Of a stretch of 64,000 bases of DNA, positions 1-64,000 are shown in pieces; the stretch's first letter is position 1; every line of letters starts with the position of its first letter. Location: the IMG/VR virus record IMGVR_UViG_3300045961_000282, positions 64,001 through 128,000 of that record. One strand, written 5' to 3'. A program made the position numbers and the translations under genes. The notes under the pieces were generated by a model. It searched no databases, was not told the origin of the DNA, and saw only the letters and a list, made by a program, of their open reading frames with translations. Source of the stretch: a virus.

Positions 1-584
1 TCCCAGAACATGTACACGTCGTCGATCCACGTCGTGGCTCCCGCCAGTTTGGTGAAGCGCAGCACCTCGGTGGAGGTATGGGTGCCGGTCAGAGGGGCAG
101 CGCCCCCGTAGGGATTCTTGGCATTCACCCACTCCGTCCCGTCCACCCGAACGATCGCCTGCCCGACGTCCTTGCCGCCCGGCTTGAAGTAGACCTCGAT
201 GTAGTGCCACTTGTTGAGGGTCAGCGTGTTCGTGGACGTGCCCCAGATCAAGAGTTGCGCGGTGTCACGCACCCGTATCTGCCCGGTCTGGGTGAGGCCC
301 AGTGCGATGTCGGGGTTCGCCGTCGGGAACACCGCGAGAGCGCTGTTGACGACCGTCGTCGCCGAACCATACTTGAGAGCGAACCCCGCCCGCACCGAGC
401 CCGAGCGGGCTCGTCCCTGCGCTGATATGGCGCGAAATGGGACGGTCGAGAGCGTTGCCCCGAAGAACTGCAAACACTTTCCCGTCCTGCCCGCGTCGAT
501 GACGGAGAGGCCCGTGGCGGCGTCTACCCACGTGGGAGCAGAGTCCTGTGCGATGTTCGCACAGTTCCACAAGTAGTCAGTCAT
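1..584 (-). CDS. LamG/concanavalin-like tail protein, 3' end beyond the window
   Basis: Open frame read leftwards from an ATG at 584 and still open at base 1, so at least 194 residues with the C-terminus missing. It begins MTDYLWNCANIAQDSAPTW. The stretch 'NKWHYIEVYFKPG' followed by 'AIVRVDG' and 'WIDDVYMFW' is typical of phage proteins with a concanavalin A-like jelly-roll (LamG-type) fold, which usually sit on tail tips or fibres and bind glycans. It follows the collagen-like fibre gene with a 3-base gap, so it is probably co-expressed with it. A copy of the dispersed GAACCATAC motif lies inside, encoding Tyr-Gly-Ser. The fold is inferred from sequence pattern only. Confidence 0.75.
   Translation of the reverse strand, partial: MTDYLWNCANIAQDSAPTWVDAATGLSVIDAGRTGKCLQFFGATLSTVPFRAISAQGRARSGSVRAGFALKYGSATTVVNSALAVFPTANPDIALGLTQTGQIRVRDTAQLLIWGTSTNTLTLNKWHYIEVYFKPGGKDVGQAIVRVDGTEWVNAKNPYGGAAPLTGTHTSTEVLRFTKLAGATTWIDDVYMFW
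364..372 (-). promoter_or_regulatory. GTATGGTTC dispersed motif, exact copy 1
   Basis: Lies inside the LamG-like tail gene. Read on the minus strand it spells Tyr-Gly-Ser as TAT-GGT-TCG, using A/T-ending codons that are uncommon in this GC-rich genome. Confidence 0.7.
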
Positions 585-587
585 GGC

Positions 588-1994
588 TCAGCCCGCCGGA
601 AGCCAGATGGTGCCCACGGTCGGGTTGGCGGGCGGGGTGGCACTCACCACGACCTTGCTGTCGACATACTCCTTGGTGGCAGCATGATCGGGTAGCGTCG
701 GCTCCGCGACGGAGATGGGGATCAACTTCCCCGAGAGGGTCTGCCGGAAGTTGATCCCGTCGGCTTCGTCGGACCAGATCGACCGATCCACCGGACCCGA
801 GAATCCTGTTCCCGTCTTGAGGATCAGGTCCTTGATCTCAAGGCCCTTGGCGGCCATGCGCCCGTTGGTGTTGTTGATGCTCAGCGTCGACTCGATGTAT
901 GTGCCCGCGGCGTCATACCGGGCGACCGCCCACTCGCCGGGCTTGACCGACTGCTTCCAGCGGCGGATTCCGTCGAAGTGGTGATTGGTCGAGGTCTCGG
1001 TAGTCCCATAGGCGCCGGTGATGCCGTTGAGGTTCAGCGGGCCTTCCATGGTGTCGCCAGTCTTCTTGACGTATTCGAGGCCCGCTTCATCGACATATTG
1101 CTTGTTCGCCGCGTCGGTATTGTTCCCGGGCAGCGGCACGTTCCAGATCGCGCGCCCGTTGACGTCGATGGCCGGGCCGAGGATCGCGTCAGGCCCTTCG
1201 CGCGTGGCGAGGTTGAACATCAGGGGCCCCGTCATCGTGTCGCCGGTCTGCGCGACATAGCGGTCATCAGCCTCGGCCTGACCCATTCCCGATAGGCCGT
1301 CGACGTACTGCTTGTTTACCGCGTCCCGGTCATCCACCGGGTCGGCGAGGTTCGTCACCCGCTGCGGAGCCGTCCCGTTGTTCGTGATCTTGATCGGCTG
1401 ATTGCTGCCCAGTTGCAGATAGTCGATCCCGCGGATGTCGGTCCGCTTGCTGTACATGTCCATCTGGTCGATGGTCGAGTATTCGTTGCCGATCCCCACC
1501 ATCACCCAGTCATCGGTAGTGCGCTTGTGCAGGCCGAACGACGCCTGCTCGATCACCAGCGAGCCGGTCATCGTGTCGCCGGTCTTGGCCACGTAACGGT
1601 CGTCCAAGGCGAAGCGGTCGACATGGATCAATCCATCGTTGCCCAGTTTTGCCGCGTTGCCGGGGTCGGTGGACACCTTTGTCGGCCCCTCGGGACCAAT
1701 CGGACCCTGAATGCCCTGTGGCCCCTGTGGACCCTCACTGCCCTGTGGCCCCTGCTGGCCCTCGGGTCCGGGAGGCCCTTCGGGGCCCTGAACTCCCTCG
1801 GGGCCCTGAGGGCCCACGTCACCCTGCGGGCCCTGCGGTCCCTGCTCCCCCATGCCGACCCACTTCAGGCCGTCCCATGTCTTGGGCTGCCCATCGGTGG
1901 TGTCGAAGTAGGTGGCGCCCACGATCGGGCTGGCCGGAGGCGCGGCGAGCGCCACCAGCCCGATCGGAACGACGAACGTGTGAGCCTTGGCCAT
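588..1994 (-). CDS. collagen-like tail fibre with phage tail repeats
   Basis: 468 residues. The N-terminal ~50 residues ([17 protein letters not shown], 'TYFDTT', 'WDGLKWV') form a module shared with the 548-residue protein at 4295-5941. A Gly-X-Y collagen-like stretch follows (about residues 50-105). After it come three copies of the '[11 protein letters not shown]' tail-fibre repeat with 'AVNKQYVDG' or '[10 protein letters not shown]' linkers. The C-terminus 'GTIWLPAG' is also shared with the 548-residue paralogue. The start is supported by GGAAGGACC upstream of ATG. It is probably a trimeric fibre or side fibre; no catalytic motif is visible. Confidence 0.85.
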
Positions 1995-2103
1995 TACGGT
2001 GGTCCTTCCGGGGGTGATGCCTCTCTGTCAGGGTAGCCGTGAGCCGCGCTCCCAAGGGGGCGTTTCCTCCAGTCGCCCCGTTCTTGCCGCCACGGCACTT
2101 TCG

Positions 2104-2928
2104 CTAGAAGGGACTCACGCTCAGTCGTTCGAACGAACCGTTGGCGACGCCCATGTATGCCCCCGCCCCCGCTCCACTCGAACGGCCTGCGCGACCCGCA
2201 ACCCTGAACCAGTTGCCATCCGCAGGGGCCGAGATGATTCCGGTGAGCACGCCGTGCGCGGTCCCGCCCCCAGCGAATCCCGTAGGAGCCCATAAGGATA
2301 ATACCGGAGAGAATGGATAGATAGTCCATCCAGATCCGTTGTAAGTCTCGAATCTAGCCTCTCGGAAAACCTGCTCACCAGAATCTGAAAAAATTGTCAG
2401 TGACACGCGATATGTGCCCTGCCCAAGCCACACCTGCCCATTCGCCTGCCACGCTACGCCTGTTTCGATTCCGTTCAGATGAAATCCTGATTTGATGGGA
2501 AGTCCATCGAATTCTCCCCAGCCACCATCGGCGGTCGGCCTCCACGCGCTTTCCTGACCATAGATTATCGAAATTGGAATACCGCGATCAACATCTTTTT
2601 TCTTGGCATACCTGTCATCAAGGATGCTCTCAGGAACGTAGATCAGGTTGTCGGTCCCCAGCGTCGCGAAATTGCCCGGGTCAACCGAGACGGCCGTTGG
2701 GCCCGCTGGCCCCACGGGACCCTGAATGCCCTGCGGGCCCTGCGGGCCCTGTGGTCCATCGCTTCCCTGCGGTCCCCGCTGCCCCTCGGGGCCGGGGGGT
2801 CCTTCGGGACCCTGAACCCCCTGCGCCCCCTGCGGACCAACGGCCCCCTGCGCGCCCGCCGGTCCGGGCGCGCCGACGATCGGCACGTACTGGCCAGAGG
2901 CCTCATCCCAGACCTTGAGAACGCCCAT
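2104..2928 (-). CDS. collagen-like tail fibre protein
   Basis: 274 residues. I start it at the ATG preceded by AGGAGGG (minus strand), giving [17 protein letters not shown]; the frame is open further upstream but that part overlaps the previous gene. A Gly-X-Y collagen-like segment spans about residues 20-78. '[16 protein letters not shown]' then links to a globular C-terminal domain with no obvious homologue ('[21 protein letters not shown]'). The DNA coding the distal domain (about 2290-2650) is visibly richer in A/T than its surroundings, as often seen for exchanged receptor-binding tips. Likely part of the host-recognition fibre set. Confidence 0.8.
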
Positions 2929-2945
2929 CAGCCCTCCTGCGGTTA

Positions 2946-3578
2946 CTATCGCCCGACGGCGATGTAGTAGATGCGGAACGCCCCGCCGTTGAAGGTGTGC
3001 CACAGACGAACCCATCCGAGCGATGGATTGTTCGGGTTCATCGCCGTGACCTGCCCGGCGTTGGCGCCGACGTCGCCGTTGATTGCATAGAAACTGATGA
3101 TTTCCGAAAGACCGGGAACTTTGAAGTCAGACGTCCCACCTCCGGAAAGAACTGCAGTTCCAGCCACCAATCTGGCCCCTTCGCCCATGATCGCGTCAAC
3201 GTAGCCCTTCGTAGCGGCTTCGTCGGCCTCGACTGGATTCGCGACCTTGACCCGAGCCTCTCCCGTCACCGCATCTGGGGTCGGCCGTGTGTAGAGCACT
3301 CCATTCTTGGCCTTGACGGTTTCGACGCCACGGACCTCGATGGTGCTCAACGGCCCCGTCATCGAGTCGCCCGACTTCTGCACGAACGACGACACGTCGG
3401 GAGCAGGCCCTTCCGGGCCCTGCGGCCCCTCGGGACCTTGGGCTCCGTCGGCTCCCGCAGGACCTTGCGGTCCCTCGGGGCCTTGGGGACCGGGCGGTCC
3501 CTGTGGGCCGCGAGGACCTGCCGTGTTCAGGGACCGCCACTCATTGGTCTCCGGGTCGCGGTACTTGATGACACCCAT
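2946..3578 (-). CDS. collagen-like tail fibre protein
   Basis: 210 residues from the ATG that overlaps the preceding stop (TGATG). It opens [17 protein letters not shown], the same short head module as the neighbour at 2104-2928 ([13 protein letters not shown]). A Gly-X-Y stretch follows (about residues 20-60), then '[13 protein letters not shown]' and '[11 protein letters not shown]' tail-fibre repeats. The small C-terminal domain ends '[18 protein letters not shown]', a pattern resembling small phage fibre tips. Probably a short fibre subunit; no enzymatic motif is seen. Confidence 0.8.
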
Positions 3579-4291
3579 CAGGGCCTGCCTAGTGGAACCC
3601 AGCGGGTGCCGTTCCACACCTCAGCCTCGTGGCCAGATACCCAGCGGGTTCCGTTCCACAGTTCTGGGTAGGTCCACTTAGTGCCATCCCAGATCTGACC
3701 CGAAATCAAATCGGGTGGGTAGTTGAAGTTGCCGAAACTGAACCTGAATTCATCCTCTTCCCACTTGTTTGCACCCAGCCTGACGAAAACTACGTCCTTG
3801 GACCATGATATTAGGTGGCTGCCGATTATTTTCCAGCCCAATATTTTGCCGTTGTTTAGGGCGGGGGCGTATTCGAAGAACACCAGATCGTCTACGAAGC
3901 GAATTCGAAGCCATAAATATTGCAAAGAAACAGTTTCAGATTGTACATAATCTGTCCATCCCTGAGGATGGGTAACCGTTCCTTCTATCGAATCCGTTGA
4001 AACGAAGATGGACGCTTGCGCAGGACTCTTGCTTGAGTGAACTGAGAATTCAAGCGTAGCGTGATTGTATGGCCATTGAGTGACATCAATACTACAGAGC
4101 GCGTAAGAATTATCTGGAATGTAAGACGGATACGACTGCGCAGAAAACTCAGAAATGCCTACTCCGCCATCCTCCACCCACGCGCCTTGGTCACCAAAGC
4201 CTTCAACCACATCCCAGTCCCACCAGTTGCTCAGTGAATCCCTGAACTCGTGAAGTGGGATCGCAACAGCGCGCTCGTCGGGTTCGGTCAC
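3578..4291 (-). CDS. putative receptor-binding or fibre tip protein, low GC
   Basis: 237 residues from a GTG start three bases after the stop of the 548-residue fibre gene. The body (residues ~20-190) has no recognised domain but is rich in aromatic residues and beta-type patterns. The C-terminus carries three short Trp repeats: 'WDGTKW', 'WNGTRW', 'WNGTRW'. Similar 'WDG-x-W' units occur at the N-termini of neighbouring fibre proteins. DNA from about 3690 to 4290 is markedly A/T-richer than the window average, which suggests recent exchange. Function inferred only from position among fibre genes. Confidence 0.7.
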
Positions 4292-4294
4292 AGA

Positions 4295-5941
4295 TCAGCC
4301 CGCCGGAACCCAGATCGTGCCCGGTGCCGGATCGGTCGGGCGGGTGGCGGCGATGACGACGTTGCTGGCTGGCTCCGTCCACTGGGGACGCCCGTACATA
4401 TCAAGAGAGAGAACCTTTCCCTCCTGAGCCAACGCGTTCCCTAGGTCGATCCGTGGCAACAACCGCAGCGCGTACGCGTTGCCACTCCGCTGGATCAGAG
4501 TGATGGGAGTCCAGTGCGCATTCTCGTCGCCCGGGTACGAGGGGGGCTCAAGAGTGGGGCGGTTAAACGTACACTGCCACAGCGCCTTGCTTGGCTCGTG
4601 CCACACGATGTCGCCGACGAAGTACCGACCACCCGCCTCCCATGTCGCGGGTGCCGCGGGCGGATTCGACGTGTCATCGGTTCCGCGCAGTGACGAGTAG
4701 AGCCGGGTGAGCCACTCGGATGGGTCGGGACGGTTTCCTCCGGGAATCCTCCACGTTGGCTCGCCATCCACCATAGTCAGAACTGATCCATCAGTTCCTC
4801 CGGTGAAAACCTGCACCTCTCCGGCAGGCCAACCTCCAATTACGAGATCGACACCCAAGTCGATGTCCCAGCCCATACTATTCGGGTTAATCGACTTGAT
4901 GGTATAGGTCTCCAGATCCGTACCACCGGACCGAATGAAAACAAACGAATCGCCCGCCTTGAGCGATGAGAAGTAACTCTCGCCGTCTGTACCGTTCTTG
5001 TCTACGCTGGCAACCCACGCCATCTTGTAACTGGAATCTACGGTCCATGAACCCGGGGCGAACCTGCCAGCAACGCCCCACGAGGTGCTCTTGGTGTAGA
5101 CCAGCGGGGGTTGGGCGGGCGGCAGTCCCTCATTCGGGACATCCATCGGCTCCCACTGCCCCTCAGCAGTGGTGCCCAGCACCTTGCCCGCCGGAGTGTC
5201 GGCCGGGGCCGTGACATCGGTAAGACCGTCGAGCACGCTGGCTCCGGGCTCGATCGGAATCGTCACCCCGCCAGAGCGGACATGGACCTTGCTGTTTTGG
5301 ATCCACATGGAGCCGTTTGAAGGGTTGGATGGCACATCACGCCAACCGTTTCCGACGGTGAGCACGCCGCCGATGAACAGAGGTCCGTTGGTGGAGGTGC
5401 CTTCCGGGGTGATCTCAAGATATGGGTAAGCGGGACCTTCGTCGACAGTCAGGCGAATCTTCCGCTTCTGAACAATTGCAGAAGTGGTCGAATCTGGCTT
5501 CATAGCCATTTCTTGATAGACTCGGAACTCTCCGAACGACTCGACAATCGACGTCGGGCCGGGAATCCATTCCTTGGCGACCGAATCCCAAATCAAGAAA
5601 ACGCGGCTGCTTCCTCCGTCCGGCAGCGCCGCAGCGCCCCCCTCGCCGCCCTCGGGCTCGGCGTCGGTGTCCCACCACAGGCCGGTGCGCTGCGGGTCCG
5701 GCGCGGGGGCGGGGGGCTCGTCGGGCTGGGCGAACATGATCGGGTACTGCAGATGGTCGTCGCCCTCCAGCCCGGTGAGTTCGCCGTGGTCGGCGACGCC
5801 GGACACCCACTGGGTGCCGTCCCACGTGCGGACCAACTTCAGGGTGGTGTCGAAGTAGGTGTCGCCCACGGCGGGGCTGTCAGGTGCTTCCGCCAGCGCG
5901 ACCAGACCAACGGGGACGACGAACTTATGTGCCTTGGCCAT
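4295..5941 (-). CDS. tail fibre protein, paralogue of the 468-residue fibre
   Basis: 548 residues starting MAKAHKFVVPVGLVALAEA, followed by 'DTYFDTT' and 'WDGTQWV'. The N-terminal module and the C-terminus ('GTIWVPAG') match the protein at 588-1994, so the two are paralogues with different middles. The centre holds a 'VADHGELTGLEGDDHLQY' segment, common in phage fibres, then beta-rich regions including 'EAGGRYFVGDIVWHEPSKALWQC', which resembles a small carbohydrate-binding-like unit. There is no collagen stretch. Likely a host-range fibre. Confidence 0.8.
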   Translation of the reverse strand: MAKAHKFVVPVGLVALAEAPDSPAVGDTYFDTTLKLVRTWDGTQWVSGVADHGELTGLEGDDHLQYPIMFAQPDEPPAPAPDPQRTGLWWDTDAEPEGGEGGAAALPDGGSSRVFLIWDSVAKEWIPGPTSIVESFGEFRVYQEMAMKPDSTTSAIVQKRKIRLTVDEGPAYPYLEITPEGTSTNGPLFIGGVLTVGNGWRDVPSNPSNGSMWIQNSKVHVRSGGVTIPIEPGASVLDGLTDVTAPADTPAGKVLGTTAEGQWEPMDVPNEGLPPAQPPLVYTKSTSWGVAGRFAPGSWTVDSSYKMAWVASVDKNGTDGESYFSSLKAGDSFVFIRSGGTDLETYTIKSINPNSMGWDIDLGVDLVIGGWPAGEVQVFTGGTDGSVLTMVDGEPTWRIPGGNRPDPSEWLTRLYSSLRGTDDTSNPPAAPATWEAGGRYFVGDIVWHEPSKALWQCTFNRPTLEPPSYPGDENAHWTPITLIQRSGNAYALRLLPRIDLGNALAQEGKVLSLDMYGRPQWTEPASNVVIAATRPTDPAPGTIWVPAG

Positions 5942-6015
5942 CGCGGCGTTCCTCTCGGGGACGATCTGTGCCTACCGTGAGAGTACCGACGGAAGGCGGC
6001 GGTGGAGCGTCGTTT

Positions 6016-6174
6016 TCATTCATCTGCGGCGTCCGACCAGACCGAAATCCAATGGCCCTCACCATCGGACACCCAGACCCCCCGCGCGGGCGCCCACTGC
6101 CCCTCGTCGGTCATGACAGACACCGCAGTGGGCGGGACCCACCCCGTTCCGTCGCAGACCGTCAGCGGGTTCAT
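6016..6174 (-). CDS. small Trp-rich tail-associated protein (52 aa)
   Basis: Short frame whose ATG overlaps the stop of the 152-residue fibre protein (TGATG). It begins MNPLTVCDGTGWVPPTAV and contains three spaced Trp motifs ('GTGWVP', 'GQWAPARGVWVSDG', 'GHWISVW'), echoing the WDG-W units of the other fibre proteins. The coupled start and the composition support a real gene. Function unknown; probably a small tip or adaptor element. Confidence 0.6.
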   Translation of the reverse strand: MNPLTVCDGTGWVPPTAVSVMTDEGQWAPARGVWVSDGEGHWISVWSDAADE

Positions 6175-6632
6175 CAGTATTGGATCCACACCGTTCCGGC
6201 GGGCTTGAGGCCCGAGGCTGGCTCCCGCGAGGTGATGAGCGCCGAGTCGCCGCGGCGGACCTCTTCGTCGGCGGGCGGGAACAGGGCGAACACCCCGTCG
6301 CCCTCGGTCTCGACGTAGAGTTTCAGGTTGTCCGGCGCGCGCGGGCCTTCGAGGCCGATCTGGACCTCGTCGATCAGCGCGGCGGAGATGGTGATGGTTC
6401 CGTCGCCGTTGTTGACGATCATGTCGCCGAGGACGTCCTGCGGGCGCAGGTAGTGCCCGTCGTGGGTGTGGTCCTTCAGCGCGTAGTTGTTCGAGACGTA
6501 GGTGAAGGTCGGGAACAGCGCATCGACTTCATCCTTGGTGTAGAAGTCGTCGAACTCGCTGTGCGCGTGATTGGGGACGTCAGGTTGCTCCCACTCGCCA
6601 GTGACGCCGTTGAAAATCCACACCTTGGCCAT
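6174..6632 (-). CDS. small tail fibre protein
   Basis: 152 residues opening MAKVWIFNGVTGEWEQP, again with a short Trp-containing head module. 'FDDFYTKDEVDALF' and 'YALKDHTHDGHYL' are typical phage tail-fibre shaft repeats. The rest is beta-rich and ends 'GLKPAGTVWIQY', similar to the 'GTIW' ends of the two large fibre paralogues. It is transcribed after a terminator-like hairpin at 6656-6687. Confidence 0.75.
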   Translation of the reverse strand: MAKVWIFNGVTGEWEQPDVPNHAHSEFDDFYTKDEVDALFPTFTYVSNNYALKDHTHDGHYLRPQDVLGDMIVNNGDGTITISAALIDEVQIGLEGPRAPDNLKLYVETEGDGVFALFPPADEEVRRGDSALITSREPASGLKPAGTVWIQY

Positions 6633-6655
6633 CTGCCGCCCCTTGTGTCATTGGA

Positions 6656-6687
6656 GGACAGGGGGGCCCACTCGGGCCCCCCTGTCC
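6656..6687 (-). terminator. hairpin terminator after the 712-residue fibre gene
   Basis: A perfect 14-bp inverted repeat (GGACAGGGGGGCCC / GGGCCCCCCTGTCC) with a 4-base loop begins 9 bases beyond the stop of the gene at 6697. There is no clear T-run on the minus strand, as is common for actinobacterial terminators. Confidence 0.65.
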
Positions 6688-6696
6688 GTTGTTCGA

Positions 6697-8835
6697 TCAG
6701 CCTGCGACGCGCCCGCCGGTCACGATGACGCGGTAGGTGCCGTCGGTGGCCTCAACGGTCACCGCATTCACACCGGCAGTGCAGACCGCCGCGCCGATGA
6801 AGCAAGCGCCGTCCCGCACCGCCACGATCACATCCTCGGTGCCGAGGTTGTGGGTGAAGGTGCCGGTTCCACCTGAAACGACGACCTGACCACCGACCGT
6901 CACCGCAATGCCTGCGGTAACAACGTCACCTCCAAGGCCCCCTTCAAGGTCACTCTTCAGTGCGAAGTCGGAGAGGTCGATCGCCAGCCCGCTGCCATCC
7001 TGCGACAGGACACCATCGGGATCAGCGATCTTGAGGCTGACGGCCTGCGTGTCAGCGTCGACATCGATCGCGTCCACGCCCGTAGCCGCCTTGTGAGTGT
7101 CGGCAATCGCACCGGAAACCGACCCGGTGGTGGCGTAGCCGCTGAGGTCGATCGCCAGACCCGCAGCGCTCTGCGACAACTCGGACGAAGCGAGATTGAG
7201 GCTAACTTCCTGCGTATCCGGATCCACCTCGATGGCGCTCGCCAGTGCCGCATTGGCGGCCTTATGGCTGTCTGTCGTCAGTTCGGTGATGTTCTGCTCG
7301 ATCGTGGTGATGTTCTGCTCGATCGTGCTGACATCGCCCTCAATGGTGACGACCTTGTTTTCGACCGTCGTGACCCGGTTATCGAGGTTGGTGACATTGG
7401 TCTGCAGGTTGGTGACGTCACCCGCCACGGCCTCGATTTCGTCAGTGAGGTCCTTGACGTACAGGCCCTCACCGGCGTTCAACTTGAGCGCCTGATCGGC
7501 CTCGCCCGACACCTTCACCGCAAGGCTGGAGGTCGGACCGGTCGGGTTGGCAATCGTCAGCGAATCGTTGACGTTGATCGCATTGATGCCCGCCGATGCA
7601 GCGGCCAGTTCCACCCACGCGGTCCCGCTGTAGATGAACGCCGAACCGGTACCGGTGTTGATGTACAGGTCGCCCGCCTGCACGTCAGTGCCGTCGAGTT
7701 GGGCATCGATCTCGGCGCCGTTTGAAGCCGTCCCTGAGTAGGTGTCGGCCAACCGCACTGCCTCAAGGGTCAGATTGAAAACGTCACCGGTCTTGTCGAC
7801 AACGATATAGCCGTCCGTCGTGATGTTGATTTCATCGATCCGCCCGTTGACCGCAGTCTCGACAGCACCTGCGGCAGCGGAAGCGGCGGCGTTCGCGGCG
7901 GTATCACGCGCGGTGGTGTACGCCGGATCGATGCCGACCTCGAACGTACCGTCACCCTTGACGACAGTGGTCTGGCCAGTGACGCCGTTGACGTCAATCT
8001 TGGAAGCAGCACCGGTGGCGATCTGGGTTCCCAACCAATCGGTGTCGATGCCGACGGCGAAGTTGCCACCGAGGGTCCCGCCACCCGTCAGGCCGGTGCC
8101 TGCGGTGACCGTGGTGGTCTTGTCGGCCTTGTTGGTATCGAGCAAGCCCTCGGCCGCCGTGGCGCGGTCGATCTCGGCCTGCAATGCCGACTGGTCGGCC
8201 TTAGCGGCGACGGTCGCCTTGAAAGCGGCGTCGAGACCGACGGTGTAGACGCCGCCAGTCTCACTGACGCCAATCTCACCGCCCACGCCCTGAACGTCGA
8301 TGTTGCCGACGGAGGCCTCAAGGTCGGTGACCTTGTCTTCCAGATCGGTGAGAGCGCCCGACAGATCCTCGACGAAGACGCCGTCCGAACTCACTACCAC
8401 GGCGTTGCCCTCGGTCGGACCAGCGACCACCGACACCACATCGGGGTCACCGCCTGTGCCCTCGACGATGGCGATGCCGTCACCGGCTTCGAGGTTGTTG
8501 GCAGAGAGTTCGGTGATCTTGTCATCGATCCACGTCTCGCTGACCTGAACCTCATTGTCCCCACTGAACTCAAGACCCACGCCGATAGCAACATCAAGCA
8601 TCAGATCATCTGCAAGGTCGCCGCCGCCCGTCAGGCCGCGACCCGTGTCGACCTTGCGAGTGTCAGGAACGTATCCATCGAGGGCACCACCCTCGCCCGT
8701 GATGCCCTCAAGGGCCTCGCCGATGGCATCGGTCAACTGCCCGAGGTTGACGGCCTCGTCGCTCGCCTCTGCGGCGAGTAGGCCCTCGATCTTGTGGTTG
8801 GTGAGGTCGAGATCTACGTAGAACTTCTGTGCCAT
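6697..8835 (-). CDS. large coiled-coil tail fibre protein
   Basis: 712 residues from the ATG at 8835 (MAQKFYVDLDLTNHKIEGL); the frame is open further upstream but without protein-like sequence. The N-terminal 'LDLTNHKIEGLLAAEASDEAVNLGQL' type segment is common in phage fibres. The shaft has repeated 'TGGGDLADDLMLDVAIG'-like beta repeats, then a heptad-rich coiled coil (about residues 460-550: 'VTNLDNRVTTVENKV', 'ITTIEQNITEL'). The C-terminal 'GTFTHNLGTEDVIVAV' motif is a fibre-tip fold shared with other proteins here ('WHNLG', 'PHNFG'). It is first in its transcription unit, behind a ~250-base regulatory gap. Confidence 0.8.
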   Translation of the reverse strand: MAQKFYVDLDLTNHKIEGLLAAEASDEAVNLGQLTDAIGEALEGITGEGGALDGYVPDTRKVDTGRGLTGGGDLADDLMLDVAIGVGLEFSGDNEVQVSETWIDDKITELSANNLEAGDGIAIVEGTGGDPDVVSVVAGPTEGNAVVVSSDGVFVEDLSGALTDLEDKVTDLEASVGNIDVQGVGGEIGVSETGGVYTVGLDAAFKATVAAKADQSALQAEIDRATAAEGLLDTNKADKTTTVTAGTGLTGGGTLGGNFAVGIDTDWLGTQIATGAASKIDVNGVTGQTTVVKGDGTFEVGIDPAYTTARDTAANAAASAAAGAVETAVNGRIDEINITTDGYIVVDKTGDVFNLTLEAVRLADTYSGTASNGAEIDAQLDGTDVQAGDLYINTGTGSAFIYSGTAWVELAAASAGINAINVNDSLTIANPTGPTSSLAVKVSGEADQALKLNAGEGLYVKDLTDEIEAVAGDVTNLQTNVTNLDNRVTTVENKVVTIEGDVSTIEQNITTIEQNITELTTDSHKAANAALASAIEVDPDTQEVSLNLASSELSQSAAGLAIDLSGYATTGSVSGAIADTHKAATGVDAIDVDADTQAVSLKIADPDGVLSQDGSGLAIDLSDFALKSDLEGGLGGDVVTAGIAVTVGGQVVVSGGTGTFTHNLGTEDVIVAVRDGACFIGAAVCTAGVNAVTVEATDGTYRVIVTGGRVAG

Positions 8836-8869
8836 GTCTGTGTGCCCTTTCAAGGGGTGAACGTGCCGT

Positions 8870-8913
8870 GTCGCAGTGTCGCTTGCCCGCGGGGGCACAC
8901 AGTCGCAGTGTCG
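8870..8913. promoter_or_regulatory. direct repeats in the divergent fibre/zinc-knuckle intergenic region
   Basis: GTCGCAGTGTCG occurs at 8870-8881 and again at 8902-8913, a 32-base period (about three helical turns). It lies in the 258-base gap between the leftward fibre gene and the rightward gene at 9094. Possible -10 hexamers nearby are TATGCT at 9013-9018 (rightward) and TAGACT at 8947-8952 (leftward). Equal spacing suggests an operator, but this is inference. Confidence 0.4.
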
Positions 8914-9093
8914 TTCGCTACAAGTAGGGGGTCCTGCCGCTGGCAGTCTAGCCACGCAGCGCCGCGCCGAACGGGGAAATCCGCGGGAATCCTGCGCGGC
9001 CCGCTGCCCTGTTATGCTCCCGCGGCGCGGCGGGAATCCGTGGACGGATCGGTAGGGTGCCGCGCATCATGTCGGCGGTGGAGGGAGCCCTCG

Positions 9094-9480
9094 TTGAACC
9101 TGAACAACCTGCCCGGATGGACCACGCCACTGGTCGACGACGGCTGGGTGGGCGAGGACCAGAAGTTCCCGACCGCGCGGCAGGTGGTGTGCTGGACCGA
9201 CTGCCCGACCTGCGGGGCGCAGCGCGGCACGTATTGTTCAGCGGGGCTGGTGGTCAAGAAGACCGGCGAGATGCTCGACCTCGCGGCGTGGGTGGCCAGC
9301 AACGAGGGCAAGGCCGCGGCGGCACCGTCGTGCGCGCTGCGCCGCCAGCGGGCGCGCGGCGAACTGCGCAAGCGGATCAACGCCGAGAAGCGCCGCCTCA
9401 AGCAGATCGAGAAGGCGATGGACTGGTACTACGCCGAGCGCAACAAGCGCCGCGGGGATCAGACCGAGGCCCTCTTCTGA
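9094..9480 (+). CDS. small zinc-knuckle phage protein
   Basis: 128 residues from a TTG preceded by GGAGGGAG, beginning MNLNNLPGWTTPLVDDGWV; this is the only start with a good ribosome site. 'CWTDCPTCGAQRGTYCSAG' forms a likely Cys-rich zinc knuckle like those of small actinophage proteins. The C-terminal half is a basic helix ('RGELRKRINAEKRRLKQIEKAMDWYY'). It lies on a plus-strand island opposite to the tail genes. Its codons include GTATTGTTC, a one-mismatch copy of the dispersed motif. Function unknown, perhaps nucleic-acid binding. Confidence 0.75.
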   Translation: MNLNNLPGWTTPLVDDGWVGEDQKFPTARQVVCWTDCPTCGAQRGTYCSAGLVVKKTGEMLDLAAWVASNEGKAAAAPSCALRRQRARGELRKRINAEKRRLKQIEKAMDWYYAERNKRRGDQTEALF

Positions 9481-9617
9481 GCCCGGTGGGCGGCGAAGAA
9501 CTCCGGCGGGGCGCACTCGATGTGGATCGCCCCCACGCCTTCCCAGACAACGGCGGGTTCCCCGCATACCCTGCAAGGACCACGACGATCCAGCCACTGC
9601 GGTCGGATGATCGGCAT
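9459..9617 (-). CDS. small zinc-finger protein between two plus-strand genes
   Basis: 52 residues starting MPIIRPQWLDRRGPCRVCG. The cysteines and histidine ('CRVCGEPAVVW' then 'GAIHIECAPPEFF') form a plausible CxxC...HxxC zinc site, which favours a real gene over a shadow. It lies on the strand opposite its neighbours: its 3' end overlaps the end of the zinc-knuckle gene and its start faces the winged-helix gene. An in-frame start 30 bases upstream (MSLGIARVPL) is possible. Function unknown. Confidence 0.5.
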   Translation of the reverse strand: MPIIRPQWLDRRGPCRVCGEPAVVWEGVGAIHIECAPPEFFAAHRAQKRASV

Positions 9618-9633
9618 GAGAGGAACCCTAGCG

Positions 9634-10527
9634 ATGCCCAGTGACATCCGGATCGATCAAGCGCCGCGCAGCGGCGGCTATGACCTGACCGTGCGGGTGA
9701 CCGGCGAGGAGATGCGCGCGTGGAAGGACGCCGCGCGGCGCAACGGGATGGGCATGGCGCAGTGGATCTCCCTGAGCCTGACACTGGCCGAGAAGATGGC
9801 GCTGGTCGACGGCCACCAGCGCAACCCCGCCATCGGGCGCAAGATCGACCCGGTGCTGGCCAAGGCGATCGCACAGGCGGCCAAGGGCCAGCCGTGGGAG
9901 CACCGCGCGATGCTGCTGCTGGGAATCGGCGCGGAGTCCGATGAGGTCAAGACGCCGGTCAAGCGCAGCGGGCGCATTCCGGTGGAACTGACCGACCTGT
10001 TCGCCGAGTACGGCATCCCCTACCGCGACGTGGCGCCCAACTACTTCGCGGTGCTCGGCGACTGGGTGCTGTCGTGGCAGGAACTGGCGCTGGTGCTCAC
10101 CATCTGGCGCGAGGTGCAGTTCGACTGGTCGTTCATGACCGTCAAGCGGTTGCAGGAACTGGCCGGGATGACCACCCGCGACACCAAGAAGGCCATGGAG
10201 CGCGCGGTGGCCCAAGGCGTCGTGGAGCGCGAACCCTTGGATCTGGGCCGGGGCAACGGGCGTTCGTCGATGCGCACGCGGGTGGCCAAGGCAGCGGGCG
10301 AGGCCCTGCTGCGCGGCGAGATCCGCCCGGCCACGGTGGATGACTCCTTCAGTGAGAGTTACCTCACCGCGCAGTCGATGGTGTCGGCCTACGCCGACGG
10401 GTCCGAGGTCGACCCGCTGCTGCTCAAGGCCGCCCGGCAGGTGGCCGAGACCACCTCGCGGCCCACGGCCTCGGCGGTGATCAGCCGCTACCTCGAAGCC
10501 AAGGAAGCCAGTCAGTCGACGACCTGA
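9634..10527 (+). CDS. putative winged-helix DNA-binding protein
   Basis: 297 residues from the ATG behind GAGAGGAA. The N-terminal part (residues ~10-60, 'YDLTVRVTGEEMRAWKDAARRNGM') resembles a ribbon-helix-helix or MobC-like segment. Residues ~145-210 ('LALVLTIWREVQFDWSF', 'MTVKRLQELAGMTTRDTKKAMERAVAQGVVE') look like a winged helix-turn-helix as in replication initiators or regulators. It is isolated on the plus strand inside the tail module, a common position for a regulator or moron gene. Candidate partner for the dispersed DNA motif, but no direct evidence. Confidence 0.65.
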   Translation: MPSDIRIDQAPRSGGYDLTVRVTGEEMRAWKDAARRNGMGMAQWISLSLTLAEKMALVDGHQRNPAIGRKIDPVLAKAIAQAAKGQPWEHRAMLLLGIGAESDEVKTPVKRSGRIPVELTDLFAEYGIPYRDVAPNYFAVLGDWVLSWQELALVLTIWREVQFDWSFMTVKRLQELAGMTTRDTKKAMERAVAQGVVEREPLDLGRGNGRSSMRTRVAKAAGEALLRGEIRPATVDDSFSESYLTAQSMVSAYADGSEVDPLLLKAARQVAETTSRPTASAVISRYLEAKEASQSTT

Positions 10528-10997
10528 ACGCTCCACGCCTCGGCCAGCGCCCGGTCCTTGACCGCCGCCTGCTCGACCAGCCGGGCGGCCACCTTGGTCA
10601 CGTACTGCTGCTCGCCGTTGCTGCGCTGCAACGCCTTGAGCACGCCGGGGGCGTCCTTGATGATCGCTGCCCAGTGCCGCGGTTGCTCCGGGCACACCGG
10701 CCCATCCGGGTCAGGATGGCATTCCTCGCACGGCACCCCGCCGGTCGGCGGGGTGCCGACCTCCAGCCGGTTGCGACTGACCACATCGCAACTGGGGGAG
10801 TGGTACAGCGTCGAGTGCCCGACGCGCGCCAGCACGTAGGAGCCGCCGGTCGAGCGGTACAGGGAGAAGGAGATCCACCTGTGCGCGCCGTTGCGTCGCG
10901 AGTCGCTGCTGGCCAGCAACTGCCCGGTGAACCGGTACACCTGACCGTTGCCCGCAGGGATCGCGAACGGAGTCGTTGAGTCGTCTACTGTCATCAT
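10512..10997 (-). CDS. conserved-type phage protein of unknown function
   Basis: 161 residues; the start is the ATG in the ATGA overlap with the end of the preceding tail gene. The core 'HRWISFSLYRSTGGSYVLARVGHSTLYH' resembles a small domain frequent in actinobacterial and phage proteins. It is followed by 'CDVVSRNRLEVG' and a Cys-rich 'PCEECHPDPDGPVCPE' segment. The C-terminal half is helical. It is last in the baseplate run and converges on the plus-strand winged-helix gene with a 16-base overlap. Confidence 0.65.
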   Translation of the reverse strand: MMTVDDSTTPFAIPAGNGQVYRFTGQLLASSDSRRNGAHRWISFSLYRSTGGSYVLARVGHSTLYHSPSCDVVSRNRLEVGTPPTGGVPCEECHPDPDGPVCPEQPRHWAAIIKDAPGVLKALQRSNGEQQYVTKVAARLVEQAAVKDRALAEAWSVQVVD

Positions 10998-12496
10998 GTC
11001 ATCCGATACTGAGTGGTCACTTCCACCTTGAGTCCCTTGATATCCAAATAACTGGCCTTCTGCGACCGAAAAACGGGACGAACTTGGTAGTCGCCGATGG
11101 CATCGAGCACGAACGGGACGTCGACCTCGATCTTGCGAGCCGCCCCCTGCCACTGAGTGGAACCCAGCACGTCCTCGAGTTTGCTGATCATGTAGTAGCC
11201 GCTGCCCCCGGAGTCGATGACCTGCTGGCCGTCCACATCGATCGTCGCGCCGCCGACGACCTCGACCGCGACGTCGACCGTCCCCTCGGGGTCGATCACC
11301 AGTTCCTCGGCGATCGGAACCGGCGTGCCGGGCAGCGTCACGTTGCGGATCTCGATGGCCATGTCGGCCACACCTGCCGGGTCGGTCTCCAGTTCCGGCA
11401 TCGCGCGGACTGCGGGGTCCGGCGGCGGCTTGATCTTCTTGACCTCGATGGTTGCGGTCAGCCGGGCGTAGACCATCGACTTCGGCGAGTAGTTGCGGAT
11501 GTAGAGGATCATCGCGATCTCGTCAGGCTTGGGCTTGTCTGGGTTGTAGGACGTGATGCTGCCGCTACCGATGCTGTGCCACCCGCCGTCGACCTGCAGT
11601 TCGAGGTCGAACGGGGAGGTCGCCCGGATGGCGGGCCCCTCGGCCCACGCCGACTCCCTGCCGGTGCGCAGGGCCGGTGAGTAGCGCGAGATGGCGATGT
11701 AGCCGGGGCTGCCGTCGGGCTTCTTGTCCCAGACGTACAGGGTCTTGGAGTCCGGCAGCCACAGCAACTGCCCCGGTCGCCCAGACACGCCTGCAGTCGA
11801 CTGCCCGCCGACCACCTTGGCCACCGAGGGAATCGTGCTCCATCCGTCCCTGTCGCGCTGGTACAGGACGTTCTCCTCGACCGAGAACGCCATGGAACCA
11901 TACGGAGCGTTGCCCGCCGTGGCACCGATCTCGGAGATGCTCCCGCCCACCAGCAACGTCCCGCCGAGCGCTGCGGTGTAGGTGCGGGCATCGGTGACCT
12001 TCACGTCGGCGTTGGCCGTCCCGGGGATGGTCACCTTGGCCAACGGCAGCCAGTTCTTTGCTGGCTGGGTCGTCTTCGCCACGATGCTCCACGCGCCGGG
12101 GGTGACGGTCGATCCACCCGCTTCCGGGTCGGAGATCTCGATGCCGACGAAGGCCGTGGTATCCACGTTGGGAACGTAGGCGGGCAGCACGGGCTGCTGC
12201 GGCCCATCAACGATCACGACGTATACTCCGGCGATCCCCTGCACCGCCGAATCCCCGGGGACGAAGGCAACCCCGGTGTTCACGCTGATCTTGGCTCCCG
12301 AGCCCGTCACCCGCAACGCCGTCTCCCCCAAGGAGTCGACCCCCTGCGGGCGCACGCCGGGCCGCGGGGACATCGGGACCAGACCCGACCCCGACTTCCC
12401 GCCGGGGGTCAGCAGGGCCCCGGTGTGGCTGCGGTCGAGCCGTGCAGGATAGATGCCGTCCTGCACGAACAGCGGCGGGTTGGCGTTGCTTGGCAT
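10994..12496 (-). CDS. minor tail / baseplate protein
   Basis: 500 residues beginning MPSNANPPLFVQDGIYPARLDR. The N-terminal third ('GALLTPGGKSGSGL', 'LRVTGSGAKISVNTGVAFVPG') is like actinophage minor tail proteins that form the upper baseplate or fibre anchor. The C-terminal ~270 residues are beta-rich and likely project outwards. It contains an exact GTATGGTTC motif at Pro-Tyr-Gly-Ser. Assigned by pattern and by position between the Gp37-like protein and the fibres. Confidence 0.7.
   Translation of the reverse strand: MPSNANPPLFVQDGIYPARLDRSHTGALLTPGGKSGSGLVPMSPRPGVRPQGVDSLGETALRVTGSGAKISVNTGVAFVPGDSAVQGIAGVYVVIVDGPQQPVLPAYVPNVDTTAFVGIEISDPEAGGSTVTPGAWSIVAKTTQPAKNWLPLAKVTIPGTANADVKVTDARTYTAALGGTLLVGGSISEIGATAGNAPYGSMAFSVEENVLYQRDRDGWSTIPSVAKVVGGQSTAGVSGRPGQLLWLPDSKTLYVWDKKPDGSPGYIAISRYSPALRTGRESAWAEGPAIRATSPFDLELQVDGGWHSIGSGSITSYNPDKPKPDEIAMILYIRNYSPKSMVYARLTATIEVKKIKPPPDPAVRAMPELETDPAGVADMAIEIRNVTLPGTPVPIAEELVIDPEGTVDVAVEVVGGATIDVDGQQVIDSGGSGYYMISKLEDVLGSTQWQGAARKIEVDVPFVLDAIGDYQVRPVFRSQKASYLDIKGLKVEVTTQYRMT
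11895..11903 (-). promoter_or_regulatory. GTATGGTTC dispersed motif, exact copy 2
   Basis: Intragenic in the 500-residue tail protein; spells Tyr-Gly-Ser (TAT-GGT-TCC). Flanked as YGAACCATACG apart from a G in the first position. Confidence 0.7.
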
Positions 12497-12511
12497 GGGG
12501 ATCCTCCTGCG

Positions 12512-13249
12512 CTACAGCGGCGTCGGCGGGCTGGGGGCCTGCAGGCCCGGGGTCGTGGTGATCGGGCCGTAGTCGTCGACCCCGAGGATCGCGATGCCGA
12601 ACTCCGCGGGCACCAGATCGCGGATGGCCCACTTGTTTGGCTCCACCTCGACGCCGCGGGTGAACACCATCGGGTACACGTCGGGCGGCACCGGCTCAAG
12701 GGCGTCGATGTAGAGGTCGGGGTCGTAGACCACGTGGTCGAAGCCGATCCACCCGGTCAGTGGAACGTTCTGCGACGGGCGGGCGATGACGTCGGCGTAG
12801 ATGACGTGCTGCGTCCGGGTGGTTCCATCGATGTCGACGTATGGTTCGCTCTGCAGGAACGGCTGGACGTCCACCCGCACCACGCCCGGCGCGCCGCCGA
12901 CGCTGGAGCACGGGGCCAACGTGCTGACCCACGCCCGGTAGGTGGTGCCGTTGCCCAGCGGGGCGCACAGCCCCGGCAACCGCAGCACTGTCGTGCCGTT
13001 GGCCACGGACCCCGGGAACTGCACGCGCCCGCGCAACTCGATGCGCCCGTCGTTGAGTTTGCGCCACGCAGGCTCGCCGCCGTCCAGTTCGCTGGCGCCC
13101 GGGATCAGGGTCTGCACCCCGCGCCGCCACGCCCGCCGCCCGGTGCCGCGCTCGCGCGACTCGGCCTCGCTGAGGCGGCGCTCCAAGCGGTCGATGTGAT
13201 CCTCAAGGGTGATGGGGGAGATGGGCCCACCGATCATGCCGCCGCTCAT
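12512..13249 (-). CDS. minor tail protein
   Basis: 245 residues from the ATG in an ATGA overlap with the upstream gene (MSGGMIGGPISPITLEDHID). A short N-terminal helix ('DHIDRLERRLSEAESRERG') may trimerise it. The following domain ('GRIELRGRVQFPGSVANGTTVLRLPG') looks like the beta-sandwich fibre domain common in phage tails. Possibly an adaptor between the baseplate hub and fibres. The dispersed motif occurs here once in reverse orientation. Confidence 0.7.
   Translation of the reverse strand: MSGGMIGGPISPITLEDHIDRLERRLSEAESRERGTGRRAWRRGVQTLIPGASELDGGEPAWRKLNDGRIELRGRVQFPGSVANGTTVLRLPGLCAPLGNGTTYRAWVSTLAPCSSVGGAPGVVRVDVQPFLQSEPYVDIDGTTRTQHVIYADVIARPSQNVPLTGWIGFDHVVYDPDLYIDALEPVPPDVYPMVFTRGVEVEPNKWAIRDLVPAEFGIAILGVDDYGPITTTPGLQAPSPPTPL
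12839..12847 (+). promoter_or_regulatory. GTATGGTTC dispersed motif, exact copy 3 (reverse orientation)
   Basis: The only exact copy that faces against local transcription; the minus-strand gene reads it as Glu-Pro-Tyr (GAA-CCA-TAC). Confidence 0.65.
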
Positions 13250-14727
13250 GGCCGACTGCCCCCCCACCCGCCAGTGCCGACGGCCCGGTGGGTGCCGTCC
13301 GAGGTCCGCAGGTACCGCAGGCCCTCGGAGTCCGACCCGGTGTCGACCTCGGGTGTCGGGGTGGTCTCCTCGACCGACTGGTCCTCCTCGTCGGGGCCGA
13401 TGTAGGGGTTGCGGGAGTTGATCGTGATCTCAGGCTTGACGTCCTCGATGCCGTCGTCGTTGGGGGTCACCGTGATGCCGCCGATCACGACGTACAGGTC
13501 CTCGGGGCGCACGTCGGACCCGGCGAAGATGTCGTCCTCGATCTTGATGCCGATCTCGTCGCCCATGAAGTATTGCTCGGTCCCGGGTGGGCCGAAGGTC
13601 GGCGGAAGGTCGGGATGCACAGTCAGGTCGAACTCGCCGACCGGCGGGTCGAAGGCCCGCAGGTACTTGGCTGCGTGCGACTCCATCGTGGCCTTGCTGC
13701 TGACCGTGGAGTGCGTGTAGGCCACGTCGATCAGCGGCCACCCCTCGTTGAGACGCTGCTGGTTGTAGAGCACCGCGTAGGCGCGCAGGTCGCCCTCGCC
13801 CGCGCCGAGCACGTAGGCCGCAGTCGCCGACTTGTCCGCATCGGCGGTCCATGAGTAGGACAGCATGTTGGCCGGGAATTCCCAGATGAACCCGGTCTCG
13901 AGGAACGGGCGGCCGAACCGCGGCCACGCGAACTCGATACGCCGGTCGACGCCGGAGATCGAGGTGGACCCCTCGGGCGCCTGCGCCACCGTGGCGTACC
14001 ACTCGAAGCCGTCCTTGAGCCCGGCGAGGGTCTCCAGATGCTCGCCGTAGGTGCGGAAGTCCCACTTCATGAACGACCGCCCCCGCTTGACCGTGTTGCG
14101 CGGCGTCGGACTGAGCAGCACGTGGATGTCGGAGTTGGGCCGCGGCGGCAGTTGGGCGGTTCCCAGCATGCCGCCCAGATACTCGCTTCGGTTCCCGCTC
14201 ATGTGGTCCCACAGCACCCGGAACATGTCGATCTGGTCGGTGCCCTCGATCGGCGGGTTCTTGGTCATGTCGCGGATGAACATCAGGTCCTGATCGAGGA
14301 TGCGGTGGTACATGTACGAATCGAAGGTGTCGCCCTCGATCTTGACCACCCGCTCCCCCGAGGACAGCGTGCGCTTCCACAGGATGCCGCCCCAGATCGG
14401 CACGCCGTCGCGGAACACGTAGACCACCGAGCGCCCGGGCGTCGTGGCCGTCATGTAGTCGCGCACCCGCGAGAACACCGGCACCGGCAGGTCGGCGGAG
14501 AACGTGCCGGGCTTCTTGATCGACCATGAGAACTGCACGTTGCGCAGCGGCAACTCCGCGATGGGGACGTCGGTGAACAGGTCGCACGCGACGTAGACGT
14601 ACTCGTGCCTCCGCCCATCCAGCGGCAGGCGACGGCCCAGCACGCTCGCCGGGGTTGCCCGCCCGACATCCACACCGACCTGCATCGGTGCAGACCACGT
14701 GCCCTCGACGCGACTGGACCCCGGCAT
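13246..14727 (-). CDS. ReqiPepy6 Gp37-like baseplate / tail-associated protein
   Basis: 493 residues starting at the ATG that overlaps the stop of the distal tail gene (TGATG; MPGSSRVEGTWSAP). Residues ~80-140 ('VVYVFRDGVPIWGGILWKR', 'SGERVVKIEGDTFDSYMYHR') match the pattern of the Siphovirus ReqiPepy6 Gp37-like family, tail-associated proteins that form the baseplate hub in actinophages. The late region ('DEIGIKIEDDIFAG', 'EDLYVVIGGITVTPND') fits the conserved C-terminal half. The last ~60 residues are acidic and Pro/Thr-rich. Confidence 0.8.
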   Translation of the reverse strand: MPGSSRVEGTWSAPMQVGVDVGRATPASVLGRRLPLDGRRHEYVYVACDLFTDVPIAELPLRNVQFSWSIKKPGTFSADLPVPVFSRVRDYMTATTPGRSVVYVFRDGVPIWGGILWKRTLSSGERVVKIEGDTFDSYMYHRILDQDLMFIRDMTKNPPIEGTDQIDMFRVLWDHMSGNRSEYLGGMLGTAQLPPRPNSDIHVLLSPTPRNTVKRGRSFMKWDFRTYGEHLETLAGLKDGFEWYATVAQAPEGSTSISGVDRRIEFAWPRFGRPFLETGFIWEFPANMLSYSWTADADKSATAAYVLGAGEGDLRAYAVLYNQQRLNEGWPLIDVAYTHSTVSSKATMESHAAKYLRAFDPPVGEFDLTVHPDLPPTFGPPGTEQYFMGDEIGIKIEDDIFAGSDVRPEDLYVVIGGITVTPNDDGIEDVKPEITINSRNPYIGPDEEDQSVEETTPTPEVDTGSDSEGLRYLRTSDGTHRAVGTGGWGGSRP

Positions 14728-16532
14728 CAGGACCCCATCCAGCCAGAGCGGTAGACCACCCAGCACTGGGTAGCGTCAAGGTCATCCGTGGTCGGCGGGT
14801 TGTTGGCAGGATCGACAGCGCCGTTGGCGTGGAACGTCAACTCGTTGTCGCCCTGCTGCAGGTAGATCCACGGGCTGGACAGTTTGAGCATCCACCGCCG
14901 GTTCTCGCCGTTGATGTCGTGCTGGTACATGTCGTCAACCATCACGTCTGCGGCCTGCCGCAGCACGACGGTGCGCCAGTAGCAGTCGACGATCAGCACC
15001 TCGCCGGTACGGATCGATCCTTGGAACGCCATGGTCTGGTTGGTGGTCCGATTGACGATCTTCGAATCGGTGGCGGGTCCGAAGATGTAGAACCGCGGCC
15101 ACACGTTGGTGGTGCCCTTGTTGACCGCAGGAAGGTAGGGATCGAACTCGACCGAACCATACGCTCGCCCGGGAGTCGGCGTGTAGCGCTGGTTGTGGCC
15201 CTCATCCTCGACGAGGTAGTCGCGGCCGTCGGTGGTTCCGTTGACCTTGATGTACTTGCGGTCCAACCCCCGTGCCCCCGACAGGTACTTCACCGGGTCC
15301 ACAGCCTTCAACTGCACCTCGAACTCAGTGCGACCGGTGCCGTCAAGGGTGTCGACCTTGGGCTGGTCGGACAGCCAGACCCACGCCTGCTTGGGCCACG
15401 GACCCTGCTCCCAGTCATGGAGCCCCTGATAGTCGAAGAACTCGACGTTGTTGCCCATCGGCTCCTTGGCCACGAACAGCGCGCCCGTGCGCACCGCATC
15501 GAGGGCGCGCAGCAGCCGCAGCCGCGGGACGGCCACCGACACCCCGCGGCCCGGCGTGAACGCCCCGCGCAGGGTGATGATGCGTGGCTCGTAGCGCCCG
15601 TCGATGGGGAACGACCCGTTGAGGTACCCCGGGCGCGGCAGGTCGGGCAGCGCGGGCGGCGGCAGGGTCCACCAGCCGTCGATGTCCAGCAGGCTCCAGC
15701 GGGTGCCGTCGGGGTCGGTGTAGTTCAGCAGCAGGGTGTCGGGTTCGTTCCAGACGTTGACCTCGGGAACATCCCAGTACGGCGCGACGGCGTTGTTGTT
15801 GATCAGGAAGACGTCCGATGCCTCGCAGGGCCCCGGCTTGGCCCAGAAGTCGTCGGACTCCGTCGGCGGCGGCTTGATGATCTCGCCGGTCCAGCGCAAC
15901 AGCAGAGCGGCATGGAACCACGGCCCCTGCCCGACCGAGCCGACGGTGTACTCCTGCTTGTTCCACGCATAGGCCGTGATCAGATCCGCAGGATCGGAGA
16001 CCTGCCCCTTGAGCGCGACGTGTCCGACGTCGTCCTTCCGGATGGTCGGCGGCTGGCCCTTTGAAGCGAAGATCCCGACGTAGGCCCGACGCTCATCCGT
16101 CCCCGACTCCAGCAGATCCAAGTTCCCTTCGCCATCGACCTGCGCGATCGTCATGCCGCTCATCGGCCGCCCATCGGCGTTGCGCACGAACGGCCCCGAC
16201 ATGGCCATCCCCAACGCCCGCCACTTGACCGGGTTGATCGGCGACGGGCTCAGGCGCAGCACGAGATCGTTCTGGATCGGCCCCTCGGCAACAAGGACAA
16301 CGGCAGTTTGTCCCGCGAGGGTCGAACCGTCCTCTGCACCCAACTGCCCATACTTGACGAATGACCCGGATCGCACCGAGACCTCAACCTCTGCGTCGAG
16401 GGTCAGCATGATCAGGTTCGCCAGCGAGTTGTAGGCCAGTTCGGAGACGTTGATCCGGATCTCTCCATCGATCGTCTGCCCGATGAAACTGGCCGTCGAC
16501 TGGACGATGTTGTTGACCGTCACGGTGCTCAT
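14727..16532 (-). CDS. distal tail (Dit-like) protein
   Basis: 601 residues following the tape measure gene through an ATGA overlap with GGAGG upstream. Position directly after the tape measure, and a centre with 'GYLNGSFPIDGRYEPRIITLRGAF' and 'VWLSDQPKV...FEVQLKAVDPVKY', fit the siphovirus distal tail component fold. It is longer than usual (Dit proteins are often 250-350 residues) because of an N-terminal ~230-residue beta-rich extension and a C-terminal galectin-like region ('RRWMLKLSSPWIYLQQGDNELTF'). These extras may bind glycans. Confidence 0.75.
   Translation of the reverse strand: MSTVTVNNIVQSTASFIGQTIDGEIRINVSELAYNSLANLIMLTLDAEVEVSVRSGSFVKYGQLGAEDGSTLAGQTAVVLVAEGPIQNDLVLRLSPSPINPVKWRALGMAMSGPFVRNADGRPMSGMTIAQVDGEGNLDLLESGTDERRAYVGIFASKGQPPTIRKDDVGHVALKGQVSDPADLITAYAWNKQEYTVGSVGQGPWFHAALLLRWTGEIIKPPPTESDDFWAKPGPCEASDVFLINNNAVAPYWDVPEVNVWNEPDTLLLNYTDPDGTRWSLLDIDGWWTLPPPALPDLPRPGYLNGSFPIDGRYEPRIITLRGAFTPGRGVSVAVPRLRLLRALDAVRTGALFVAKEPMGNNVEFFDYQGLHDWEQGPWPKQAWVWLSDQPKVDTLDGTGRTEFEVQLKAVDPVKYLSGARGLDRKYIKVNGTTDGRDYLVEDEGHNQRYTPTPGRAYGSVEFDPYLPAVNKGTTNVWPRFYIFGPATDSKIVNRTTNQTMAFQGSIRTGEVLIVDCYWRTVVLRQAADVMVDDMYQHDINGENRRWMLKLSSPWIYLQQGDNELTFHANGAVDPANNPPTTDDLDATQCWVVYRSGWMGS
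15154..15162 (-). promoter_or_regulatory. GTATGGTTC dispersed motif, exact copy 4
   Basis: Inside the Dit-like gene, encoding Ala-Tyr-Gly-Ser. Full context CGAACCATACG. Confidence 0.7.
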
Positions 16533-19500
16533 GCGCGCCTCCGATGCCTGAACGCAACCTCACGGCTGACCTTGACCGCCAGTTCGCGCTCGCTCATCCC
16601 CGGCGCCGGGAAGATCTGGAACGTGTCGCCGCCACGAACCCCGCTGGCCATGAGCGCCTCGGACATCTTGCGCAGTTCGGCGAGCATCTCGACCTCGGTC
16701 TGGCTGCGCCCCTTGGAGTCCAGCGGGGTGACCCGCTCGTGCCGCCCGCCCTCGGCCAGCAGCGCGGGGACGCCACCGGGGGTCGCCTTCACGATGCCGC
16801 CCTTGGCCAGCCGCACGCCGCGGCGCGCCATCATCCTGCGGGCGTCGTCGAAGCCCAACTCGAAGTGCAGGTGAGGGCCGGTGGATCCACCCGTGTTGCC
16901 CGACAGGCCGATCCGCTGGCCGACGCGCACCTTGGTCCCCACGCCGACGAACCGCTTGCTCAGGTGGGCGTACAGGCTGCGCGTGTTGTCGTGGTGCAGG
17001 ATCGCAAGGTACTGACCGTAGGACTTGTTCCCCCTGTCGGCCGAGGTGATCACGCGCCCCGAGGAGACCGCCTGCACGACGATGCCCGTCGGCGATCCGA
17101 TGTCGTAGGCGAACCACGGGTTGTGCCCACTGCGCGTGTAGGAGGGGAACCGCCGCGCCAACGGGTAGGTCCATCCATCGGCAGGGCCCTTGTAGGGCTC
17201 CACGGGACCCCCTGCACCGGACGACTTGTCGGCATCCAAGCCCTTCTGCGCCTTGTCAGCGAACTGTCGCAGCAATTGCAGGTTGTTGCGGAAGTAGTTG
17301 GTGACAAGCCCAATCATTCCGTCCTTGTCGGGAATCAGGGACAGGCCATTGGAAATGAGCGTGTTCAGTGCGTGGAACGCACCCTTGATCAACAGGTCAT
17401 CGATGAAGTCGGGCTTGAGGCTGCCCACCCAGTCCGTGGCCTTGCCGAACCACTCCTTGGCCCCACCCTGTGGCGGCGGGCCGCCTCGGCGCCACTTATC
17501 CAACGAGTCCTTACCAACCTGCTTGACCATGTTGCGCGTCAGCACGTACTCGCCCGGCGTCAACCGGGCCAACACGTTGTCGGCCCTGTCGCCGCGGTTA
17601 GGTCCCTTGACCTCACCGCCCGTGGCGTACCCGGGGATCCGCTTCAGTTCCTTGAGGTCAACGAAGGGCAACTTGTTCAACGACGGGATGATGTACTCGT
17701 TGATCTTGTCGGTCACCCAGTTGCTGGCCCGCGCCGCGCCCGACTTCAATCCGTCCCACAGGCCCGACATTCCGTCAGCAAATCTCTGCGGCAAGCCCCT
17801 GACCCACGGGATCACCGTGTCCGTGAAGAACGTCTTGAGCGAAGTGAACCCACTGACCGCCTTGTCCTTCAAGGACCCGAACAGGTTCCCGATGTTCTCT
17901 GCCACCCTGCTCGGCAGTCCCTTGACCCACGGGATGAAGGATTCCCTGAGCCACGTACCGAGGGAGACCATCAGGCCCTTGGCCTTCTCGATGATCCAGC
18001 CCCAGATGTTGATTCCAAGGTTGAGGATCTTGCCCGGGAGTCCCACCAGCCATGGCACGAATGAACCCACGAACCAGTTGGCAAGTTTAGGAATCAGATC
18101 AACGGCCTTGTTGACGATCCACGCGAAGATATCGATTCCCAGCGACAGGATCTTGAACGGCAGCGTCAGGAACCATGGAATCAATTTTGTGACGAGCCAC
18201 TTGCCCAAGCCTGAAATCAGATCCCATGCCTTGCTGAGCACCCATCCGAAGATGTCAATCCCCAGACCGAGGATCTTTCCGGGGAGCCCGGTCACCCACG
18301 GGATGAAACTGGTCGTGAACCAGTCGGTGACGGCGGGAACGATGTCCTTGACCTTGTCGGTGATCCATCCCCAGAAGTTTCCACCACCCTCGCTGGCCTC
18401 CTTGGGCGCGCCCTTGATCCATGGGATGAACGTGCCGGACCACCACTGCTGGATTGCGGGGATGATGTTGGAGATCTTGTCGGTGATCCACCCCCAGATG
18501 TTTCCAGCCGCATCGGATATCTTCGAGGGAAGACCCTTGAACCAAGCCCCGACCTTCTTCCCGAACTCCACCAGTTTCGGCTGAACCTTCGGCCAGATGT
18601 TCTGGAAGAACAGAATGATGAGTCCAATTGGGTTCGACGCCATGAGCAACGTCTTCCAATTCGACTTGAACCAGTCAGCAACCTTCTGACCGAATTCTTC
18701 AAGTGGGGCCTTGATCTTGCCCCAGAGGTTGCTGAAGACCTCCTTGATCTTGTCCCACGCCGCCGAGAACGCGCCCGTGATCTTGCCCCACAACTTGGGC
18801 GCCTCGGTGCTGAAGTTCTTGAAGAAGTTGATGATCTGATCGATGCTGATGCCGAACATTCCCAGCACATCGATGACCATCCACACGGCGCCGATGACGG
18901 CACCAACTGGGCCGAGGATCGCGAGGAATCCCTTGCCGAGGGCCTTCAGGCCCAACTTTCCGGCCACCTTGCCGAAGCCGCCCCAGATCTTGCTCAGGCC
19001 AGAGCCAACCTTGCCGAACTTTCCGGCCTTCTTGGCGGCATCAGCCATGTCGTCGGCTGCGCCAGCGACGGCGCCCCCCTTGCCGACCTTGCCGCCGAGG
19101 CCACCACCAACACCGCCGCCCGTGGTGACCGTGTCGATGATGACCGGCCCCGCGGACTTGGCCCCCAGTTTCGCAGCAACAGCGGCGTCCCTGCCTTCAT
19201 CGAACGCGTCGACGGACATGCCGTTCAAGGCGCGGCCGAAGTCGCGCTTGATCTCCATGCCGACTTCGGTGCCGGTCGTCTCAGTGGCGGTCTTCAGTCC
19301 TCGCTCAACAGCGTTGCCCATCTCGGTGCCGATGGACCCGACTCCGTTGGTCGCCTTGTCGAGTTCGTTCTTGATCTCGGCACCGACCTCGGAACCTGTG
19401 GTCTCCGTGGCTGCCTTGAGCCCCTGTTCGAGGCTGTTGCCCATGTCGGAACCCACGTCGGTCAGGCCCGTGGCAGCCTGCCGGAGTTCGTTCTCGATCT

Positions 19501-22500
19501 CGGTGACCAGCGTCTTCGCGGCCATGTCGAACTCGGCTTGGGTGAAGGAGTTGGCGATGCCTGCGATCATCTGGTCGCCGACCTGCTTCTCCATCACCGT
19601 CGAGGGTGACTTGATCCCCAAGTAGTCCTTGATGGCCTTGACCATCACCGCGCCAGCCTGCTCGCTCACCTTGGCCAGTTCGGAGAACCTCTCCCGCAAC
19701 CCCTTCTCGATGCCCTGAGCAGTGCCATCGCCGATCGCCTCTGCTGCAAAGCGGGCCTTGGCCTCGGTCTCCTTGGCCTCCTGCTCCCACTGCCTGCGCA
19801 TCTTGACGCCGATGGAGTTGATATCTCGATCCAATTTGTTTGAATCGATTTCAGCATCAACTTCCATCTTGACTTTTTGCTTGGCTGTTTTCCCTGCAGC
19901 CTTGGCGCCCGCCTTCGTCCCGAATGATCCCTCATCGAACCAATACTGGTTCTGCGCCTGCTTGGACGCCTTGCGCCCGTCGAAGAACCCCTGAACCTTC
20001 TTGCCGAAGTCCTTGAGCGAGCCGACAAACCTGCTCATCTGATCCTTCGCGCCCTTGAGGGCGTCCGGGATCTTCTTGATGGAGTCCACGATCCCCATGG
20101 CCTTGCCCGCCACGGTGCCCATGACTCCGGTGACGAGACGGAAGGCGAGAAGTGCGCCAACCACCTTGCCGATGATGCCTAGCAGGCCGTCAAAGCGAGA
20201 AAGCCATTCAACAACATTCCCGAGAACTGTGACAACAGTGCCGATAATGTCAGCAAAAGTTTGAATGGTTCCAGTTTCAGTGAAGAACTTTGCGAACTTC
20301 GGAACGGCTTCAATGATTTTGACGATGGCATCCGAGATCTGGCCGAAGGAGTCCTGCGCCACGGACTCAAGGGTCGGGATGATCGCGGTGAACGCGTCTG
20401 CGATCTTGCCGATTCCGGGGTCCGCGCCGAGACGGAACAGCATCCCGCCGATGGCACCAAGCAGTTCCAACAGCGACATGGCGTTGTTGCCTGCGCCGTT
20501 GAAAGTATCCGTGAGTCCCTTCTGGACCTTCTTGTCGTTCATGCGGGACGACCAGATTCTGGTCATAATTTCGATGTTGTCGAGGAAGACGCGGGCTGCG
20601 GGAAGGGCGGCCTCGAAGATTCCGCCCAATCCCTTGCCGATGTTCTTGATGATCCGCCACAACTGCCCGGCGATGTCGTTGGCCGTGCGGAAGAAGTCGG
20701 CGAGTTGGCTGTTCTCGCCGCCCTGCGCCTGTCCGTCGATGAACTTCTTGAACGTCCCCGTCGCCTCACTGATCGACAGCGACCACTCCTCAGCCAGTGG
20801 AGCCGTGGCGGCGAAGATCTGGGACAGGGGTTGCACGAGATTCAGGGCAGCGGTGGCGAGGTTCTGCAGGATGACGGCGTTGCTGTCGAGTATGGTTTTC
20901 AGCGCCGTCAGCGTCTTGGGCGTCGTGAACGCATTGGACAGGTTGATCGCGAAGTCGCCGAGGATCGTCGAGGTGTTGACGAACGCATCCTCGATCAACT
21001 GCATGAACGTCGTGTCTTCGATCAGGTTCTCGATGGCCTCCTGCAGTTTCGGGAAGAAGACCGCCTGTCCCGCCTTCTTGATCCGCTCGAAGACCGGCAG
21101 CACCTCATCGACCCAGAACCGCACGAAGTCCTGTGCCGCCGGGTCGAGTTTGGCGAAGGCGTCGTTCATGTTGTTGACCGCGGTGTCGAACGCCTTGGCC
21201 GAGTCGCTCATGGCGTCGTCGGTGCCGTCAATGGCCTTCTGCATGTTCAACTGAGCCCGGGCGATGGCCAGTTCGACATCCTTGGCCGTACGCGGCACAT
21301 CCTCCATGGCGCGCTTCAGGTCACGCTGCGCATCCGATACCCGCTCGGTCGCGTCAGCGATCCCCTCCTGCGCGTCCCGCACCCGCTCCTGTGCATCGGT
21401 CAGCGCCTCGTAGGCATCGCTGGTCCGCTCGACGGCATCGGCGTAGGCCTGCTGGGCGTTGAGGACCTCCTGATTCCCATCGACCCCCTCGGAGATCGCC
21501 TTGTTCGCCTCGTTGCGCAGGTCGCCGTTGCGCTCCTGCACCTCGCGCATGGTCTGCAGTTGCTCGCGATAGGCGAGGTCGGCCTCGTAGATGGCCTGCG
21601 CGTTGCCGCCTGCGCGGGCCTGCGCCAGTTTCTGCTCGGCCTTCTTGAGGTTGAGCGCCGCCCGCTCCTCGGTCAGGCTGGCCCGGTCCAGCGACATCCG
21701 CAGGTCTTCGATGCGCTCCTGCGCGCGCAGGCGGGCGTCGTTGATCGAGTTGAGCGCCTTCTCCTCGTCGGCGATCGCGCGCGTCACTCCGCGCTCAGCG
21801 TCGGAGACTCCCTCGATGGCGTCGCGCAGGCCCTCCTCGGCGTCGGACACACCCTCGATGGCATCCTCGAGACTCTCGTGCGCATCGTTGACCCGCTCGA
21901 CAGCATCTTGGTTCTTGCGCGCCCCCTCGATGATCGCGTCGTTGAGGGCGTCGCGCGCCTCGCGGATGCGCATCAGTCGCTCGGCCTCATCGGCCTGCGC
22001 CTTCTTCGTGGTGTCAGCAGAGGACTTCGTTGCCTTGGCGGCGGCGCTCTGCATCTTGGTGTACGAACTGATCGCCTCGCCCACGCCGCCGAACAGTTTC
22101 GTGGCGACGATCCCCGCCTGCCCAAGGGCCATCAGCACGTTGCCGAACTTCAGTGCTGCAGGAGCGGCGTAGACGAAGGCTGACCCCAGCATGACCACGG
22201 CTGATGCCAACGAGGAGACCGCGCCGATCACGCCCGTGATGACGCCCTGCATCACGTTCAACTGCACGATGTTCTGCAGCAGGCCGGTGATCAGGTTCTC
22301 GAACGGCGCGGGCGTGCGCTTGCTCATCCAACTGTCGAACGAGTTGCGGAACCCGAGGCCGTAGCGGTTCCCGCCGTCGCCGCCCGCGCCGCCGTAGTCG
22401 ATCCTGTTGCGCAGGGCGTCACTGACGCTGTCGGCCACTGACGACCCGAGGGTTCCGCCGCCGCCCGACGTCGACGCGCTCTGGATCTGGCGCTGCATCG

Positions 22501-22867
22501 CCCCCGCGAAATCGAGGTTGGACTCGAACCCCCGGCTGGCGTCGTCGGCGATCTGTCGCCCCATGCTGTCGCCATCGATGGCATCGGGCAGGAAATCGAG
22601 ATGGGCAACAGCCCTCTGCATGAACCCGTTGCCGAAGGCGTCGCCCGCCAGTTCCCCGGCAGCCTCGAAGTCCCGGGACATGTCGACCAACATGTCGGGC
22701 AGGTCGCCCAGACTGGCCGAGACCTGCTCGCGGATGCCCCGCCCGATCCGGTCGCCGATCTCCTGCCCGATGTTGCCGACGTCGATGCGGCCGAACTGGC
22801 GCTCGATGTCCTTGGCCAGTTGACTGACGTCGCCTAGAATTTTGACAGTCGCTGTTCCTACGAGCAT
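16529..22867 (-). CDS. tape measure protein with C-terminal M23 peptidase domain
   Basis: 2112 residues from the ATG at 22867 (MLVGTATVKILGDVSQL), 7 bases after the chaperone frameshift product ends. The size, an N-terminal helical region, Ala-rich coiled coils (about residues 300-560) and hydrophobic segments ('VMQGVITGVIGAVSSLASAVVML') identify the tail length ruler. Residues ~1442-1728 contain seven tandem 41-residue Trp/Pro repeats. Near the C-terminus (~1905-2010) is an M23 metallopeptidase domain: 'GHNPWFAYDIG', 'LYAHLS', 'GPHLHFEL' provide the expected His/Asp zinc ligands. This domain probably cleaves peptidoglycan cross-links during DNA entry. Confidence 0.95.
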   Translation of the reverse strand: MLVGTATVKILGDVSQLAKDIERQFGRIDVGNIGQEIGDRIGRGIREQVSASLGDLPDMLVDMSRDFEAAGELAGDAFGNGFMQRAVAHLDFLPDAIDGDSMGRQIADDASRGFESNLDFAGAMQRQIQSASTSGGGGTLGSSVADSVSDALRNRIDYGGAGGDGGNRYGLGFRNSFDSWMSKRTPAPFENLITGLLQNIVQLNVMQGVITGVIGAVSSLASAVVMLGSAFVYAAPAALKFGNVLMALGQAGIVATKLFGGVGEAISSYTKMQSAAAKATKSSADTTKKAQADEAERLMRIREARDALNDAIIEGARKNQDAVERVNDAHESLEDAIEGVSDAEEGLRDAIEGVSDAERGVTRAIADEEKALNSINDARLRAQERIEDLRMSLDRASLTEERAALNLKKAEQKLAQARAGGNAQAIYEADLAYREQLQTMREVQERNGDLRNEANKAISEGVDGNQEVLNAQQAYADAVERTSDAYEALTDAQERVRDAQEGIADATERVSDAQRDLKRAMEDVPRTAKDVELAIARAQLNMQKAIDGTDDAMSDSAKAFDTAVNNMNDAFAKLDPAAQDFVRFWVDEVLPVFERIKKAGQAVFFPKLQEAIENLIEDTTFMQLIEDAFVNTSTILGDFAINLSNAFTTPKTLTALKTILDSNAVILQNLATAALNLVQPLSQIFAATAPLAEEWSLSISEATGTFKKFIDGQAQGGENSQLADFFRTANDIAGQLWRIIKNIGKGLGGIFEAALPAARVFLDNIEIMTRIWSSRMNDKKVQKGLTDTFNGAGNNAMSLLELLGAIGGMLFRLGADPGIGKIADAFTAIIPTLESVAQDSFGQISDAIVKIIEAVPKFAKFFTETGTIQTFADIIGTVVTVLGNVVEWLSRFDGLLGIIGKVVGALLAFRLVTGVMGTVAGKAMGIVDSIKKIPDALKGAKDQMSRFVGSLKDFGKKVQGFFDGRKASKQAQNQYWFDEGSFGTKAGAKAAGKTAKQKVKMEVDAEIDSNKLDRDINSIGVKMRRQWEQEAKETEAKARFAAEAIGDGTAQGIEKGLRERFSELAKVSEQAGAVMVKAIKDYLGIKSPSTVMEKQVGDQMIAGIANSFTQAEFDMAAKTLVTEIENELRQAATGLTDVGSDMGNSLEQGLKAATETTGSEVGAEIKNELDKATNGVGSIGTEMGNAVERGLKTATETTGTEVGMEIKRDFGRALNGMSVDAFDEGRDAAVAAKLGAKSAGPVIIDTVTTGGGVGGGLGGKVGKGGAVAGAADDMADAAKKAGKFGKVGSGLSKIWGGFGKVAGKLGLKALGKGFLAILGPVGAVIGAVWMVIDVLGMFGISIDQIINFFKNFSTEAPKLWGKITGAFSAAWDKIKEVFSNLWGKIKAPLEEFGQKVADWFKSNWKTLLMASNPIGLIILFFQNIWPKVQPKLVEFGKKVGAWFKGLPSKISDAAGNIWGWITDKISNIIPAIQQWWSGTFIPWIKGAPKEASEGGGNFWGWITDKVKDIVPAVTDWFTTSFIPWVTGLPGKILGLGIDIFGWVLSKAWDLISGLGKWLVTKLIPWFLTLPFKILSLGIDIFAWIVNKAVDLIPKLANWFVGSFVPWLVGLPGKILNLGINIWGWIIEKAKGLMVSLGTWLRESFIPWVKGLPSRVAENIGNLFGSLKDKAVSGFTSLKTFFTDTVIPWVRGLPQRFADGMSGLWDGLKSGAARASNWVTDKINEYIIPSLNKLPFVDLKELKRIPGYATGGEVKGPNRGDRADNVLARLTPGEYVLTRNMVKQVGKDSLDKWRRGGPPPQGGAKEWFGKATDWVGSLKPDFIDDLLIKGAFHALNTLISNGLSLIPDKDGMIGLVTNYFRNNLQLLRQFADKAQKGLDADKSSGAGGPVEPYKGPADGWTYPLARRFPSYTRSGHNPWFAYDIGSPTGIVVQAVSSGRVITSADRGNKSYGQYLAILHHDNTRSLYAHLSKRFVGVGTKVRVGQRIGLSGNTGGSTGPHLHFELGFDDARRMMARRGVRLAKGGIVKATPGGVPALLAEGGRHERVTPLDSKGRSQTEVEMLAELRKMSEALMASGVRGGDTFQIFPAPGMSERELAVKVSREVAFRHRRRA
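17684..18544 (-). repeat. seven tandem 41-residue (123-bp) repeats in the tape measure gene
   Basis: Each unit starts with a Trp-Pro box: WFKGLP, WIKGAP, WVTGLP, WFLTLP, WLVGLP, WVKGLP, WVRGLP. Each ends with 'FIP'-like residues. The first Trp codon (18542-18544) and the seventh (17804-17806) are 738 bases apart, exactly 6 x 123. DNA identity between units is low, so the period is kept at protein level. Confidence 0.9.
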
Positions 22868-22874
22868 CGCTACA

Positions 22875-23656
22875 TCACCCCATCGGGCCGTCGAGCATCG
22901 GGAACGGGCGGGACCCACTCTGCGGCTTGGTCGGCGGGATGTACCCGGCAACAGGCTTCGTCGGGTCGCGGCTCACGTCACCGAGCGCCATGACGTCGCT
23001 GGCCACGGGGCCCTCGACGCGCTTGGGCTCGGGAATGCTACCGTCGCCGTAGACGAACTCCCACTCGGGCGAATGTCCTGACGGGGTGCCGTACGAGGAG
23101 CCGCTCGAAGTGGGTGTCTGGGCGATGATGTTGACCTCGTGGCGCATCGTCATCATCGCCTCGTACACCTCCTTCTCGACCAGCGCCTCCTCGACAATCC
23201 GCTGTTGAATCGCGTTCAGGGCGCGATCGGCTGGGAGAGTCCGGAGGTCTACTCCTCTTCCGATGAAGTGTCCGTCGACGTACGGCCACCATTCGATCGC
23301 CCACTGGCAGAGCGCGACCGCGCCTTGGTAGGGCGGGTGGTGTACTGCTCCACCAGCCATCCTGCGATCTCCCCCAAGGTCTCGACGTCGACGATCTGAT
23401 CGGGGTCCTTGATCATCGCGTCGAACCGGATGGCGTCGTCCTCTTCCAGCGCGGTGTTCAGGAACTCCACGATCGCCTCGGCGGCGGCACCGCCCGAGTT
23501 GCTGTCCGCGCGGCGCACGAAGTCCAGAAGGGCTGCGCCGGACATCGCCTGTCGGCAAGAGAACTCCTCGCCATTGAGAGCGAAGCCGAGCGGGGGGAAC
23601 TCGTCAATCGCGGTGGTCTTGCCGAAATCCTTGAAACGGGCATCCTTTGTCGCCAT
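22875..23656 (-). CDS. tail assembly chaperone, frameshifted long form (gpGT-like)
   Basis: Joined product that starts with the short chaperone frame (ATG 23656) and continues after a -1 shift into the frame ending at 22875 ('VDLRTLPADRALNAIQQRIVEEALV', ending 'FPMLDGPMG'). The two overlapping frames immediately before a tape measure gene are the hallmark of siphovirus G/GT chaperones. The downstream frame is exactly -1 relative to the upstream one and runs open through the overlap (~23249-23360). I could not identify a canonical slippery heptamer, so the exact slip point is not given. Confidence 0.8.
23249..23656 (-). CDS. tail assembly chaperone, short form (gpG-like)
   Basis: 135 residues starting MATKDARFKDFGKTTAIDEF with GAGGAAT upstream of ATG. 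The body ('FALNGEEFSCRQAMSGAALLDF', 'IVEFLNTALEEDDAIRFDAMI') is the usual chaperone core of actinophages. The tail 'TSTDTSSEEE' is polar and low-complexity, as is common where the gene ends inside the frameshift overlap. It acts as a chaperone on the tape measure during tail assembly. Confidence 0.85.
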   Translation of the reverse strand: MATKDARFKDFGKTTAIDEFPPLGFALNGEEFSCRQAMSGAALLDFVRRADSNSGGAAAEAIVEFLNTALEEDDAIRFDAMIKDPDQIVDVETLGEIAGWLVEQYTTRPTKARSRSASGRSNGGRTSTDTSSEEE

Positions 23657-23741
23657 GTCATTCCTCACTCGTGTCGGCGCAGTCCGGGTCGGCTGTCGAG
23701 GGCCGAGCGGTTGCTGCTGTGCGTCTCTGCATCGTTCCCGT

Positions 23742-23750
23742 GAACCATAC
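23742..23750 (-). promoter_or_regulatory. GTATGGTTC dispersed motif, exact copy 5 (intergenic)
   Basis: Sits in the 155-base non-coding gap upstream of the tail chaperone gene, 86 bases before its ATG. It is framed by a short inverted repeat (CCCGT/ACGGG at 23738-23754). Confidence 0.7.
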
Positions 23751-23811
23751 GGGCAGGGTCATTCAATCACAGCGCCGCTGCACCGACCCGCGATTTCCGC
23801 CGGGCGAGAGT

Positions 23812-24219
23812 TCACGCGGCCTTGAACTTGATGACCACGGTCAAAGCATTCAAGAGATACCGATTTGCTTTGGTGCCGGGGTGATGCACGACGGTCGTGA
23901 CGACCATCCGCCCGCGCGACTTGAACCGCATCACCGACCCCGGCCGCGCATGGATCGCATGCGGTCGGGTGCCCTCGTGGTGCATGTAGGCGTAGGACAG
24001 TTTCGACCCGACCTCGACCTCCAGTCCGCGGGGGTGGCTGGTCACCCGCCCGACTTGGATGCTGCGCGCCAGTTTGCCGGTGCGCTTGCCCACCAGAACT
24101 CGGGCGTCGGCCTGCACCATCTTGCCCAGCACCTTGAGGTGCCGCCCGGTCATCCCGCCGGGGGTCCAGAACGTCCGAACGAAGTTGCTGTTCGGGGTGA
24201 ACGTGACCCCGCCCGCCAT
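23812..24219 (-). CDS. tail completion / HK97 gp10-like protein
   Basis: 135 residues, MAGGVTFTPNSNFVRTFWTP. 'RVLVGKRTGKLARSIQVGRV' followed by 'VEVGSKLSYAYMHHEGTRPHAI' and 'TTVVHHPGTKANRYL' reproduces the HK97 gp10-type pattern (Leu-x-x-Ser-Ile, Tyr-Ala-x-x-x-His-x-Gly-Thr, His-Pro-Gly). Proteins of this family act at the head-tail junction during tail joining. It directly follows the terminator-like gene. Confidence 0.8.
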   Translation of the reverse strand: MAGGVTFTPNSNFVRTFWTPGGMTGRHLKVLGKMVQADARVLVGKRTGKLARSIQVGRVTSHPRGLEVEVGSKLSYAYMHHEGTRPHAIHARPGSVMRFKSRGRMVVTTVVHHPGTKANRYLLNALTVVIKFKAA

Positions 24220-24716
24220 CAGGGCACCGCAGCCTGAATCGACAGCACGATGCCCACGAAGCCGCCGCTCGGCTCGCCCACGGCCACCGAGGTGATGATC
24301 CCGTAGTTCGGACCCAGCGGGTCACTGTCCATCGCGTTGGCCGCCTGCATCAGCAGCCACGCGTCGCGCATCAGCGACGTGCCGCTGGCGGTCAGCGTCT
24401 CGGCCTCCGGCGGCTTCATCCCGCGGCCTGTGGGAGTCGGGAAGCAGCGCACCAGATGCACCTCGAACGTCGCGGTGATCGGTGCGTGGCAGTTGCTGGG
24501 CTCCTCGCCCGCGCCGGGCGCGCCGTTCTCCAGCCCGCCGAATGTCAGGACCAGTTCCTCGCAGTCATGAACCGGCTCGCCCACCGTCATCAGCCGCCGC
24601 GAGGGCAGGTCGACCCCGGCTGTCTGGAACGTCAGGACCACTGTGTCGAGGATGTAGTCGGCGAAGCGCTCCAGCCGGTCGGCTTGGAACGTCCACGTCA
24701 ACGCCGGGCTGGTCAT
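24219..24716 (-). CDS. putative tail terminator protein
   Basis: 165 residues, MTSPALTWTFQADRLERF. Position between head-tail connectors and the gp10-like protein, size, and the pattern 'CEELVLTFGGLENG...ITATFEVHLVRCFPTP' are those of actinophage tail terminators, which cap the tail tube at the head side. The start overlaps the preceding stop. No direct homology test was possible. Confidence 0.65.
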   Translation of the reverse strand: MTSPALTWTFQADRLERFADYILDTVVLTFQTAGVDLPSRRLMTVGEPVHDCEELVLTFGGLENGAPGAGEEPSNCHAPITATFEVHLVRCFPTPTGRGMKPPEAETLTASGTSLMRDAWLLMQAANAMDSDPLGPNYGIITSVAVGEPSGGFVGIVLSIQAAVP

Positions 24717-25084
24717 CAGTCCACCTGCAGGCGCTCTCGGATCATCGCCAGCGGGTCGACCTCCTCGGCCACCGCGACGACCTCGGTGCTGGTCGGCTCT
24801 GCGACGACGGGCGCCTCGACGACCTCAGGGGTGCTGTACTTCTTGATCACCGTCGTGAGGTTGGCCACCAGCGACACCCGCGGGCGGGACTCGGCCTGCT
24901 CCTTGGCGAGGTACCGCGCGGCGCGGTCAGGGTCCTCGCCGACCCACGTCATTACCTGAACCGCGGTGCCGATGGGCAGCCCGTCGCGGTCAGTCTCGAT
25001 GATCTGGTCCCCGCGGCGGGCCTTCGGCGCGGCCGGGGCGCGGTGCGAGTGCGGCAGGTAGGGGTTCTGGTAGTGAGCGGTCAC
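24716..25084 (-). CDS. small head-tail module protein of unknown function
   Basis: 122 residues from a GTG in a GTGA overlap (MTAHYQNPYLPHSHRAP). 'DGLPIGTAVQVMTWVGEDPDRAARYLAKEQ' is a compact domain of a type often seen at this position in actinophages. The C-terminal half is acidic ('VVAEPTSTEVVAVAEEVDPL') and ends in a short helix. Possibly a head-tail connector accessory. Confidence 0.6.
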   Translation of the reverse strand: MTAHYQNPYLPHSHRAPAAPKARRGDQIIETDRDGLPIGTAVQVMTWVGEDPDRAARYLAKEQAESRPRVSLVANLTTVIKKYSTPEVVEAPVVAEPTSTEVVAVAEEVDPLAMIRERLQVD

Positions 25085-25281
25085 TGTGTCTCCTGACGGA
25101 TCGAGTCCCATGTGTCGGCGGGAACGTGGATGTCGATGGCCCACGTGTCGGGGTTGGTGGATTTCAGCAGAACCATATCCGCCTCGAGGCGGACCACCCG
25201 TTCCTGCAGTTCCACCAGCGTGTTCAGCAGCGCTTCGACGGTCGGATTTGAGGCAAGGCTCACCCAGTCCTGTCGCATCAT
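25081..25281 (-). CDS. small coiled-coil protein (66 aa)
   Basis: Starts MMRQDWVSLASNPTVEALL after GGAAGGAACG. The middle is a predicted short coiled coil ('LLNTLVELQERVVRLEADMVLL'), followed by 'WAIDIHVPADTWDSIRQ'. It lies between two structural genes. The codons for 'DMVLL' contain GATATGGTTC, a one-mismatch copy of the dispersed motif. Function unknown. Confidence 0.6.
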   Translation of the reverse strand: MMRQDWVSLASNPTVEALLNTLVELQERVVRLEADMVLLKSTNPDTWAIDIHVPADTWDSIRQETQ

Positions 25282-25300
25282 CGTTCCTTCCGCAGTGTTG

Positions 25301-26659
25301 CTAGCCTGAAACAACGACCCAGTGTGGCCCCATGGATGGGACCTCCACCGTCACTCGTGCAAGGTTCTCGTCGACGCAGGTCACCGAAGTGATGACACGG
25401 TCTCCAGATTCCTCGTCATGGACAGCGACTGAAACCCAGCGCTGCCCGAGGTTGTGCCAGATATCGAATGGGCCAGAGCCGAAGACGTGCTCGCGATACA
25501 CGCGGGCTGGGGCCGTCTCGCTAGGCACCTGAACCCACGTGTTCGGATCCACGTCAGGATGCCACTGGGGCTGTGTCCCGATCTTGTCGACCGCCCAGAA
25601 CTTCGCCTTGTTCGCCGCGCCATCCTCGACGTAGACCCGCACGCCGGGGCGAAGGCTGTTGACCTCGCTGGTGTCAGGGGAGCGCTCGAAACCCGTCGCG
25701 GTGTGGACGTAGATGCCGTTCTGGATCGGGTTGCTCTGGTCCTTGATCAGGACCCGGCCACCCTCAGGGATAAGGGTGCCATCGATATACACATCACCGA
25801 CGGCGCCGAGATCCACCTCCTCGACCGAGGCGGCCACCACGGGCGCATAGCGGTACGCGCCGAGTAGGACGTTCTGCACGATCTGCGCAACCCACTCCGG
25901 ATCGACGTTGACCGCGCTGTTGACGATGACCCCATTGCCAGCAACGACATCAAGGGTCCGCCCAGTGCGCCCCCCGAGGCGTTCGGAGAGGCCGTTTCCG
26001 GCCTTGGTGAACAACTTGATGTAACTCGGGTCAACGGTGACCTTGCCGCCCTCAAGGACGATCCCGTCGCCCGGGTCGACCGACAGGGTGTCCTCGTCCT
26101 TGGTTAGGCCGTCGCCTGCAATGACGTTCGCCGACTGGTCGCCCAGTTCCTCGGCAACCGTGGCCATGTCGACGACCAGCGTCCGATGGTCGACGTTGTC
26201 GAGTTTCAGGCCACGGCCGAACTGCACCGAGATCGTCTGGTCGGGCGAATCGATCGGAGTGATGGCGATGCCGCCGCCCGCGACGAACGCGCTGCCGCCG
26301 ACGCTCTCACCGGGAGGACCCTGAGGCCCCGGAGGGCCATCGGGTCCCGCGGGTCCCTGTGGGCCGGGGGGGCCTTCCGGCCCCTGTTGGCCCTCCGGTC
26401 CGGGCGGGCCGGACAGGGGGCCGAGGTCCACCCACTCGCTTCCGGTCCATACCCACAGGTGCGAGTCGCTGTCGGAGATCAGCGCATCGCCGGGCTCGGT
26501 GCCGGGCTCGGTCGGCGGGCCGCTGGGGATGTGACCGATGATCCTGATGTTGAGGTTGATCGCCGGAATCGACGTGGTGTCGAACCAGAAATCGTCAGGG
26601 TCAGCCCCTACGGGCGGGGTGTCGCTGACCCAAATGTCAACATCAGGGATCTTGGTCAT
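25301..26659 (-). CDS. collagen-like fibre in the head-tail module
   Basis: 452 residues, start in an ATGA overlap ([16 protein letters not shown]). The N-terminal module '[21 protein letters not shown]' is shared with the next gene upstream. A short Gly-X-Y stretch (about residues 78-120) leads into a beta-repeat shaft ('[18 protein letters not shown]'). The C-terminal domain '[18 protein letters not shown]...[11 protein letters not shown]' is also paralogous to the neighbour. Its location between connector genes, away from the tail fibres, suggests a head or neck fibre. Confidence 0.75.
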
Positions 26660-29265
26660 CGCCGGACGGGCTCCCATGCGCCAAGGTGGCCGGTGATCAC
26701 GATGATGAACTGCTCCCCAATGGGCACGCCGGAGAAGTTGATCCGCACCGTGTTCTCGTCGACGCAAGTGACTCCGACGCCCGCCAGCGTGCCGTCCTCG
26801 ATGTCGAAGACCTGCGTGGTGACCCAACGGTTGCCGAAGTTGTGCGGAACCTCGAACTGCTCATTCACCTGACCGACGGTGTGGATCTCCTCGTAGGCGA
26901 CTGAGTTGCTCTTCAGCCACGCCTTGAAGTCATCCTCGTCCTTGTTCTCGTTGCCGGGCAGTTCCTGCCAGATCTCGACGACGCTGCGGCCGGGATCGCC
27001 CTTGATGGACTCAAGGTAGTCATCAACGGTTCCGTCTTCGTTGCCGGGCAGTTCCTTCCATACATCGAAGGCGCTCGGACCATCGGGGCCCGCCGGACCA
27101 GCCGGACCTGCGTCGCCCTGCGGACCCTTGATGGTTCCGACGTTCTGCCAGTCGGAGCCGTCCCAGACGTGCAGGTCCTCGCCGACGATCCACCCGTCGC
27201 CGGGCGTATTGTTCTCCGTCGGCAGTTCGCCGACGGTAGGCACGCTGCCCTTGATGACGACGCTGGTGCCATCGGCGCCCGCGGCCCCATCGGCACCCGC
27301 GGGACCCTCAGGGCCCATGGGGCCCTGAGGGCCAGTGATGGAATCAAGGAACTCGGCTTCGGTCAGACCCTCGTTGCCCTCGATCTGCAGCCAGACCTCA
27401 AAGGCGCTCTTGCCCTCGGGGCCGGGCTCGCCCTGCGGGCCAACCTCGCCCTGAATGCCCTGATCGCCGGGGTCACCCTTGTCGCCCTGTGGGCCGGGCG
27501 CTCCAGGGTCACCGGGGTCACCCTGCGGGCCCTGAATGCCCTGCTCGCCCTGTGGGCCAACCTCACCCTGCGGCCCCTGCGGACCCTGTGGCCCCTCGGG
27601 ACCAATCGGACCTTCGACACCCTGTGGTCCCTGAGGACCGATGTCACCCTGCAGTCCCTGCGGACCGGGGTCGCCCTGCGGACCGGGGTCGCCTTGATCG
27701 CCCTTGTCGCCCTGCGGGCCGGGCACGGTGGAGTCGGCTCCGGGGTCACCTTGCGGCCCCTGCTCGCCCTGTGGGCCAACCTCGCCTTGCGGCCCCTGCT
27801 CGCCCTGTGGGCCAACCTCGCCCTGCGGACCGACTTCACCCTGTGGGCCCTGCTCGCCGGGCTCACCCGGCTCGCCCTTCAGGCCATCAAGGAACTCTTC
27901 AAGAGTCCCGGTATTGCCCTCCTCTTGCCAGATCTCGTAGGCACTCTTGCCGTCGACACCGTCCTTGCCGTCGGCACCATCAGCGCCGTCGGCACCGGGC
28001 TCGCCCTTCAGCCCCTCAAGGAACTCCTCAAGGGTTCCGGTGTTGCCCTCCTCCTGCCAGATCTCGTAGGCGCTCTTTCCGGGGGCACCATCGGCTCCGT
28101 CAGCGCCAGCGGGACCCTCCGGTCCCTCGGGACCCTGCGGCCCACGGATCGGACCGACGTCGACCCACTTGCTGTTCTCGTCGTCCCAGACGTGCAGGTG
28201 ACCGGTATCCTCGGCGATGTAGCCGTCGCCGGGGTTGGTTCCCACAGCAGGCAGGGAGGCTTCGTCGGGAACAGTGCCCTTGATCGTGACACTGGTTCCT
28301 GCGTCGCCCTTGTCGCCCTGATCGCCCTTCTCGCCGGGGATGCCCTGCTCACCCTGCGGACCCGCAGGTCCCTGTTCTCCGGGCTCGCCCTTCAGGCCCT
28401 CAAGGAAGTCTTCAAGACTTCCCTCATTCCCCGCATCGAGCCACTGGTCGTAGGCGTCCTTGCCGTCAACGCCGTCAGCGCCGGGGTCGCCCTTGTCGCC
28501 CTTGAGCCCTTCGAGGAACTCGGTCTCGTCCTTGCCCTCGTTGCCGGGGATTTCCTGCCAGATCTCGAGGGCGCTCTTCCCGGGCTCCCCTTGCTCGCCC
28601 TGCGCCCCATCGGCACCAGCAGGACCTGCGGGCCCCTCCTGACCTTCGGGTCCCTCAACACCCTGTGGTCCCTCGGGACCAACGGGACCAACGGGACCAG
28701 CCTCGCCCTGCGGGCCAACCGGCCCTGCGGGGCCCATGGGCCCTTCGGGGCCAGCGGGACCCACAGGCCCCTCCACGCCCTGCGGGCCTTCTGCGCCATC
28801 GATGCCGGGCAGCCCCTGCGGACCCTCAGGGCCTTCGGGTCCCTCGGGGCCTGCGGGGCCCACCAAACCCTGCGGACCCTCGGGGCCGATGGGGCCGGGG
28901 TCGCCCTGCAGGCCCTGCTCACCCTGCGGGCCTTGGATGCCCTGCTGCCCCTCGGGACCCTCGATGCCCTGCTCACCCTGCGGGCCCTCGGGTCCTGCCG
29001 GTCCGGGCGGTCCGACGAACGGTCCGGCGTCGACCCACGCCTCGCCGCCCCACACCCACAGGTGGCCGTTGTCGTCGGACACCCACGCATCGCCGGGGGT
29101 CTCGCCTGCGTCGGCAGGCGGGCCCACCGGGATGTGCCCGAGGATGTTCAGCCCGAGGAGCGGCACCTTCGAGGTGTCGAACCAGAAGTCATCGGGATCC
29201 GCTGCCGTGGGGGGCGTGCTACCCACCCAGATGTCGGCATCGACGATCTCGAACGGGTCAGCCAT
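26656..29265 (-). CDS. long collagen-like fibre with seven helical interruptions
   Basis: 869 residues from ATG 29265 ([19 protein letters not shown]). About 600 residues are Gly-X-Y repeats, one of the longest collagen-like regions I would expect in a phage. They are interrupted by seven ~27-residue modules of the form '[23 protein letters not shown]', which probably form trimerising helices. The C-terminal domain ('[16 protein letters not shown]', '[11 protein letters not shown]') matches the neighbouring 452-residue fibre. Likely a long flexible head/neck fibre that binds surfaces. Confidence 0.85.
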
Positions 29266-29788
29266 GTCGAACCTCCACTGCGCGGCGCAGGACCCCGTGG
29301 ACCCACGTTCCATTGATCTTGTAGGCGATCGTTCCCTGCACGCGCCAGTCATTGACGCTGTCGAACCGCAGGCCCTTCGTTTCGAAATCGATGGTCTGGT
29401 CGACCTCGACGACGGAGAAGCACTCCTTGGCCGCCTCGGACCACGTACCGGGGTCGGGGCAGCGCTGCTTGGCCTCGACGCAGTAGTCGCCCGGTGGCAG
29501 CGCGTCGTCGGGGGTGAACGACCACGTGCCGTCGGGATTGACCGTCGCGTAGACCGAGGACCCGCCGGGCTTGATGACCAGCCAGATCTGGCAGCCCGGC
29601 TTGCCCGTGCCAGTGATGGTCGGCGGGTTCTCCGGCAGGACCGGCGGGATCGGGTCGATGGTCGGCTTCTGCGAGGCGCCGCTGCCCGACCCGTGCGGGG
29701 CCTTGGGGTCCCACCAGATCCGCCAGTCGCGGGGCCACGGCGGGGCCGAGGACGTCACTGCCCGCCACTGGTTGCTCGGGATGCTCAC
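29258..29788 (-). CDS. Ig-like domain structural protein
   Basis: 176 residues from a GTG with GAAGGAGG upstream and a GTGA overlap ([16 protein letters not shown]). Residues ~45-125 follow the bacterial Ig-like pattern: '[17 protein letters not shown]', '[17 protein letters not shown]', '[10 protein letters not shown]'. A second small beta domain ends '[16 protein letters not shown]'. Ig-like domains decorate phage heads and tails and bind carbohydrates weakly. Its place next to the adaptor and the long collagen fibre suggests a capsid or neck decoration. Confidence 0.7.
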
Positions 29789-30558
29789 CTGCGCCTCCTT
29801 CTTGCAGGGGCTGCCACGGGCCACGTCTTGCGCCGCCCGACCGGCAGGTCGGGGGAGAAGACCCGGGCGGGCAACTGAGCCTTGTTCGGGTTGATTGCTT
29901 TCAGGAATACATCCACAGAGTAGAGACCAATGCGGCCGTCGGTCAGGAAATCCTGCGGATCGAAGATGCTGTAGTTGACACCCTGCCGCGACACGCTGGT
30001 GACCCGCTCGGGCAGGCGGCATTCGTCGGGGCACTCGATGGACTTCACGAACTCGTTGGCCAGATCCAGCACCGCGGTGACTCCGGCGGGCGGCGGCTTC
30101 GAACCATACGTGTAGGTCACCTCGAGGCCGCACGGGTCGAAGCACGGATCGCACACCCCATCACCCGCGGGCGCGAGGTAGGCGTGGTCGTAGACCGCCA
30201 GCGTCTTGAGGTCGACCTCGGCGCCCGAGGGCAGCCGTCGCACGGCCTTGATCTCGCGCACCGGGCGGCCCCGCAGGAACAGGAACTTCTGATCCTCGCG
30301 GCGGCCCCAGTTCGGGTCGCGGAACCGCGAGGCGAAGTAGGCGTACCCCGCCCGGTAGTCGCCCGCGTCGGGCACCCATCCCCCGCAACAGGGGATGCCG
30401 CCGTCGCAGATGTACTCCTCGGTGACCTCATGGACCCCGGACCACTTGCGCCCTGACAGCACCCACAGCAGGTAACTGGCCGTGGCCAGCGCCTCGGCGG
30501 CGTTCGGTGAGGTGGGCTTGTCGAGGTCGGTCACCTCGGCCCAGAGTCCGGCGGTCAC
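29785..30558 (-). CDS. head-to-tail adaptor protein
   Basis: 257 residues from a GTG in a GTGA overlap ([20 protein letters not shown]). '[20 protein letters not shown]', the Cys-rich middle, and especially '[23 protein letters not shown]' with '[13 protein letters not shown]' form the recognised actinophage head-tail adaptor pattern. It joins the portal to the tail. The dispersed motif lies in the codons for Thr-Tyr-Gly-Ser. Confidence 0.8.
30101..30109 (-). promoter_or_regulatory. GTATGGTTC dispersed motif, exact copy 6
   Basis: Inside the head-to-tail adaptor gene, coding Tyr-Gly-Ser; full context CGAACCATACG. Confidence 0.7.
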
Positions 30559-31511
30559 GACGACAGCACCACCCAACCGCGGGACCCGTTGTGGTTGATG
30601 ATCGACTTCTCGCCAGTCAAGCGGATCAGGGTGTTGGACACGTACTCGATGTAGACCACGTTGTTCGACACGAAGGTGCCCGACCGCGTGTAGTCGATCA
30701 GGATCTCGACGTTCGGCCTCTTGTTGTAGAAGTTGTCCGGGATCGGAACGTCCATCTGTGCATAGACGTTGGCCAGCGGCCCCGAGGTCACCTGCAGGAA
30801 GGCGAGGGGGAACATGGCGTGCTCGGCACCCGGCCCCGGCTCACCCTGCGGTCCCTGCACCGTCCCGAAGTTGTACCACTCCGGAGCGCCGTTGACATCG
30901 ATCCATGCCCACAGGTTCCTGCAGGTATCGATGTAACCGTCGCCGACGTTGACGCCCGGGAACGGCGGCGGAAATTCGCAGTCGGGCCCGTTGGCGAAGG
31001 TGCCGATGATCAGGATGCCGCCGCCACGGGGACCCTCGGGACCCTGAATCCCCTGAATCCCCTGCGGGCCCTGCGGACCCTGCGGCCCCTCGGGGAGTTC
31101 GATCTTGGAGCCGGAGTTGATCCACTCGCCGAGCGTGCTGTTCCAGTACCAGATGTCTCCACTGACGCTGTCGAAGTAGAGATCATTCGGATTCGGCGGA
31201 CCTGTGGGGTGGATCGCGCTGGGCTCACCCTGACCGATCAACCACCGACCACCGTCGGCGCCATCCTTGCCCGGCGGCCCCTCGGGTCCGGCGGGACCCA
31301 TCGGCAGGCCCTGATGAACCTGTATGTACTCGATCGTCGTGTACCGCTCACCCTCGGCGCGACCCGCGACAGGATCCCCCTGCACGGGGAACCGCCCCTG
31401 CGGATGAATGATCTCCGTGGCAGGAACGTCGGGGTAGGGGATCCCGTCCCGGTTCAGGTCGACGTCCGGGATGGGAATCTCGACCGGAGATCCGATGTCG
31501 TAGTCGGCCAT
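30555..31511 (-). CDS. collagen-like structural fibre
   Basis: 318 residues from the ATG behind GGAGGAGAAC (MADYDIGSPVEIPIPDVDL). It contains two short Gly-X-Y stretches ('[17 protein letters not shown]' and '[16 protein letters not shown]') separated by a 'NDLYFDSVSGDIWYWN' module, the small 'FD...WVW' unit of other fibres here. The C-terminal ~100 residues are beta-rich ('NNVVYIEYVSNTLIRL'). Lies directly upstream of the adaptor gene, so a head/neck location is likely. Confidence 0.75.
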   Translation of the reverse strand: MADYDIGSPVEIPIPDVDLNRDGIPYPDVPATEIIHPQGRFPVQGDPVAGRAEGERYTTIEYIQVHQGLPMGPAGPEGPPGKDGADGGRWLIGQGEPSAIHPTGPPNPNDLYFDSVSGDIWYWNSTLGEWINSGSKIELPEGPQGPQGPQGIQGIQGPEGPRGGGILIIGTFANGPDCEFPPPFPGVNVGDGYIDTCRNLWAWIDVNGAPEWYNFGTVQGPQGEPGPGAEHAMFPLAFLQVTSGPLANVYAQMDVPIPDNFYNKRPNVEILIDYTRSGTFVSNNVVYIEYVSNTLIRLTGEKSIINHNGSRGWVVLSS

Positions 31512-32380
31512 CAGTTCTCCTCCACGGGGCCGTTCATCTGGATCCAGACCTGCCCATGGGACCAGTTCGTGCCGTACCAACCGCGGGTTCCGCGGCGGTT
31601 CGGGATCGCTTCGCTCACGATGTTGGTCAACGGAATCCAGTCGGTCCAGTTCCCGTCGCGCATGACCCGGCTGAACATCAGCCCGCGCTCCATGTCGACG
31701 ACCGTTTGGGCCACGGTCGAGTTGCCGATCTTCTCCACCAAGCCGATCGTGCGCCCCGGCGTTCCGGGCGGGGCGCTCTTGCCCGCCGCGGGAGTTCCTG
31801 CGCCGCCGATCTGCTGGTAGATGCCCTGCTCGGTGGCGTTGTCCCAGTCGTGCCCCGTGTCGATGGCCTCGTTGACCCCAGAGACATAGTCTCCAAAGAA
31901 CCTCTGAAGGGGAACCCTGTCATAAACGCGATTGAAGTATTCGACATTCACCGCATCTCGAAGATTCGGCGCATCAAAATCAGGCGTTCCGACCTGAATT
32001 GCCTTGTCGAAGTCGGCCCCTTCGTTGCCGTACAGGGTTCCGGTCAGCGGGTTGTCGGGACCGGCAACGAAAGGCAGGTAGTCCAGATCGTGGTCATGCT
32101 CGTTGACGGACCCTGTCGGACCCTTGAGGGACGTCCCTGTCGGCTCCCAGACCCCGTTCTCAACCACCCACACGTCGCCGGAGTCGGAGTCAAGGTAGTA
32201 ACTGCCGTTCGGGACGCCGGGGGGATTGACGGGATCGCCTGAACCGATCTTCCAACCGATTCCCTCGGATCCTCGTGGCCCCATCGGCCCGCGAGGAAGT
32301 TCGATCGCCACGTCCACAGCGTCGATCCAGTCCACGGGCGTCGTCGCTGCCCGAGGAGTGATGCTCGGCTCAAGCGCCAC
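31511..32380 (-). CDS. fibre-like structural protein with shaft and tip domains
   Basis: 289 residues from a GTG after GGAGGTGACCA (MALEPSITPRAATTPVDW). It has the 'SYYLDSDSGDVWVVENGVW' module and a short 'RGPMGPRGSEG' collagen-like remnant. A C-terminal domain ('NATEQGIYQQIGG', 'WTDWIPLTNI') has the spacing of the 'GIY...W..W' tip seen in many phage tail fibres. Probably a short fibre attached to the head module. Confidence 0.7.
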   Translation of the reverse strand: MALEPSITPRAATTPVDWIDAVDVAIELPRGPMGPRGSEGIGWKIGSGDPVNPPGVPNGSYYLDSDSGDVWVVENGVWEPTGTSLKGPTGSVNEHDHDLDYLPFVAGPDNPLTGTLYGNEGADFDKAIQVGTPDFDAPNLRDAVNVEYFNRVYDRVPLQRFFGDYVSGVNEAIDTGHDWDNATEQGIYQQIGGAGTPAAGKSAPPGTPGRTIGLVEKIGNSTVAQTVVDMERGLMFSRVMRDGNWTDWIPLTNIVSEAIPNRRGTRGWYGTNWSHGQVWIQMNGPVEEN

Positions 32381-32383
32381 TGG

Positions 32384-32863
32384 TCACCTCCTCCTTGTTG
32401 CTACCGGCGTGATCATCGCGGGATGCGTGACGTCGGCAGGGGCGTAGATGAAGCCACGCACCAGAGTGCGCACGTGGTCGTAGTTGAAACCATACGAAGC
32501 AATGGTTTCGGTGACTTGGAAATCCCACATACTCACTGGCGGCAGGTACTGCGCGGATGGTTCCGACAGGTAGAGCCTGATGATTCCCTGCTGCCGGTAT
32601 GTGATGATGTCTCCGGTCAAAGGATCCCGGATTTCATCGCCGTTCTGGTCGAGGATCGGATGATCATCAATGATCTGGAACCGTGAAATCTCTGGACCGT
32701 CAGGATTTGCGCGAATATGCGCTTCCATCTTTGTCCAGTCGCTCACGTCGACGGGTTGCCCCTGATGGCGCATGCGGAGTCGGATGGTCAGTGAGTCACC
32801 GCGGTAGTGGGTGATGTCCAGCCGCGCGGGCGTGAGGTTCGGGAGTTCAGCGCGCCTTGGCAT
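32384..32863 (-). CDS. BppU-like beta-sandwich protein
   Basis: 159 residues (MPRRAELPNLTPARLDITHY). 'ITHYRGDSLTIRLRMRHQGQPVDVSDW' followed by a beta-rich 'IIRLYLSEPSAQYLP...MWDFQVTET' fits the N-terminal Ig-like domain of baseplate upper proteins (BppU family). It is paralogous to the next gene upstream. These domains usually anchor fibres to a baseplate or capsid. It contains AAACCATAC, a variant of the dispersed motif. Confidence 0.65.
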   Translation of the reverse strand: MPRRAELPNLTPARLDITHYRGDSLTIRLRMRHQGQPVDVSDWTKMEAHIRANPDGPEISRFQIIDDHPILDQNGDEIRDPLTGDIITYRQQGIIRLYLSEPSAQYLPPVSMWDFQVTETIASYGFNYDHVRTLVRGFIYAPADVTHPAMITPVATRRR

Positions 32864-33332
32864 TTCCGTACTCCGTTGAATACTCGACAAGCCCGGTGGT
32901 GACGTCGTTGACCAGCGTGACGGTGCCGCGCAGGACCGTGCGCACCCAGCCCTGCGGAGTGATCGCCTCCAGATCCCAGATTCCACTGGTCGTGATGAGC
33001 CGCGACTGCTGGTTCGTCAGCCGCATGGCGACAACGCCGTTCTCGTTGTCCCGGGCGACCTCCTGCATCGCGGCCTGCAGGGGCGCGTCGGGCGACGCGC
33101 GGATCTCGGCCTTGAACCGCCAGTTGGTGATGTCCAGCACGGCGGGCGTGTTCCCATCGGGGCCCAGCGAGCCGACCACGAACCACCACTCGTAGGTGTC
33201 GCCGCGGTAGATCGAGATGTTGTAGGTCCCGGGAAACAGGAACTGCGGATCATAGGCACGCAGGGTGCGCGCAGGAAGCGGCGCAGGTGCAGTGCTGTAC
33301 CGGACAACGGCGCCATCGTCACGGACGGGCAT
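32847..33332 (-). CDS. BppU-like beta-sandwich protein, paralogue
   Basis: 161 residues from the ATG after GGAAGGGAG (MPVRDDGAVVRYSTAP). 'YNISIYRGDTYEWWFVVGSLGPDG' and 'SGIWDLEAITPQGWVRTVLRGTVTLVNDVT' mirror the following protein's 'HYRGDSLTI' and 'MWDFQVTET' positions. Two adjacent divergent copies suggest a heteromeric fibre anchor. Overlaps its neighbour by 17 bases. Confidence 0.65.
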   Translation of the reverse strand: MPVRDDGAVVRYSTAPAPLPARTLRAYDPQFLFPGTYNISIYRGDTYEWWFVVGSLGPDGNTPAVLDITNWRFKAEIRASPDAPLQAAMQEVARDNENGVVAMRLTNQQSRLITTSGIWDLEAITPQGWVRTVLRGTVTLVNDVTTGLVEYSTEYGNAKAR

Positions 33333-34041
33333 CCAGCACGCTCCCTTCCTGCACCAACAGGATCCCGGCGAGCAGGATGCGCGGCTCATGGAAGGTGTTC
33401 CACGCGCGCAACACGTAACTGAATCGTCCGGGTGTCAGAGTCGCTGCGTCAGAGGCCGTGAGGCTCAGGATGATTGTGTCGCGGTTGGGGGAAACTGTCA
33501 GCCAAGGTGCACCGATCCACCGCAGAACCTCATCGCCCGCGAAGTCGGAGAGTACGAACTCCGGGGCGAGGGTGGAGTCGAAGGAGATCTCGTCATCCGC
33601 GGGCAGCAGTCCGGGGAGAGATATGGTTCTCTCGAAGGAATGCCCCGCCGTGAGGATCGGTGTCCACGACCCGGCCAGCGCACTGCGCGGCGGGTTGATC
33701 GACACAGACAACTCGGCGAACGCAGGACCGTGGGCGATCCGCTGGTTGGCCACCCAGATGTCGTAGTGCCCGGAGGATGTGACGGCCGCCGTGACCTCGG
33801 CGGGCAGGTCGACGTTGAGCATCGTCGTGTCGAGGGGATCGACCGAACAATACGGCGCGAGGTCGAGGATCAGCCGCCCTGCCGCGGCGGCCCGAATCTC
33901 GGCGCGCACAGGCTGCCCCTCGACACCGAACCCCGCAGGGAACGAGATGTTGAGGGGCTGCCCTTGAACGATGCACAGCGGGGTCGGCTGCGAGTCATCA
34001 CAGCCGACCCCCTCTGCACATCCGCGCGTCCGCCATGCCAC
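33319..34041 (-). CDS. structural protein with two BppU-like beta domains
   Basis: 240 residues from a GTG after AAGAGGCG. The two halves, 'CIVQGQPLNISFPAGFGVEGQPV' and 'AGHSFERTISLPGLLPADDEI', each look like a beta-sandwich of the type found in the two following genes. It ends 'FSYVLRAWNTFHEPRILLAG'. This makes a three-gene run of related domains after the major tail and capsid genes. Contains GAACAATAC, a one-mismatch motif copy. Confidence 0.55.
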   Translation of the reverse strand: MAWRTRGCAEGVGCDDSQPTPLCIVQGQPLNISFPAGFGVEGQPVRAEIRAAAAGRLILDLAPYCSVDPLDTTMLNVDLPAEVTAAVTSSGHYDIWVANQRIAHGPAFAELSVSINPPRSALAGSWTPILTAGHSFERTISLPGLLPADDEISFDSTLAPEFVLSDFAGDEVLRWIGAPWLTVSPNRDTIILSLTASDAATLTPGRFSYVLRAWNTFHEPRILLAGILLVQEGSVLDARP

Positions 34042-34076
34042 GGAATCGCCTCTTCCTCAGGTGACGACTCCGGGGG

Positions 34077-34919
34077 TCAGCGGGTTGCGCCAGCGTCGAG
34101 AGCCGAGGTCGCCTGCCCGAGATCCGCCTCGTAGGAGAACGGGGTGACGGTCTCCGGGTGCGGCTTGATGTTGGCAGAGTCGGCCACGCCGGGATCGTTG
34201 GTGACGCCGCTGTTGTCCACCCAGCCGCGAGTGTTCGGCCCGGTCTCGCAGGGAATCTCGTTGTCGCGGGCGTACATGTACGGACGGTCGGTGGCATCCG
34301 GCCACGCCCAGTCGTCCACACCACCAGTGCCGAAGTTGATGTTGCCGACGCCGAAGCCCTCGAAGGCGTTGGCCAGCACACCGTTCTCGATCACACGGTC
34401 GCCCGACGGGCGCAACTGCACCTTCGGGAAGACCCAGCGGTAGTACGGCAGGTCGTTGTCGCGGGCGCCATCACGGATGGCCAGCGACCAGACCTCGATC
34501 GCCACACCGTCCTGATTGGGCGCGTCGCCGACCTTGCCCGAGGCGTAGCCGATCGTCGAGCCCTCAAGGTCCTTGCCCTGCAGCGGAGCGGGCAGGTCGC
34601 CATCGCTCTCCGGCAGATTGAGCAGGACGCCGCCGGTCAGCAGTTCGGTGACCTCTGGGTCTGGCTCACAGATCGCCAGTTCCATCGTGGCGCGCTTGAG
34701 CGTGTCGGGGGCCTTGTAGGTGATGCAGACCTCGCCCGCCGCGTTCTTCTCGGTCGTCTCGTCACCCTCTTCGTACTCGGGGGTGAACGAGACCCGCATG
34801 AAGGCCTTGGTGACGTAGACCGTCCCCTCGGCTGCCTTCATCGGGGTGCCGTCAGGCGCAAGGCGGGTCAGTCGAAGGCAGACCCCCTGCACGCTGGCCG
34901 CGTAGTTATTGACAGCCAT
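34077..34919 (-). CDS. putative major tail (tube) protein
   Basis: 280 residues with TAGGAGAC upstream of ATG (MAVNNYAASVQGVCLRLTRL). 'VTKAFMRVSFTPEYEEGDETTEKNAAGEVCITYKAPDT...' and 'MELAICEPDPEVTELLTGG' match the pattern of actinophage major tail proteins. If correct, the tube gene sits next to the capsid gene instead of its usual place before the chaperones, where no candidate is present. It could instead be a capsid decoration protein. Confidence 0.55.
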   Translation of the reverse strand: MAVNNYAASVQGVCLRLTRLAPDGTPMKAAEGTVYVTKAFMRVSFTPEYEEGDETTEKNAAGEVCITYKAPDTLKRATMELAICEPDPEVTELLTGGVLLNLPESDGDLPAPLQGKDLEGSTIGYASGKVGDAPNQDGVAIEVWSLAIRDGARDNDLPYYRWVFPKVQLRPSGDRVIENGVLANAFEGFGVGNINFGTGGVDDWAWPDATDRPYMYARDNEIPCETGPNTRGWVDNSGVTNDPGVADSANIKPHPETVTPFSYEADLGQATSALDAGATR

Positions 34920-34939
34920 TTGTGTGTCTCCTAATCGGT

Positions 34940-35782
34940 TCAGACTTGGTTGAGGTCGACCTTGACGGCGAAGGTGCAGCATCCGTCGAATGCGACCGCC
35001 GCAAGGCGCTCTGCCTTGAAGCGAATGTCGTTTTTTGCCACATCGACTGCTTGGCCGAGCGTCTCGGGATAGATCGCCGGATCCCCCAACCAGACCTGCA
35101 CCGGCCCGGTGGCGAACGCCCACGTCCCGTCCCACGCGCCACCACCGGACGGGTCACTGGTGCTGTACCCGCTGCCCGCGATGACCATGGACCCGACTTT
35201 GGTGAACAGGACCCCGTCTTCCTCCACGAGGCTCTTGATGGCCCCGGCTGTCCCTCGGGTGAGGTGCAGCACAGGGGCACCGCCGTAGCCGCAGTCGGCG
35301 TAGGCATCCTCAAGGAGTGCGATGGCCGCCTTCGGGGAAACCCCGGAGGAGTCGACGATCACGGTGCCGGGCCCGGTGAGCCAGCGGCCCACGGGGTCGG
35401 CCTGTGACGCCACGGCGCCCCACTTGAGTTCGAACTCCAGCGCCTTCTGCGTGGAGGCCTCAAGCAGGTCCTTGACCCGCCCCTCGGCCTTGTTGCGGAA
35501 GTCCGCCCCGAAGGTCGAGGTGCAGGTGTCGGTGACCGTGATGCCCATGGGCGGCGCGCTGACGATCCGGTCCTTGCCCGTCCCGTCGGAGACGTTGGTC
35601 TCGTTCGGGTCGCACAGGTCCCAGAGGTCAACCTTGGCCGCGCAGGACAGCGACTCGTAGGCGACTCCCCCCTCCCACCGATCGACATCGGGGGTCAGGG
35701 TGATCCTGTTGACCAGTCCGAAAGGGGCCGCGGCCAGCGCGGGAGCGTCGACGACTCCGCCGACAGTCTTGTTCGTGGCCAC
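34940..35782 (-). CDS. structural protein following the major capsid gene
   Basis: 280 residues, MATNKTVGGVVDAPALAAAP. It has no motif I can name with certainty. 'DRWEGGVAYESLSCAAKVDLWDLCD' opens a globular protein, and the end 'NDIRFKAERLAAVAFDGCCTFAVKVDL' resembles the closing strand of capsid-type proteins. Located 41 bases after the major capsid gene, so a capsid accessory or second capsid component is plausible. Confidence 0.55.
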   Translation of the reverse strand: MATNKTVGGVVDAPALAAAPFGLVNRITLTPDVDRWEGGVAYESLSCAAKVDLWDLCDPNETNVSDGTGKDRIVSAPPMGITVTDTCTSTFGADFRNKAEGRVKDLLEASTQKALEFELKWGAVASQADPVGRWLTGPGTVIVDSSGVSPKAAIALLEDAYADCGYGGAPVLHLTRGTAGAIKSLVEEDGVLFTKVGSMVIAGSGYSTSDPSGGGAWDGTWAFATGPVQVWLGDPAIYPETLGQAVDVAKNDIRFKAERLAAVAFDGCCTFAVKVDLNQV

Positions 35783-35823
35783 GGCCCCTCCTCGGTCTGC
35801 TCTTTCGCCTGTCAGTCAGTCGA

Positions 35824-37110
35824 TCAGTAGTCGACCGCGCTGACGTCCAGCGTGCCCGCGGACGCGCCGTTGACGTTCAGCGTCTGGGTGACCCACAGGC
35901 TGTCGAGGCCGGTCTTGGCCACGGCGAGGAACTGCTCGGTGAACATGCAGTAGTCGTTCTTCTGGACGAGGTTCATGTCCCGAACGATGCCGATGTCCAG
36001 CGTGCCGCCGTCGAGCAGCGTGAAGGTGCCCTCCGCGAACAGCGCCCACTCGACGGTGTCCGGGTAGTCGTCCACGGTCGGCTCGGCGCCGCCGGACGCA
36101 CCCTCCATCGACCACGTGGGCCGGATGTTGCGGGCGGCGAAGAACCGCTCGATGGTGGCGTCAGCCAGCGCGAAGGTGGTCTCCAGCCCGTCGCCCGGCA
36201 ACTGCGCGGTCAGATCCGAGCGGATCATCGCGTGCAGCCACTGCGGCCCGACGAAGCGGAGCGGCAGGTTCGGGTCGAGGCGGTGCTTGTAGCGGTACGC
36301 CACAGCGGCGCGCTCCACGGCGATCAGCACGTCGCGTGCGGTGCCGAGGGTCGCGTCGACGGTGTGCGCGTCGGACAGATCCTTGATCTTGTCGAGGACG
36401 TACTGCTCGGCGAACCGGGCAGCGGCGACCAGCGCCAGATCGTTGTGCCGGGCGATCAACTCGGGGAAGGCCCGGGTCATCAGGTTGCCGAAGCACATGC
36501 ACATCGTGACGGCCTCGAGGTACACGTCGGTCTCCGGCGCGCACTGAACGGTGAGGCAGTTCTTCTTGAGGTCCGGGTCCGAAGCGGCGGCGATGTCGTC
36601 GTCGTTGGTCCAGACACCGAAGGCGCCGAGGTACTCGTCGAACGTCGGCGACGGGACGAACCGGATGCCACCGCGGTCGGCGTTGAACGTCGGCAGCGAG
36701 TCCTTGACCGGGGTCGCGGTCGAGCCGCCGATGTCGAACAGGTCGTAGTTCACCGGCAGCGGGGCGCACCAGCCGCCGGAGGCCACGATCACGCTCGGAT
36801 CGGTGACGTTCTTGATCTTCTCGGTGTTGGTGTCGACCTCGTTGCCGCGCAGGGTGCGCTCCTCCGGGAAGGTCGCCAGCAGCGAGGCCACGACGACCTG
36901 CTCGCCGTTGCCACCGGAAGCGCGGCGCAGGCCATGCAGGCGCATCGCCATGGCCTCAGCCAGTGCGAGTCGATCCTTCAGCGGCGACCCGGCGGAGATG
37001 CCGGGGATGTCGCCGCCCGCCACGAGGGCGATCGGGGCCGCGTTGCCGCGGGCCACGGGAAGACGGTCAGCCGGGGCCGAGAACGTCGGCTCCGAGGTTT
37101 CGTTGCTCAT
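35824..37110 (-). other. possible internal translation start giving a capsid form without the extension
   Basis: In-frame ATG (Met238, MSNETSEPTFSAPADR) preceded by GGAGGCTCAG, a strong ribosome site 5 bases away. It lies exactly where the acidic extension ends. Initiation here would yield a 428-residue capsid subunit alongside the 665-residue fusion. Confidence 0.5.
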
Positions 37111-37821
37111 CTGAGCCTCCGTGCTCGTAGCGGTGGTGTCTTCGTTGGCGAAGACGGGGGTCTCTTCTTCCTTGTCCTCCTCGGTCGCCTCGGGGGCCTC
37201 AGCGATCTCCTCAGCGGGGATCTCGATGACCTCCTCGATGACCTCGGGAACCTCGTCCTCCTCGGACTCATCCATGGAGAACTCGGCCTCGACAGCGGCC
37301 TCGACGGCCTCCTCAACCGCGGCCTCGGCCTCAGCCGTGACCTCGACGGAGGCCTCGACGGTCTCCTCGACTGCGGCCTCGATGACCTCGTCGGTCGCCG
37401 CCTCTGCCTCGACCGGGACCTCAGTGGCGGCCTCGACGGCCTCCTCGATCACGGCCTCGGTGGAAGCGATCACCGGCTCCTCGGCGACTGCCTCGGCAGC
37501 CTCCTCGGTGGCGAAGGTGGTCGGCGGCTCGGTGGCCTCCTCGGCAGGAGCCTCAGCGGCCTCGGCGTCGGCGCTCTGGATCCGCGTCGCGGCCTGCGCG
37601 GCCTCTGCGGCCAGTTCTGCCTTCTCGGCGTCGCGGCGGCCCATCTCGGCCCGCACGCTCTCCACCGAGTCGGCGAGGAACGTCATCTCAGCCACGGACT
37701 CGCGGCTGACTTCCTGCCCTTCGACAACCTCGAAGGCAGCGATGATGCTGCTCTCCAGTTCCGAGAGTTCGTCTTCGGACAGATCTGCAAGACGGTCGAT
37801 CATCCCTCGGATGTCGTCCAT
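35824..37821 (-). CDS. major capsid protein with N-terminal acidic scaffold-like extension
   Basis: 665 residues. Residues 1-~65 are helical ('LSEDELSELESSIIAAFEVVEG'). Residues ~80-230 are an extreme Glu/Ala/Val repeat region ('VEEAVEAAVEAE'-like). From Met238 onwards comes a HK97-fold type capsid body ('AMAMRLHGLRRASG', 'VVVASLLATFPEERTLRGNEVDTNTEKI', 'LPLRFVGPQWLHAMIRSDL'). The extension corresponds to the delta/scaffold domain of HK97-type capsids but is about twice the usual length. It would be removed by the protease encoded just upstream. A promoter and a terminator precede the gene, so it can be expressed strongly on its own. Confidence 0.85.
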   Translation of the reverse strand: MDDIRGMIDRLADLSEDELSELESSIIAAFEVVEGQEVSRESVAEMTFLADSVESVRAEMGRRDAEKAELAAEAAQAATRIQSADAEAAEAPAEEATEPPTTFATEEAAEAVAEEPVIASTEAVIEEAVEAATEVPVEAEAATDEVIEAAVEETVEASVEVTAEAEAAVEEAVEAAVEAEFSMDESEEDEVPEVIEEVIEIPAEEIAEAPEATEEDKEEETPVFANEDTTATSTEAQMSNETSEPTFSAPADRLPVARGNAAPIALVAGGDIPGISAGSPLKDRLALAEAMAMRLHGLRRASGGNGEQVVVASLLATFPEERTLRGNEVDTNTEKIKNVTDPSVIVASGGWCAPLPVNYDLFDIGGSTATPVKDSLPTFNADRGGIRFVPSPTFDEYLGAFGVWTNDDDIAAASDPDLKKNCLTVQCAPETDVYLEAVTMCMCFGNLMTRAFPELIARHNDLALVAAARFAEQYVLDKIKDLSDAHTVDATLGTARDVLIAVERAAVAYRYKHRLDPNLPLRFVGPQWLHAMIRSDLTAQLPGDGLETTFALADATIERFFAARNIRPTWSMEGASGGAEPTVDDYPDTVEWALFAEGTFTLLDGGTLDIGIVRDMNLVQKNDYCMFTEQFLAVAKTGLDSLWVTQTLNVNGASAGTLDVSAVDY

Positions 37822-38002
37822 GTCTTACCTCCTGTCGGAAGCGGTGATCGACGGCGAGGGGATTCATGGGGACTGTCCCGAAACCATCGGCTCGTAGAAC
37901 GAGGGCGCATCACCGCGTGGGTGCGTATGTCATTCGGGGCATCCGAGGGGTCGGGGCCTTCCGCCGGGGGCGGGGGCGCGGAGCGCTCGCTGCTTGTGGT
38001 TC

Positions 38003-38030
38003 ATCGTATGGCTCGAACCATACGCGTCAA
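38003..38030 (-). promoter_or_regulatory. promoter for the capsid gene with an embedded operator-like dyad
   Basis: On the minus strand TTGACG (38025-38030) is followed after 16 bases by TACGAT (38003-38008), a good sigma-70-type promoter. The dyad CGTATGG-TTCGAG-CCATACG (38005-38024) fills the spacer and overlaps the -10 box. It contains one exact GTATGGTTC half and one inverted near-copy. The capsid ATG lies about 175 bases downstream. It is the only convincing promoter in the 309-base gap 37822-38130. Confidence 0.7.
38015..38023 (-). promoter_or_regulatory. GTATGGTTC dispersed motif, exact copy 7 (in the capsid promoter)
   Basis: Located in the spacer of the capsid-gene promoter and abutted by an inverted copy with one mismatch (38006-38014), making the only palindromic pair found. 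Confidence 0.8.
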
Positions 38031-38088
38031 CAGATTCCGCGAATCCGTCAAAACTTCTTTGATCCAGTTCTCATCCCGGCCGGAAAGC

Positions 38089-38122
38089 GAACGCCACCCC
38101 CGGTTGCCCGGGGGTGGTGTTC
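38089..38122 (-). terminator. hairpin terminator after the maturation protease gene
   Basis: Stem of about 15 bp including CCACCCCCGG/CCGGGGGTGG around a 4-base loop, starting 9 bases after the protease stop at 38131. It separates the upstream head genes from the promoter of the capsid gene. Confidence 0.7.
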
Positions 38123-38130
38123 TTGCCTGC

Positions 38131-41100
38131 CTACACCCTTTCGGTGTCGTAGCCACGCCTGTAGTTCTGCGAATCCACGATGATGCGCTCGAGGAAATTC
38201 ACGATGTCGGCCACGGACCGCTCGACCTCGCCGCTCATGTACGGCCCGAAGTGCTTGGTGATCCGCTCTTCGAGGTTGCTCTGCTTCATGTACCTCTTCA
38301 TCGCGTCTTGGATCTCGGTGGGCAACTGGTCGAACGGGATCGTCGCCTCCGGGCCGCGGGCTTCGATGCGCTCCATCAGGCTGGCCATGTCCTGCGCCGC
38401 CTTGATCACCTCGGACTGGGTGCGCTCGTCGATCTTGCTCTCGGCTGCGGAGTCGAGGGCCTCCTTGGCCAACTTCGCTGTCTCTGGCTCCGCCATCCCC
38501 TCCTGCTCCGCAACGCGCTCGGCCTCCTTGATGGCCTTGAGTGCCGCGCGCACCTCGGGGGCCGAGGAACTCGGCGAGTTGCGCAGCCGGTAGTAGATCT
38601 TGCGGAACCGACCCACGTCGTCGCGGGAGATCTTCTGCTCATCCCACTCGCGGCGGCGCATCGTCTTCAGAGATGCCACCAGCGCCTCGGTGGCCTCAAC
38701 GAAAGGGACGTCGGCAGACAAGTCCTTCCATGTGTCGGGGATCAGTTCCGGGTGACCAAGGGCACGGGCCCGCTTCGAGATATGCTTTCGGATCTCGGGC
38801 TTGTCCGCGGGGTTCCCGCGACCGTACGCCTTGATGGCCGCCTTGAGGTCAGCGACGGTGGCGATCGGGTAGCGACCGCCCTTCATCGCGATACCCTCCT
38901 TGGCCATCTCCTCGCGCTTCTCCGAGGAGTAGTCGCGGAACTCCGCGGCGTCGACGGCCTGCATGGCCAGCGTGATCTCCGACCAGTCGGACAGGTTCTT
39001 CCAGTCCTCGGGGATCAGTTCCGGGTGGCCGAGGGCACGGGCGCGCTTGGCGATGTGCTTGCGCACCTTGGCCCGCTCCGACTCCTTGGCCCGACCGTAG
39101 GACTTGATGGCCCGCTTGAGGTCGGCGACGTCGGCGATCGGGTAGGCCCCATCGGGCAGGGCCCAGCCCTTCTTGGCCATCGCCTTGCGGCGCTCGACGC
39201 TCACCGGCTGAGTCGAGAGAACCCGCGCCTTGGCCATCCGCGCCGAGACCTCCAGCGCCTTGGCATCCAGTGGCGCGAACACCCGCCGCCGGGCGGCCAG
39301 CGCCGCGGCCTGCGGGTCCAGTGCGATCAACTGGTCGGCGTACAGCGGGGCAAGGCCTGCGGCGACCAGCGCCAGCACCTCGCCCGAGGCGACGCGAGCC
39401 TCCACCAGCGGGAACCCGGGGACGTTGACCGAGCACGCGGCAACCAGTTCCAGCGCGCCTTGGATCGGTCGCCAGTCCCCGGAGATGCTCGACGCCCGCG
39501 CGGCACGGACCTGCTCGGCGGTGACCGCCGGGCGCAGCGACCCGGCGACCCAGATGCCGTGGCTGTCCTCGCCTGCCGCCACATCGGCCCACGCGCTGGC
39601 GGTGTCATCGTAGTGCTTGACTGCCTCGCGCGCGTCGGCGCTCAGGCTGGCGTGCCCGCCGGTCAGCGTCAACTGGCCAACGCGAACATCCTCGCCCTCC
39701 TTGGTGCGCACCAGCCCGGTCATGAAGTAGGCGTAGCCCGAGCGCGAGCGCGGCGGGCGGGTGCCGAACCCCATGCCGATGTGGTCGACGTGCCATGCCG
39801 CGAGGTGGCCGAACACCCGGCCGTCGTCGGTGATGGTCAGCCGGGTGGGCTTGGTCAGCCCGGGATTGTCGAACCACTCCTTCGGCGGGTAGATCGGCGC
39901 GGCCTTGAAGCCCGACGCGGTGATCGCGAAGGTGGCCTGCGCCTCCTCGCGCAGCAGGGTGGCCAGTTCCTCAAGCATCCGCTGCTCATCGGGGCCGAGT
40001 TCCTGCGTGTACTCGCCGTCGGGCAGCGGGGCGGGCTCGTCCAGTTCGATGCGGCACTCTTGGAAGGCAGGCTTGGCCACCAGCGTCGCGGCCATGATGC
40101 GACCCTTGGTGATGTCCATCTTGTCGGGGGTGACGGTCTCCTCGTCATCCTCCTTCTTCTCGGCCTCCGTGGTGCCCGGGCCCTTGCCCTTGATCTTGGC
40201 CTCGAAGCGGTCGAGGTCGGCGGACACGCCGCGCAGGAAGCCCTCGCGGATCATCCGCACAGCCTCCATCGCCAGCGGGCTGGTGTCGAACACGCCGGTC
40301 GCGTTGCCCATCCCGCCCTCGACCCGCTCGACGGAATCGATGCGGCCCACGATCGCCGCGCCGTCATGGCCCTGCATGGAGTTGGGCTGCCACAGCAACG
40401 GGATCGGCAGGTCGCGCAGTTCGACCACGCCCTCCTTGAAGGTCCGGCCGTCGCCGGACTCGATCCCCTCCGGCAGCAGCAGGGGGATCCGGAACGTGAC
40501 GGGCGCGGGCTTCTGGCCGTTGAGCATCATCAGGATCGGGTTTGCATCGGGCATGGCTTCTCCTGAGTGATCGGCGGTGGCCACTAGCACCGTATTGTTC
40601 GCGTTCGCCGCGCTGCGCGCAGCCACTTTTGCCCAATACGAACCGGGGCGACCACCCCAGCCGTACATGATCCGGTGCTTCATGTCACCGGTCCACATCC
40701 GTGTCATTTCCTTGTGGCGCAATGCGCACCAACCCTTTGCCCGCGGACCAAGATGCTTGGACAGGTACTTCACGCAGCGATCAAAGTCACCCGGGGAGTT
40801 CCACCTGATCTTCGCTCCGCCCTTCCCGATGGTCCAGTACCGGCGCAACTTCTCGGCATTCCCCCGGTTCCGGTCGGCCCCACCCGCGGCGATCAGGGCG
40901 TCCAGTTCCTCGTCGCTGTACGCCTCCAGCCCGGTGGTGGCCGACTCCAGCGCCGCCGTCAGGCTCATCGTCGCCCCGTCGCGCAGGGCCATCGCCATCG
41001 GGAAGGTGTACTCGGTCCAGAAGTCATCCTCGCCGACGACCAGCGAGTTGAAGACCTGCGTCGGCTGCGACTCGGGGAACGGCGGCAGTTCGGCGATCGG

Positions 41101-41646
41101 CGCGGTCATGTAGGCGATCGTCTCGTGCGGGGTGAAGTCGTGGTCCTCGGAGACGTCGAACCCCTCGGCCTTGAGGTCGTTGACCAACTGCGTGCGCATC
41201 TCGGCCAACCCGGGGATGTCCCACGACATCCACAGCACTGGCTTGCCATCCTCCGGCGGGGTGAACGTGCCCCAACCCTGTGCGCGGCCCTCGACCGGCG
41301 GCCAGTCCGACTCGGCCAACCAACGCCGGGTGAAGTCGTGCAGCCGCTGACGCTCCAGACCGTCGGCCTCACCGATGTAGGCCAACGTGATGTGGCGCTC
41401 GTCGAGGGGCAGTTCCTGCGCCTGTGCTGCAGCCGTGGGACCCACGCCGTACTGGCTGGCCACCTCCGGCACGATGCGGAACGCCAACATCGTCTTGACC
41501 GGTGCCTGCGGGTCGCGCTCCCCCTGCCCCTCGTGGTGCACGTCGCGCACGACTCGGCCACGCGGCAGGATGCGGGAGTCGCGGGCGACGAAGGTCGCGA
41601 CCGACCCGTCGGGGTTCCACAGCGGGGTGATCTCGTCGGGAATCAT
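38131..41646 (-). CDS. multidomain capsid maturation protease with 2H phosphoesterase-like domain
   Basis: 1171 residues from the ATG in an ATGA overlap (MIPDEITPLWNPDGS). Order of parts: a 2H phosphoesterase-like domain with two His-x-Thr motifs (H85-I-T87 and H174-E-T176); a 'RRYWTIGKGGAKIRWNSPGD' module (about 240-310) common in actinophage head proteins; a prohead protease region (about 365-760: 'LWQPNSMQGHDGAAIVGRI', 'GFLRGVSADLD'); two copies of a DUF6582-like module (about 818-972: 'YPIADVADLKRAIKSYGR', 'RKHIAKRARALGHPELIP'); and a helical C-terminus that may act as scaffold. It likely processes the capsid extension. Confidence 0.8.
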   Translation of the reverse strand: MIPDEITPLWNPDGSVATFVARDSRILPRGRVVRDVHHEGQGERDPQAPVKTMLAFRIVPEVASQYGVGPTAAAQAQELPLDERHITLAYIGEADGLERQRLHDFTRRWLAESDWPPVEGRAQGWGTFTPPEDGKPVLWMSWDIPGLAEMRTQLVNDLKAEGFDVSEDHDFTPHETIAYMTAPIAELPPFPESQPTQVFNSLVVGEDDFWTEYTFPMAMALRDGATMSLTAALESATTGLEAYSDEELDALIAAGGADRNRGNAEKLRRYWTIGKGGAKIRWNSPGDFDRCVKYLSKHLGPRAKGWCALRHKEMTRMWTGDMKHRIMYGWGGRPGSYWAKVAARSAANANNTVLVATADHSGEAMPDANPILMMLNGQKPAPVTFRIPLLLPEGIESGDGRTFKEGVVELRDLPIPLLWQPNSMQGHDGAAIVGRIDSVERVEGGMGNATGVFDTSPLAMEAVRMIREGFLRGVSADLDRFEAKIKGKGPGTTEAEKKEDDEETVTPDKMDITKGRIMAATLVAKPAFQECRIELDEPAPLPDGEYTQELGPDEQRMLEELATLLREEAQATFAITASGFKAAPIYPPKEWFDNPGLTKPTRLTITDDGRVFGHLAAWHVDHIGMGFGTRPPRSRSGYAYFMTGLVRTKEGEDVRVGQLTLTGGHASLSADAREAVKHYDDTASAWADVAAGEDSHGIWVAGSLRPAVTAEQVRAARASSISGDWRPIQGALELVAACSVNVPGFPLVEARVASGEVLALVAAGLAPLYADQLIALDPQAAALAARRRVFAPLDAKALEVSARMAKARVLSTQPVSVERRKAMAKKGWALPDGAYPIADVADLKRAIKSYGRAKESERAKVRKHIAKRARALGHPELIPEDWKNLSDWSEITLAMQAVDAAEFRDYSSEKREEMAKEGIAMKGGRYPIATVADLKAAIKAYGRGNPADKPEIRKHISKRARALGHPELIPDTWKDLSADVPFVEATEALVASLKTMRRREWDEQKISRDDVGRFRKIYYRLRNSPSSSAPEVRAALKAIKEAERVAEQEGMAEPETAKLAKEALDSAAESKIDERTQSEVIKAAQDMASLMERIEARGPEATIPFDQLPTEIQDAMKRYMKQSNLEERITKHFGPYMSGEVERSVADIVNFLERIIVDSQNYRRGYDTERV

Positions 41647-41960
41647 TTCGACTCCGCCTTCTTCCGGTCGTAGGCGTCCATCTGCTCGATGACGGTCATC
41701 AACGTCTCCTGATCGAGTTCCACGACCGGTGGCGGCTTGATCCCGGTCAGGGCGCGCAGGAAGTTGGGGGCCTCGACCCAGCCGCCGTTCTTGCGCTCGA
41801 AGGCCCGCAGCCCCGAGCCGTCCGGCTTGGGGACGATGGCCAACAGGTTCACGACCGCCGAAGGGTCGATGGAGTCGACCAGAGCGCCAAACCAAGGACT
41901 TATGGGCTGACCAGCCGCTGTCAGAGCCACCTCGGCCCGGCTCCACGTGGTGGCGCTCAT
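41643..41960 (-). CDS. small head-module protein (105 aa)
   Basis: Starts MSATTWSRAEVALTAAGQPIS in an ATGA overlap and ends in the ATGA overlap with the protease. 'VVNLLAIVPKPDGSGLRAFERKNGGWVEA' is a compact motif I cannot assign. The tight coupling to both neighbours implies stoichiometric co-translation, perhaps an internal head protein. Confidence 0.6.
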   Translation of the reverse strand: MSATTWSRAEVALTAAGQPISPWFGALVDSIDPSAVVNLLAIVPKPDGSGLRAFERKNGGWVEAPNFLRALTGIKPPPVVELDQETLMTVIEQMDAYDRKKAESK

Positions 41961-43183
41961 GCCCCGATCCCCATCTGCTCGCGGGCCCATTCGAGGTAGG
42001 CCTCAAGGCGCGCCTTGGGGTCCTCGACCAACGGCAGCGGCTCGGGCAGTCGCGCCGGGGACTCCTTGGTCACGACCTCGATGCTGTTGGAGTCGACCGT
42101 GCGCCGGTTGCCCTCGTCGTCCTCGATGACCAACTGGCCGTTCTCGATGCCCTTGACGTAGCCGAGGGCGCCGTCCTTGCTGCGCACCCGCGCACCCACC
42201 TTCGCGAACCGGCCGTGCCAGTCGCGCGGCTGGTTCGTGCTGTGGTGGTCAGAGGCTCGCTCTTTTGGGTCGGCATCAGCCGCGGGCTCGGCCCCTTCCT
42301 CGGCGACAGGAGCCGCGGCTGGCTCTCCTGCGGCGGCCAGTGTCATCCGCGTCGAGGCCATCTTCGCCATCGCGAGGCTGCGCTGGCGCACCAGTGCCGC
42401 CTTGGCCATCCGCTCCCGCGCCTCGGCTGCCTCGGCGCTGAAGTCGGTGGCGACCAGTTCGCTCAGCGAGGCGCCGTCGTGCACAACCTCGGCGAGGGCG
42501 TCGCGAACCATACTGGCTTCGAGTTCGTCGTCTTCATCGTCGTCGCCGTCGGGGCCATCGTCGCCCATCGCATCCTCAAGGGCGTCGGCCAACTTCTCTA
42601 CGGTCTCGTCGAGTTGGGTGGCAAGGCCCAGTGCGGTTTCGACGATCTCTTGGAGTTCCTCCGGCTCGTCATTCTCGGGCTCACTGTCGGGCATCTCCAT
42701 GGACTGGACCGACAGTTCGGCTGACCCCGTGACGTCGGGCTCCTCGGAGGTGGCCTGCGGGGCCTGCGGGGTTTCCCCGGCCATCTTGGTGAGGAAGTCG
42801 ATGATCGCGGTCGTTTCCTCGTCGGTGAACTCGAACAGTTCCTCGACGTCGATGTCGGCATCCTCGTCCACCGCCCCGTCGGGATCCTCGGCGGCAGCCA
42901 GCATCGCCACGCAGCGCTGCGCCCACTCCCGCCCGGCGTCCCCGCCATAGAGCCCCGCCTGCCCGGCCCGGTTGGGGTCGTAGCGCCAGTCTCCGGAGAA
43001 GAACCGCAGCATCTCCATCGGAACGCTCAGGTCCACCGGCATGGAGGAGTTGAGCACCTGTGCGACTGACACCGAGGGGGCGTCGCTGATCCCGAGGGCC
43101 TCACCCTGCCGCGCCTTGAGGGCGGCGTCGGCGCGCTGGGCCACCTTCTTGGGGACCCGCAGAGTCCGCTTCTTATTGCTCAT
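41957..43183 (-). CDS. acidic head-module protein with a 'RDWHGRFAKVG' motif
   Basis: 408 residues from MSNKKRTLRVPKKVAQRADA; the open frame upstream is the shadow of the previous gene. The middle is strongly acidic ('GDDGPDGDDDEDDELEASM'), typical of scaffolding or internal head proteins. Near the C-terminus 'RDWHGRFAKVGARVRSKDGALGYVKGI' combines a motif recurrent in actinophage head proteins with an SH3/KOW-like segment. It carries a dispersed motif copy at Ser-Met-Val-Arg. Confidence 0.6.
   Translation of the reverse strand: MSNKKRTLRVPKKVAQRADAALKARQGEALGISDAPSVSVAQVLNSSMPVDLSVPMEMLRFFSGDWRYDPNRAGQAGLYGGDAGREWAQRCVAMLAAAEDPDGAVDEDADIDVEELFEFTDEETTAIIDFLTKMAGETPQAPQATSEEPDVTGSAELSVQSMEMPDSEPENDEPEELQEIVETALGLATQLDETVEKLADALEDAMGDDGPDGDDDEDDELEASMVRDALAEVVHDGASLSELVATDFSAEAAEARERMAKAALVRQRSLAMAKMASTRMTLAAAGEPAAAPVAEEGAEPAADADPKERASDHHSTNQPRDWHGRFAKVGARVRSKDGALGYVKGIENGQLVIEDDEGNRRTVDSNSIEVVTKESPARLPEPLPLVEDPKARLEAYLEWAREQMGIGA
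42505..42513 (-). promoter_or_regulatory. GTATGGTTC dispersed motif, exact copy 8
   Basis: In the acidic head-module gene; read in a second frame as Ser-Met-Val-Arg (AGT-ATG-GTT-CGC), showing the DNA word is kept independent of the protein sequence. Confidence 0.7.
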
Positions 43184-43739
43184 CGGCCACATCCTCGTCG
43201 TCGAGTTCCTGCCGTGACAGCCAATCTTGAAGGAACGCGACGCGCTCAGCCCGCTCCTCGGCGGTGTAGGGAATCGCCATCGCTCCGGCGGCGGCGCGGA
43301 ACTCCGCGGCCACGTCGGGCTTCCATGCCTCATCGAGCCCCTCGACGTTGGCGAGGCAGGCCGAGGGGTCATCCATGGCCAGTCGCTCCCGCGCGCGGCG
43401 CACTTGGTCGAGGCGGCCCTGTCGCTCCGGTGACGCCTGTCGGATCGCGGCAGCCAACTGCGCCCGCATGGCATCGATGGCGGGCACAAACTCCATGTCC
43501 AGTTGCACTGGGTCGGAGATGGCAAGGTTGCCGTGGGCGGTTCCGTAGAGTTCGAAAGCCAACTCGTCAGACAGCGGAACGTTGGCCTGTTGGTACAGCG
43601 CATGCATAGCGACCAACGCGGCCTTGGATCCCGGCACTTCGCCGTCGGCCGAGATGATGCGGCCAACCTTGCCGTCAGAGAGGAACGCCAGAGTCGGGGC
43701 TCCGGTGAGCGGGTTCGAGGCAACCAGTGCGGTGACCAT
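43173..43739 (-). CDS. head-module protein of unknown function (188 aa)
   Basis: MVTALVASNPLTGAPTLAF, start overlapping the preceding stop (TGATG). The N-terminal half is beta-type, with 'GKVGRIISADGEVPGSKAALVAMHAL'. The C-terminal half is helical and charged ('RQGRLDQVRRARERLAMDD', 'EERAERVAFLQDWLSRQ'). No recognised domain. Position suggests a minor capsid or internal protein. Confidence 0.6.
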   Translation of the reverse strand: MVTALVASNPLTGAPTLAFLSDGKVGRIISADGEVPGSKAALVAMHALYQQANVPLSDELAFELYGTAHGNLAISDPVQLDMEFVPAIDAMRAQLAAAIRQASPERQGRLDQVRRARERLAMDDPSACLANVEGLDEAWKPDVAAEFRAAAGAMAIPYTAEERAERVAFLQDWLSRQELDDEDVADEQ

Positions 43740-44011
43740 CAGGACAGGCCCTCCCCGGAGACGTTGATGCCGCGGGCGGTCAGCATGGCCATGTAGGCAA
43801 GCCACTCCTCGCGGGACGCCGACACGATGTTGGCGTGCTCCTCGTAGTCGCTCTGCCGCTCGCCGGTCTCGTCATCGACCGACCCACCCGCTCGGTACTC
43901 GGCCGCGGCGATCGGATCGTAGCGATCGACGCCCTGATCCTTGAGCCACTGTGCCCACATGCTCTGCACCTCGGCAATTGTGGCCAGTTGCTCCTGACCG
44001 CTCGCGCTCAC
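43739..44011 (-). CDS. small helical protein (90 aa)
   Basis: Starts at a GTG in a GTGA overlap with the end of the giant gene (MSASGQEQLATIAEVQSMW). Helical and acidic, with 'EEHANIVSASREEWLAYMAML'. No domain recognised. Translational coupling to the giant protein suggests it may be its partner or chaperone. Confidence 0.55.
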   Translation of the reverse strand: MSASGQEQLATIAEVQSMWAQWLKDQGVDRYDPIAAAEYRAGGSVDDETGERQSDYEEHANIVSASREEWLAYMAMLTARGINVSGEGLS

Positions 44012-47000
44012 ACCACACCTCCGCTCGCTCCGCCGCCCGCAGGGGCGCCCGCCTCAGGTACTGCGCCCTCGGGGACCTCACCCTCGGGGACTTGCGGAGC
44101 GGGGGCCGCGGGGGCTGCTGGCCCACTGCCCCCGCGCTGCGCCTCTGCCTTTCGACGCATGCGCTCCATCCTGCGCATCATCTTCTCGGTGTAGTAGTTC
44201 TCGACGAGGGTGTACAGCCGATCCCTGCGCAGGTTCTTGCGTCCCTGCCATGAATTGCCCAGCATGCCCTTCTTGCCCGCCCATGGCTGCCCAGATTCAT
44301 CGGCTGGGTCGTAGCCGATCTGAGACAACTCGAACGGGGTCGGGAAGTTCTCGTCGCTTGGCGAGGTGTTCTGCATGCGCTCTTGGATCGCGGCAAAGTC
44401 GGCACGGTCCTTGTCCGTCCTCAGGTGCCGTTGGATAGATGACATCAAGTACCGGGCCTGACCGAGAGGGTCTGACTTCCAGCCGAATCCTGCCGTTGCC
44501 CATGCATATCCACCGACTGAGATGTTTGCATGAACATCATAATGCTTGATGCCATTCAGAATGGACCAATCGGACGTCTGTTTCACCAATTGTCCAGCAA
44601 GTCCGGTGTTCTGAACGTCATTATCCATGATCATGTATGCGGCATAAATGCTGGTGTTTTGAACCGTGACGTAGCCGTTTCCGACTCGCGGCATGTCCCG
44701 CAGGACATTTTCGCGCTGCCGTTCAATTGCTTGCGCCAGTTCAGATGGTGAATCAGCATTGAGCGCTTGGCTGATCGCGTCATCACCGACCTTGGCTCGG
44801 CGCAGGGCGTCGGCGATGTCGGATGTTGAAGCAGCATCCATGTCAACGATCCATCGGCTCGCTTCAAGGATCTGTGGTGCGGTCAACTGCAACCCGGAAG
44901 ACCCGACTTGATGCAGTTCGGCCAGCGCCTTCTCGCCGTACGCCTTGCGCGCGGAGCCAAACGCATCAGACAACTTCTTCACATTTTGCCCGACCGCATT
45001 CCACAGATCTTCGATAGATGCGACGTTCCCATCGGAATCGAGAATCGTGGCCCCTCGCGCATAGGACCGCATCAATGAGAAGTCGAACGAGGAGGATCCA
45101 TCCCCTGCATAACTGCTCAGAGCCTTCTGCAATTCACGAAGTTGGTTGTAATTTCCAATCGAGAATCCCGTTTCACCGAGCGGTTTCGATTGGTCCGCTT
45201 CGCTGACGAATTCACGGAACTCGTAGTTGATGTTTCCGTTGCGATCCCGGATCGGGCTTGAGGTGACGACCATTGCCAGCGCCGGGGCACCGGGGCGATC
45301 GGATATCTGAGTCGCCTCAGCAACGGCCCGCAAGGCACGTGTCGAGTTGTCCGCGGTCATGTCATCGAGCCGCGTTGCGGCCCCTGCGCGCTCGAAATCG
45401 TGGCCCAGCGGGTTGAACTGAGCAACCAACTGCTGGATCTCGCGCTTCTTGATCTGCTCGGCGCGGCGGCTCATCACCGACGGGCCATTGAGTTCCCTGA
45501 CCGGGACCCACGAGCGCGACCGCAGGGCGGCGGCGCCGAGGTTGGTTCGGTTGACGCTGGCCAGTGACGCGATCTCGAACGGTGTCGGGAGCCCCTCGAG
45601 GTCGGTGGCATCCTCGAGGTCGCGAACCATATCCGCGATGATCGCCTGCGCCGCTTCGTCGTCGCCCGAATCCCGGGCCGCCCGCGCCAGCATGGCCCGC
45701 ACGATGTCCTTGGTGGAGTCAAAGCCACCCATGGCGATGACGTCCCAGTCGAAGCCCGAGTTCGCCGCCGTGAGCCGCGCCGACGGGGGTGCATCGACAA
45801 TCTGCAGCGACGTTGCGCCGTTGGCGATCGCGTGGCGCTCCGCCGCCTTCAGGGCCTCCTGTTGGGCAAGGCGCACCGACTGCGACGTTCCCGGATCGAT
45901 CCCGACCCTGACGGTCGGAGGAAGGTCGCCGCTGCGGTCGATCTGCAGGGTGAACTTGCCGCCATTTTCGGCGCGGCCTCGCGGCTGGAGGGTCACGGCG
46001 ATGCGCCCGCCGGTCGGGGTCAGTTCGATGCTGTCAATCGACTGAATCCCACGGAACTCGGGGTTGGACAGCAGGTCGGCGAACAACTGCTCGCGAACCG
46101 CGTCGGGGACCGAGGAATCGGCAAGATTGGCGATGGATGGCGCCGACTGCCCTATGTGCATGATCCGGGCCGCTTCGCCCGCCCCGTGGCGACTGCGCAG
46201 GGCGTCGGAGTCAGCGGGACTGAAGGAGGCATTGATCCCCGACGTCCCGAAGTAACGGACTGGGTCGGCGACCAACGGGCTGGACTGCGCCAGCGACAGA
46301 TCGTAACCGCGCTCCCGTCGCACCTCCCCGGTGCGCAGGTCGCGAACTGTCACATACCCCCACGAGGCAGCAGCGTTCGTCCCGGGCTCCGGTTCGGTGC
46401 CAAGAACCACGGCAGACTGGGCGCTTGAGCCATATCCCATCCTTACCGTGTCGCCGACGACCAGACCGTTTCCGCCCCCGTCCGTGACAACGCCATCGGT
46501 CCCGGAAGTTGGTCGACGAACCAGTTGTCCATCGGAATCGACCAAGGCATTGACCTGTGCCTGACGGACTCGCTCGACGTCCATCTCGTCCTGCAGGGTC
46601 CGCATCGCGAACAGCGCCTCGCGGCGTTGCTGCATGGGGGTTGCGGGATCCAAGGCGATGCGCTCGACGACCGCGAGCGCCTGCATGTTCACCTCATGGC
46701 GGGCCGCGTACAGCATCGTGGGTGATGAGAGGCCGTTGGCCGCCGAAATCCCTGTCCGATAGGCCCGCGCAGCGTCCGGATCAACGCTCTCCATGACCCC
46801 AGTGAGGTCGTCGCCATAGCGGTTGATCGCGATCTGCATCAGCGATGAGTTGGCAGCCACCAATCCCGGCGGGACCGTCTGGCCTCGCTCGCGCCGGGCG
46901 ACCATGAGGTTGCGCAGGATCCCATTCGCTCCGACGAGGTCTCCGCCATCGATGGCCCTGCTCGCGACCTGCAGCGCCGACCGCTCTGCCTCACTGACCC

Positions 47001-50000
47001 CATCAGACGCAGCCGCTTGGTCGATGGCCGCCTTCGCAGAATTCCGGCGCGATGTCGCCGAGTAGCCTGAGGGTTGCTGAACTTCCCCAATCCCCCCCAT
47101 CGCGTCGCGGATCGATGCGTAGGCCAAGTTGACCGCATCGGCACGATCTGGGTCATAGCCTTCAAACGAAGAGCCCAGACCGGCGTTGTTCAGCAACGCC
47201 GCGGACGCCCGCTCGAGTTGATCTCGCGCCGTGGCGGCATCGCCGTCGCGCAGAGCGGTCGCTGCGGACTGCAGGACCGTGGAAACGTCAGCATCGGCCG
47301 TGTCCGCGAAGACTGATTGAGCCAGTTCATCGATCTGGTCGGCCTTCTCGGTGAAATCAACCGGGGGTGCCTCGGGAGTCGTTGACTCAGGAACGGTCGC
47401 CTCAGGCTGCGGCTGGTTCGACCCAACCCGCATCCTGCTATCGATCCGGTCGCGCAGGCCGACCGCGACGGACCGCCGGTAGTCACCGTAGGCGAGCGAG
47501 TCGATCACGTCGGTCAGGATGTTGCGCGCGGTGGCTCCGTCGCCGTTGCGCAGCGCGTCCACGGCTCGCTGCCCCATCCTGCGCAGGTCGGCCGGAACGC
47601 CTTGGGCTTCGAGGATTCCGGTTGCCTCGGAGATGAGGTCGCTGTAATCCACCTGCGGCTGAGCCTCGGGAGCCTCGGGCTCGGGAGCCTCGGGAGCCTC
47701 GGGCGCCGTCGGCTCCTCGGGGGCCTCGGGGGCCTCTGGGGCCTCTGGGGCGGCTTCGGGCTCGGGGGCCGGGGGTTCCTCGGGGGTCGGCCTGTCCTGT
47801 GGCGCCTGTCCGCGGGACAGTTCCTCTCGAACCATACGGACGATGTCGGCATCACTGATGGCGCCGTCGACCGCGGGGTTCTCCCAAAGGCGCTCACCCG
47901 GGCGGATGTCAGCGCCGCTGTTGCGGAGGTCCTCGATCGACTCCGGGTCCATCTCATGCAGGACCCCGGCGCGCTCAAGGACGCGCAGGACGCGCTGAAC
48001 CTCGTCGTCGCTCCACTGCGGGAACATGCCCCGGATCTCCGTGAGATCCCAGTTGACGACGCCGTTCTGGCCAACGAGTGCATCGACCGCTTGGGCGACA
48101 TTGGAATCCACCGAAGCGATGTCAAGACCGACCGACTCGCTCTGTGCGTAGGCGCGCACAATCTGATCGGCGATCTCGGCGTCGGTGAGGTTGGCGGCGC
48201 CCGCCCCGTACCCGTACCGCGCCATGCTGTCGCCGATGTCGATCCGCGACAGGACTCCGGCGTCGACCAGTCGGTCCAGCATCCCTTGGGCGCGGGCCAT
48301 GTTCATGTTACCGTACGTCGCCACGAACTCCGGCGTGACCGCGAGGTAATCGCGCAGCGCGGCGGCGAACTGCTGGGCGCGGGCAATCTCGGCGCTGCCG
48401 GGTGCCGACACGGGCAGGCCCGGAACGCCGTCATTGGGATCGCGTCGGTCGGGCATGGCGTCGCGCACGTCACCGTTGGGATCCCACACGGCGAGGGCAT
48501 CGCGCAGTTCTGCATCGCGCGCGTCGCCCGCTTGGCGCAGCCGCCACAGGGCGGCGTCGAACATGATCCGCTGCTCCGCTGAACCGTCAGGGAGTTGCAG
48601 CGCCGCAGCCAGCGTGGCACGGGCGTTCTGGCGATGCCGGTGGGCGGTCGCCTTCGCCGGGTCGCGCGGGGACACCGACATGTTGGTCGGCAGGCCACCC
48701 ATGATGTTCGCCACGCGCGACCGGGTGTCGGCGGCGGCGGCGGCCCAGTCGTTGTCGCCCCAGTGGGAGTCGCGCAGGGCCATCATGCGCCGCACTGCGT
48801 CCGCATCGCCCGCCTGCGACAGCCGCGAGAGGCCGAGGGAGTAGAAGGCCTCGAACTCGCCGAACTGCCCCGCCCGGTAGGCGCGTCGGGCCAGCGCGAA
48901 GGAGTTGGCCGCCTTCCGCCGGGCGTCGGCCTCCTGCCCCTCGCCGAGTTCGGCCACGAGGGCCCGCTGGCGGGTGACCTCATCAGAGATCGAGGCGATC
49001 TCCGCGTCGGTCCACGAAGCCCCCCGGGCGGTCGGGCGGCTCGGGGCGAGGTTGTCGTCGGCCAACCGGAACGTCGGATCGTCAAGGTTGCGCAGCCGGT
49101 CGGGGTTGACCCGAACCCGCGCGGCGTTCATCAAGCCCCGCAACTCCGTAGCGTGCACGAGATCCAGCGCGTTGCGGGCGCGCATCAGGGCGGCCCAGCG
49201 CTTCGCCGAACCCGGCTCAGCGTTCAGCGCATCCCCGAATGCCTTCTTCGCGAAGATCAGGGCCGACCCCGCCTCGCTGCCGCGTCCCATGTAGCGGATC
49301 AGTGCTGCGATCGACCCGCTGATCGCCTCGTCGTCCATGTCCCATGAGGTGTCGCTCAGGGAACGGCCGTGAGCACGATGCCGGATGTCCAGCAACTCAT
49401 CGCGCAGTTGGGCCAGATCGGCATTGTCGCCGGAGCGGCTCGCGGCGCGGTTGAGGCGGTTGATGACCCGCTCCAGCACGGCTTCGCGATCGAAGTTGGT
49501 GGCCGGTCCGAGGTCGCCGCGCAGCAGCCGGTTCAGATCGCGCTGGGCGACGTTGATGGCCGCCTGCACCTGCTGGCTGGTCAGGAATCGGGGGTCGCCC
49601 GCCAGTCCGTTGAGCCGGTCGGCCACGGACTGCAGGCTGTCGACCGAGGATGAGTAGTCAGCCTCATCCATGTAGTCGTCCATGTACCAGTACCCGTCGG
49701 GATCACCCTCGGGGGTCTGGAGGATCCGGTTCCCGGACTCGATCCACTCGCTGGTCGCGTCGGCCTGCTCGCGGGTGTAGTTCTCGAGGCTAACCTGCGG
49801 GTAGTCGTCCAGATAGCGGTTGAGCAGGGCATCGGCCCGTGCTGACGCCTCAAGCAGGCTCACCCGATCGGCTGCGCTGAACGCACCGTTGGCCTCTTGG
49901 GTGAAATGCCGCGACGCGAAGAGCAGCCGGTTGGCGCGGCCACGGTTGGCCCGGCGCGTTCCCAGCGGCTCGGACAGATCACCGATGCTGTCGACCAGTT

Positions 50001-53000
50001 CCTGCCAGTAGCGCTGGACGTTGGGGCGCGCCCCGGACAGCGCCTCAGTGATGCCGGACAACTGATCCGCATAAGGCTGCTGCCGCCACCCTGCAGAGTC
50101 GGTGGCCCGCTCCGCCGAAACCTGCGCCTCCTGCGGGGTGACCGTCGGCGCGGCGTCGGGCTCGTCTCCCGCGTCGGCCATCTGCATCGCCTGCGCGTAG
50201 GCGTCCAGCGCCGCAGGATCGGCGTCCTGCCCTTGCGCGTTGGCCTCCAGCGCCGCGTTCGTCGCGGGGTCGTTGCGCACCGCCTCGGCCGCGTCGGCCT
50301 CGGAGAGGGCGGTTTCCACGTGGCGGGTGGTGGATTCGTCCATCCCCGCCTCGCGCGCCACCTGTGCAACAGACTCACGGGTCGGCTCGGGGGTACTGGC
50401 CTCTGGGGTCGCAGAAACAGCCCCTCGGGGCCCTTCGCCCAACAGCGCATCCGCATACTCGGCACTATCGCTGCCTGCGAGGTCGTTCAAGAACTCGTCG
50501 ACGTTGCCATCGTGCTCATCCATGAGGTTGCGCACGAGCGCATTGCGTTGCCGCTGCGTCAGCGAGTCCCACTGATCCACCGCGTCGCTGATTGCGCCTT
50601 CCGCGCGCAGGTTGATCGGATCTTCGTCCTCGATCGGCGCGACCTCTGCGGCGGGCGCCTGCTGCGCCCCGGTGCGTTCGCGCCGTCGCCGCTCCCGCTG
50701 CAGGTCGCGGCGGTCGCGATTGATCTGGCGCTGCCAGTCGCGTGCCGCTGCCCGGCGCTCGGCCCGGTACTGCCGCGCCGCCCGGCGCTCGGCGGCCAGC
50801 CGTCGGCGCTCGCGGGCCTTGGGCTGGTTGCGCCGGTCGATGCGCGTGCGCGGGTATCCGGCCTTGCGCAGCATGCTGCCGATCCGGCGGCTCTGTGCAC
50901 GGGCCTTGCGGGCGGCGTTGACCTCACCAAGCGCCTCGGCCTCGGCGGCCCAGTCGCTCAACGCCTGCTGCATGTCGGCCAGCGCCTGCGCTGCGGCATC
51001 CTCGTCGCCGTTGGCGAGGGCTTCGCTGTACCGACCGCGCGCGTCATCGAGCCGCGAAGTCGCTCCGCCCGAACGCTCCTCGATCTGCCGCTTCGTCTCC
51101 GCGAGGTACTCGGCGTCCTCGGCGAAGTCGAAGTTGTCGTTGGGGTTACGACCAACCGCCGGGTTCTCGCCCAGCGGCACCCGTGGCGGCCCGTTCTGCT
51201 CGGCCTGCTCCCGGGCAGCGGCAATGTCAGCCGCTTCTTCGAGGGTGTCCGCGGCGTCGTCGAGGGCCCCGGCGACGTTGTCGCTGTCCTGAGCCGCAAT
51301 GGCGCCGTCGTCCACAGCGTTGGCGGCGTCCGACAGGCTGTGGCTGTCGGCGTCGGGGCGGATCGAGCCGTCGTCGCTGACCACCGAGTTGATGGCATCG
51401 CGAGCCGCCTGAACCTCGGGACGCGCGGCAACCTCGGGCTCGGCCTCGACGGCGTCCTCGACGTTGAACAGCGCCATCTGGTTGAGGTCATCGGCTTCGG
51501 CGTCGAACTCGGTGTTCAGCCACGCCCCGCGCGCGTCGTCTTCCTCGGCATCGAAATCTGCGTCGTGCTGGCGCAGGAAGTCGGCCAACTCGGTCCGCAG
51601 CGGGCCCATATGGTTCCGAAGGCCACGCCACGCAGCGAAGTCGTCATCCTCGATGTCATCGAGGCGGGACATCATGCTGTCGATGGTTCCGACGGCTGCG
51701 CGGATGTTGCGGATCGTGTCGTCGCCACTTCCGGCGTCTGCTAGCGCGAGGAAGTCGCTGATCCGACGCATCCGCTCACGCAGGTAGTCATGCGTGAGTT
51801 CGTCGGGGAAGGCGTTGATGGCGTCGCCGATCAAGCCAACCCCGTTGGCCGCGTCGTCGATGTCGATCAGTTGCTCCATCAGGTCGCCCTGAGAAAGGCC
51901 CTGCCATGCACCCATCGCACCTTCGGCGGCCAGATCGGGAAGGACCTCCAGACCCGACTCCTCCAGCGCCTGCAGTTCCTCGTTGCTCAGGCCCTCGGGG
52001 GCGCCAGCGATGTCGACCAGATTCCCGTCGGCGTCATACTCGACCTCGATGCGATCGCCGGGGGACAGTTCGGTTCCGGGCCACTGGCTGGACCAGCCCA
52101 AGGGCACCTCGAAGTAGCGGCGGCCCGGGGCGGGGCGAGCCTCGGCCTCGGGGGCCTCGCCTGCCGTCACCTCTTCGTGGCTGACGATCCGCCCGTCGCG
52201 GCGGACCACCCGGAAGGTCCTGCCGCTTTCGGCTCCCCGGTACGGGTACACCGTGGTGATCTCGCCATCGGGGGTGCGCTGGGTTTCCAGCCACCCGCTG
52301 ATCTCCTCGCCGTCCGGGGTGCGGTAGTTCCCAGTCATTCCCTGAACTGGGCGCTGCTCTTCGGGGGCTTCGGGGATTTCGGCGCGCGGCTCCTCCTCGG
52401 GAATCTCGGCCCGCACCCCCTCGGGGGCCTCTTCATCGACCTCTTCAAGATCCGTCGACTCGAAGGTAGCCAGATCCAGCGTCCGTCGGGCACCGCGCTC
52501 GCGGGCCGCGGCCTCAGCCGCCTCGGGGGTGTCGTAGACGTCGACGATGTCGGCGACGACCTCTCCGGTGTCGGGGTCGACGACGAACGCGACATGCGCG
52601 CCGTTCTCGCCGCTCAACTCCTCCCAGTTGTCGTCGATGAACGTCGCCGCATTGGCCCGCTGGAACTCCGCGAACTGGAACCGCCGCTCATTGCCGCGGG
52701 CAACCGCGATGCCGGACTCGGGGAAAGCCCCCTCGGCGGGGTCGAACGCGACGCCCTGCCGCTCATCGAAGGCACGAATGACGTGCTCGACTGCATCGTT
52801 GGGAACCATATCCTCGTCGGCGTTGACCCGGAGGTGCCTGCGGTGCCGGTCGAGACGCTGGCGGAACTTGCGGTCGGTCTCCTCCTGCTTGGCCCGCTGG
52901 GCCTCAAGGTCGAACGGCTCGACGCCGCGCTCGATGCCGCCGTCGACCGCAGCCTTGAGGATGGCGACCATGTCCTCGACGTCGGTGTCGGCGTGGTGCT

Positions 53001-55938
53001 CGCCCGTGCGGTCGATGCCGTAGAACCGGCGCATCGTGTCCATCTTGTCGTTGCGCGGAACTCCCTCGCCCCGACCGCGCAGGTTCTCGCCATGGAGCGC
53101 GCGGAACACCGGAAGGGTGTCGAGGATGCCGCCCTCAGGCATCCAATCCTGTCCGCCGGTCACACCCAAGTCGCGCAAGCGCTGCCGGATCGGCTCAAGG
53201 TCGACCCCCTCGGACTCCCCTGCGCGAGACGGGTTCATCACCGCGTCGATCATGTCGCGCAGCATCGAGGTGTCGAAGGCGGCGTTCTGCGCCACCACCA
53301 TGTCGGGCCCGATGAACTCGACCATCTCGGGCAGGACTTCCTGCCACGGGCGTTCCTGCGATGCCTCCTCGTCGGTGATGCCGTGAACCTGCTGAGCGAA
53401 CGGGTTGCTCGGCTTCCCGGGGTTCATCCTGAAGACGCGGCGATCGACCTCTTCGCCGTTCTCGAAGCGGATCAGCGCAGCGGAGACGGGGCGGTCTGGA
53501 AGGTCCATGCCCTCGGCGTCGGCCTGCATCCGCTCGCCCGCAAGGCCAGTGGTCTCCAAGTCGAAGCCGACCAAGGATCCATTGTTGATCCGGTCACGCA
53601 GCGCTTCGAGCGAAACAGTCCCATCCTCGTTCTGAATGCCAGCGGCCCGTCCCTGCAGGGCGGGGAACGTGCGGCCGGGCAGGAAGGGCTCCTTCAACTT
53701 GCCACGGACGAACTGCTTGCTCGGCAGCCGCTCGCTGGCCCGCTTGCCAAGGATGCGGGCAGTCTCCACCAAACCCGCAGCGGCGTCGCTGACGTCAACC
53801 GCGAGCCTGCTGTCGTCGCCACCCGACAACCGACGGCGCAGGGCGGCCCGCTGCACGGCGGTGGCCGCGTTGGCAACATCCTTGGCCCACTTGCCGAGAT
53901 CGCTCTCGCGCGCCTCGCTGTCGGCGTCGACTGCGCGCAGGGCGGCCACGGCGTCGGCTGCGTCGGGGTTGTCGGCCACGAACCCGTCGAGCAGCCCGTC
54001 GAGGTTGTCGTAGGCCATGTCGAAGTTGCGCCGCGCCGGGGCGGTGATGTTCTCTAGCCGCTTGTGCATGTCGCGGCTGTCGCGCGCGAACGTCTCCACC
54101 ATGCCTGCGCGCTCTTGAACGCCTGCCGCAACGTCGCGGCGGGCACGATCCTCAGCGGAAACTAGCGCACTGGGCTGCCCGTCGATCTCCGCGATGCGCC
54201 GCTCGGCGGCCTTGCGGGCCCGGTTTGCGGCCAGAGCGGCGCGGTCGAAGACCGTGCTGCGCATCGCCAGCGGCTCGATCTCACCGGACTCGATGTTGCG
54301 CGCCATTGCCTCAAGGGCATTGACATCCTCGGGGCCCAGCGCGTCGACAGTGTCCGGGTCGGTGATCAGCGCCCGGGCGTCGGCGACAGCGTCGTCCGAA
54401 CCATACGGCGAGGTCTCGGGGGCGGCCTCCGGCTCCGACTCGGGAATCTCCGCGACGACCTCGGGCTCGGGGGCTACTTCACCGGCATCCCCGACGCCCT
54501 CAGCGCCTCGGTCACCCTCTGCAGAAACTGCTCCTTCGTCTCCCCCGGGTTCGGCTTCATCAGCACCGGCTGGGGCTGCGCCTTCGGGGCCTTCTCCTCG
54601 TCCACCTTCTTCTCCCTCTGGTTGTGGCTCGGGGGCCGCCGGGGCCTCGGCTTCGGGGGCTTCCTGCGGCTCGGTCGTGGCCCGCTGCTCCGGGCGCGTG
54701 AATGCCCGGATCGTATCCTCGCGGCCACCTGATCCGGCGGCCACGCCGATCTCGTCGATGCGCTCCTGAATGTCCGCAGGCTGGTCCTCGCGGGCGTCGC
54801 GCAGAGCGCGGCGCAGGTTCTCGCGGCGGTCGTCGCCGGGGTCGTTGAGCAGGCCGACGATGGCGTCAGCGACCTTGTTGCGCTGGTCGAAGTCGGGATC
54901 AACGGGGGCGAGGCTGCGGAACAGATCCACCGCCTGTTGCGCCAGCGCGTCATCCCCTTCCTCGGTGGGGATGTCCATCCGGTCGGCGACCTCGCGCAAC
55001 TGGCGGCCGAGGTCGCGGCCCTGCGCGAAGGCGAAGTTCCCGCGCTCGAAGTCATCGGCGATGCGTCGCAGGTTGTCGGCCGCGAACGGATCGACGATCC
55101 CGTCCGCGTTCCTCGCGATGGCCTTGTCGGCGATCTGCAGTGCCCGGGCGAAGCGGTCCTTCTGTCCTGCCGGGGCCATCCGCTGGCGCCGCTTGGCGCC
55201 CTCCATCAGGCGGTTGAGTTCCCGCACCTGCTGCTGCCCGAGCGGCTCGCCGCGCGCGCCCGATCCGTCCCATTTCTCGTAGTCCCCGCCGATCAGGTCC
55301 TCGGGGTCGTTCTCGCCGAGGGCCTCGGCATCATTCGGGTTGTCCGGCAGTTGGGCCCGCCCGCCCGCCTTGGTCCCGGGGTCGGAAACGATCTCCAACT
55401 GGTCCGGGGACAGGCGCACAAACCGCGTCTCGCCGGGCTGCAGGTCATCGGGAACCCCGATTCCCATGCTCTCGATGTCGTCGTTGGTCGGATCACCGCC
55501 GCGCCCGAGATCATTTACTCGGGTGCTGATTTCAACAACAACGTCTTCATTGTTGTTCAATGCGCCCGCAATTCGCCCGTAGGCAACCGCGTCGCGACCA
55601 TCGGGGCGCTTGAAGACGGAGACGATCTGGAACGTCGCCTCTTCCTCGCCGTTCTCGTTGCGCACCCAGTTGGGCTGCTTGCGCCGCCGCGGGCCGATGT
55701 ACTTGAGGAACCGGCCCTTGCGGTCACGCAGCCAGTAGATCTCCTTGAAGTCCGCAATCAGCGCAAGGACCGCGCCGGGCAACGCCCCGCGGCCGACGAA
55801 CTGGGAATCCGTCCCGTAGAAATCGAGGATGTCGAACTCGGTCGCCAGCGGCGGCAGGCCGATCTCCTTCCGTGCCGCGTTGGTGCTTGCGACCATCGAA
55901 TCGAAGCCGAAAACCGGCGAGCGGTCGTCAGAGTGCAC
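44008..55938 (-). CDS. giant multidomain head-module protein with embedded DnaQ-like exonuclease
   Basis: 3976 residues, about a fifth of the window. It starts at GTG with GGAGAG upstream, overlapping the previous stop by 11 bases. Visible parts: an N-terminal 'YWLRDRKGRFLKYIGPRRRK' region; long Glu/Ala/Pro linkers (~420-520); a DEDDh exonuclease domain (~790-1060) with 'GFDLETTGL', 'QNAAFD' and 'HHADTDVED' carrying the acidic residues and the His; an Arg-rich stretch (~1680-1770); long helical regions; and two related C-terminal modules (~3415-3490 and ~3830-3900) with 'PTPFE' boxes, the second after 'VGGYAWATAGF'. Between portal and protease, this place normally holds MuF-type minor head proteins that may be ejected with DNA. 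Confidence 0.8.
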   Translation of the reverse strand: MHSDDRSPVFGFDSMVASTNAARKEIGLPPLATEFDILDFYGTDSQFVGRGALPGAVLALIADFKEIYWLRDRKGRFLKYIGPRRRKQPNWVRNENGEEEATFQIVSVFKRPDGRDAVAYGRIAGALNNNEDVVVEISTRVNDLGRGGDPTNDDIESMGIGVPDDLQPGETRFVRLSPDQLEIVSDPGTKAGGRAQLPDNPNDAEALGENDPEDLIGGDYEKWDGSGARGEPLGQQQVRELNRLMEGAKRRQRMAPAGQKDRFARALQIADKAIARNADGIVDPFAADNLRRIADDFERGNFAFAQGRDLGRQLREVADRMDIPTEEGDDALAQQAVDLFRSLAPVDPDFDQRNKVADAIVGLLNDPGDDRRENLRRALRDAREDQPADIQERIDEIGVAAGSGGREDTIRAFTRPEQRATTEPQEAPEAEAPAAPEPQPEGEEGGRGEGPEGAAPAGADEAEPGGDEGAVSAEGDRGAEGVGDAGEVAPEPEVVAEIPESEPEAAPETSPYGSDDAVADARALITDPDTVDALGPEDVNALEAMARNIESGEIEPLAMRSTVFDRAALAANRARKAAERRIAEIDGQPSALVSAEDRARRDVAAGVQERAGMVETFARDSRDMHKRLENITAPARRNFDMAYDNLDGLLDGFVADNPDAADAVAALRAVDADSEARESDLGKWAKDVANAATAVQRAALRRRLSGGDDSRLAVDVSDAAAGLVETARILGKRASERLPSKQFVRGKLKEPFLPGRTFPALQGRAAGIQNEDGTVSLEALRDRINNGSLVGFDLETTGLAGERMQADAEGMDLPDRPVSAALIRFENGEEVDRRVFRMNPGKPSNPFAQQVHGITDEEASQERPWQEVLPEMVEFIGPDMVVAQNAAFDTSMLRDMIDAVMNPSRAGESEGVDLEPIRQRLRDLGVTGGQDWMPEGGILDTLPVFRALHGENLRGRGEGVPRNDKMDTMRRFYGIDRTGEHHADTDVEDMVAILKAAVDGGIERGVEPFDLEAQRAKQEETDRKFRQRLDRHRRHLRVNADEDMVPNDAVEHVIRAFDERQGVAFDPAEGAFPESGIAVARGNERRFQFAEFQRANAATFIDDNWEELSGENGAHVAFVVDPDTGEVVADIVDVYDTPEAAEAAARERGARRTLDLATFESTDLEEVDEEAPEGVRAEIPEEEPRAEIPEAPEEQRPVQGMTGNYRTPDGEEISGWLETQRTPDGEITTVYPYRGAESGRTFRVVRRDGRIVSHEEVTAGEAPEAEARPAPGRRYFEVPLGWSSQWPGTELSPGDRIEVEYDADGNLVDIAGAPEGLSNEELQALEESGLEVLPDLAAEGAMGAWQGLSQGDLMEQLIDIDDAANGVGLIGDAINAFPDELTHDYLRERMRRISDFLALADAGSGDDTIRNIRAAVGTIDSMMSRLDDIEDDDFAAWRGLRNHMGPLRTELADFLRQHDADFDAEEDDARGAWLNTEFDAEADDLNQMALFNVEDAVEAEPEVAARPEVQAARDAINSVVSDDGSIRPDADSHSLSDAANAVDDGAIAAQDSDNVAGALDDAADTLEEAADIAAAREQAEQNGPPRVPLGENPAVGRNPNDNFDFAEDAEYLAETKRQIEERSGGATSRLDDARGRYSEALANGDEDAAAQALADMQQALSDWAAEAEALGEVNAARKARAQSRRIGSMLRKAGYPRTRIDRRNQPKARERRRLAAERRAARQYRAERRAAARDWQRQINRDRRDLQRERRRRERTGAQQAPAAEVAPIEDEDPINLRAEGAISDAVDQWDSLTQRQRNALVRNLMDEHDGNVDEFLNDLAGSDSAEYADALLGEGPRGAVSATPEASTPEPTRESVAQVAREAGMDESTTRHVETALSEADAAEAVRNDPATNAALEANAQGQDADPAALDAYAQAMQMADAGDEPDAAPTVTPQEAQVSAERATDSAGWRQQPYADQLSGITEALSGARPNVQRYWQELVDSIGDLSEPLGTRRANRGRANRLLFASRHFTQEANGAFSAADRVSLLEASARADALLNRYLDDYPQVSLENYTREQADATSEWIESGNRILQTPEGDPDGYWYMDDYMDEADYSSSVDSLQSVADRLNGLAGDPRFLTSQQVQAAINVAQRDLNRLLRGDLGPATNFDREAVLERVINRLNRAASRSGDNADLAQLRDELLDIRHRAHGRSLSDTSWDMDDEAISGSIAALIRYMGRGSEAGSALIFAKKAFGDALNAEPGSAKRWAALMRARNALDLVHATELRGLMNAARVRVNPDRLRNLDDPTFRLADDNLAPSRPTARGASWTDAEIASISDEVTRQRALVAELGEGQEADARRKAANSFALARRAYRAGQFGEFEAFYSLGLSRLSQAGDADAVRRMMALRDSHWGDNDWAAAAADTRSRVANIMGGLPTNMSVSPRDPAKATAHRHRQNARATLAAALQLPDGSAEQRIMFDAALWRLRQAGDARDAELRDALAVWDPNGDVRDAMPDRRDPNDGVPGLPVSAPGSAEIARAQQFAAALRDYLAVTPEFVATYGNMNMARAQGMLDRLVDAGVLSRIDIGDSMARYGYGAGAANLTDAEIADQIVRAYAQSESVGLDIASVDSNVAQAVDALVGQNGVVNWDLTEIRGMFPQWSDDEVQRVLRVLERAGVLHEMDPESIEDLRNSGADIRPGERLWENPAVDGAISDADIVRMVREELSRGQAPQDRPTPEEPPAPEPEAAPEAPEAPEAPEEPTAPEAPEAPEPEAPEAQPQVDYSDLISEATGILEAQGVPADLRRMGQRAVDALRNGDGATARNILTDVIDSLAYGDYRRSVAVGLRDRIDSRMRVGSNQPQPEATVPESTTPEAPPVDFTEKADQIDELAQSVFADTADADVSTVLQSAATALRDGDAATARDQLERASAALLNNAGLGSSFEGYDPDRADAVNLAYASIRDAMGGIGEVQQPSGYSATSRRNSAKAAIDQAAASDGVSEAERSALQVASRAIDGGDLVGANGILRNLMVARRERGQTVPPGLVAANSSLMQIAINRYGDDLTGVMESVDPDAARAYRTGISAANGLSSPTMLYAARHEVNMQALAVVERIALDPATPMQQRREALFAMRTLQDEMDVERVRQAQVNALVDSDGQLVRRPTSGTDGVVTDGGGNGLVVGDTVRMGYGSSAQSAVVLGTEPEPGTNAAASWGYVTVRDLRTGEVRRERGYDLSLAQSSPLVADPVRYFGTSGINASFSPADSDALRSRHGAGEAARIMHIGQSAPSIANLADSSVPDAVREQLFADLLSNPEFRGIQSIDSIELTPTGGRIAVTLQPRGRAENGGKFTLQIDRSGDLPPTVRVGIDPGTSQSVRLAQQEALKAAERHAIANGATSLQIVDAPPSARLTAANSGFDWDVIAMGGFDSTKDIVRAMLARAARDSGDDEAAQAIIADMVRDLEDATDLEGLPTPFEIASLASVNRTNLGAAALRSRSWVPVRELNGPSVMSRRAEQIKKREIQQLVAQFNPLGHDFERAGAATRLDDMTADNSTRALRAVAEATQISDRPGAPALAMVVTSSPIRDRNGNINYEFREFVSEADQSKPLGETGFSIGNYNQLRELQKALSSYAGDGSSSFDFSLMRSYARGATILDSDGNVASIEDLWNAVGQNVKKLSDAFGSARKAYGEKALAELHQVGSSGLQLTAPQILEASRWIVDMDAASTSDIADALRRAKVGDDAISQALNADSPSELAQAIERQRENVLRDMPRVGNGYVTVQNTSIYAAYMIMDNDVQNTGLAGQLVKQTSDWSILNGIKHYDVHANISVGGYAWATAGFGWKSDPLGQARYLMSSIQRHLRTDKDRADFAAIQERMQNTSPSDENFPTPFELSQIGYDPADESGQPWAGKKGMLGNSWQGRKNLRRDRLYTLVENYYTEKMMRRMERMRRKAEAQRGGSGPAAPAAPAPQVPEGEVPEGAVPEAGAPAGGGASGGVV
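47829..47837 (-). promoter_or_regulatory. GTATGGTTC dispersed motif, exact copy 9
   Basis: Inside the giant gene, read as Arg-Met-Val-Arg. Full context CGAACCATACG. Confidence 0.7.
54398..54406 (-). promoter_or_regulatory. GTATGGTTC dispersed motif, exact copy 10
   Basis: Inside the giant gene near its start, read as Pro-Tyr-Gly-Ser within a low-complexity linker, where protein constraint is weak. Confidence 0.7.
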
Positions 55939-56473
55939 CAGACTCTCCTGTCGTACCGTTGCTGTTCGTCATGCCGTCACGCTGTGCTTCACAGATGTTT
56001 GAGAGTAATGCGTCGAACTGATCCGCCGAAGGCATTTCCGCGATCCCCTGCTCGGCGTCAAAGCGACGCACCATCGAATCCGCCCACCGCTTGCCCGGGT
56101 CGCCGCCCCAAAGCAGCCACGCCACGTAGCCCGGGGTCTCCGAGCCCTTCTTGGCCCAGTCGGGTTTGCGGTCCACCGCGTGCCGGGCGAAGTACGCATG
56201 CATCTTCCGTATGGTTTCCCGACTACATGACTGCCCCGCAGCCAACTGCTTGCCGCGCGCCCGGCCGACGTCGGTCAGGTTCTTTCCGCCGCGGCCCTCC
56301 TTGAGCAGGTCGAGGCCGCGCTGCGCAGCCTTCTGCACGTCCTTCGGCGGGGCGTAGGTGTCGCTGGCCGCCGCCGTGATGGGCGCTACGGCTGCCAGTG
56401 GGGCGCCGATCTTGGCCATCATCCGCCGCCGCAGGTCGTCGCTGCCGATCTGGTAGCCGGTCTGGCTGGTCAT
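55928..56473 (-). CDS. head-module protein with 'AWLLWGGDPG' domain
   Basis: 181 residues, ATG behind GGAGGGTTCG and in ATGA overlap with portal. Residues ~40-140 ('PPKDVQKAAQRGLDLLKEGRGG', 'MHAYFARHAVDRKPDW', 'GYVAWLLWGGDPGKRWA') make up a domain that recurs in actinophage head proteins and is often fused to portal or protease. Its biochemical role is not known to me. It lies between portal and the giant protein, so it is probably packaged in the head. Confidence 0.75.
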   Translation of the reverse strand: MTSQTGYQIGSDDLRRRMMAKIGAPLAAVAPITAAASDTYAPPKDVQKAAQRGLDLLKEGRGGKNLTDVGRARGKQLAAGQSCSRETIRKMHAYFARHAVDRKPDWAKKGSETPGYVAWLLWGGDPGKRWADSMVRRFDAEQGIAEMPSADQFDALLSNICEAQRDGMTNSNGTTGESGAL

Positions 56474-58215
56474 CGAACCCTCCGCAAACCATACTCATCG
56501 GGCATCGGGATCGATGTGTCCGTCGGGATCCTCTTGCGCAGTTGCTCCGGCTGCTGCGGTGGCGCCTCTTCCTCAGGAACCTCCTCCGGCTCCGGCGCGG
56601 CGGGGCCCTGCCCAACCTCCGGCAGCGGCAGGCCCTCAAGGACTTCCGGTGGCAGCGGGGCGGCCCCTTCGCCCGGGGCGGGCATCTGGCCGGTCTCCAG
56701 CAGGCTCTGCAGGTTCTCCGGCATCGGCGTCTTGGCCCCGGCGATGTTCTGCTCGCGTACCTCGCCCAGCAGGTCGGGGGCGATCCGCTGGTAGACCGAC
56801 TCGGCGAACTCGCCTGCGATCTGTCCGCGGCTGACGGTGATGCGCTTGATCAACTCATCGCCGCTGGGGGCGTCGGTCTCGGCAAAGCCGTGCGCCGAGC
56901 GCCACGCGCTGCCGGACAACAGGTAGCGATCCCATCCATCGGAGGCGCTCTGTGCCCGGTCGGCCGAGGTGAGGATGTCCGACGGGTCGTACCAGACGAC
57001 GATCTTCTCGGCAATGTCCGGGTCAACGCCCTTGGCAATCAGGGCGGGCCGCATGAACATTGCAGTCAGGGCGTCGCAGAGCAGCAACGTCATGGGCTCG
57101 ATGTGCCCGCGGTACATGGTCTGGTTGATCTGCACCGCGTTGCTGTACTTGACGTTGGCCAAGCCGGTCACGACGTCCTTGGGCACATCGACGCCCTGCA
57201 GGATCCGCTCCAGAACCCGGTCGGCGCGCTCAGCCAGCGCAGCATCGAAGGACCGCTCGAAACTGAAGTGCCTGATCTGGGAACCCAACTCACCGGGGCC
57301 GCGGATGAGCAGCGGAACCACGGCGCTGGCCGATTCCTCGTCGGCGATGGGAGTCGTCATCGCGGCCATCAGTTCGGCTTCGAAGGAGTCGGCATCCTCC
57401 TCGAAGGAGCCGTCCTCGTTGACCACATCCGGCGCGGCGGCGACACTCAGGCCGTCTGGGACGAACAGTGCGCCCGCGTTGAGCCGCGATTTCGCCGTGG
57501 CCCGCACGGTGCGGTTGAGCAGCAGCAGTTCCTCACACAGTTGCAGCAGGGCCCGCATCGAGGAGTCGGCCTCGTCGTGGAACCGCGCGTGGGGCCGCCA
57601 GATCCGTCCCACGAACGCGCTGGACTCCAGCGGCTTGATTCCTTGGGTGCCCATCGAGCGAGCGGTCTGGACCGAGATCTTCCCGTTGTTGTCGACCTGC
57701 ACCTCGTCGATCGACCGGATCGTCCACTTCTCTGGAACCGTTCCATCAATGGAGGGCAACTGCTGGACCAGATAGCACTCGCCTGCGACCGAGAGGTTGA
57801 TGGAGGCGTCGGCGATCATCCCGGGGATGCCGCCGTGGCAGGACTGCAGTCGGTTGAGTTGGTTGTGCGCGAGGGCGACGACGTCCTCGTCGAGCGCAGG
57901 TACGTCCGACAGCGTCGACGGGGGATCGGAGGGCTCAGCGACGTAGGCGACATGAAGCCGCATTCGCGACATCAGGGCCGCGACCAGCATGAAGGCGTAC
58001 TTGATCTCCCCGATGCTGTCGTAATACTCCCACGCCTCGGACTGCCACGCCGACGTGGCGCCCTTGCGCTTCTTCAACTGCTCCAGTTCGCCGCGATCGG
58101 TGATCTTCATCCGCGCGGCGGCGGCGACCAACGGGCGGGGGGCGTTGAAGGGCAATGCCTCGGCGCGCTCGACCCCGGCGGGCAGGGGCTCGGGGGCCCT
58201 GCTGAAGACGCCCAT
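56470..58215 (-). CDS. portal protein
   Basis: 581 residues starting MGVFSRAPEPLPAGVERAE, overlapping the stop of the DUF1360-like gene (TGATG). 'YYDSIGEIKYAFMLVAALMSRM', 'INLSVAGECYLVQQ', 'FDAALAERADRVLERILQGVDVPKDVVTGLANVKYSNAVQIN' and 'WYDPSDILTSADRAQSASDGW' reproduce the actinophage portal pattern. It forms the dodecameric DNA gate at the capsid vertex. The C-terminal ~90 residues are Pro/Glu-rich. Terminase genes, usually just upstream of portal, are not in this window. Confidence 0.9.
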   Translation of the reverse strand: MGVFSRAPEPLPAGVERAEALPFNAPRPLVAAAARMKITDRGELEQLKKRKGATSAWQSEAWEYYDSIGEIKYAFMLVAALMSRMRLHVAYVAEPSDPPSTLSDVPALDEDVVALAHNQLNRLQSCHGGIPGMIADASINLSVAGECYLVQQLPSIDGTVPEKWTIRSIDEVQVDNNGKISVQTARSMGTQGIKPLESSAFVGRIWRPHARFHDEADSSMRALLQLCEELLLLNRTVRATAKSRLNAGALFVPDGLSVAAAPDVVNEDGSFEEDADSFEAELMAAMTTPIADEESASAVVPLLIRGPGELGSQIRHFSFERSFDAALAERADRVLERILQGVDVPKDVVTGLANVKYSNAVQINQTMYRGHIEPMTLLLCDALTAMFMRPALIAKGVDPDIAEKIVVWYDPSDILTSADRAQSASDGWDRYLLSGSAWRSAHGFAETDAPSGDELIKRITVSRGQIAGEFAESVYQRIAPDLLGEVREQNIAGAKTPMPENLQSLLETGQMPAPGEGAAPLPPEVLEGLPLPEVGQGPAAPEPEEVPEEEAPPQQPEQLRKRIPTDTSIPMPDEYGLRRVR

Positions 58216-58517
58216 CAGAGCCTCGTCGAGATCATGCCGGTCACTGCTGAGGCTGTGAGCATTCGTGCCACCGGCTCCCATGTCGTTGGCGAGACCCGCC
58301 GGGCGACGACGACGGCCGCTCCGGCCCAGATGCTCACGCACCACGGGCAGGTGAACAGGTATCCGATCTTGCTGTCGGCAGGATCGTGCCTGTCCCACAC
58401 CCAGTCGCGCACGGGTGCAGCGATCTCGTCCTCGATCAGAAGGCGGGTCAGTCGATATGTCGCTAAGGCGTCCACGACCAACGCAAGGCCGCTGCCACCA
58501 GAGTTGAGGGTACCCAC
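58215..58517 (-). CDS. DUF1360-like membrane protein
   Basis: 100 residues from a GTG after AGAGGAATCG. 'ALATYRLTRLLIEDEIAAPVRDWVW' and 'KIGYLFTCPWCVSIWAGAAVVVARR' are the two signature regions of DUF1360 proteins, with one or two hydrophobic segments and a CPWC motif. In actinophages this family is regularly found near the portal or the lysis genes. Function unproven. Confidence 0.8.
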   Translation of the reverse strand: MGTLNSGGSGLALVVDALATYRLTRLLIEDEIAAPVRDWVWDRHDPADSKIGYLFTCPWCVSIWAGAAVVVARRVSPTTWEPVARMLTASAVTGMISTRL

Positions 58518-58545
58518 GAATCGATTCCTCTACCGTCGGTTTTGC

Positions 58546-58764
58546 TCAGGAGTGGCGGGACTCGTTGGCACCGATGGCGCGCATGTTCTGCCACGTGATG
58601 ATCGTGGAGAGGTACCACCTCGGCCGGTCGGCCAGCATCACGTCGGGCTCAGGCAGGTAGCCGCGCTTTCGGTAGTTGCGCAGGGTCGCCTCGCCGACGC
58701 CGGTCCGCGCCGAGATGTCCTTGTAGCCGAGCAGGGGATCGTCGGGTCCGCCCTTGGTGAGCAT
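58546..58764 (-). CDS. small MerR/AlpA-like helix-turn-helix protein
   Basis: 72 residues, ATG after GGAGGAACC. 'LGYKDISARTGVGEATLRNYRKRGYLPEPD' is a MerR/excisionase-type winged helix-turn-helix, ending 'WYLSTIITWQNMRA'. It would bind DNA as a regulator or recombination directionality factor. Its own promoter (58803-58831) carries a copy of the dispersed motif, so it is a candidate to recognise that motif and regulate itself. Confidence 0.75.
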   Translation of the reverse strand: MLTKGGPDDPLLGYKDISARTGVGEATLRNYRKRGYLPEPDVMLADRPRWYLSTIITWQNMRAIGANESRHS

Positions 58765-58802
58765 GGTTCCTCCGCATTGTGGTTCGTGCCGCGCTGTGTG
58801 GC

Positions 58803-58831
58803 AGCGTAACCATACGAAGGAGGGGCGTCAG
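58803..58831 (-). promoter_or_regulatory. promoter of the helix-turn-helix gene with motif copy
   Basis: CTGACG (58826-58831), 17-base spacer, TACGCT (58803-58808) on the minus strand, about 38 bases before the start codon. The dispersed motif in the form GTATGGTTA (58807-58815) lies between the boxes and touches the -10, similar to the capsid promoter. Confidence 0.6.
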
Positions 58832-58861
58832 GGAAATCTGTATTTGACGGTCATTTGATTC

Positions 58862-58937
58862 TGGTACGGGCGGCGGGATTCGAACCCGCACTGCATCGGT
58901 TTTGAGCCGATTGTCTCTGCCGTTGGACTACGCCCGC
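58862..58937 (-). tRNA. tRNA with anticodon CAA, class I shape, encoded CCA
   Basis: Cloverleaf on the minus strand: acceptor GCGGGCG/CGCCCGT, U8-A9, D stem GTC/GAC, anticodon stem ATCGG/CCGAT with loop CTCAAAA, five-base variable region, T stem GCGGG/CCCGC with loop TTCGAAT, discriminator A and CCA at 58862-58864. The anticodon reads CAA (Leu, UUG codons), but the long variable arm of leucine tRNAs is absent. It begins immediately after the stop codon of the neighbouring small gene. Charging identity is therefore uncertain. Confidence 0.85.
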
Positions 58938-59171
58938 CTATTCAGTTTCCAGCAACAGGCACGCAGGCCATGACCCATAAGTCCGCTGCGGCCCACCGAA
59001 GTTGCCCGGCTCGACACACTGGGCAGAGATGCCGACTCGCTGGTAGAAGACGCACTCTCCGCAGGTCGCCTCAGTCGGGCACCGCTTGCGCAGCAACCAC
59101 GCCTTGGATGCCGGATGGATCCCCAGTCTCAGGAGTGCGCGATCGCTTCCGCCCGCCACACGTCCTTCCAC
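58938..59171 (-). CDS. small Cys-rich protein, start uncertain
   Basis: Up to 77 residues. The conserved-looking part is 'LRKRCPTEATCGECVFYQ' with later Cys residues ('ISAQCVEPG', 'WPACLLLETE'), a likely zinc site. GTG starts at 59171 or 59159 overlap the previous gene by about 30-40 bases; a TTG at 59096 (52 residues, AAGG upstream) is an alternative. The stop codon abuts the tRNA 5' end, so the two are probably co-transcribed. Confidence 0.5.
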   Translation of the reverse strand: MEGRVAGGSDRALLRLGIHPASKAWLLRKRCPTEATCGECVFYQRVGISAQCVEPGNFGGPQRTYGSWPACLLLETE

Positions 59172-59434
59172 AGCAACCCTCCATGGTCGGCATAGGCGGG
59201 GATGGAGTGCTTGAGCGCGGCGGACAAACCGGACTGCGCGACGCGCATCGCCTCGGGCATCGCCGCGACGCCGGATGCCTTGACGTTCGAGCAGCGGAAC
59301 AGGATCAGCCCGTCCTCGCGGCCCTCGACCTCAACTGCGAATTTCGGACCTTCGACGGCCATCTCGAACGCGACCTGTTCAGCGGTAACGGAATCAGGTG
59401 GGCGGACGAAGAGTTGGACGGTGAACTCAGGCAC
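59129..59434 (-). CDS. small phage protein (101 aa), unknown function
   Basis: Starts at a GTG overlapping the end of the preceding gene by 8 bases (MPEFTVQLFVRPPDSVTAEQ). 'VEVEGREDGLILFRCSNVKASG' suggests an alpha/beta fold with exposed strands, and 'AADHGGLLWKDV'-like residues close it. I recognise no family. Confidence 0.55.
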   Translation of the reverse strand: MPEFTVQLFVRPPDSVTAEQVAFEMAVEGPKFAVEVEGREDGLILFRCSNVKASGVAAMPEAMRVAQSGLSAALKHSIPAYADHGGLLWKDVWRAEAIAHS

Positions 59435-59888
59435 CCGCGCGCTCCTGCGCCTCGGCGACGATCTGGCTCCACGGCTTGCCGATCCGCAGTCGGATGGTGG
59501 CCACCGACGGTGCGCGCTTGCCCTCCTTGCGCCGGGCGTCGATCCACGTGGTGAACGCGGCCAGTGACTTCCCCTCGCCGCTGCGCACCCACTGCGCCAC
59601 CCAGTCGAGGCACTCATTGGCGGTCCACTTGGGCTTCGGTCCGTTGAGGGACTTCGCCGCCTGCTCCTCGGAGATGCCCGCCGACACGCGCGCTTCGTTC
59701 CATGTGCGCCACGTGTAGGGCACGATGGCGGTGGAGGAGGGGATCCCCTTGCGGTCGGCCGGGGGGATCAGGTCGCGCCACGCGCGATAGGACACCGCCG
59801 ATGGGACCTGCCCGGTCTCCTTGAGGCACAATCGAAGCGATTTGATCGCCCGACTTTCCAAAGATTCCTGAACGGCCGCATGTGACAT
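59427..59888 (-). CDS. homing-endonuclease-associated-repeat-type DNA-binding protein
   Basis: 153 residues from ATG 59888 (MSHAAVQESLESRAIKSLRL). Two copies of an HNH_repeat-like helical unit: 'ETGQVPSAVSYRAWRDL...STAIVPYTWRTWNEARVSAGI' and 'GEGKSLAAFTTWIDARRKEG...SVATIRLRIGKPWSQIVAEA'. Such units accompany homing endonucleases but also occur alone as DNA-binding proteins. The ATG follows TATGAT by 6 bases, so the mRNA may be leaderless. Confidence 0.65.
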   Translation of the reverse strand: MSHAAVQESLESRAIKSLRLCLKETGQVPSAVSYRAWRDLIPPADRKGIPSSTAIVPYTWRTWNEARVSAGISEEQAAKSLNGPKPKWTANECLDWVAQWVRSGEGKSLAAFTTWIDARRKEGKRAPSVATIRLRIGKPWSQIVAEAQERAGA

Positions 59889-59894
59889 GGTGGA

Positions 59895-59900
59895 ATCATA
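59895..59900 (-). promoter_or_regulatory. -10 box of a probable leaderless promoter
   Basis: TATGAT on the minus strand, exactly 6 bases before the ATG at 59888. No strong -35 is visible. Confidence 0.5.
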
Positions 59901-59936
59901 GCAAACAAAACTAACCACGGACGGGAAGCAGCGGGG

Positions 59937-59945
59937 GTATGGTTC
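59937..59945 (+). promoter_or_regulatory. GTATGGTTC dispersed motif, exact copy 11 (intergenic, plus orientation)
   Basis: In the divergent gap between the leftward HNH-repeat gene and the rightward Pro/Ala-rich gene. The orientation flips together with the direction of transcription. Confidence 0.75.
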
Positions 59946-59990
59946 ACGTCAGTGACGCACGACGTTCCCCGAGCCGATGGAGCACCTGCG

Positions 59991-60233
59991 ATGTTGCGCA
60001 AGCCTCGCGTGAAGAAGGCCGAACCGGCACCCGCCGCGAAGAAGCCTGCGCCCAAGCCCGAGCGGGCCGCCGTCCCCGCCACCCCGGCGTCACAGGCAAC
60101 CCCCGCCACCCCGGCGTCACAGGCAACCCCCGCCACCCCGGCGACACCACCGCCGCCGCCCGAGCCGCCGAAGCCCCCGGTGACTCCGCCTGCTGGCGAG
60201 CCGGTGTCCGACGAGGTCCCCCCGCTGCCCTGA
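59991..60233 (+). CDS. Pro/Ala-rich low-complexity protein
   Basis: 80 residues from ATG 59991 with GGAG upstream (MLRKPRVKKAEPAPAAKKPA). A basic Lys/Arg start is followed by 'ATPASQ' tandem units and Pro-rich segments, then an acidic end. No domain. First gene of the plus-strand cluster and overlapping the HNH gene (TGATG). Such proteins may be flexible linkers or DNA-bridging peptides; function unknown. Confidence 0.65.
   Translation: MLRKPRVKKAEPAPAAKKPAPKPERAAVPATPASQATPATPASQATPATPATPPPPPEPPKPPVTPPAGEPVSDEVPPLP
60074..60143 (+). repeat. 27-bp tandem repeat, about 2.6 copies
   Basis: Two complete copies (60074-60100, 60101-60127) and 16 bases of a third, starting CCCCGCCACCCCGGCG. They encode ATPATPASQ-type units; near-identity at DNA level implies recent expansion or slippage. 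Confidence 0.85.
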
Positions 60234-60709
60234 TGAGGCCGCGCCGTCCGCGGGGGATGGTGTTCCGGGCCGACCCGTCGTCGCAGATGGCGGCCTACAT
60301 GGCCTACATGCGCTCCCCCGCGTGGCGGGCGTTCCGCGCCGCGTGGTTGGCGACGTACGACAGCAAGTACAAGGTGCGGCGGTGCTATGTCTGTCGCATC
60401 TCACAGGCCGAGTTCGGGAAGTCGTTGGATCTGCATCACCGCACGTATGAGCGGGTGGGGGGCAACGAGAGGTTCACGGATCTCGTGTTGGTGTGCCGTC
60501 CCTGCCATCGGCGCATCACCCGGGAGTGGCGCGCGCGGGGGAAGACCGGCCTCACCCTGACGCTGTGGGAACTGACGAGCCTGCACCGCGCGAGGGCGGG
60601 TAGCCCAAAATCCGGCGGCACTCATCGTCGTTCTTCGGGTGCCCCTTCCCCCGCGGGATCCCCAGCGCGTCGCAGCAGTGGGCGCAGCGCGGGGCGGAAA
60701 GCCGGGTGA
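60233..60709 (+). CDS. HNH endonuclease
   Basis: 158 residues (MRPRRPRGMVFRADPSSQM), start overlapping the preceding stop. The HNH core is clear: 'CYVCRISQAEFGKSLDLHHRTYERVGG', 'RFTDLVLVCRPCHRRI', with zinc cysteines and the His-His pair. In tailed phages such a gene often sits near the packaging start and helps terminase cleavage. The last ~35 residues are low-complexity and lie antisense to the gene at 60552-60893. Confidence 0.85.
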   Translation: MRPRRPRGMVFRADPSSQMAAYMAYMRSPAWRAFRAAWLATYDSKYKVRRCYVCRISQAEFGKSLDLHHRTYERVGGNERFTDLVLVCRPCHRRITREWRARGKTGLTLTLWELTSLHRARAGSPKSGGTHRRSSGAPSPAGSPARRSSGRSAGRKAG

Positions 60710-60893
60710 ACAGGCCGGGCAGCGTCAGGTGCCCTGAGCGCCCACAGACGGTCACGCCGGGGCCTGAGGTCCAGTAGTCATCGGGGTCGTAGTGGTAGTC
60801 CTCGGCGCTGCGCACGGCGTGGATGGCACGCCAACTGGGCAGCATGGCCCACTCGGGCCACGTCGTGTCCCGGGCGGCGAGGAACGTGGCCAT
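60552..60893 (-). CDS. small zinc-finger phage protein on the opposite strand
   Basis: 113 residues (MATFLAARDTTWPEWAML). 'TVCGRSGHLTLPGLFTRL' with 'APRCAHCCDALGIPRGKGHPKND' gives a Cys-based zinc site typical of small actinophage proteins. It overlaps the end of the HNH gene by 158 bases in antisense. ATG lies 6 bases after TAACCT, consistent with leaderless transcription. Confidence 0.7.
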   Translation of the reverse strand: MATFLAARDTTWPEWAMLPSWRAIHAVRSAEDYHYDPDDYWTSGPGVTVCGRSGHLTLPGLFTRLSAPRCAHCCDALGIPRGKGHPKNDDECRRILGYPPSRGAGSSVPTASG

Positions 60894-60899
60894 GCCCAA

Positions 60900-60917
60900 A
60901 GGTTAGCATGCTAAGAT
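60900..60917. promoter_or_regulatory. bidirectional leaderless promoter with 12-bp palindrome
   Basis: TTAGCATGCTAA (60903-60914) is a perfect palindrome. TAACCT (60900-60905, leftward) and TAAGAT (60912-60917, rightward) each end 6 bases before an ATG (60893 and 60924). The palindrome could be an operator controlling both genes. Confidence 0.6.
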
Positions 60918-60923
60918 TCAAGA

Positions 60924-61127
60924 ATGGATCTGGTGCAGGAAGCCAAGGCTGCGGTCAAGGAACTGTGGGACCGCCACTGGGACGACAGGGACATCTATCC
61001 GCCGCCCACCGACCACGACATCGTTGTGGCAATTGTGCAACGGATCGAGCCGGTGATCCGTGCCAGCGAGCGGCAGCGGATCGTGGACGCGCAGTATGGG
61101 CCCGATGGGAGCCGGTGGAATGGCTGA
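60924..61127 (+). CDS. small acidic protein (67 aa)
   Basis: MDLVQEAKAAVKELWDRHW, from an ATG 6 bases after the TAAGAT box. Helical, with 'DHDIVVAIVQRIEPVIRASERQ'. Start of a three-gene rightward run. No domain recognised. Confidence 0.7.
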   Translation: MDLVQEAKAAVKELWDRHWDDRDIYPPPTDHDIVVAIVQRIEPVIRASERQRIVDAQYGPDGSRWNG

Positions 61128-61311
61128 GTACACGTGGAACCAGCCGATGTGCGATGCCTGCTGGCGGCGCGAGCGCGGCGAGCGCACCCCCGTGCGGGTC
61201 CGTGAGTCCGAACTGGAGCAGTGCGCCTTCTGTGGGTTCGGCACGTCGAGCGGCATCTACGTGCGACAGGACCCGCTGACCGTCAAGTATCCGCGGATCA
61301 AAGAGGACTGA
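61120..61311 (+). CDS. small zinc-ribbon actinophage protein
   Basis: 63 residues overlapping the previous gene by 8 bases. 'MAEYTWNQPMCDACWRRERG', 'EQCAFCGFGTSSGIYVRQDP' and 'YPRIKED' closely follow a small two-CxxC protein that I know from many mycobacteriophages. Zinc ribbon, function unknown. Confidence 0.75.
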   Translation: MAEYTWNQPMCDACWRRERGERTPVRVRESELEQCAFCGFGTSSGIYVRQDPLTVKYPRIKED

Positions 61312-61574
61312 TGATCGAGTTCTGGTGGGAGGTCTTTCTGGGAATGCTGCTGGTCGCCTCACCTTTCCTGCTCATCTACGGCGGCGTCGCCATCTGGGCA
61401 GTGGTCGACCTGATCATCCAGCGGCGCCGATGTCCCGCATGCAAGGGTCACACCGCCGCCGTTCTGGCGGTCGGCCCCGACCTCTCCCTGTTGTGCAGTT
61501 ACCACAGGACTCGCCTGCGCATCATCGAGCGCAAGGAGGCTGAGGTGCTCGGCGAGTGGCCGAACATCTCCTGA
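61311..61574 (+). CDS. small membrane protein with CxxC
   Basis: 87 residues, start overlapping the preceding stop. A hydrophobic segment (about residues 6-33: 'VFLGMLLVASPFLLIYGGVA') is followed by 'RRRCPACKGHTAAV', then a charged helix. Probably one or two membrane spans with a cytoplasmic zinc-type loop. The end converges on the GH5 gene with a 1-base gap. Confidence 0.65.
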   Translation: MIEFWWEVFLGMLLVASPFLLIYGGVAIWAVVDLIIQRRRCPACKGHTAAVLAVGPDLSLLCSYHRTRLRIIERKEAEVLGEWPNIS

Positions 61575-61575
61575 C

Positions 61576-62700
61576 CTACTCCATCGTCGCGGCGACGGCG
61601 TCCAACTGATCCGCCGAAGCCCGCAGCGCAGCCGCCTTGGCGCGCAGGTCCGCCACCGCTGGGTGCGGCTTGGACGTCTCCGGCTGCGGCTCGGGTTCCC
61701 ATGCGACCGAGCGCAGGAACTGGTCGCGGGCGATGACGCCCCATGAGGTCGGCTTGACGTTGCTCCCGTCGGTCAGGGCATTGACGTCGAACCACGGGCC
61801 GAACAGGAACGGGATGGCCCCGGCGAAGTTGGGTGAGTCCTTGAACCTGCTGGCGAAGAACGCACAGGCGTCCTTGGTCCACTGCTCGCTGACCGTGTCC
61901 GGCGTTCCGTTGTAGTTGCCGAACTCGCTCTCTTCCATGACGTGCTTGGTCGAGGTGCCGCCGTTGTCGGCGATCCACTTCGCCCGATCCCACTTCTTGT
62001 CCTTGAACTCGTTGGCGTAGTCATGGCGGCAGAACATCAGTTGGTGTGTGCCGTTCATCCCCGGCTGCGCTGCGTCGTGGGCCTCCAGTTCCGACATCCG
62101 CCCGTCGTCATAGGAGTGGCTCCAGTGAATCGTGTTGATTGCCAGCACGCCGCGGTAGCCGATACTGCGCCAGTGGCTGACGGCGGCCTTCATCGACGGC
62201 GTCCACTGAGCCCACGTCACGTTGTTGGGCTCATTGAAGGGCTCGTAGATGACCGCCGGGTTGTCCTTGAACAAGGCGTTCACCTTGGCCATCATGTCGA
62301 AAGCCTCGGTTGCTCGGCCGGGCCATGCCGACCCTTGGCTCAGGGAATCCCACCAGCAGATCTGCGTGTACATGCCCGCCTTGGTGGCCAGATCGACCCA
62401 CTCCTTGGTGCGGTCGAGGTACTGCTGCTTGGTCAGCCCCCACTTCTGCCCGTTGTAATCGGTCGCATCGAGGCGAAGTCGCACGAGGTTGGCACCCCAC
62501 GACCTGATGGTGTCGATGACCGTCGTGCGGCCCTTCCACTGATGCTCGGCGTGCTGCGCATGCCACTGGTCGTACCCGGGCACCCCCCACACGCAGACGC
62601 CCGCGACCTGCAGGCGGGGACCCTTGGCCGATCCACGGCGCAATGAAGCGGGCGAGGATGAGGTGGCGGGGACGATGACGGGGCGTTCGAGGGCTGCCAT
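61576..62700 (-). CDS. GH5-like cellulase (endo-beta-glucanase)
   Basis: 374 residues from ATG 62700; an in-frame GTG at 62718 is possible. The TIM-barrel glycosidase signatures are present: 'WGANLVRLRL', acid/base Glu157 in 'YEPFNEP', 'HWSHSY', 'CRHDY', and nucleophile Glu259 in 'EESEFGNYN'. These are the hallmarks of GH5, most often beta-1,4-glucanases. No signal peptide is visible, so it either leaves by lysis or is virion-bound. The last ~30 residues form an Ala-rich helix. It follows the GH6 lipoprotein gene on the same strand. Confidence 0.8.
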   Translation of the reverse strand: MAALERPVIVPATSSSPASLRRGSAKGPRLQVAGVCVWGVPGYDQWHAQHAEHQWKGRTTVIDTIRSWGANLVRLRLDATDYNGQKWGLTKQQYLDRTKEWVDLATKAGMYTQICWWDSLSQGSAWPGRATEAFDMMAKVNALFKDNPAVIYEPFNEPNNVTWAQWTPSMKAAVSHWRSIGYRGVLAINTIHWSHSYDDGRMSELEAHDAAQPGMNGTHQLMFCRHDYANEFKDKKWDRAKWIADNGGTSTKHVMEESEFGNYNGTPDTVSEQWTKDACAFFASRFKDSPNFAGAIPFLFGPWFDVNALTDGSNVKPTSWGVIARDQFLRSVAWEPEPQPETSKPHPAVADLRAKAAALRASADQLDAVAATME

Positions 62701-62728
62701 GCGTCCACGGTAGCCCACGGGTCAACCG

Positions 62729-63727
62729 TCAGGAAGCAAGAGACGCCGCAGCCTGCGGCCACCACACTCCTGCGGGCGGCTCGCCCCGGCCGCACTCGCC
62801 ATCAGAGTTTCCGGGCTGCTTGATCCACAGGTAGGCGTCGGCGCCGGGCTCATCGGTGCCAGTGGTGGGGCTCTTCCCCAGCCGCGCCGTCATGCTGTTG
62901 CACCAGTCGCCCGGTTCGACGGGGGCGCCGTTGCGGCTGACGTCGATCACGTAGCGCGTGACGCCAACCCGACGGCCCATCTCGCGTGCATATTCGGCGC
63001 TGCGGGCCGTGGAAACGTGGTTGGACACGTTCACTGCGATGCCGGTGGCCCGACGAACTCCGGAACGCCCCAGCGCCCGCGCGAGTTCTGTGCGATCCAG
63101 TTTCCATGTCGCGTTTCCTGCGTCGAGGTAGACACGGGTTTCCCCCTCGGTCAACAACGTCACCGCCTCGGACAGCAGGGCGTACCGATTCTTCGTCCCA
63201 CCTTGGACCTGACATCCGTCGACGGCCTGCGCGACCGCATCTGGCTCAATGATCACGATGGCCCGACGACCCCCGATGCCAGCCGCGATCTGCTGAACCC
63301 AGCGCAGGTACTGCGCGTCCGTCCGAGCCCCGCCCTTGGAGTACAGGCCGCAGTCGCGATCAGGGATCCCGTAGACGACGATCATCGGGACCTGCCGGGC
63401 GACGGCAGCCTCATCGACCAAGCGATCCACGGCTGCGGTGGGATCTCGGAAGGGATCGGTGAACCATACGGCCGTCGGTTGGGCGGCTATCCGGGCAGTT
63501 GCTTGCACCAGTTCCGACGGCGCATCGTCGGGCAGGTTGTTCAGTGCCCAGACCGCCGAGCCCTGCGGACTTCGGTACAGCGTTGCCCCAGCCAGCGGAT
63601 TGCTGACCGACTCGGGAGCGTTGGCCACCTCCGCCGATGGGCGGCACGCCGTCATCGCGAGGGTGGCAACAACAACGAAGGGCACCCAGAAGGGTGCCCT
63701 TCGTTGGTTTCGATCAACTCTCGACAC
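62729..63727 (-). CDS. GH6-like cellulase with lipoprotein signal
   Basis: 332 residues from GTG 63727, overlapping the upstream stop. I chose this start because it gives a proper lipoprotein signal: basic 'MSRVDRNQRR', hydrophobic 'FWVPFVVVATLAM' and lipobox ending at Cys28. GH6 signatures follow: 'VVYGIPDRDC' (Asp125), 'IIEPDAVA' with the acid Asp163, 'VYLDAGNATW', 'AVNVSNH', and 'YLWIKQPGNSDGEC' (Asp309). Cys126/Cys172 and Cys276/Cys312 are spaced as the family's two disulfides. Predicted to be anchored outside the membrane and to cut beta-1,4-glucan. Resembles CslZ of Streptomyces. Confidence 0.85.
   Translation of the reverse strand: MSRVDRNQRRAPFWVPFVVVATLAMTACRPSAEVANAPESVSNPLAGATLYRSPQGSAVWALNNLPDDAPSELVQATARIAAQPTAVWFTDPFRDPTAAVDRLVDEAAVARQVPMIVVYGIPDRDCGLYSKGGARTDAQYLRWVQQIAAGIGGRRAIVIIEPDAVAQAVDGCQVQGGTKNRYALLSEAVTLLTEGETRVYLDAGNATWKLDRTELARALGRSGVRRATGIAVNVSNHVSTARSAEYAREMGRRVGVTRYVIDVSRNGAPVEPGDWCNSMTARLGKSPTTGTDEPGADAYLWIKQPGNSDGECGRGEPPAGVWWPQAAASLAS
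63461..63469 (-). promoter_or_regulatory. GTATGGTTC dispersed motif, exact copy 12
   Basis: Inside the GH6 gene, read in a third frame as Val-Trp-Phe. Links the carbohydrate-enzyme segment to the phage part of the window. Confidence 0.7.
63674..63705 (-). terminator. terminator-like hairpin overlapping the GH6 signal-peptide codons
   Basis: A perfect 14-bp inverted repeat (AACGAAGGGCACCC / GGGTGCCCTTCGTT) with a 4-base loop begins 8 bases after the stop of the copper-oxidase gene. It is followed by GTTGTTGTTG on the minus strand. The same bases encode part of the GH6 leader, so it may act as a partial terminator or attenuator. Confidence 0.65.
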
Positions 63728-64000
63728 GGACCCACTTCGCAATCGAGGGCACTCCGTTGCTGTCGATGGCGAACAGCATGTAGTAGCCGGAGGGCACCAT
63801 CCCGAGGGAGTCGGGCACGATGCCGGTGGCGATTCCATCCTTGACGGCAAGGTCCTCCAGCGCGATCGAGCGCTGCTCGGGGTCGGTCAGGTGAGTCACC
63901 GCGCTGGGGCGGATCAACCGCATCCGATCGATGTCGCCCGTGACCTCGACGCTGATCCGCTCCCCGCGCTCCACGCTGGCCGGGGCCGCAAGGATCTCGG
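63714..64000 (-). CDS. galactose-oxidase-like copper radical oxidase (AA5), C-terminal part
   Basis: Open to the right edge; 95 residues seen. 'ILAAPASVERGERISVEVTG', 'MRLIRPSAVTHLTDPEQR' and 'PSGYYMLFAIDSNGVPSIAKWVRV' are the C-terminal early-set (DUF1929) domain of galactose/glyoxal oxidases. The His in 'AVTHLTD' (codon 63891-63893) matches the copper ligand of that domain. These enzymes oxidise sugar or aldehyde groups with a Cu-Tyr radical. Followed immediately by the GH6 gene, as glxA is followed by cslZ in Streptomyces. The catalytic kelch domain lies outside the window. Confidence 0.8.
   Translation of the reverse strand, partial: EILAAPASVERGERISVEVTGDIDRMRLIRPSAVTHLTDPEQRSIALEDLAVKDGIATGIVPDSLGMVPSGYYMLFAIDSNGVPSIAKWVRVES

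Follow-up and report, generated by a model that had tools for sequence, protein, structure and literature searches.

What does a protein of almost 4,000 residues with a nuclease in its interior do among the head genes of a phage? The question is raised by a window of 64,000 nucleotides (bases 64001-128000 of a 206,257-base virus contig, record label G000), in which a single frame on the minus strand, 44008-55938, encodes 3976 amino acids. The frame starts with GTG, and an AGGAG box is located 6 nt 5' of this start. Because codon-position GC is coding-like over the entire frame (GC1 0.59-0.83, GC2 0.43-0.58, GC3 0.64-0.89), the giant is not a chance open frame, and the protein described in the first-pass annotation is real. 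A dip in GC3 is confined to residues 3601-3900, the stretch with the better copy of a C-terminal module described below.

The order of the genes on the minus strand is portal, a 181-aa protein, the giant, a 90-aa ORF, an ORF of at most 588 aa, the head maturation protease protein, the major head protein, and the tail genes. The portal protein (642 aa, 56470..58398) matches phrog_776 with an E-value of 3.2e-99 and is 51% identical to the portal of DSL-LC01, and the 181-aa protein (55928..56473) matches phrog_2859, a family of unknown function (3.4e-28). Downstream of the giant, the ORF of up to 588 aa (41957..43723, minus strand), the true start of which is probably further downstream, contains the motif RDWHGRF. 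The protease protein (38131..42006, minus strand; phrog_18402, 2.3e-58) contains RDDVGRF, and at its N-terminus there is a 2H phosphoesterase (2'-5' RNA ligase) domain in which both HxT motifs, HIT and HET, are present; this is possibly another virion-borne effector. The major head protein follows at 35824..37821 (minus strand; phrog_777, 3.1e-94). The giant itself has RDRKGRF at residues 71-77 (55708..55728, minus strand), so that all three exact matches to RDxxGRF in the six-frame translation of the record fall in head-module proteins; a related motif, RDRxGRFAEMGGG, occurs in the giants of relatives. The giant had been assigned to the place where MuF-type minor head proteins normally sit. 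Its position between portal and protease is indeed as described, but a Phage_Mu_F domain was found neither in the window's genome nor in seven related records. Nor can the giant be taken for the tape measure protein: no tape measure profile matches it, and another gene does (16529..22951, minus strand, 2140 aa; phrog_4197, 1.1e-60).

The host is probably an actinobacterium, because the virus has a WhiB gene, its nearest phages are actinobacterial, and its GC content is 66%. Just upstream of the portal there is a tRNA-Leu gene (CAA; 58862-58937, minus strand), and further upstream, on the same strand, are two adjacent genes of cellulase families, GH5 (61576-62718, 4.7e-22) and GH6 (62729-63850, 1.9e-56), a pair that is unusual as phage cargo.

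The one domain of the giant that Pfam names with confidence is the exonuclease. RNase_T matches residues 790-991 (52966..53571, minus strand) with E=9.2e-12 and 46.2 bits, above the cut-off of 24, and with wider bounds the domain spans residues 780-1050 (52789-53601). PHROGs places it in phrog_192, "DNA polymerase exonuclease subunit" (1.4e-26), and the assignment as a DEDDh (DnaQ-like) exonuclease is common to Pfam, PHROGs and NCBIfam. As the first-pass annotation had noticed, the motifs FDLETTG, NAAFD and HHADTDVED are present; the five catalytic residues, D793, E795, D889, H981 and D986, are all intact and are invariant in nine aligned giants. A fold model built from the alignment of these nine giants over the domain was good over the core (pLDDT 76.3, pTM 0.77), and its best Foldseek match was E. 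coli Pol III epsilon (2gui; 9.5e-10, target TM 0.77), with Staphylococcus aureus DinG second and PolC, ExoI and TREX also matched. When the profile of the giant exonucleases was compared with the PDB, the PolC exonuclease (7.6e-23) and DinG (6e-13, in third place) were foremost, and further matches were to "exodeoxyribonuclease III" entries, DnaQ and Cas2-DEDDh. Judged by the predicted fold and the catalytic residues, the domain is intact-looking. The nuclease is predicted to cut DNA rather than RNA, because its best solved relatives are DNA-directed nucleases.

Outside of the exonuclease, the giant consists of a composite of linkers, a basic segment and repeated modules, largely as the earlier description had it. 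The Arg-rich segment is located at residues 1701-1800 (50539..50838, minus strand), with 26 arginines. Linkers rich in Pro, Ala and Glu are found at residues ~2705-2765 (47644..47826, minus strand) and also at ~410-515, 1165-1200, 2840-2860 and 3940-3976. The only repeated cleavage-like peptide, AEIPE, occurs three times within such linkers and is not distinct from their composition; it was therefore rejected as a candidate. The C-terminal module is present in two copies, both on the minus strand. Copy 2 (residues ~3740-3912, 44203..44721), detected by phmmer and by profile, is shared with the giants of loci L075, L038 and L068 (phmmer 1.8e-14 to L075). Copy 1 (residues ~3343-3489, 45472..45912) is weak, with a first-round domain E-value of 0.018 that became stronger only after the copy itself had been added to the profile. 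In both kinds of search the module was otherwise found only in giants that follow the portal. A resemblance to GNAT seen by eye gained no support from Pfam or from the PDB profile search. Structure prediction by segment, which had been proposed at the outset, thus succeeded for the exonuclease but not for the C-terminal module, for which the model was poor (pLDDT 51) and had no structural match. A search of IMG/VR yielded close relatives neither of the window exonuclease nor of the C-terminal part.

To place the gene among its relatives, we analyzed 80 IMG/VR loci retrieved via the portal and 33 related virus records. Nearly all loci in which the sequence extends far enough have a very long frame behind the portal; the proteins in this slot are mostly 2,100-3,800 aa long, with a maximum of 7,671 aa. 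Most of them share one conserved N-terminal domain, and the complete giants with this domain are 1430 to 3777 aa long. The profile of the domain has no match in the genome of the window, where the best E is 0.97, and the 181-aa protein upstream of the giant is not the missing domain, so that a split gene was rejected. Two post-portal giants, of DSL-LC01 (3289 aa, WJZ48510.1) and A3Wally (gp85, 1913 aa), are both annotated as "hypothetical protein". In DSL-LC01 (L002), two frames between the portal and the giant, 19761-21161 and 21346-22389, match DUF3626 and DUF5824, and the former also matches the profile of the slot N-terminal domain.

The exonuclease recurs in this slot. In 10 of the 33 related records, with the window as an extra case, RNase_T is found inside frames of 2447-7671 aa, and in 7 of these 10 a UvrD-like helicase is located just downstream in the same frame. 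When the L015 exonuclease was used for the search, all 18 loci found had RNase_T within long frames, although some of them came from records already in the set. The longest examples, in L094 and L115 (both G020), L095 (G017) and L096 (G030), are single post-portal frames of, in this group, 7671, 6562 and 5743 aa, and each contains the exonuclease and a UvrD-like helicase. In L119, a single chain of 3527 aa comprises, in this order, exonuclease (RNase_T 7.6e-15), helicase, ArdC-N (1.4e-18), MPTase-PolyVal (6.1e-26), DnaG core and Toprim. MPTase-PolyVal is present in four records, G015, G019 and G002 among them, and among other giants of the slot there are matches to the ADP-ribosyltransferase, PI3/4-kinase-like, KTSC and WYL families. 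The slot as a whole is more remarkable than the window gene alone.

These architectures recall the polyvalent proteins, large multidomain proteins of portal-terminase phages that are encoded beside virion genes and are predicted to enter the host with the injected DNA, with ArdC-N and MPTase-PolyVal as hallmark domains (Iyer et al., 2017; PMC5512222). The window giant is likewise a large protein encoded beside the virion genes of a portal-terminase phage, and its slot relatives carry both hallmark domains. It differs in that it has neither: MPTase-PolyVal and ArdC-N are absent from G000, and the giant has no HExxH motif, although these domains are common rather than obligatory in polyvalent proteins. 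Moreover, a DnaQ-type exonuclease is not mentioned in the main text of the polyvalent protein study, in which UvrD-like helicases are described in giant proteins of actinomycete plasmids (Iyer et al., 2017; PMC5512222). Whereas L119 combines several disparate domains, the window giant has one named domain and the unnamed module that it shares with slot giants.

The window giant is a divergent, stripped-down member of the slot giants. It shares with them the post-portal position, the exonuclease and the C-terminal module; no helicase, primase or zincin is recognisable in it. The giants of DSL-LC01 and A3Wally occupy the same post-portal place and have the slot N-terminal domain in common with other relatives, but they lack the exonuclease, and direct BLAST between them and the window giant found nothing. 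In the exonuclease tree, the window copy is located beside two actinophage DnaQ-like proteins at a weak fork (78/86), and a single clade of all giant exonucleases including that of the window was neither shown nor rejected (p-AU 0.18). Because the tree does not unite it with the other giant exonucleases, the window exonuclease may have been recruited separately; the protein is either a fast-evolving member of the group or one that came to this slot independently. Solo phage DnaQ-like exonucleases of the same family (phrog_192; for example, in Streptomyces phage mu1/6 and Arthrobacter phage KellEzio) may, judging from the weak fork in the tree, have been the source of the domain. They differ from it as stand-alone proteins of roughly 235-240 aa that are annotated as DNA polymerase III subunits. 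S. aureus DinG resembles the giants of the relatives in that a DEDDh exonuclease and a helicase are joined in one chain, but no helicase was detected in the window giant, and the helicase of the relatives is UvrD-like and belongs to SF1, whereas that of DinG belongs to SF2.

Some of the giants contain repeated peptides in their linkers. In two closely related lineages, G006 and G015, [IL]D[KR]MA[AP] is repeated between modules and across adjacent giants; G[FY]xQxPG is repeated many times in G019, and SERKPGKATE occurs three times in G014. The loci concerned are L044, L099, L015, L098 and L114 (G015 and G006), L058 and L102 (G019), and L039 (G014). Codons differ between the copies, so that it is the peptide, not the DNA, that is conserved. 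These lineage-specific repeats are possibly processing sites, and G006, G015 and G019 also encode MPTase-PolyVal; however, other zincin-bearing giants have no such repeat, and the link between repeats and cleavage is therefore only a guess. The size of the giants alone is no argument for processing, because there are large virion proteins, the N4 virion RNA polymerase among them, that are packaged in one piece (PMC5512222). We regard it as a tentative and rather doubtful proposition that the slot giants are virion polyproteins, in which a kit of exonuclease, helicase, ArdC-N and primase would be strung on linkers and cut at the repeated peptides by their own zincin or by the head protease. The kit would enter with the genome and start its repair or replication, and the window giant would be a reduced version.

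What, then, does the window giant do? In the explanation that we consider the best, and somewhat probable, it is a polyvalent protein that travels in the virus particle and has an active exonuclease for DNA ends; its packaging and injection are inferred here, and so are the activity of the exonuclease, its substrate and its role. The giant would be made together with the head, packaged beside the portal, and would enter the cell along with the genome. Its DEDDh domain would be an active, metal-dependent 3'-5' DNA exonuclease. Inside the cell it would most likely act on the incoming genome, the DNA ends or 3' tails of which it would process in preparation for recombination, circularisation or a first round of replication. 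We favor a nuclease that enters with the DNA because both ArdC-N and MPTase-PolyVal occur in homologous giants of this slot, and processing of DNA ends on entry is suggested by the recurrent partners of the exonuclease, a helicase, the ssDNA-binding domain ArdC-N and a primase. The main rival, which we consider unlikely, is an injected weapon that degrades host or rival DNA, or the products and intermediates of host defence, early in infection. Such a weapon would be in keeping with the slot and class, which the giant shares with polyvalent proteins that contain ART and kinase-like domains, and with the neighboring protease and its 2H phosphoesterase, a domain that has been linked to counter-defence (Iyer et al., 2017; PMC5512222). 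However, an exonuclease on its own requires a free 3' end, and the helicase, ArdC-N and primase of the relatives better fit the handling of incoming DNA. The interpretation in the first-pass annotation is accordingly upheld for the portal-protease position and the intact-looking exonuclease, and for the MuF-type slot as regards position only, and we do not prefer the action on host DNA or defence systems that it suggested to a role in processing the DNA of the phage itself.

Three further readings are less likely still. A structural or scaffolding head protein, the exonuclease of which would trim genome ends during packaging or would be a binding relic, would agree with the gene position between portal and protease and with the RDxxGRF motif in common with two other head-module proteins. 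This reading is quite improbable: the invariant catalytic residues argue against a relic, and most slot giants, that of DSL-LC01 included, lack the exonuclease, so that packaging in this group does not depend on it. It is still harder to maintain that a proofreading or replication exonuclease came to lie in a long reading frame by chance. The name of phrog_192 points that way, and no other RNase_T domain, PolA, PolB or Pol III alpha was found in the record; yet the gene lies in a late head position, many contigs show this arrangement again, and three related records with a family A polymerase show no RNase_T domain. Least credible of all is an assembly chimera or a read-through artefact, because, even though a single metagenomic virus record is the source of the window, the coding signal is uniform and equally long frames are found in many independent contigs.

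Polyvalent proteins are known mostly from bioinformatic prediction, with few experimental examples. The phage group described here has a fixed slot with many giant members, and its cultured Microbacterium and Arthrobacter relatives make virion proteomics feasible; the repeated linker peptides offer a concrete, testable guess at the cut sites of the slot giants. If the kit of exonuclease, helicase and primase is present in the particle, the phage would handle DNA ends without awaiting gene expression.
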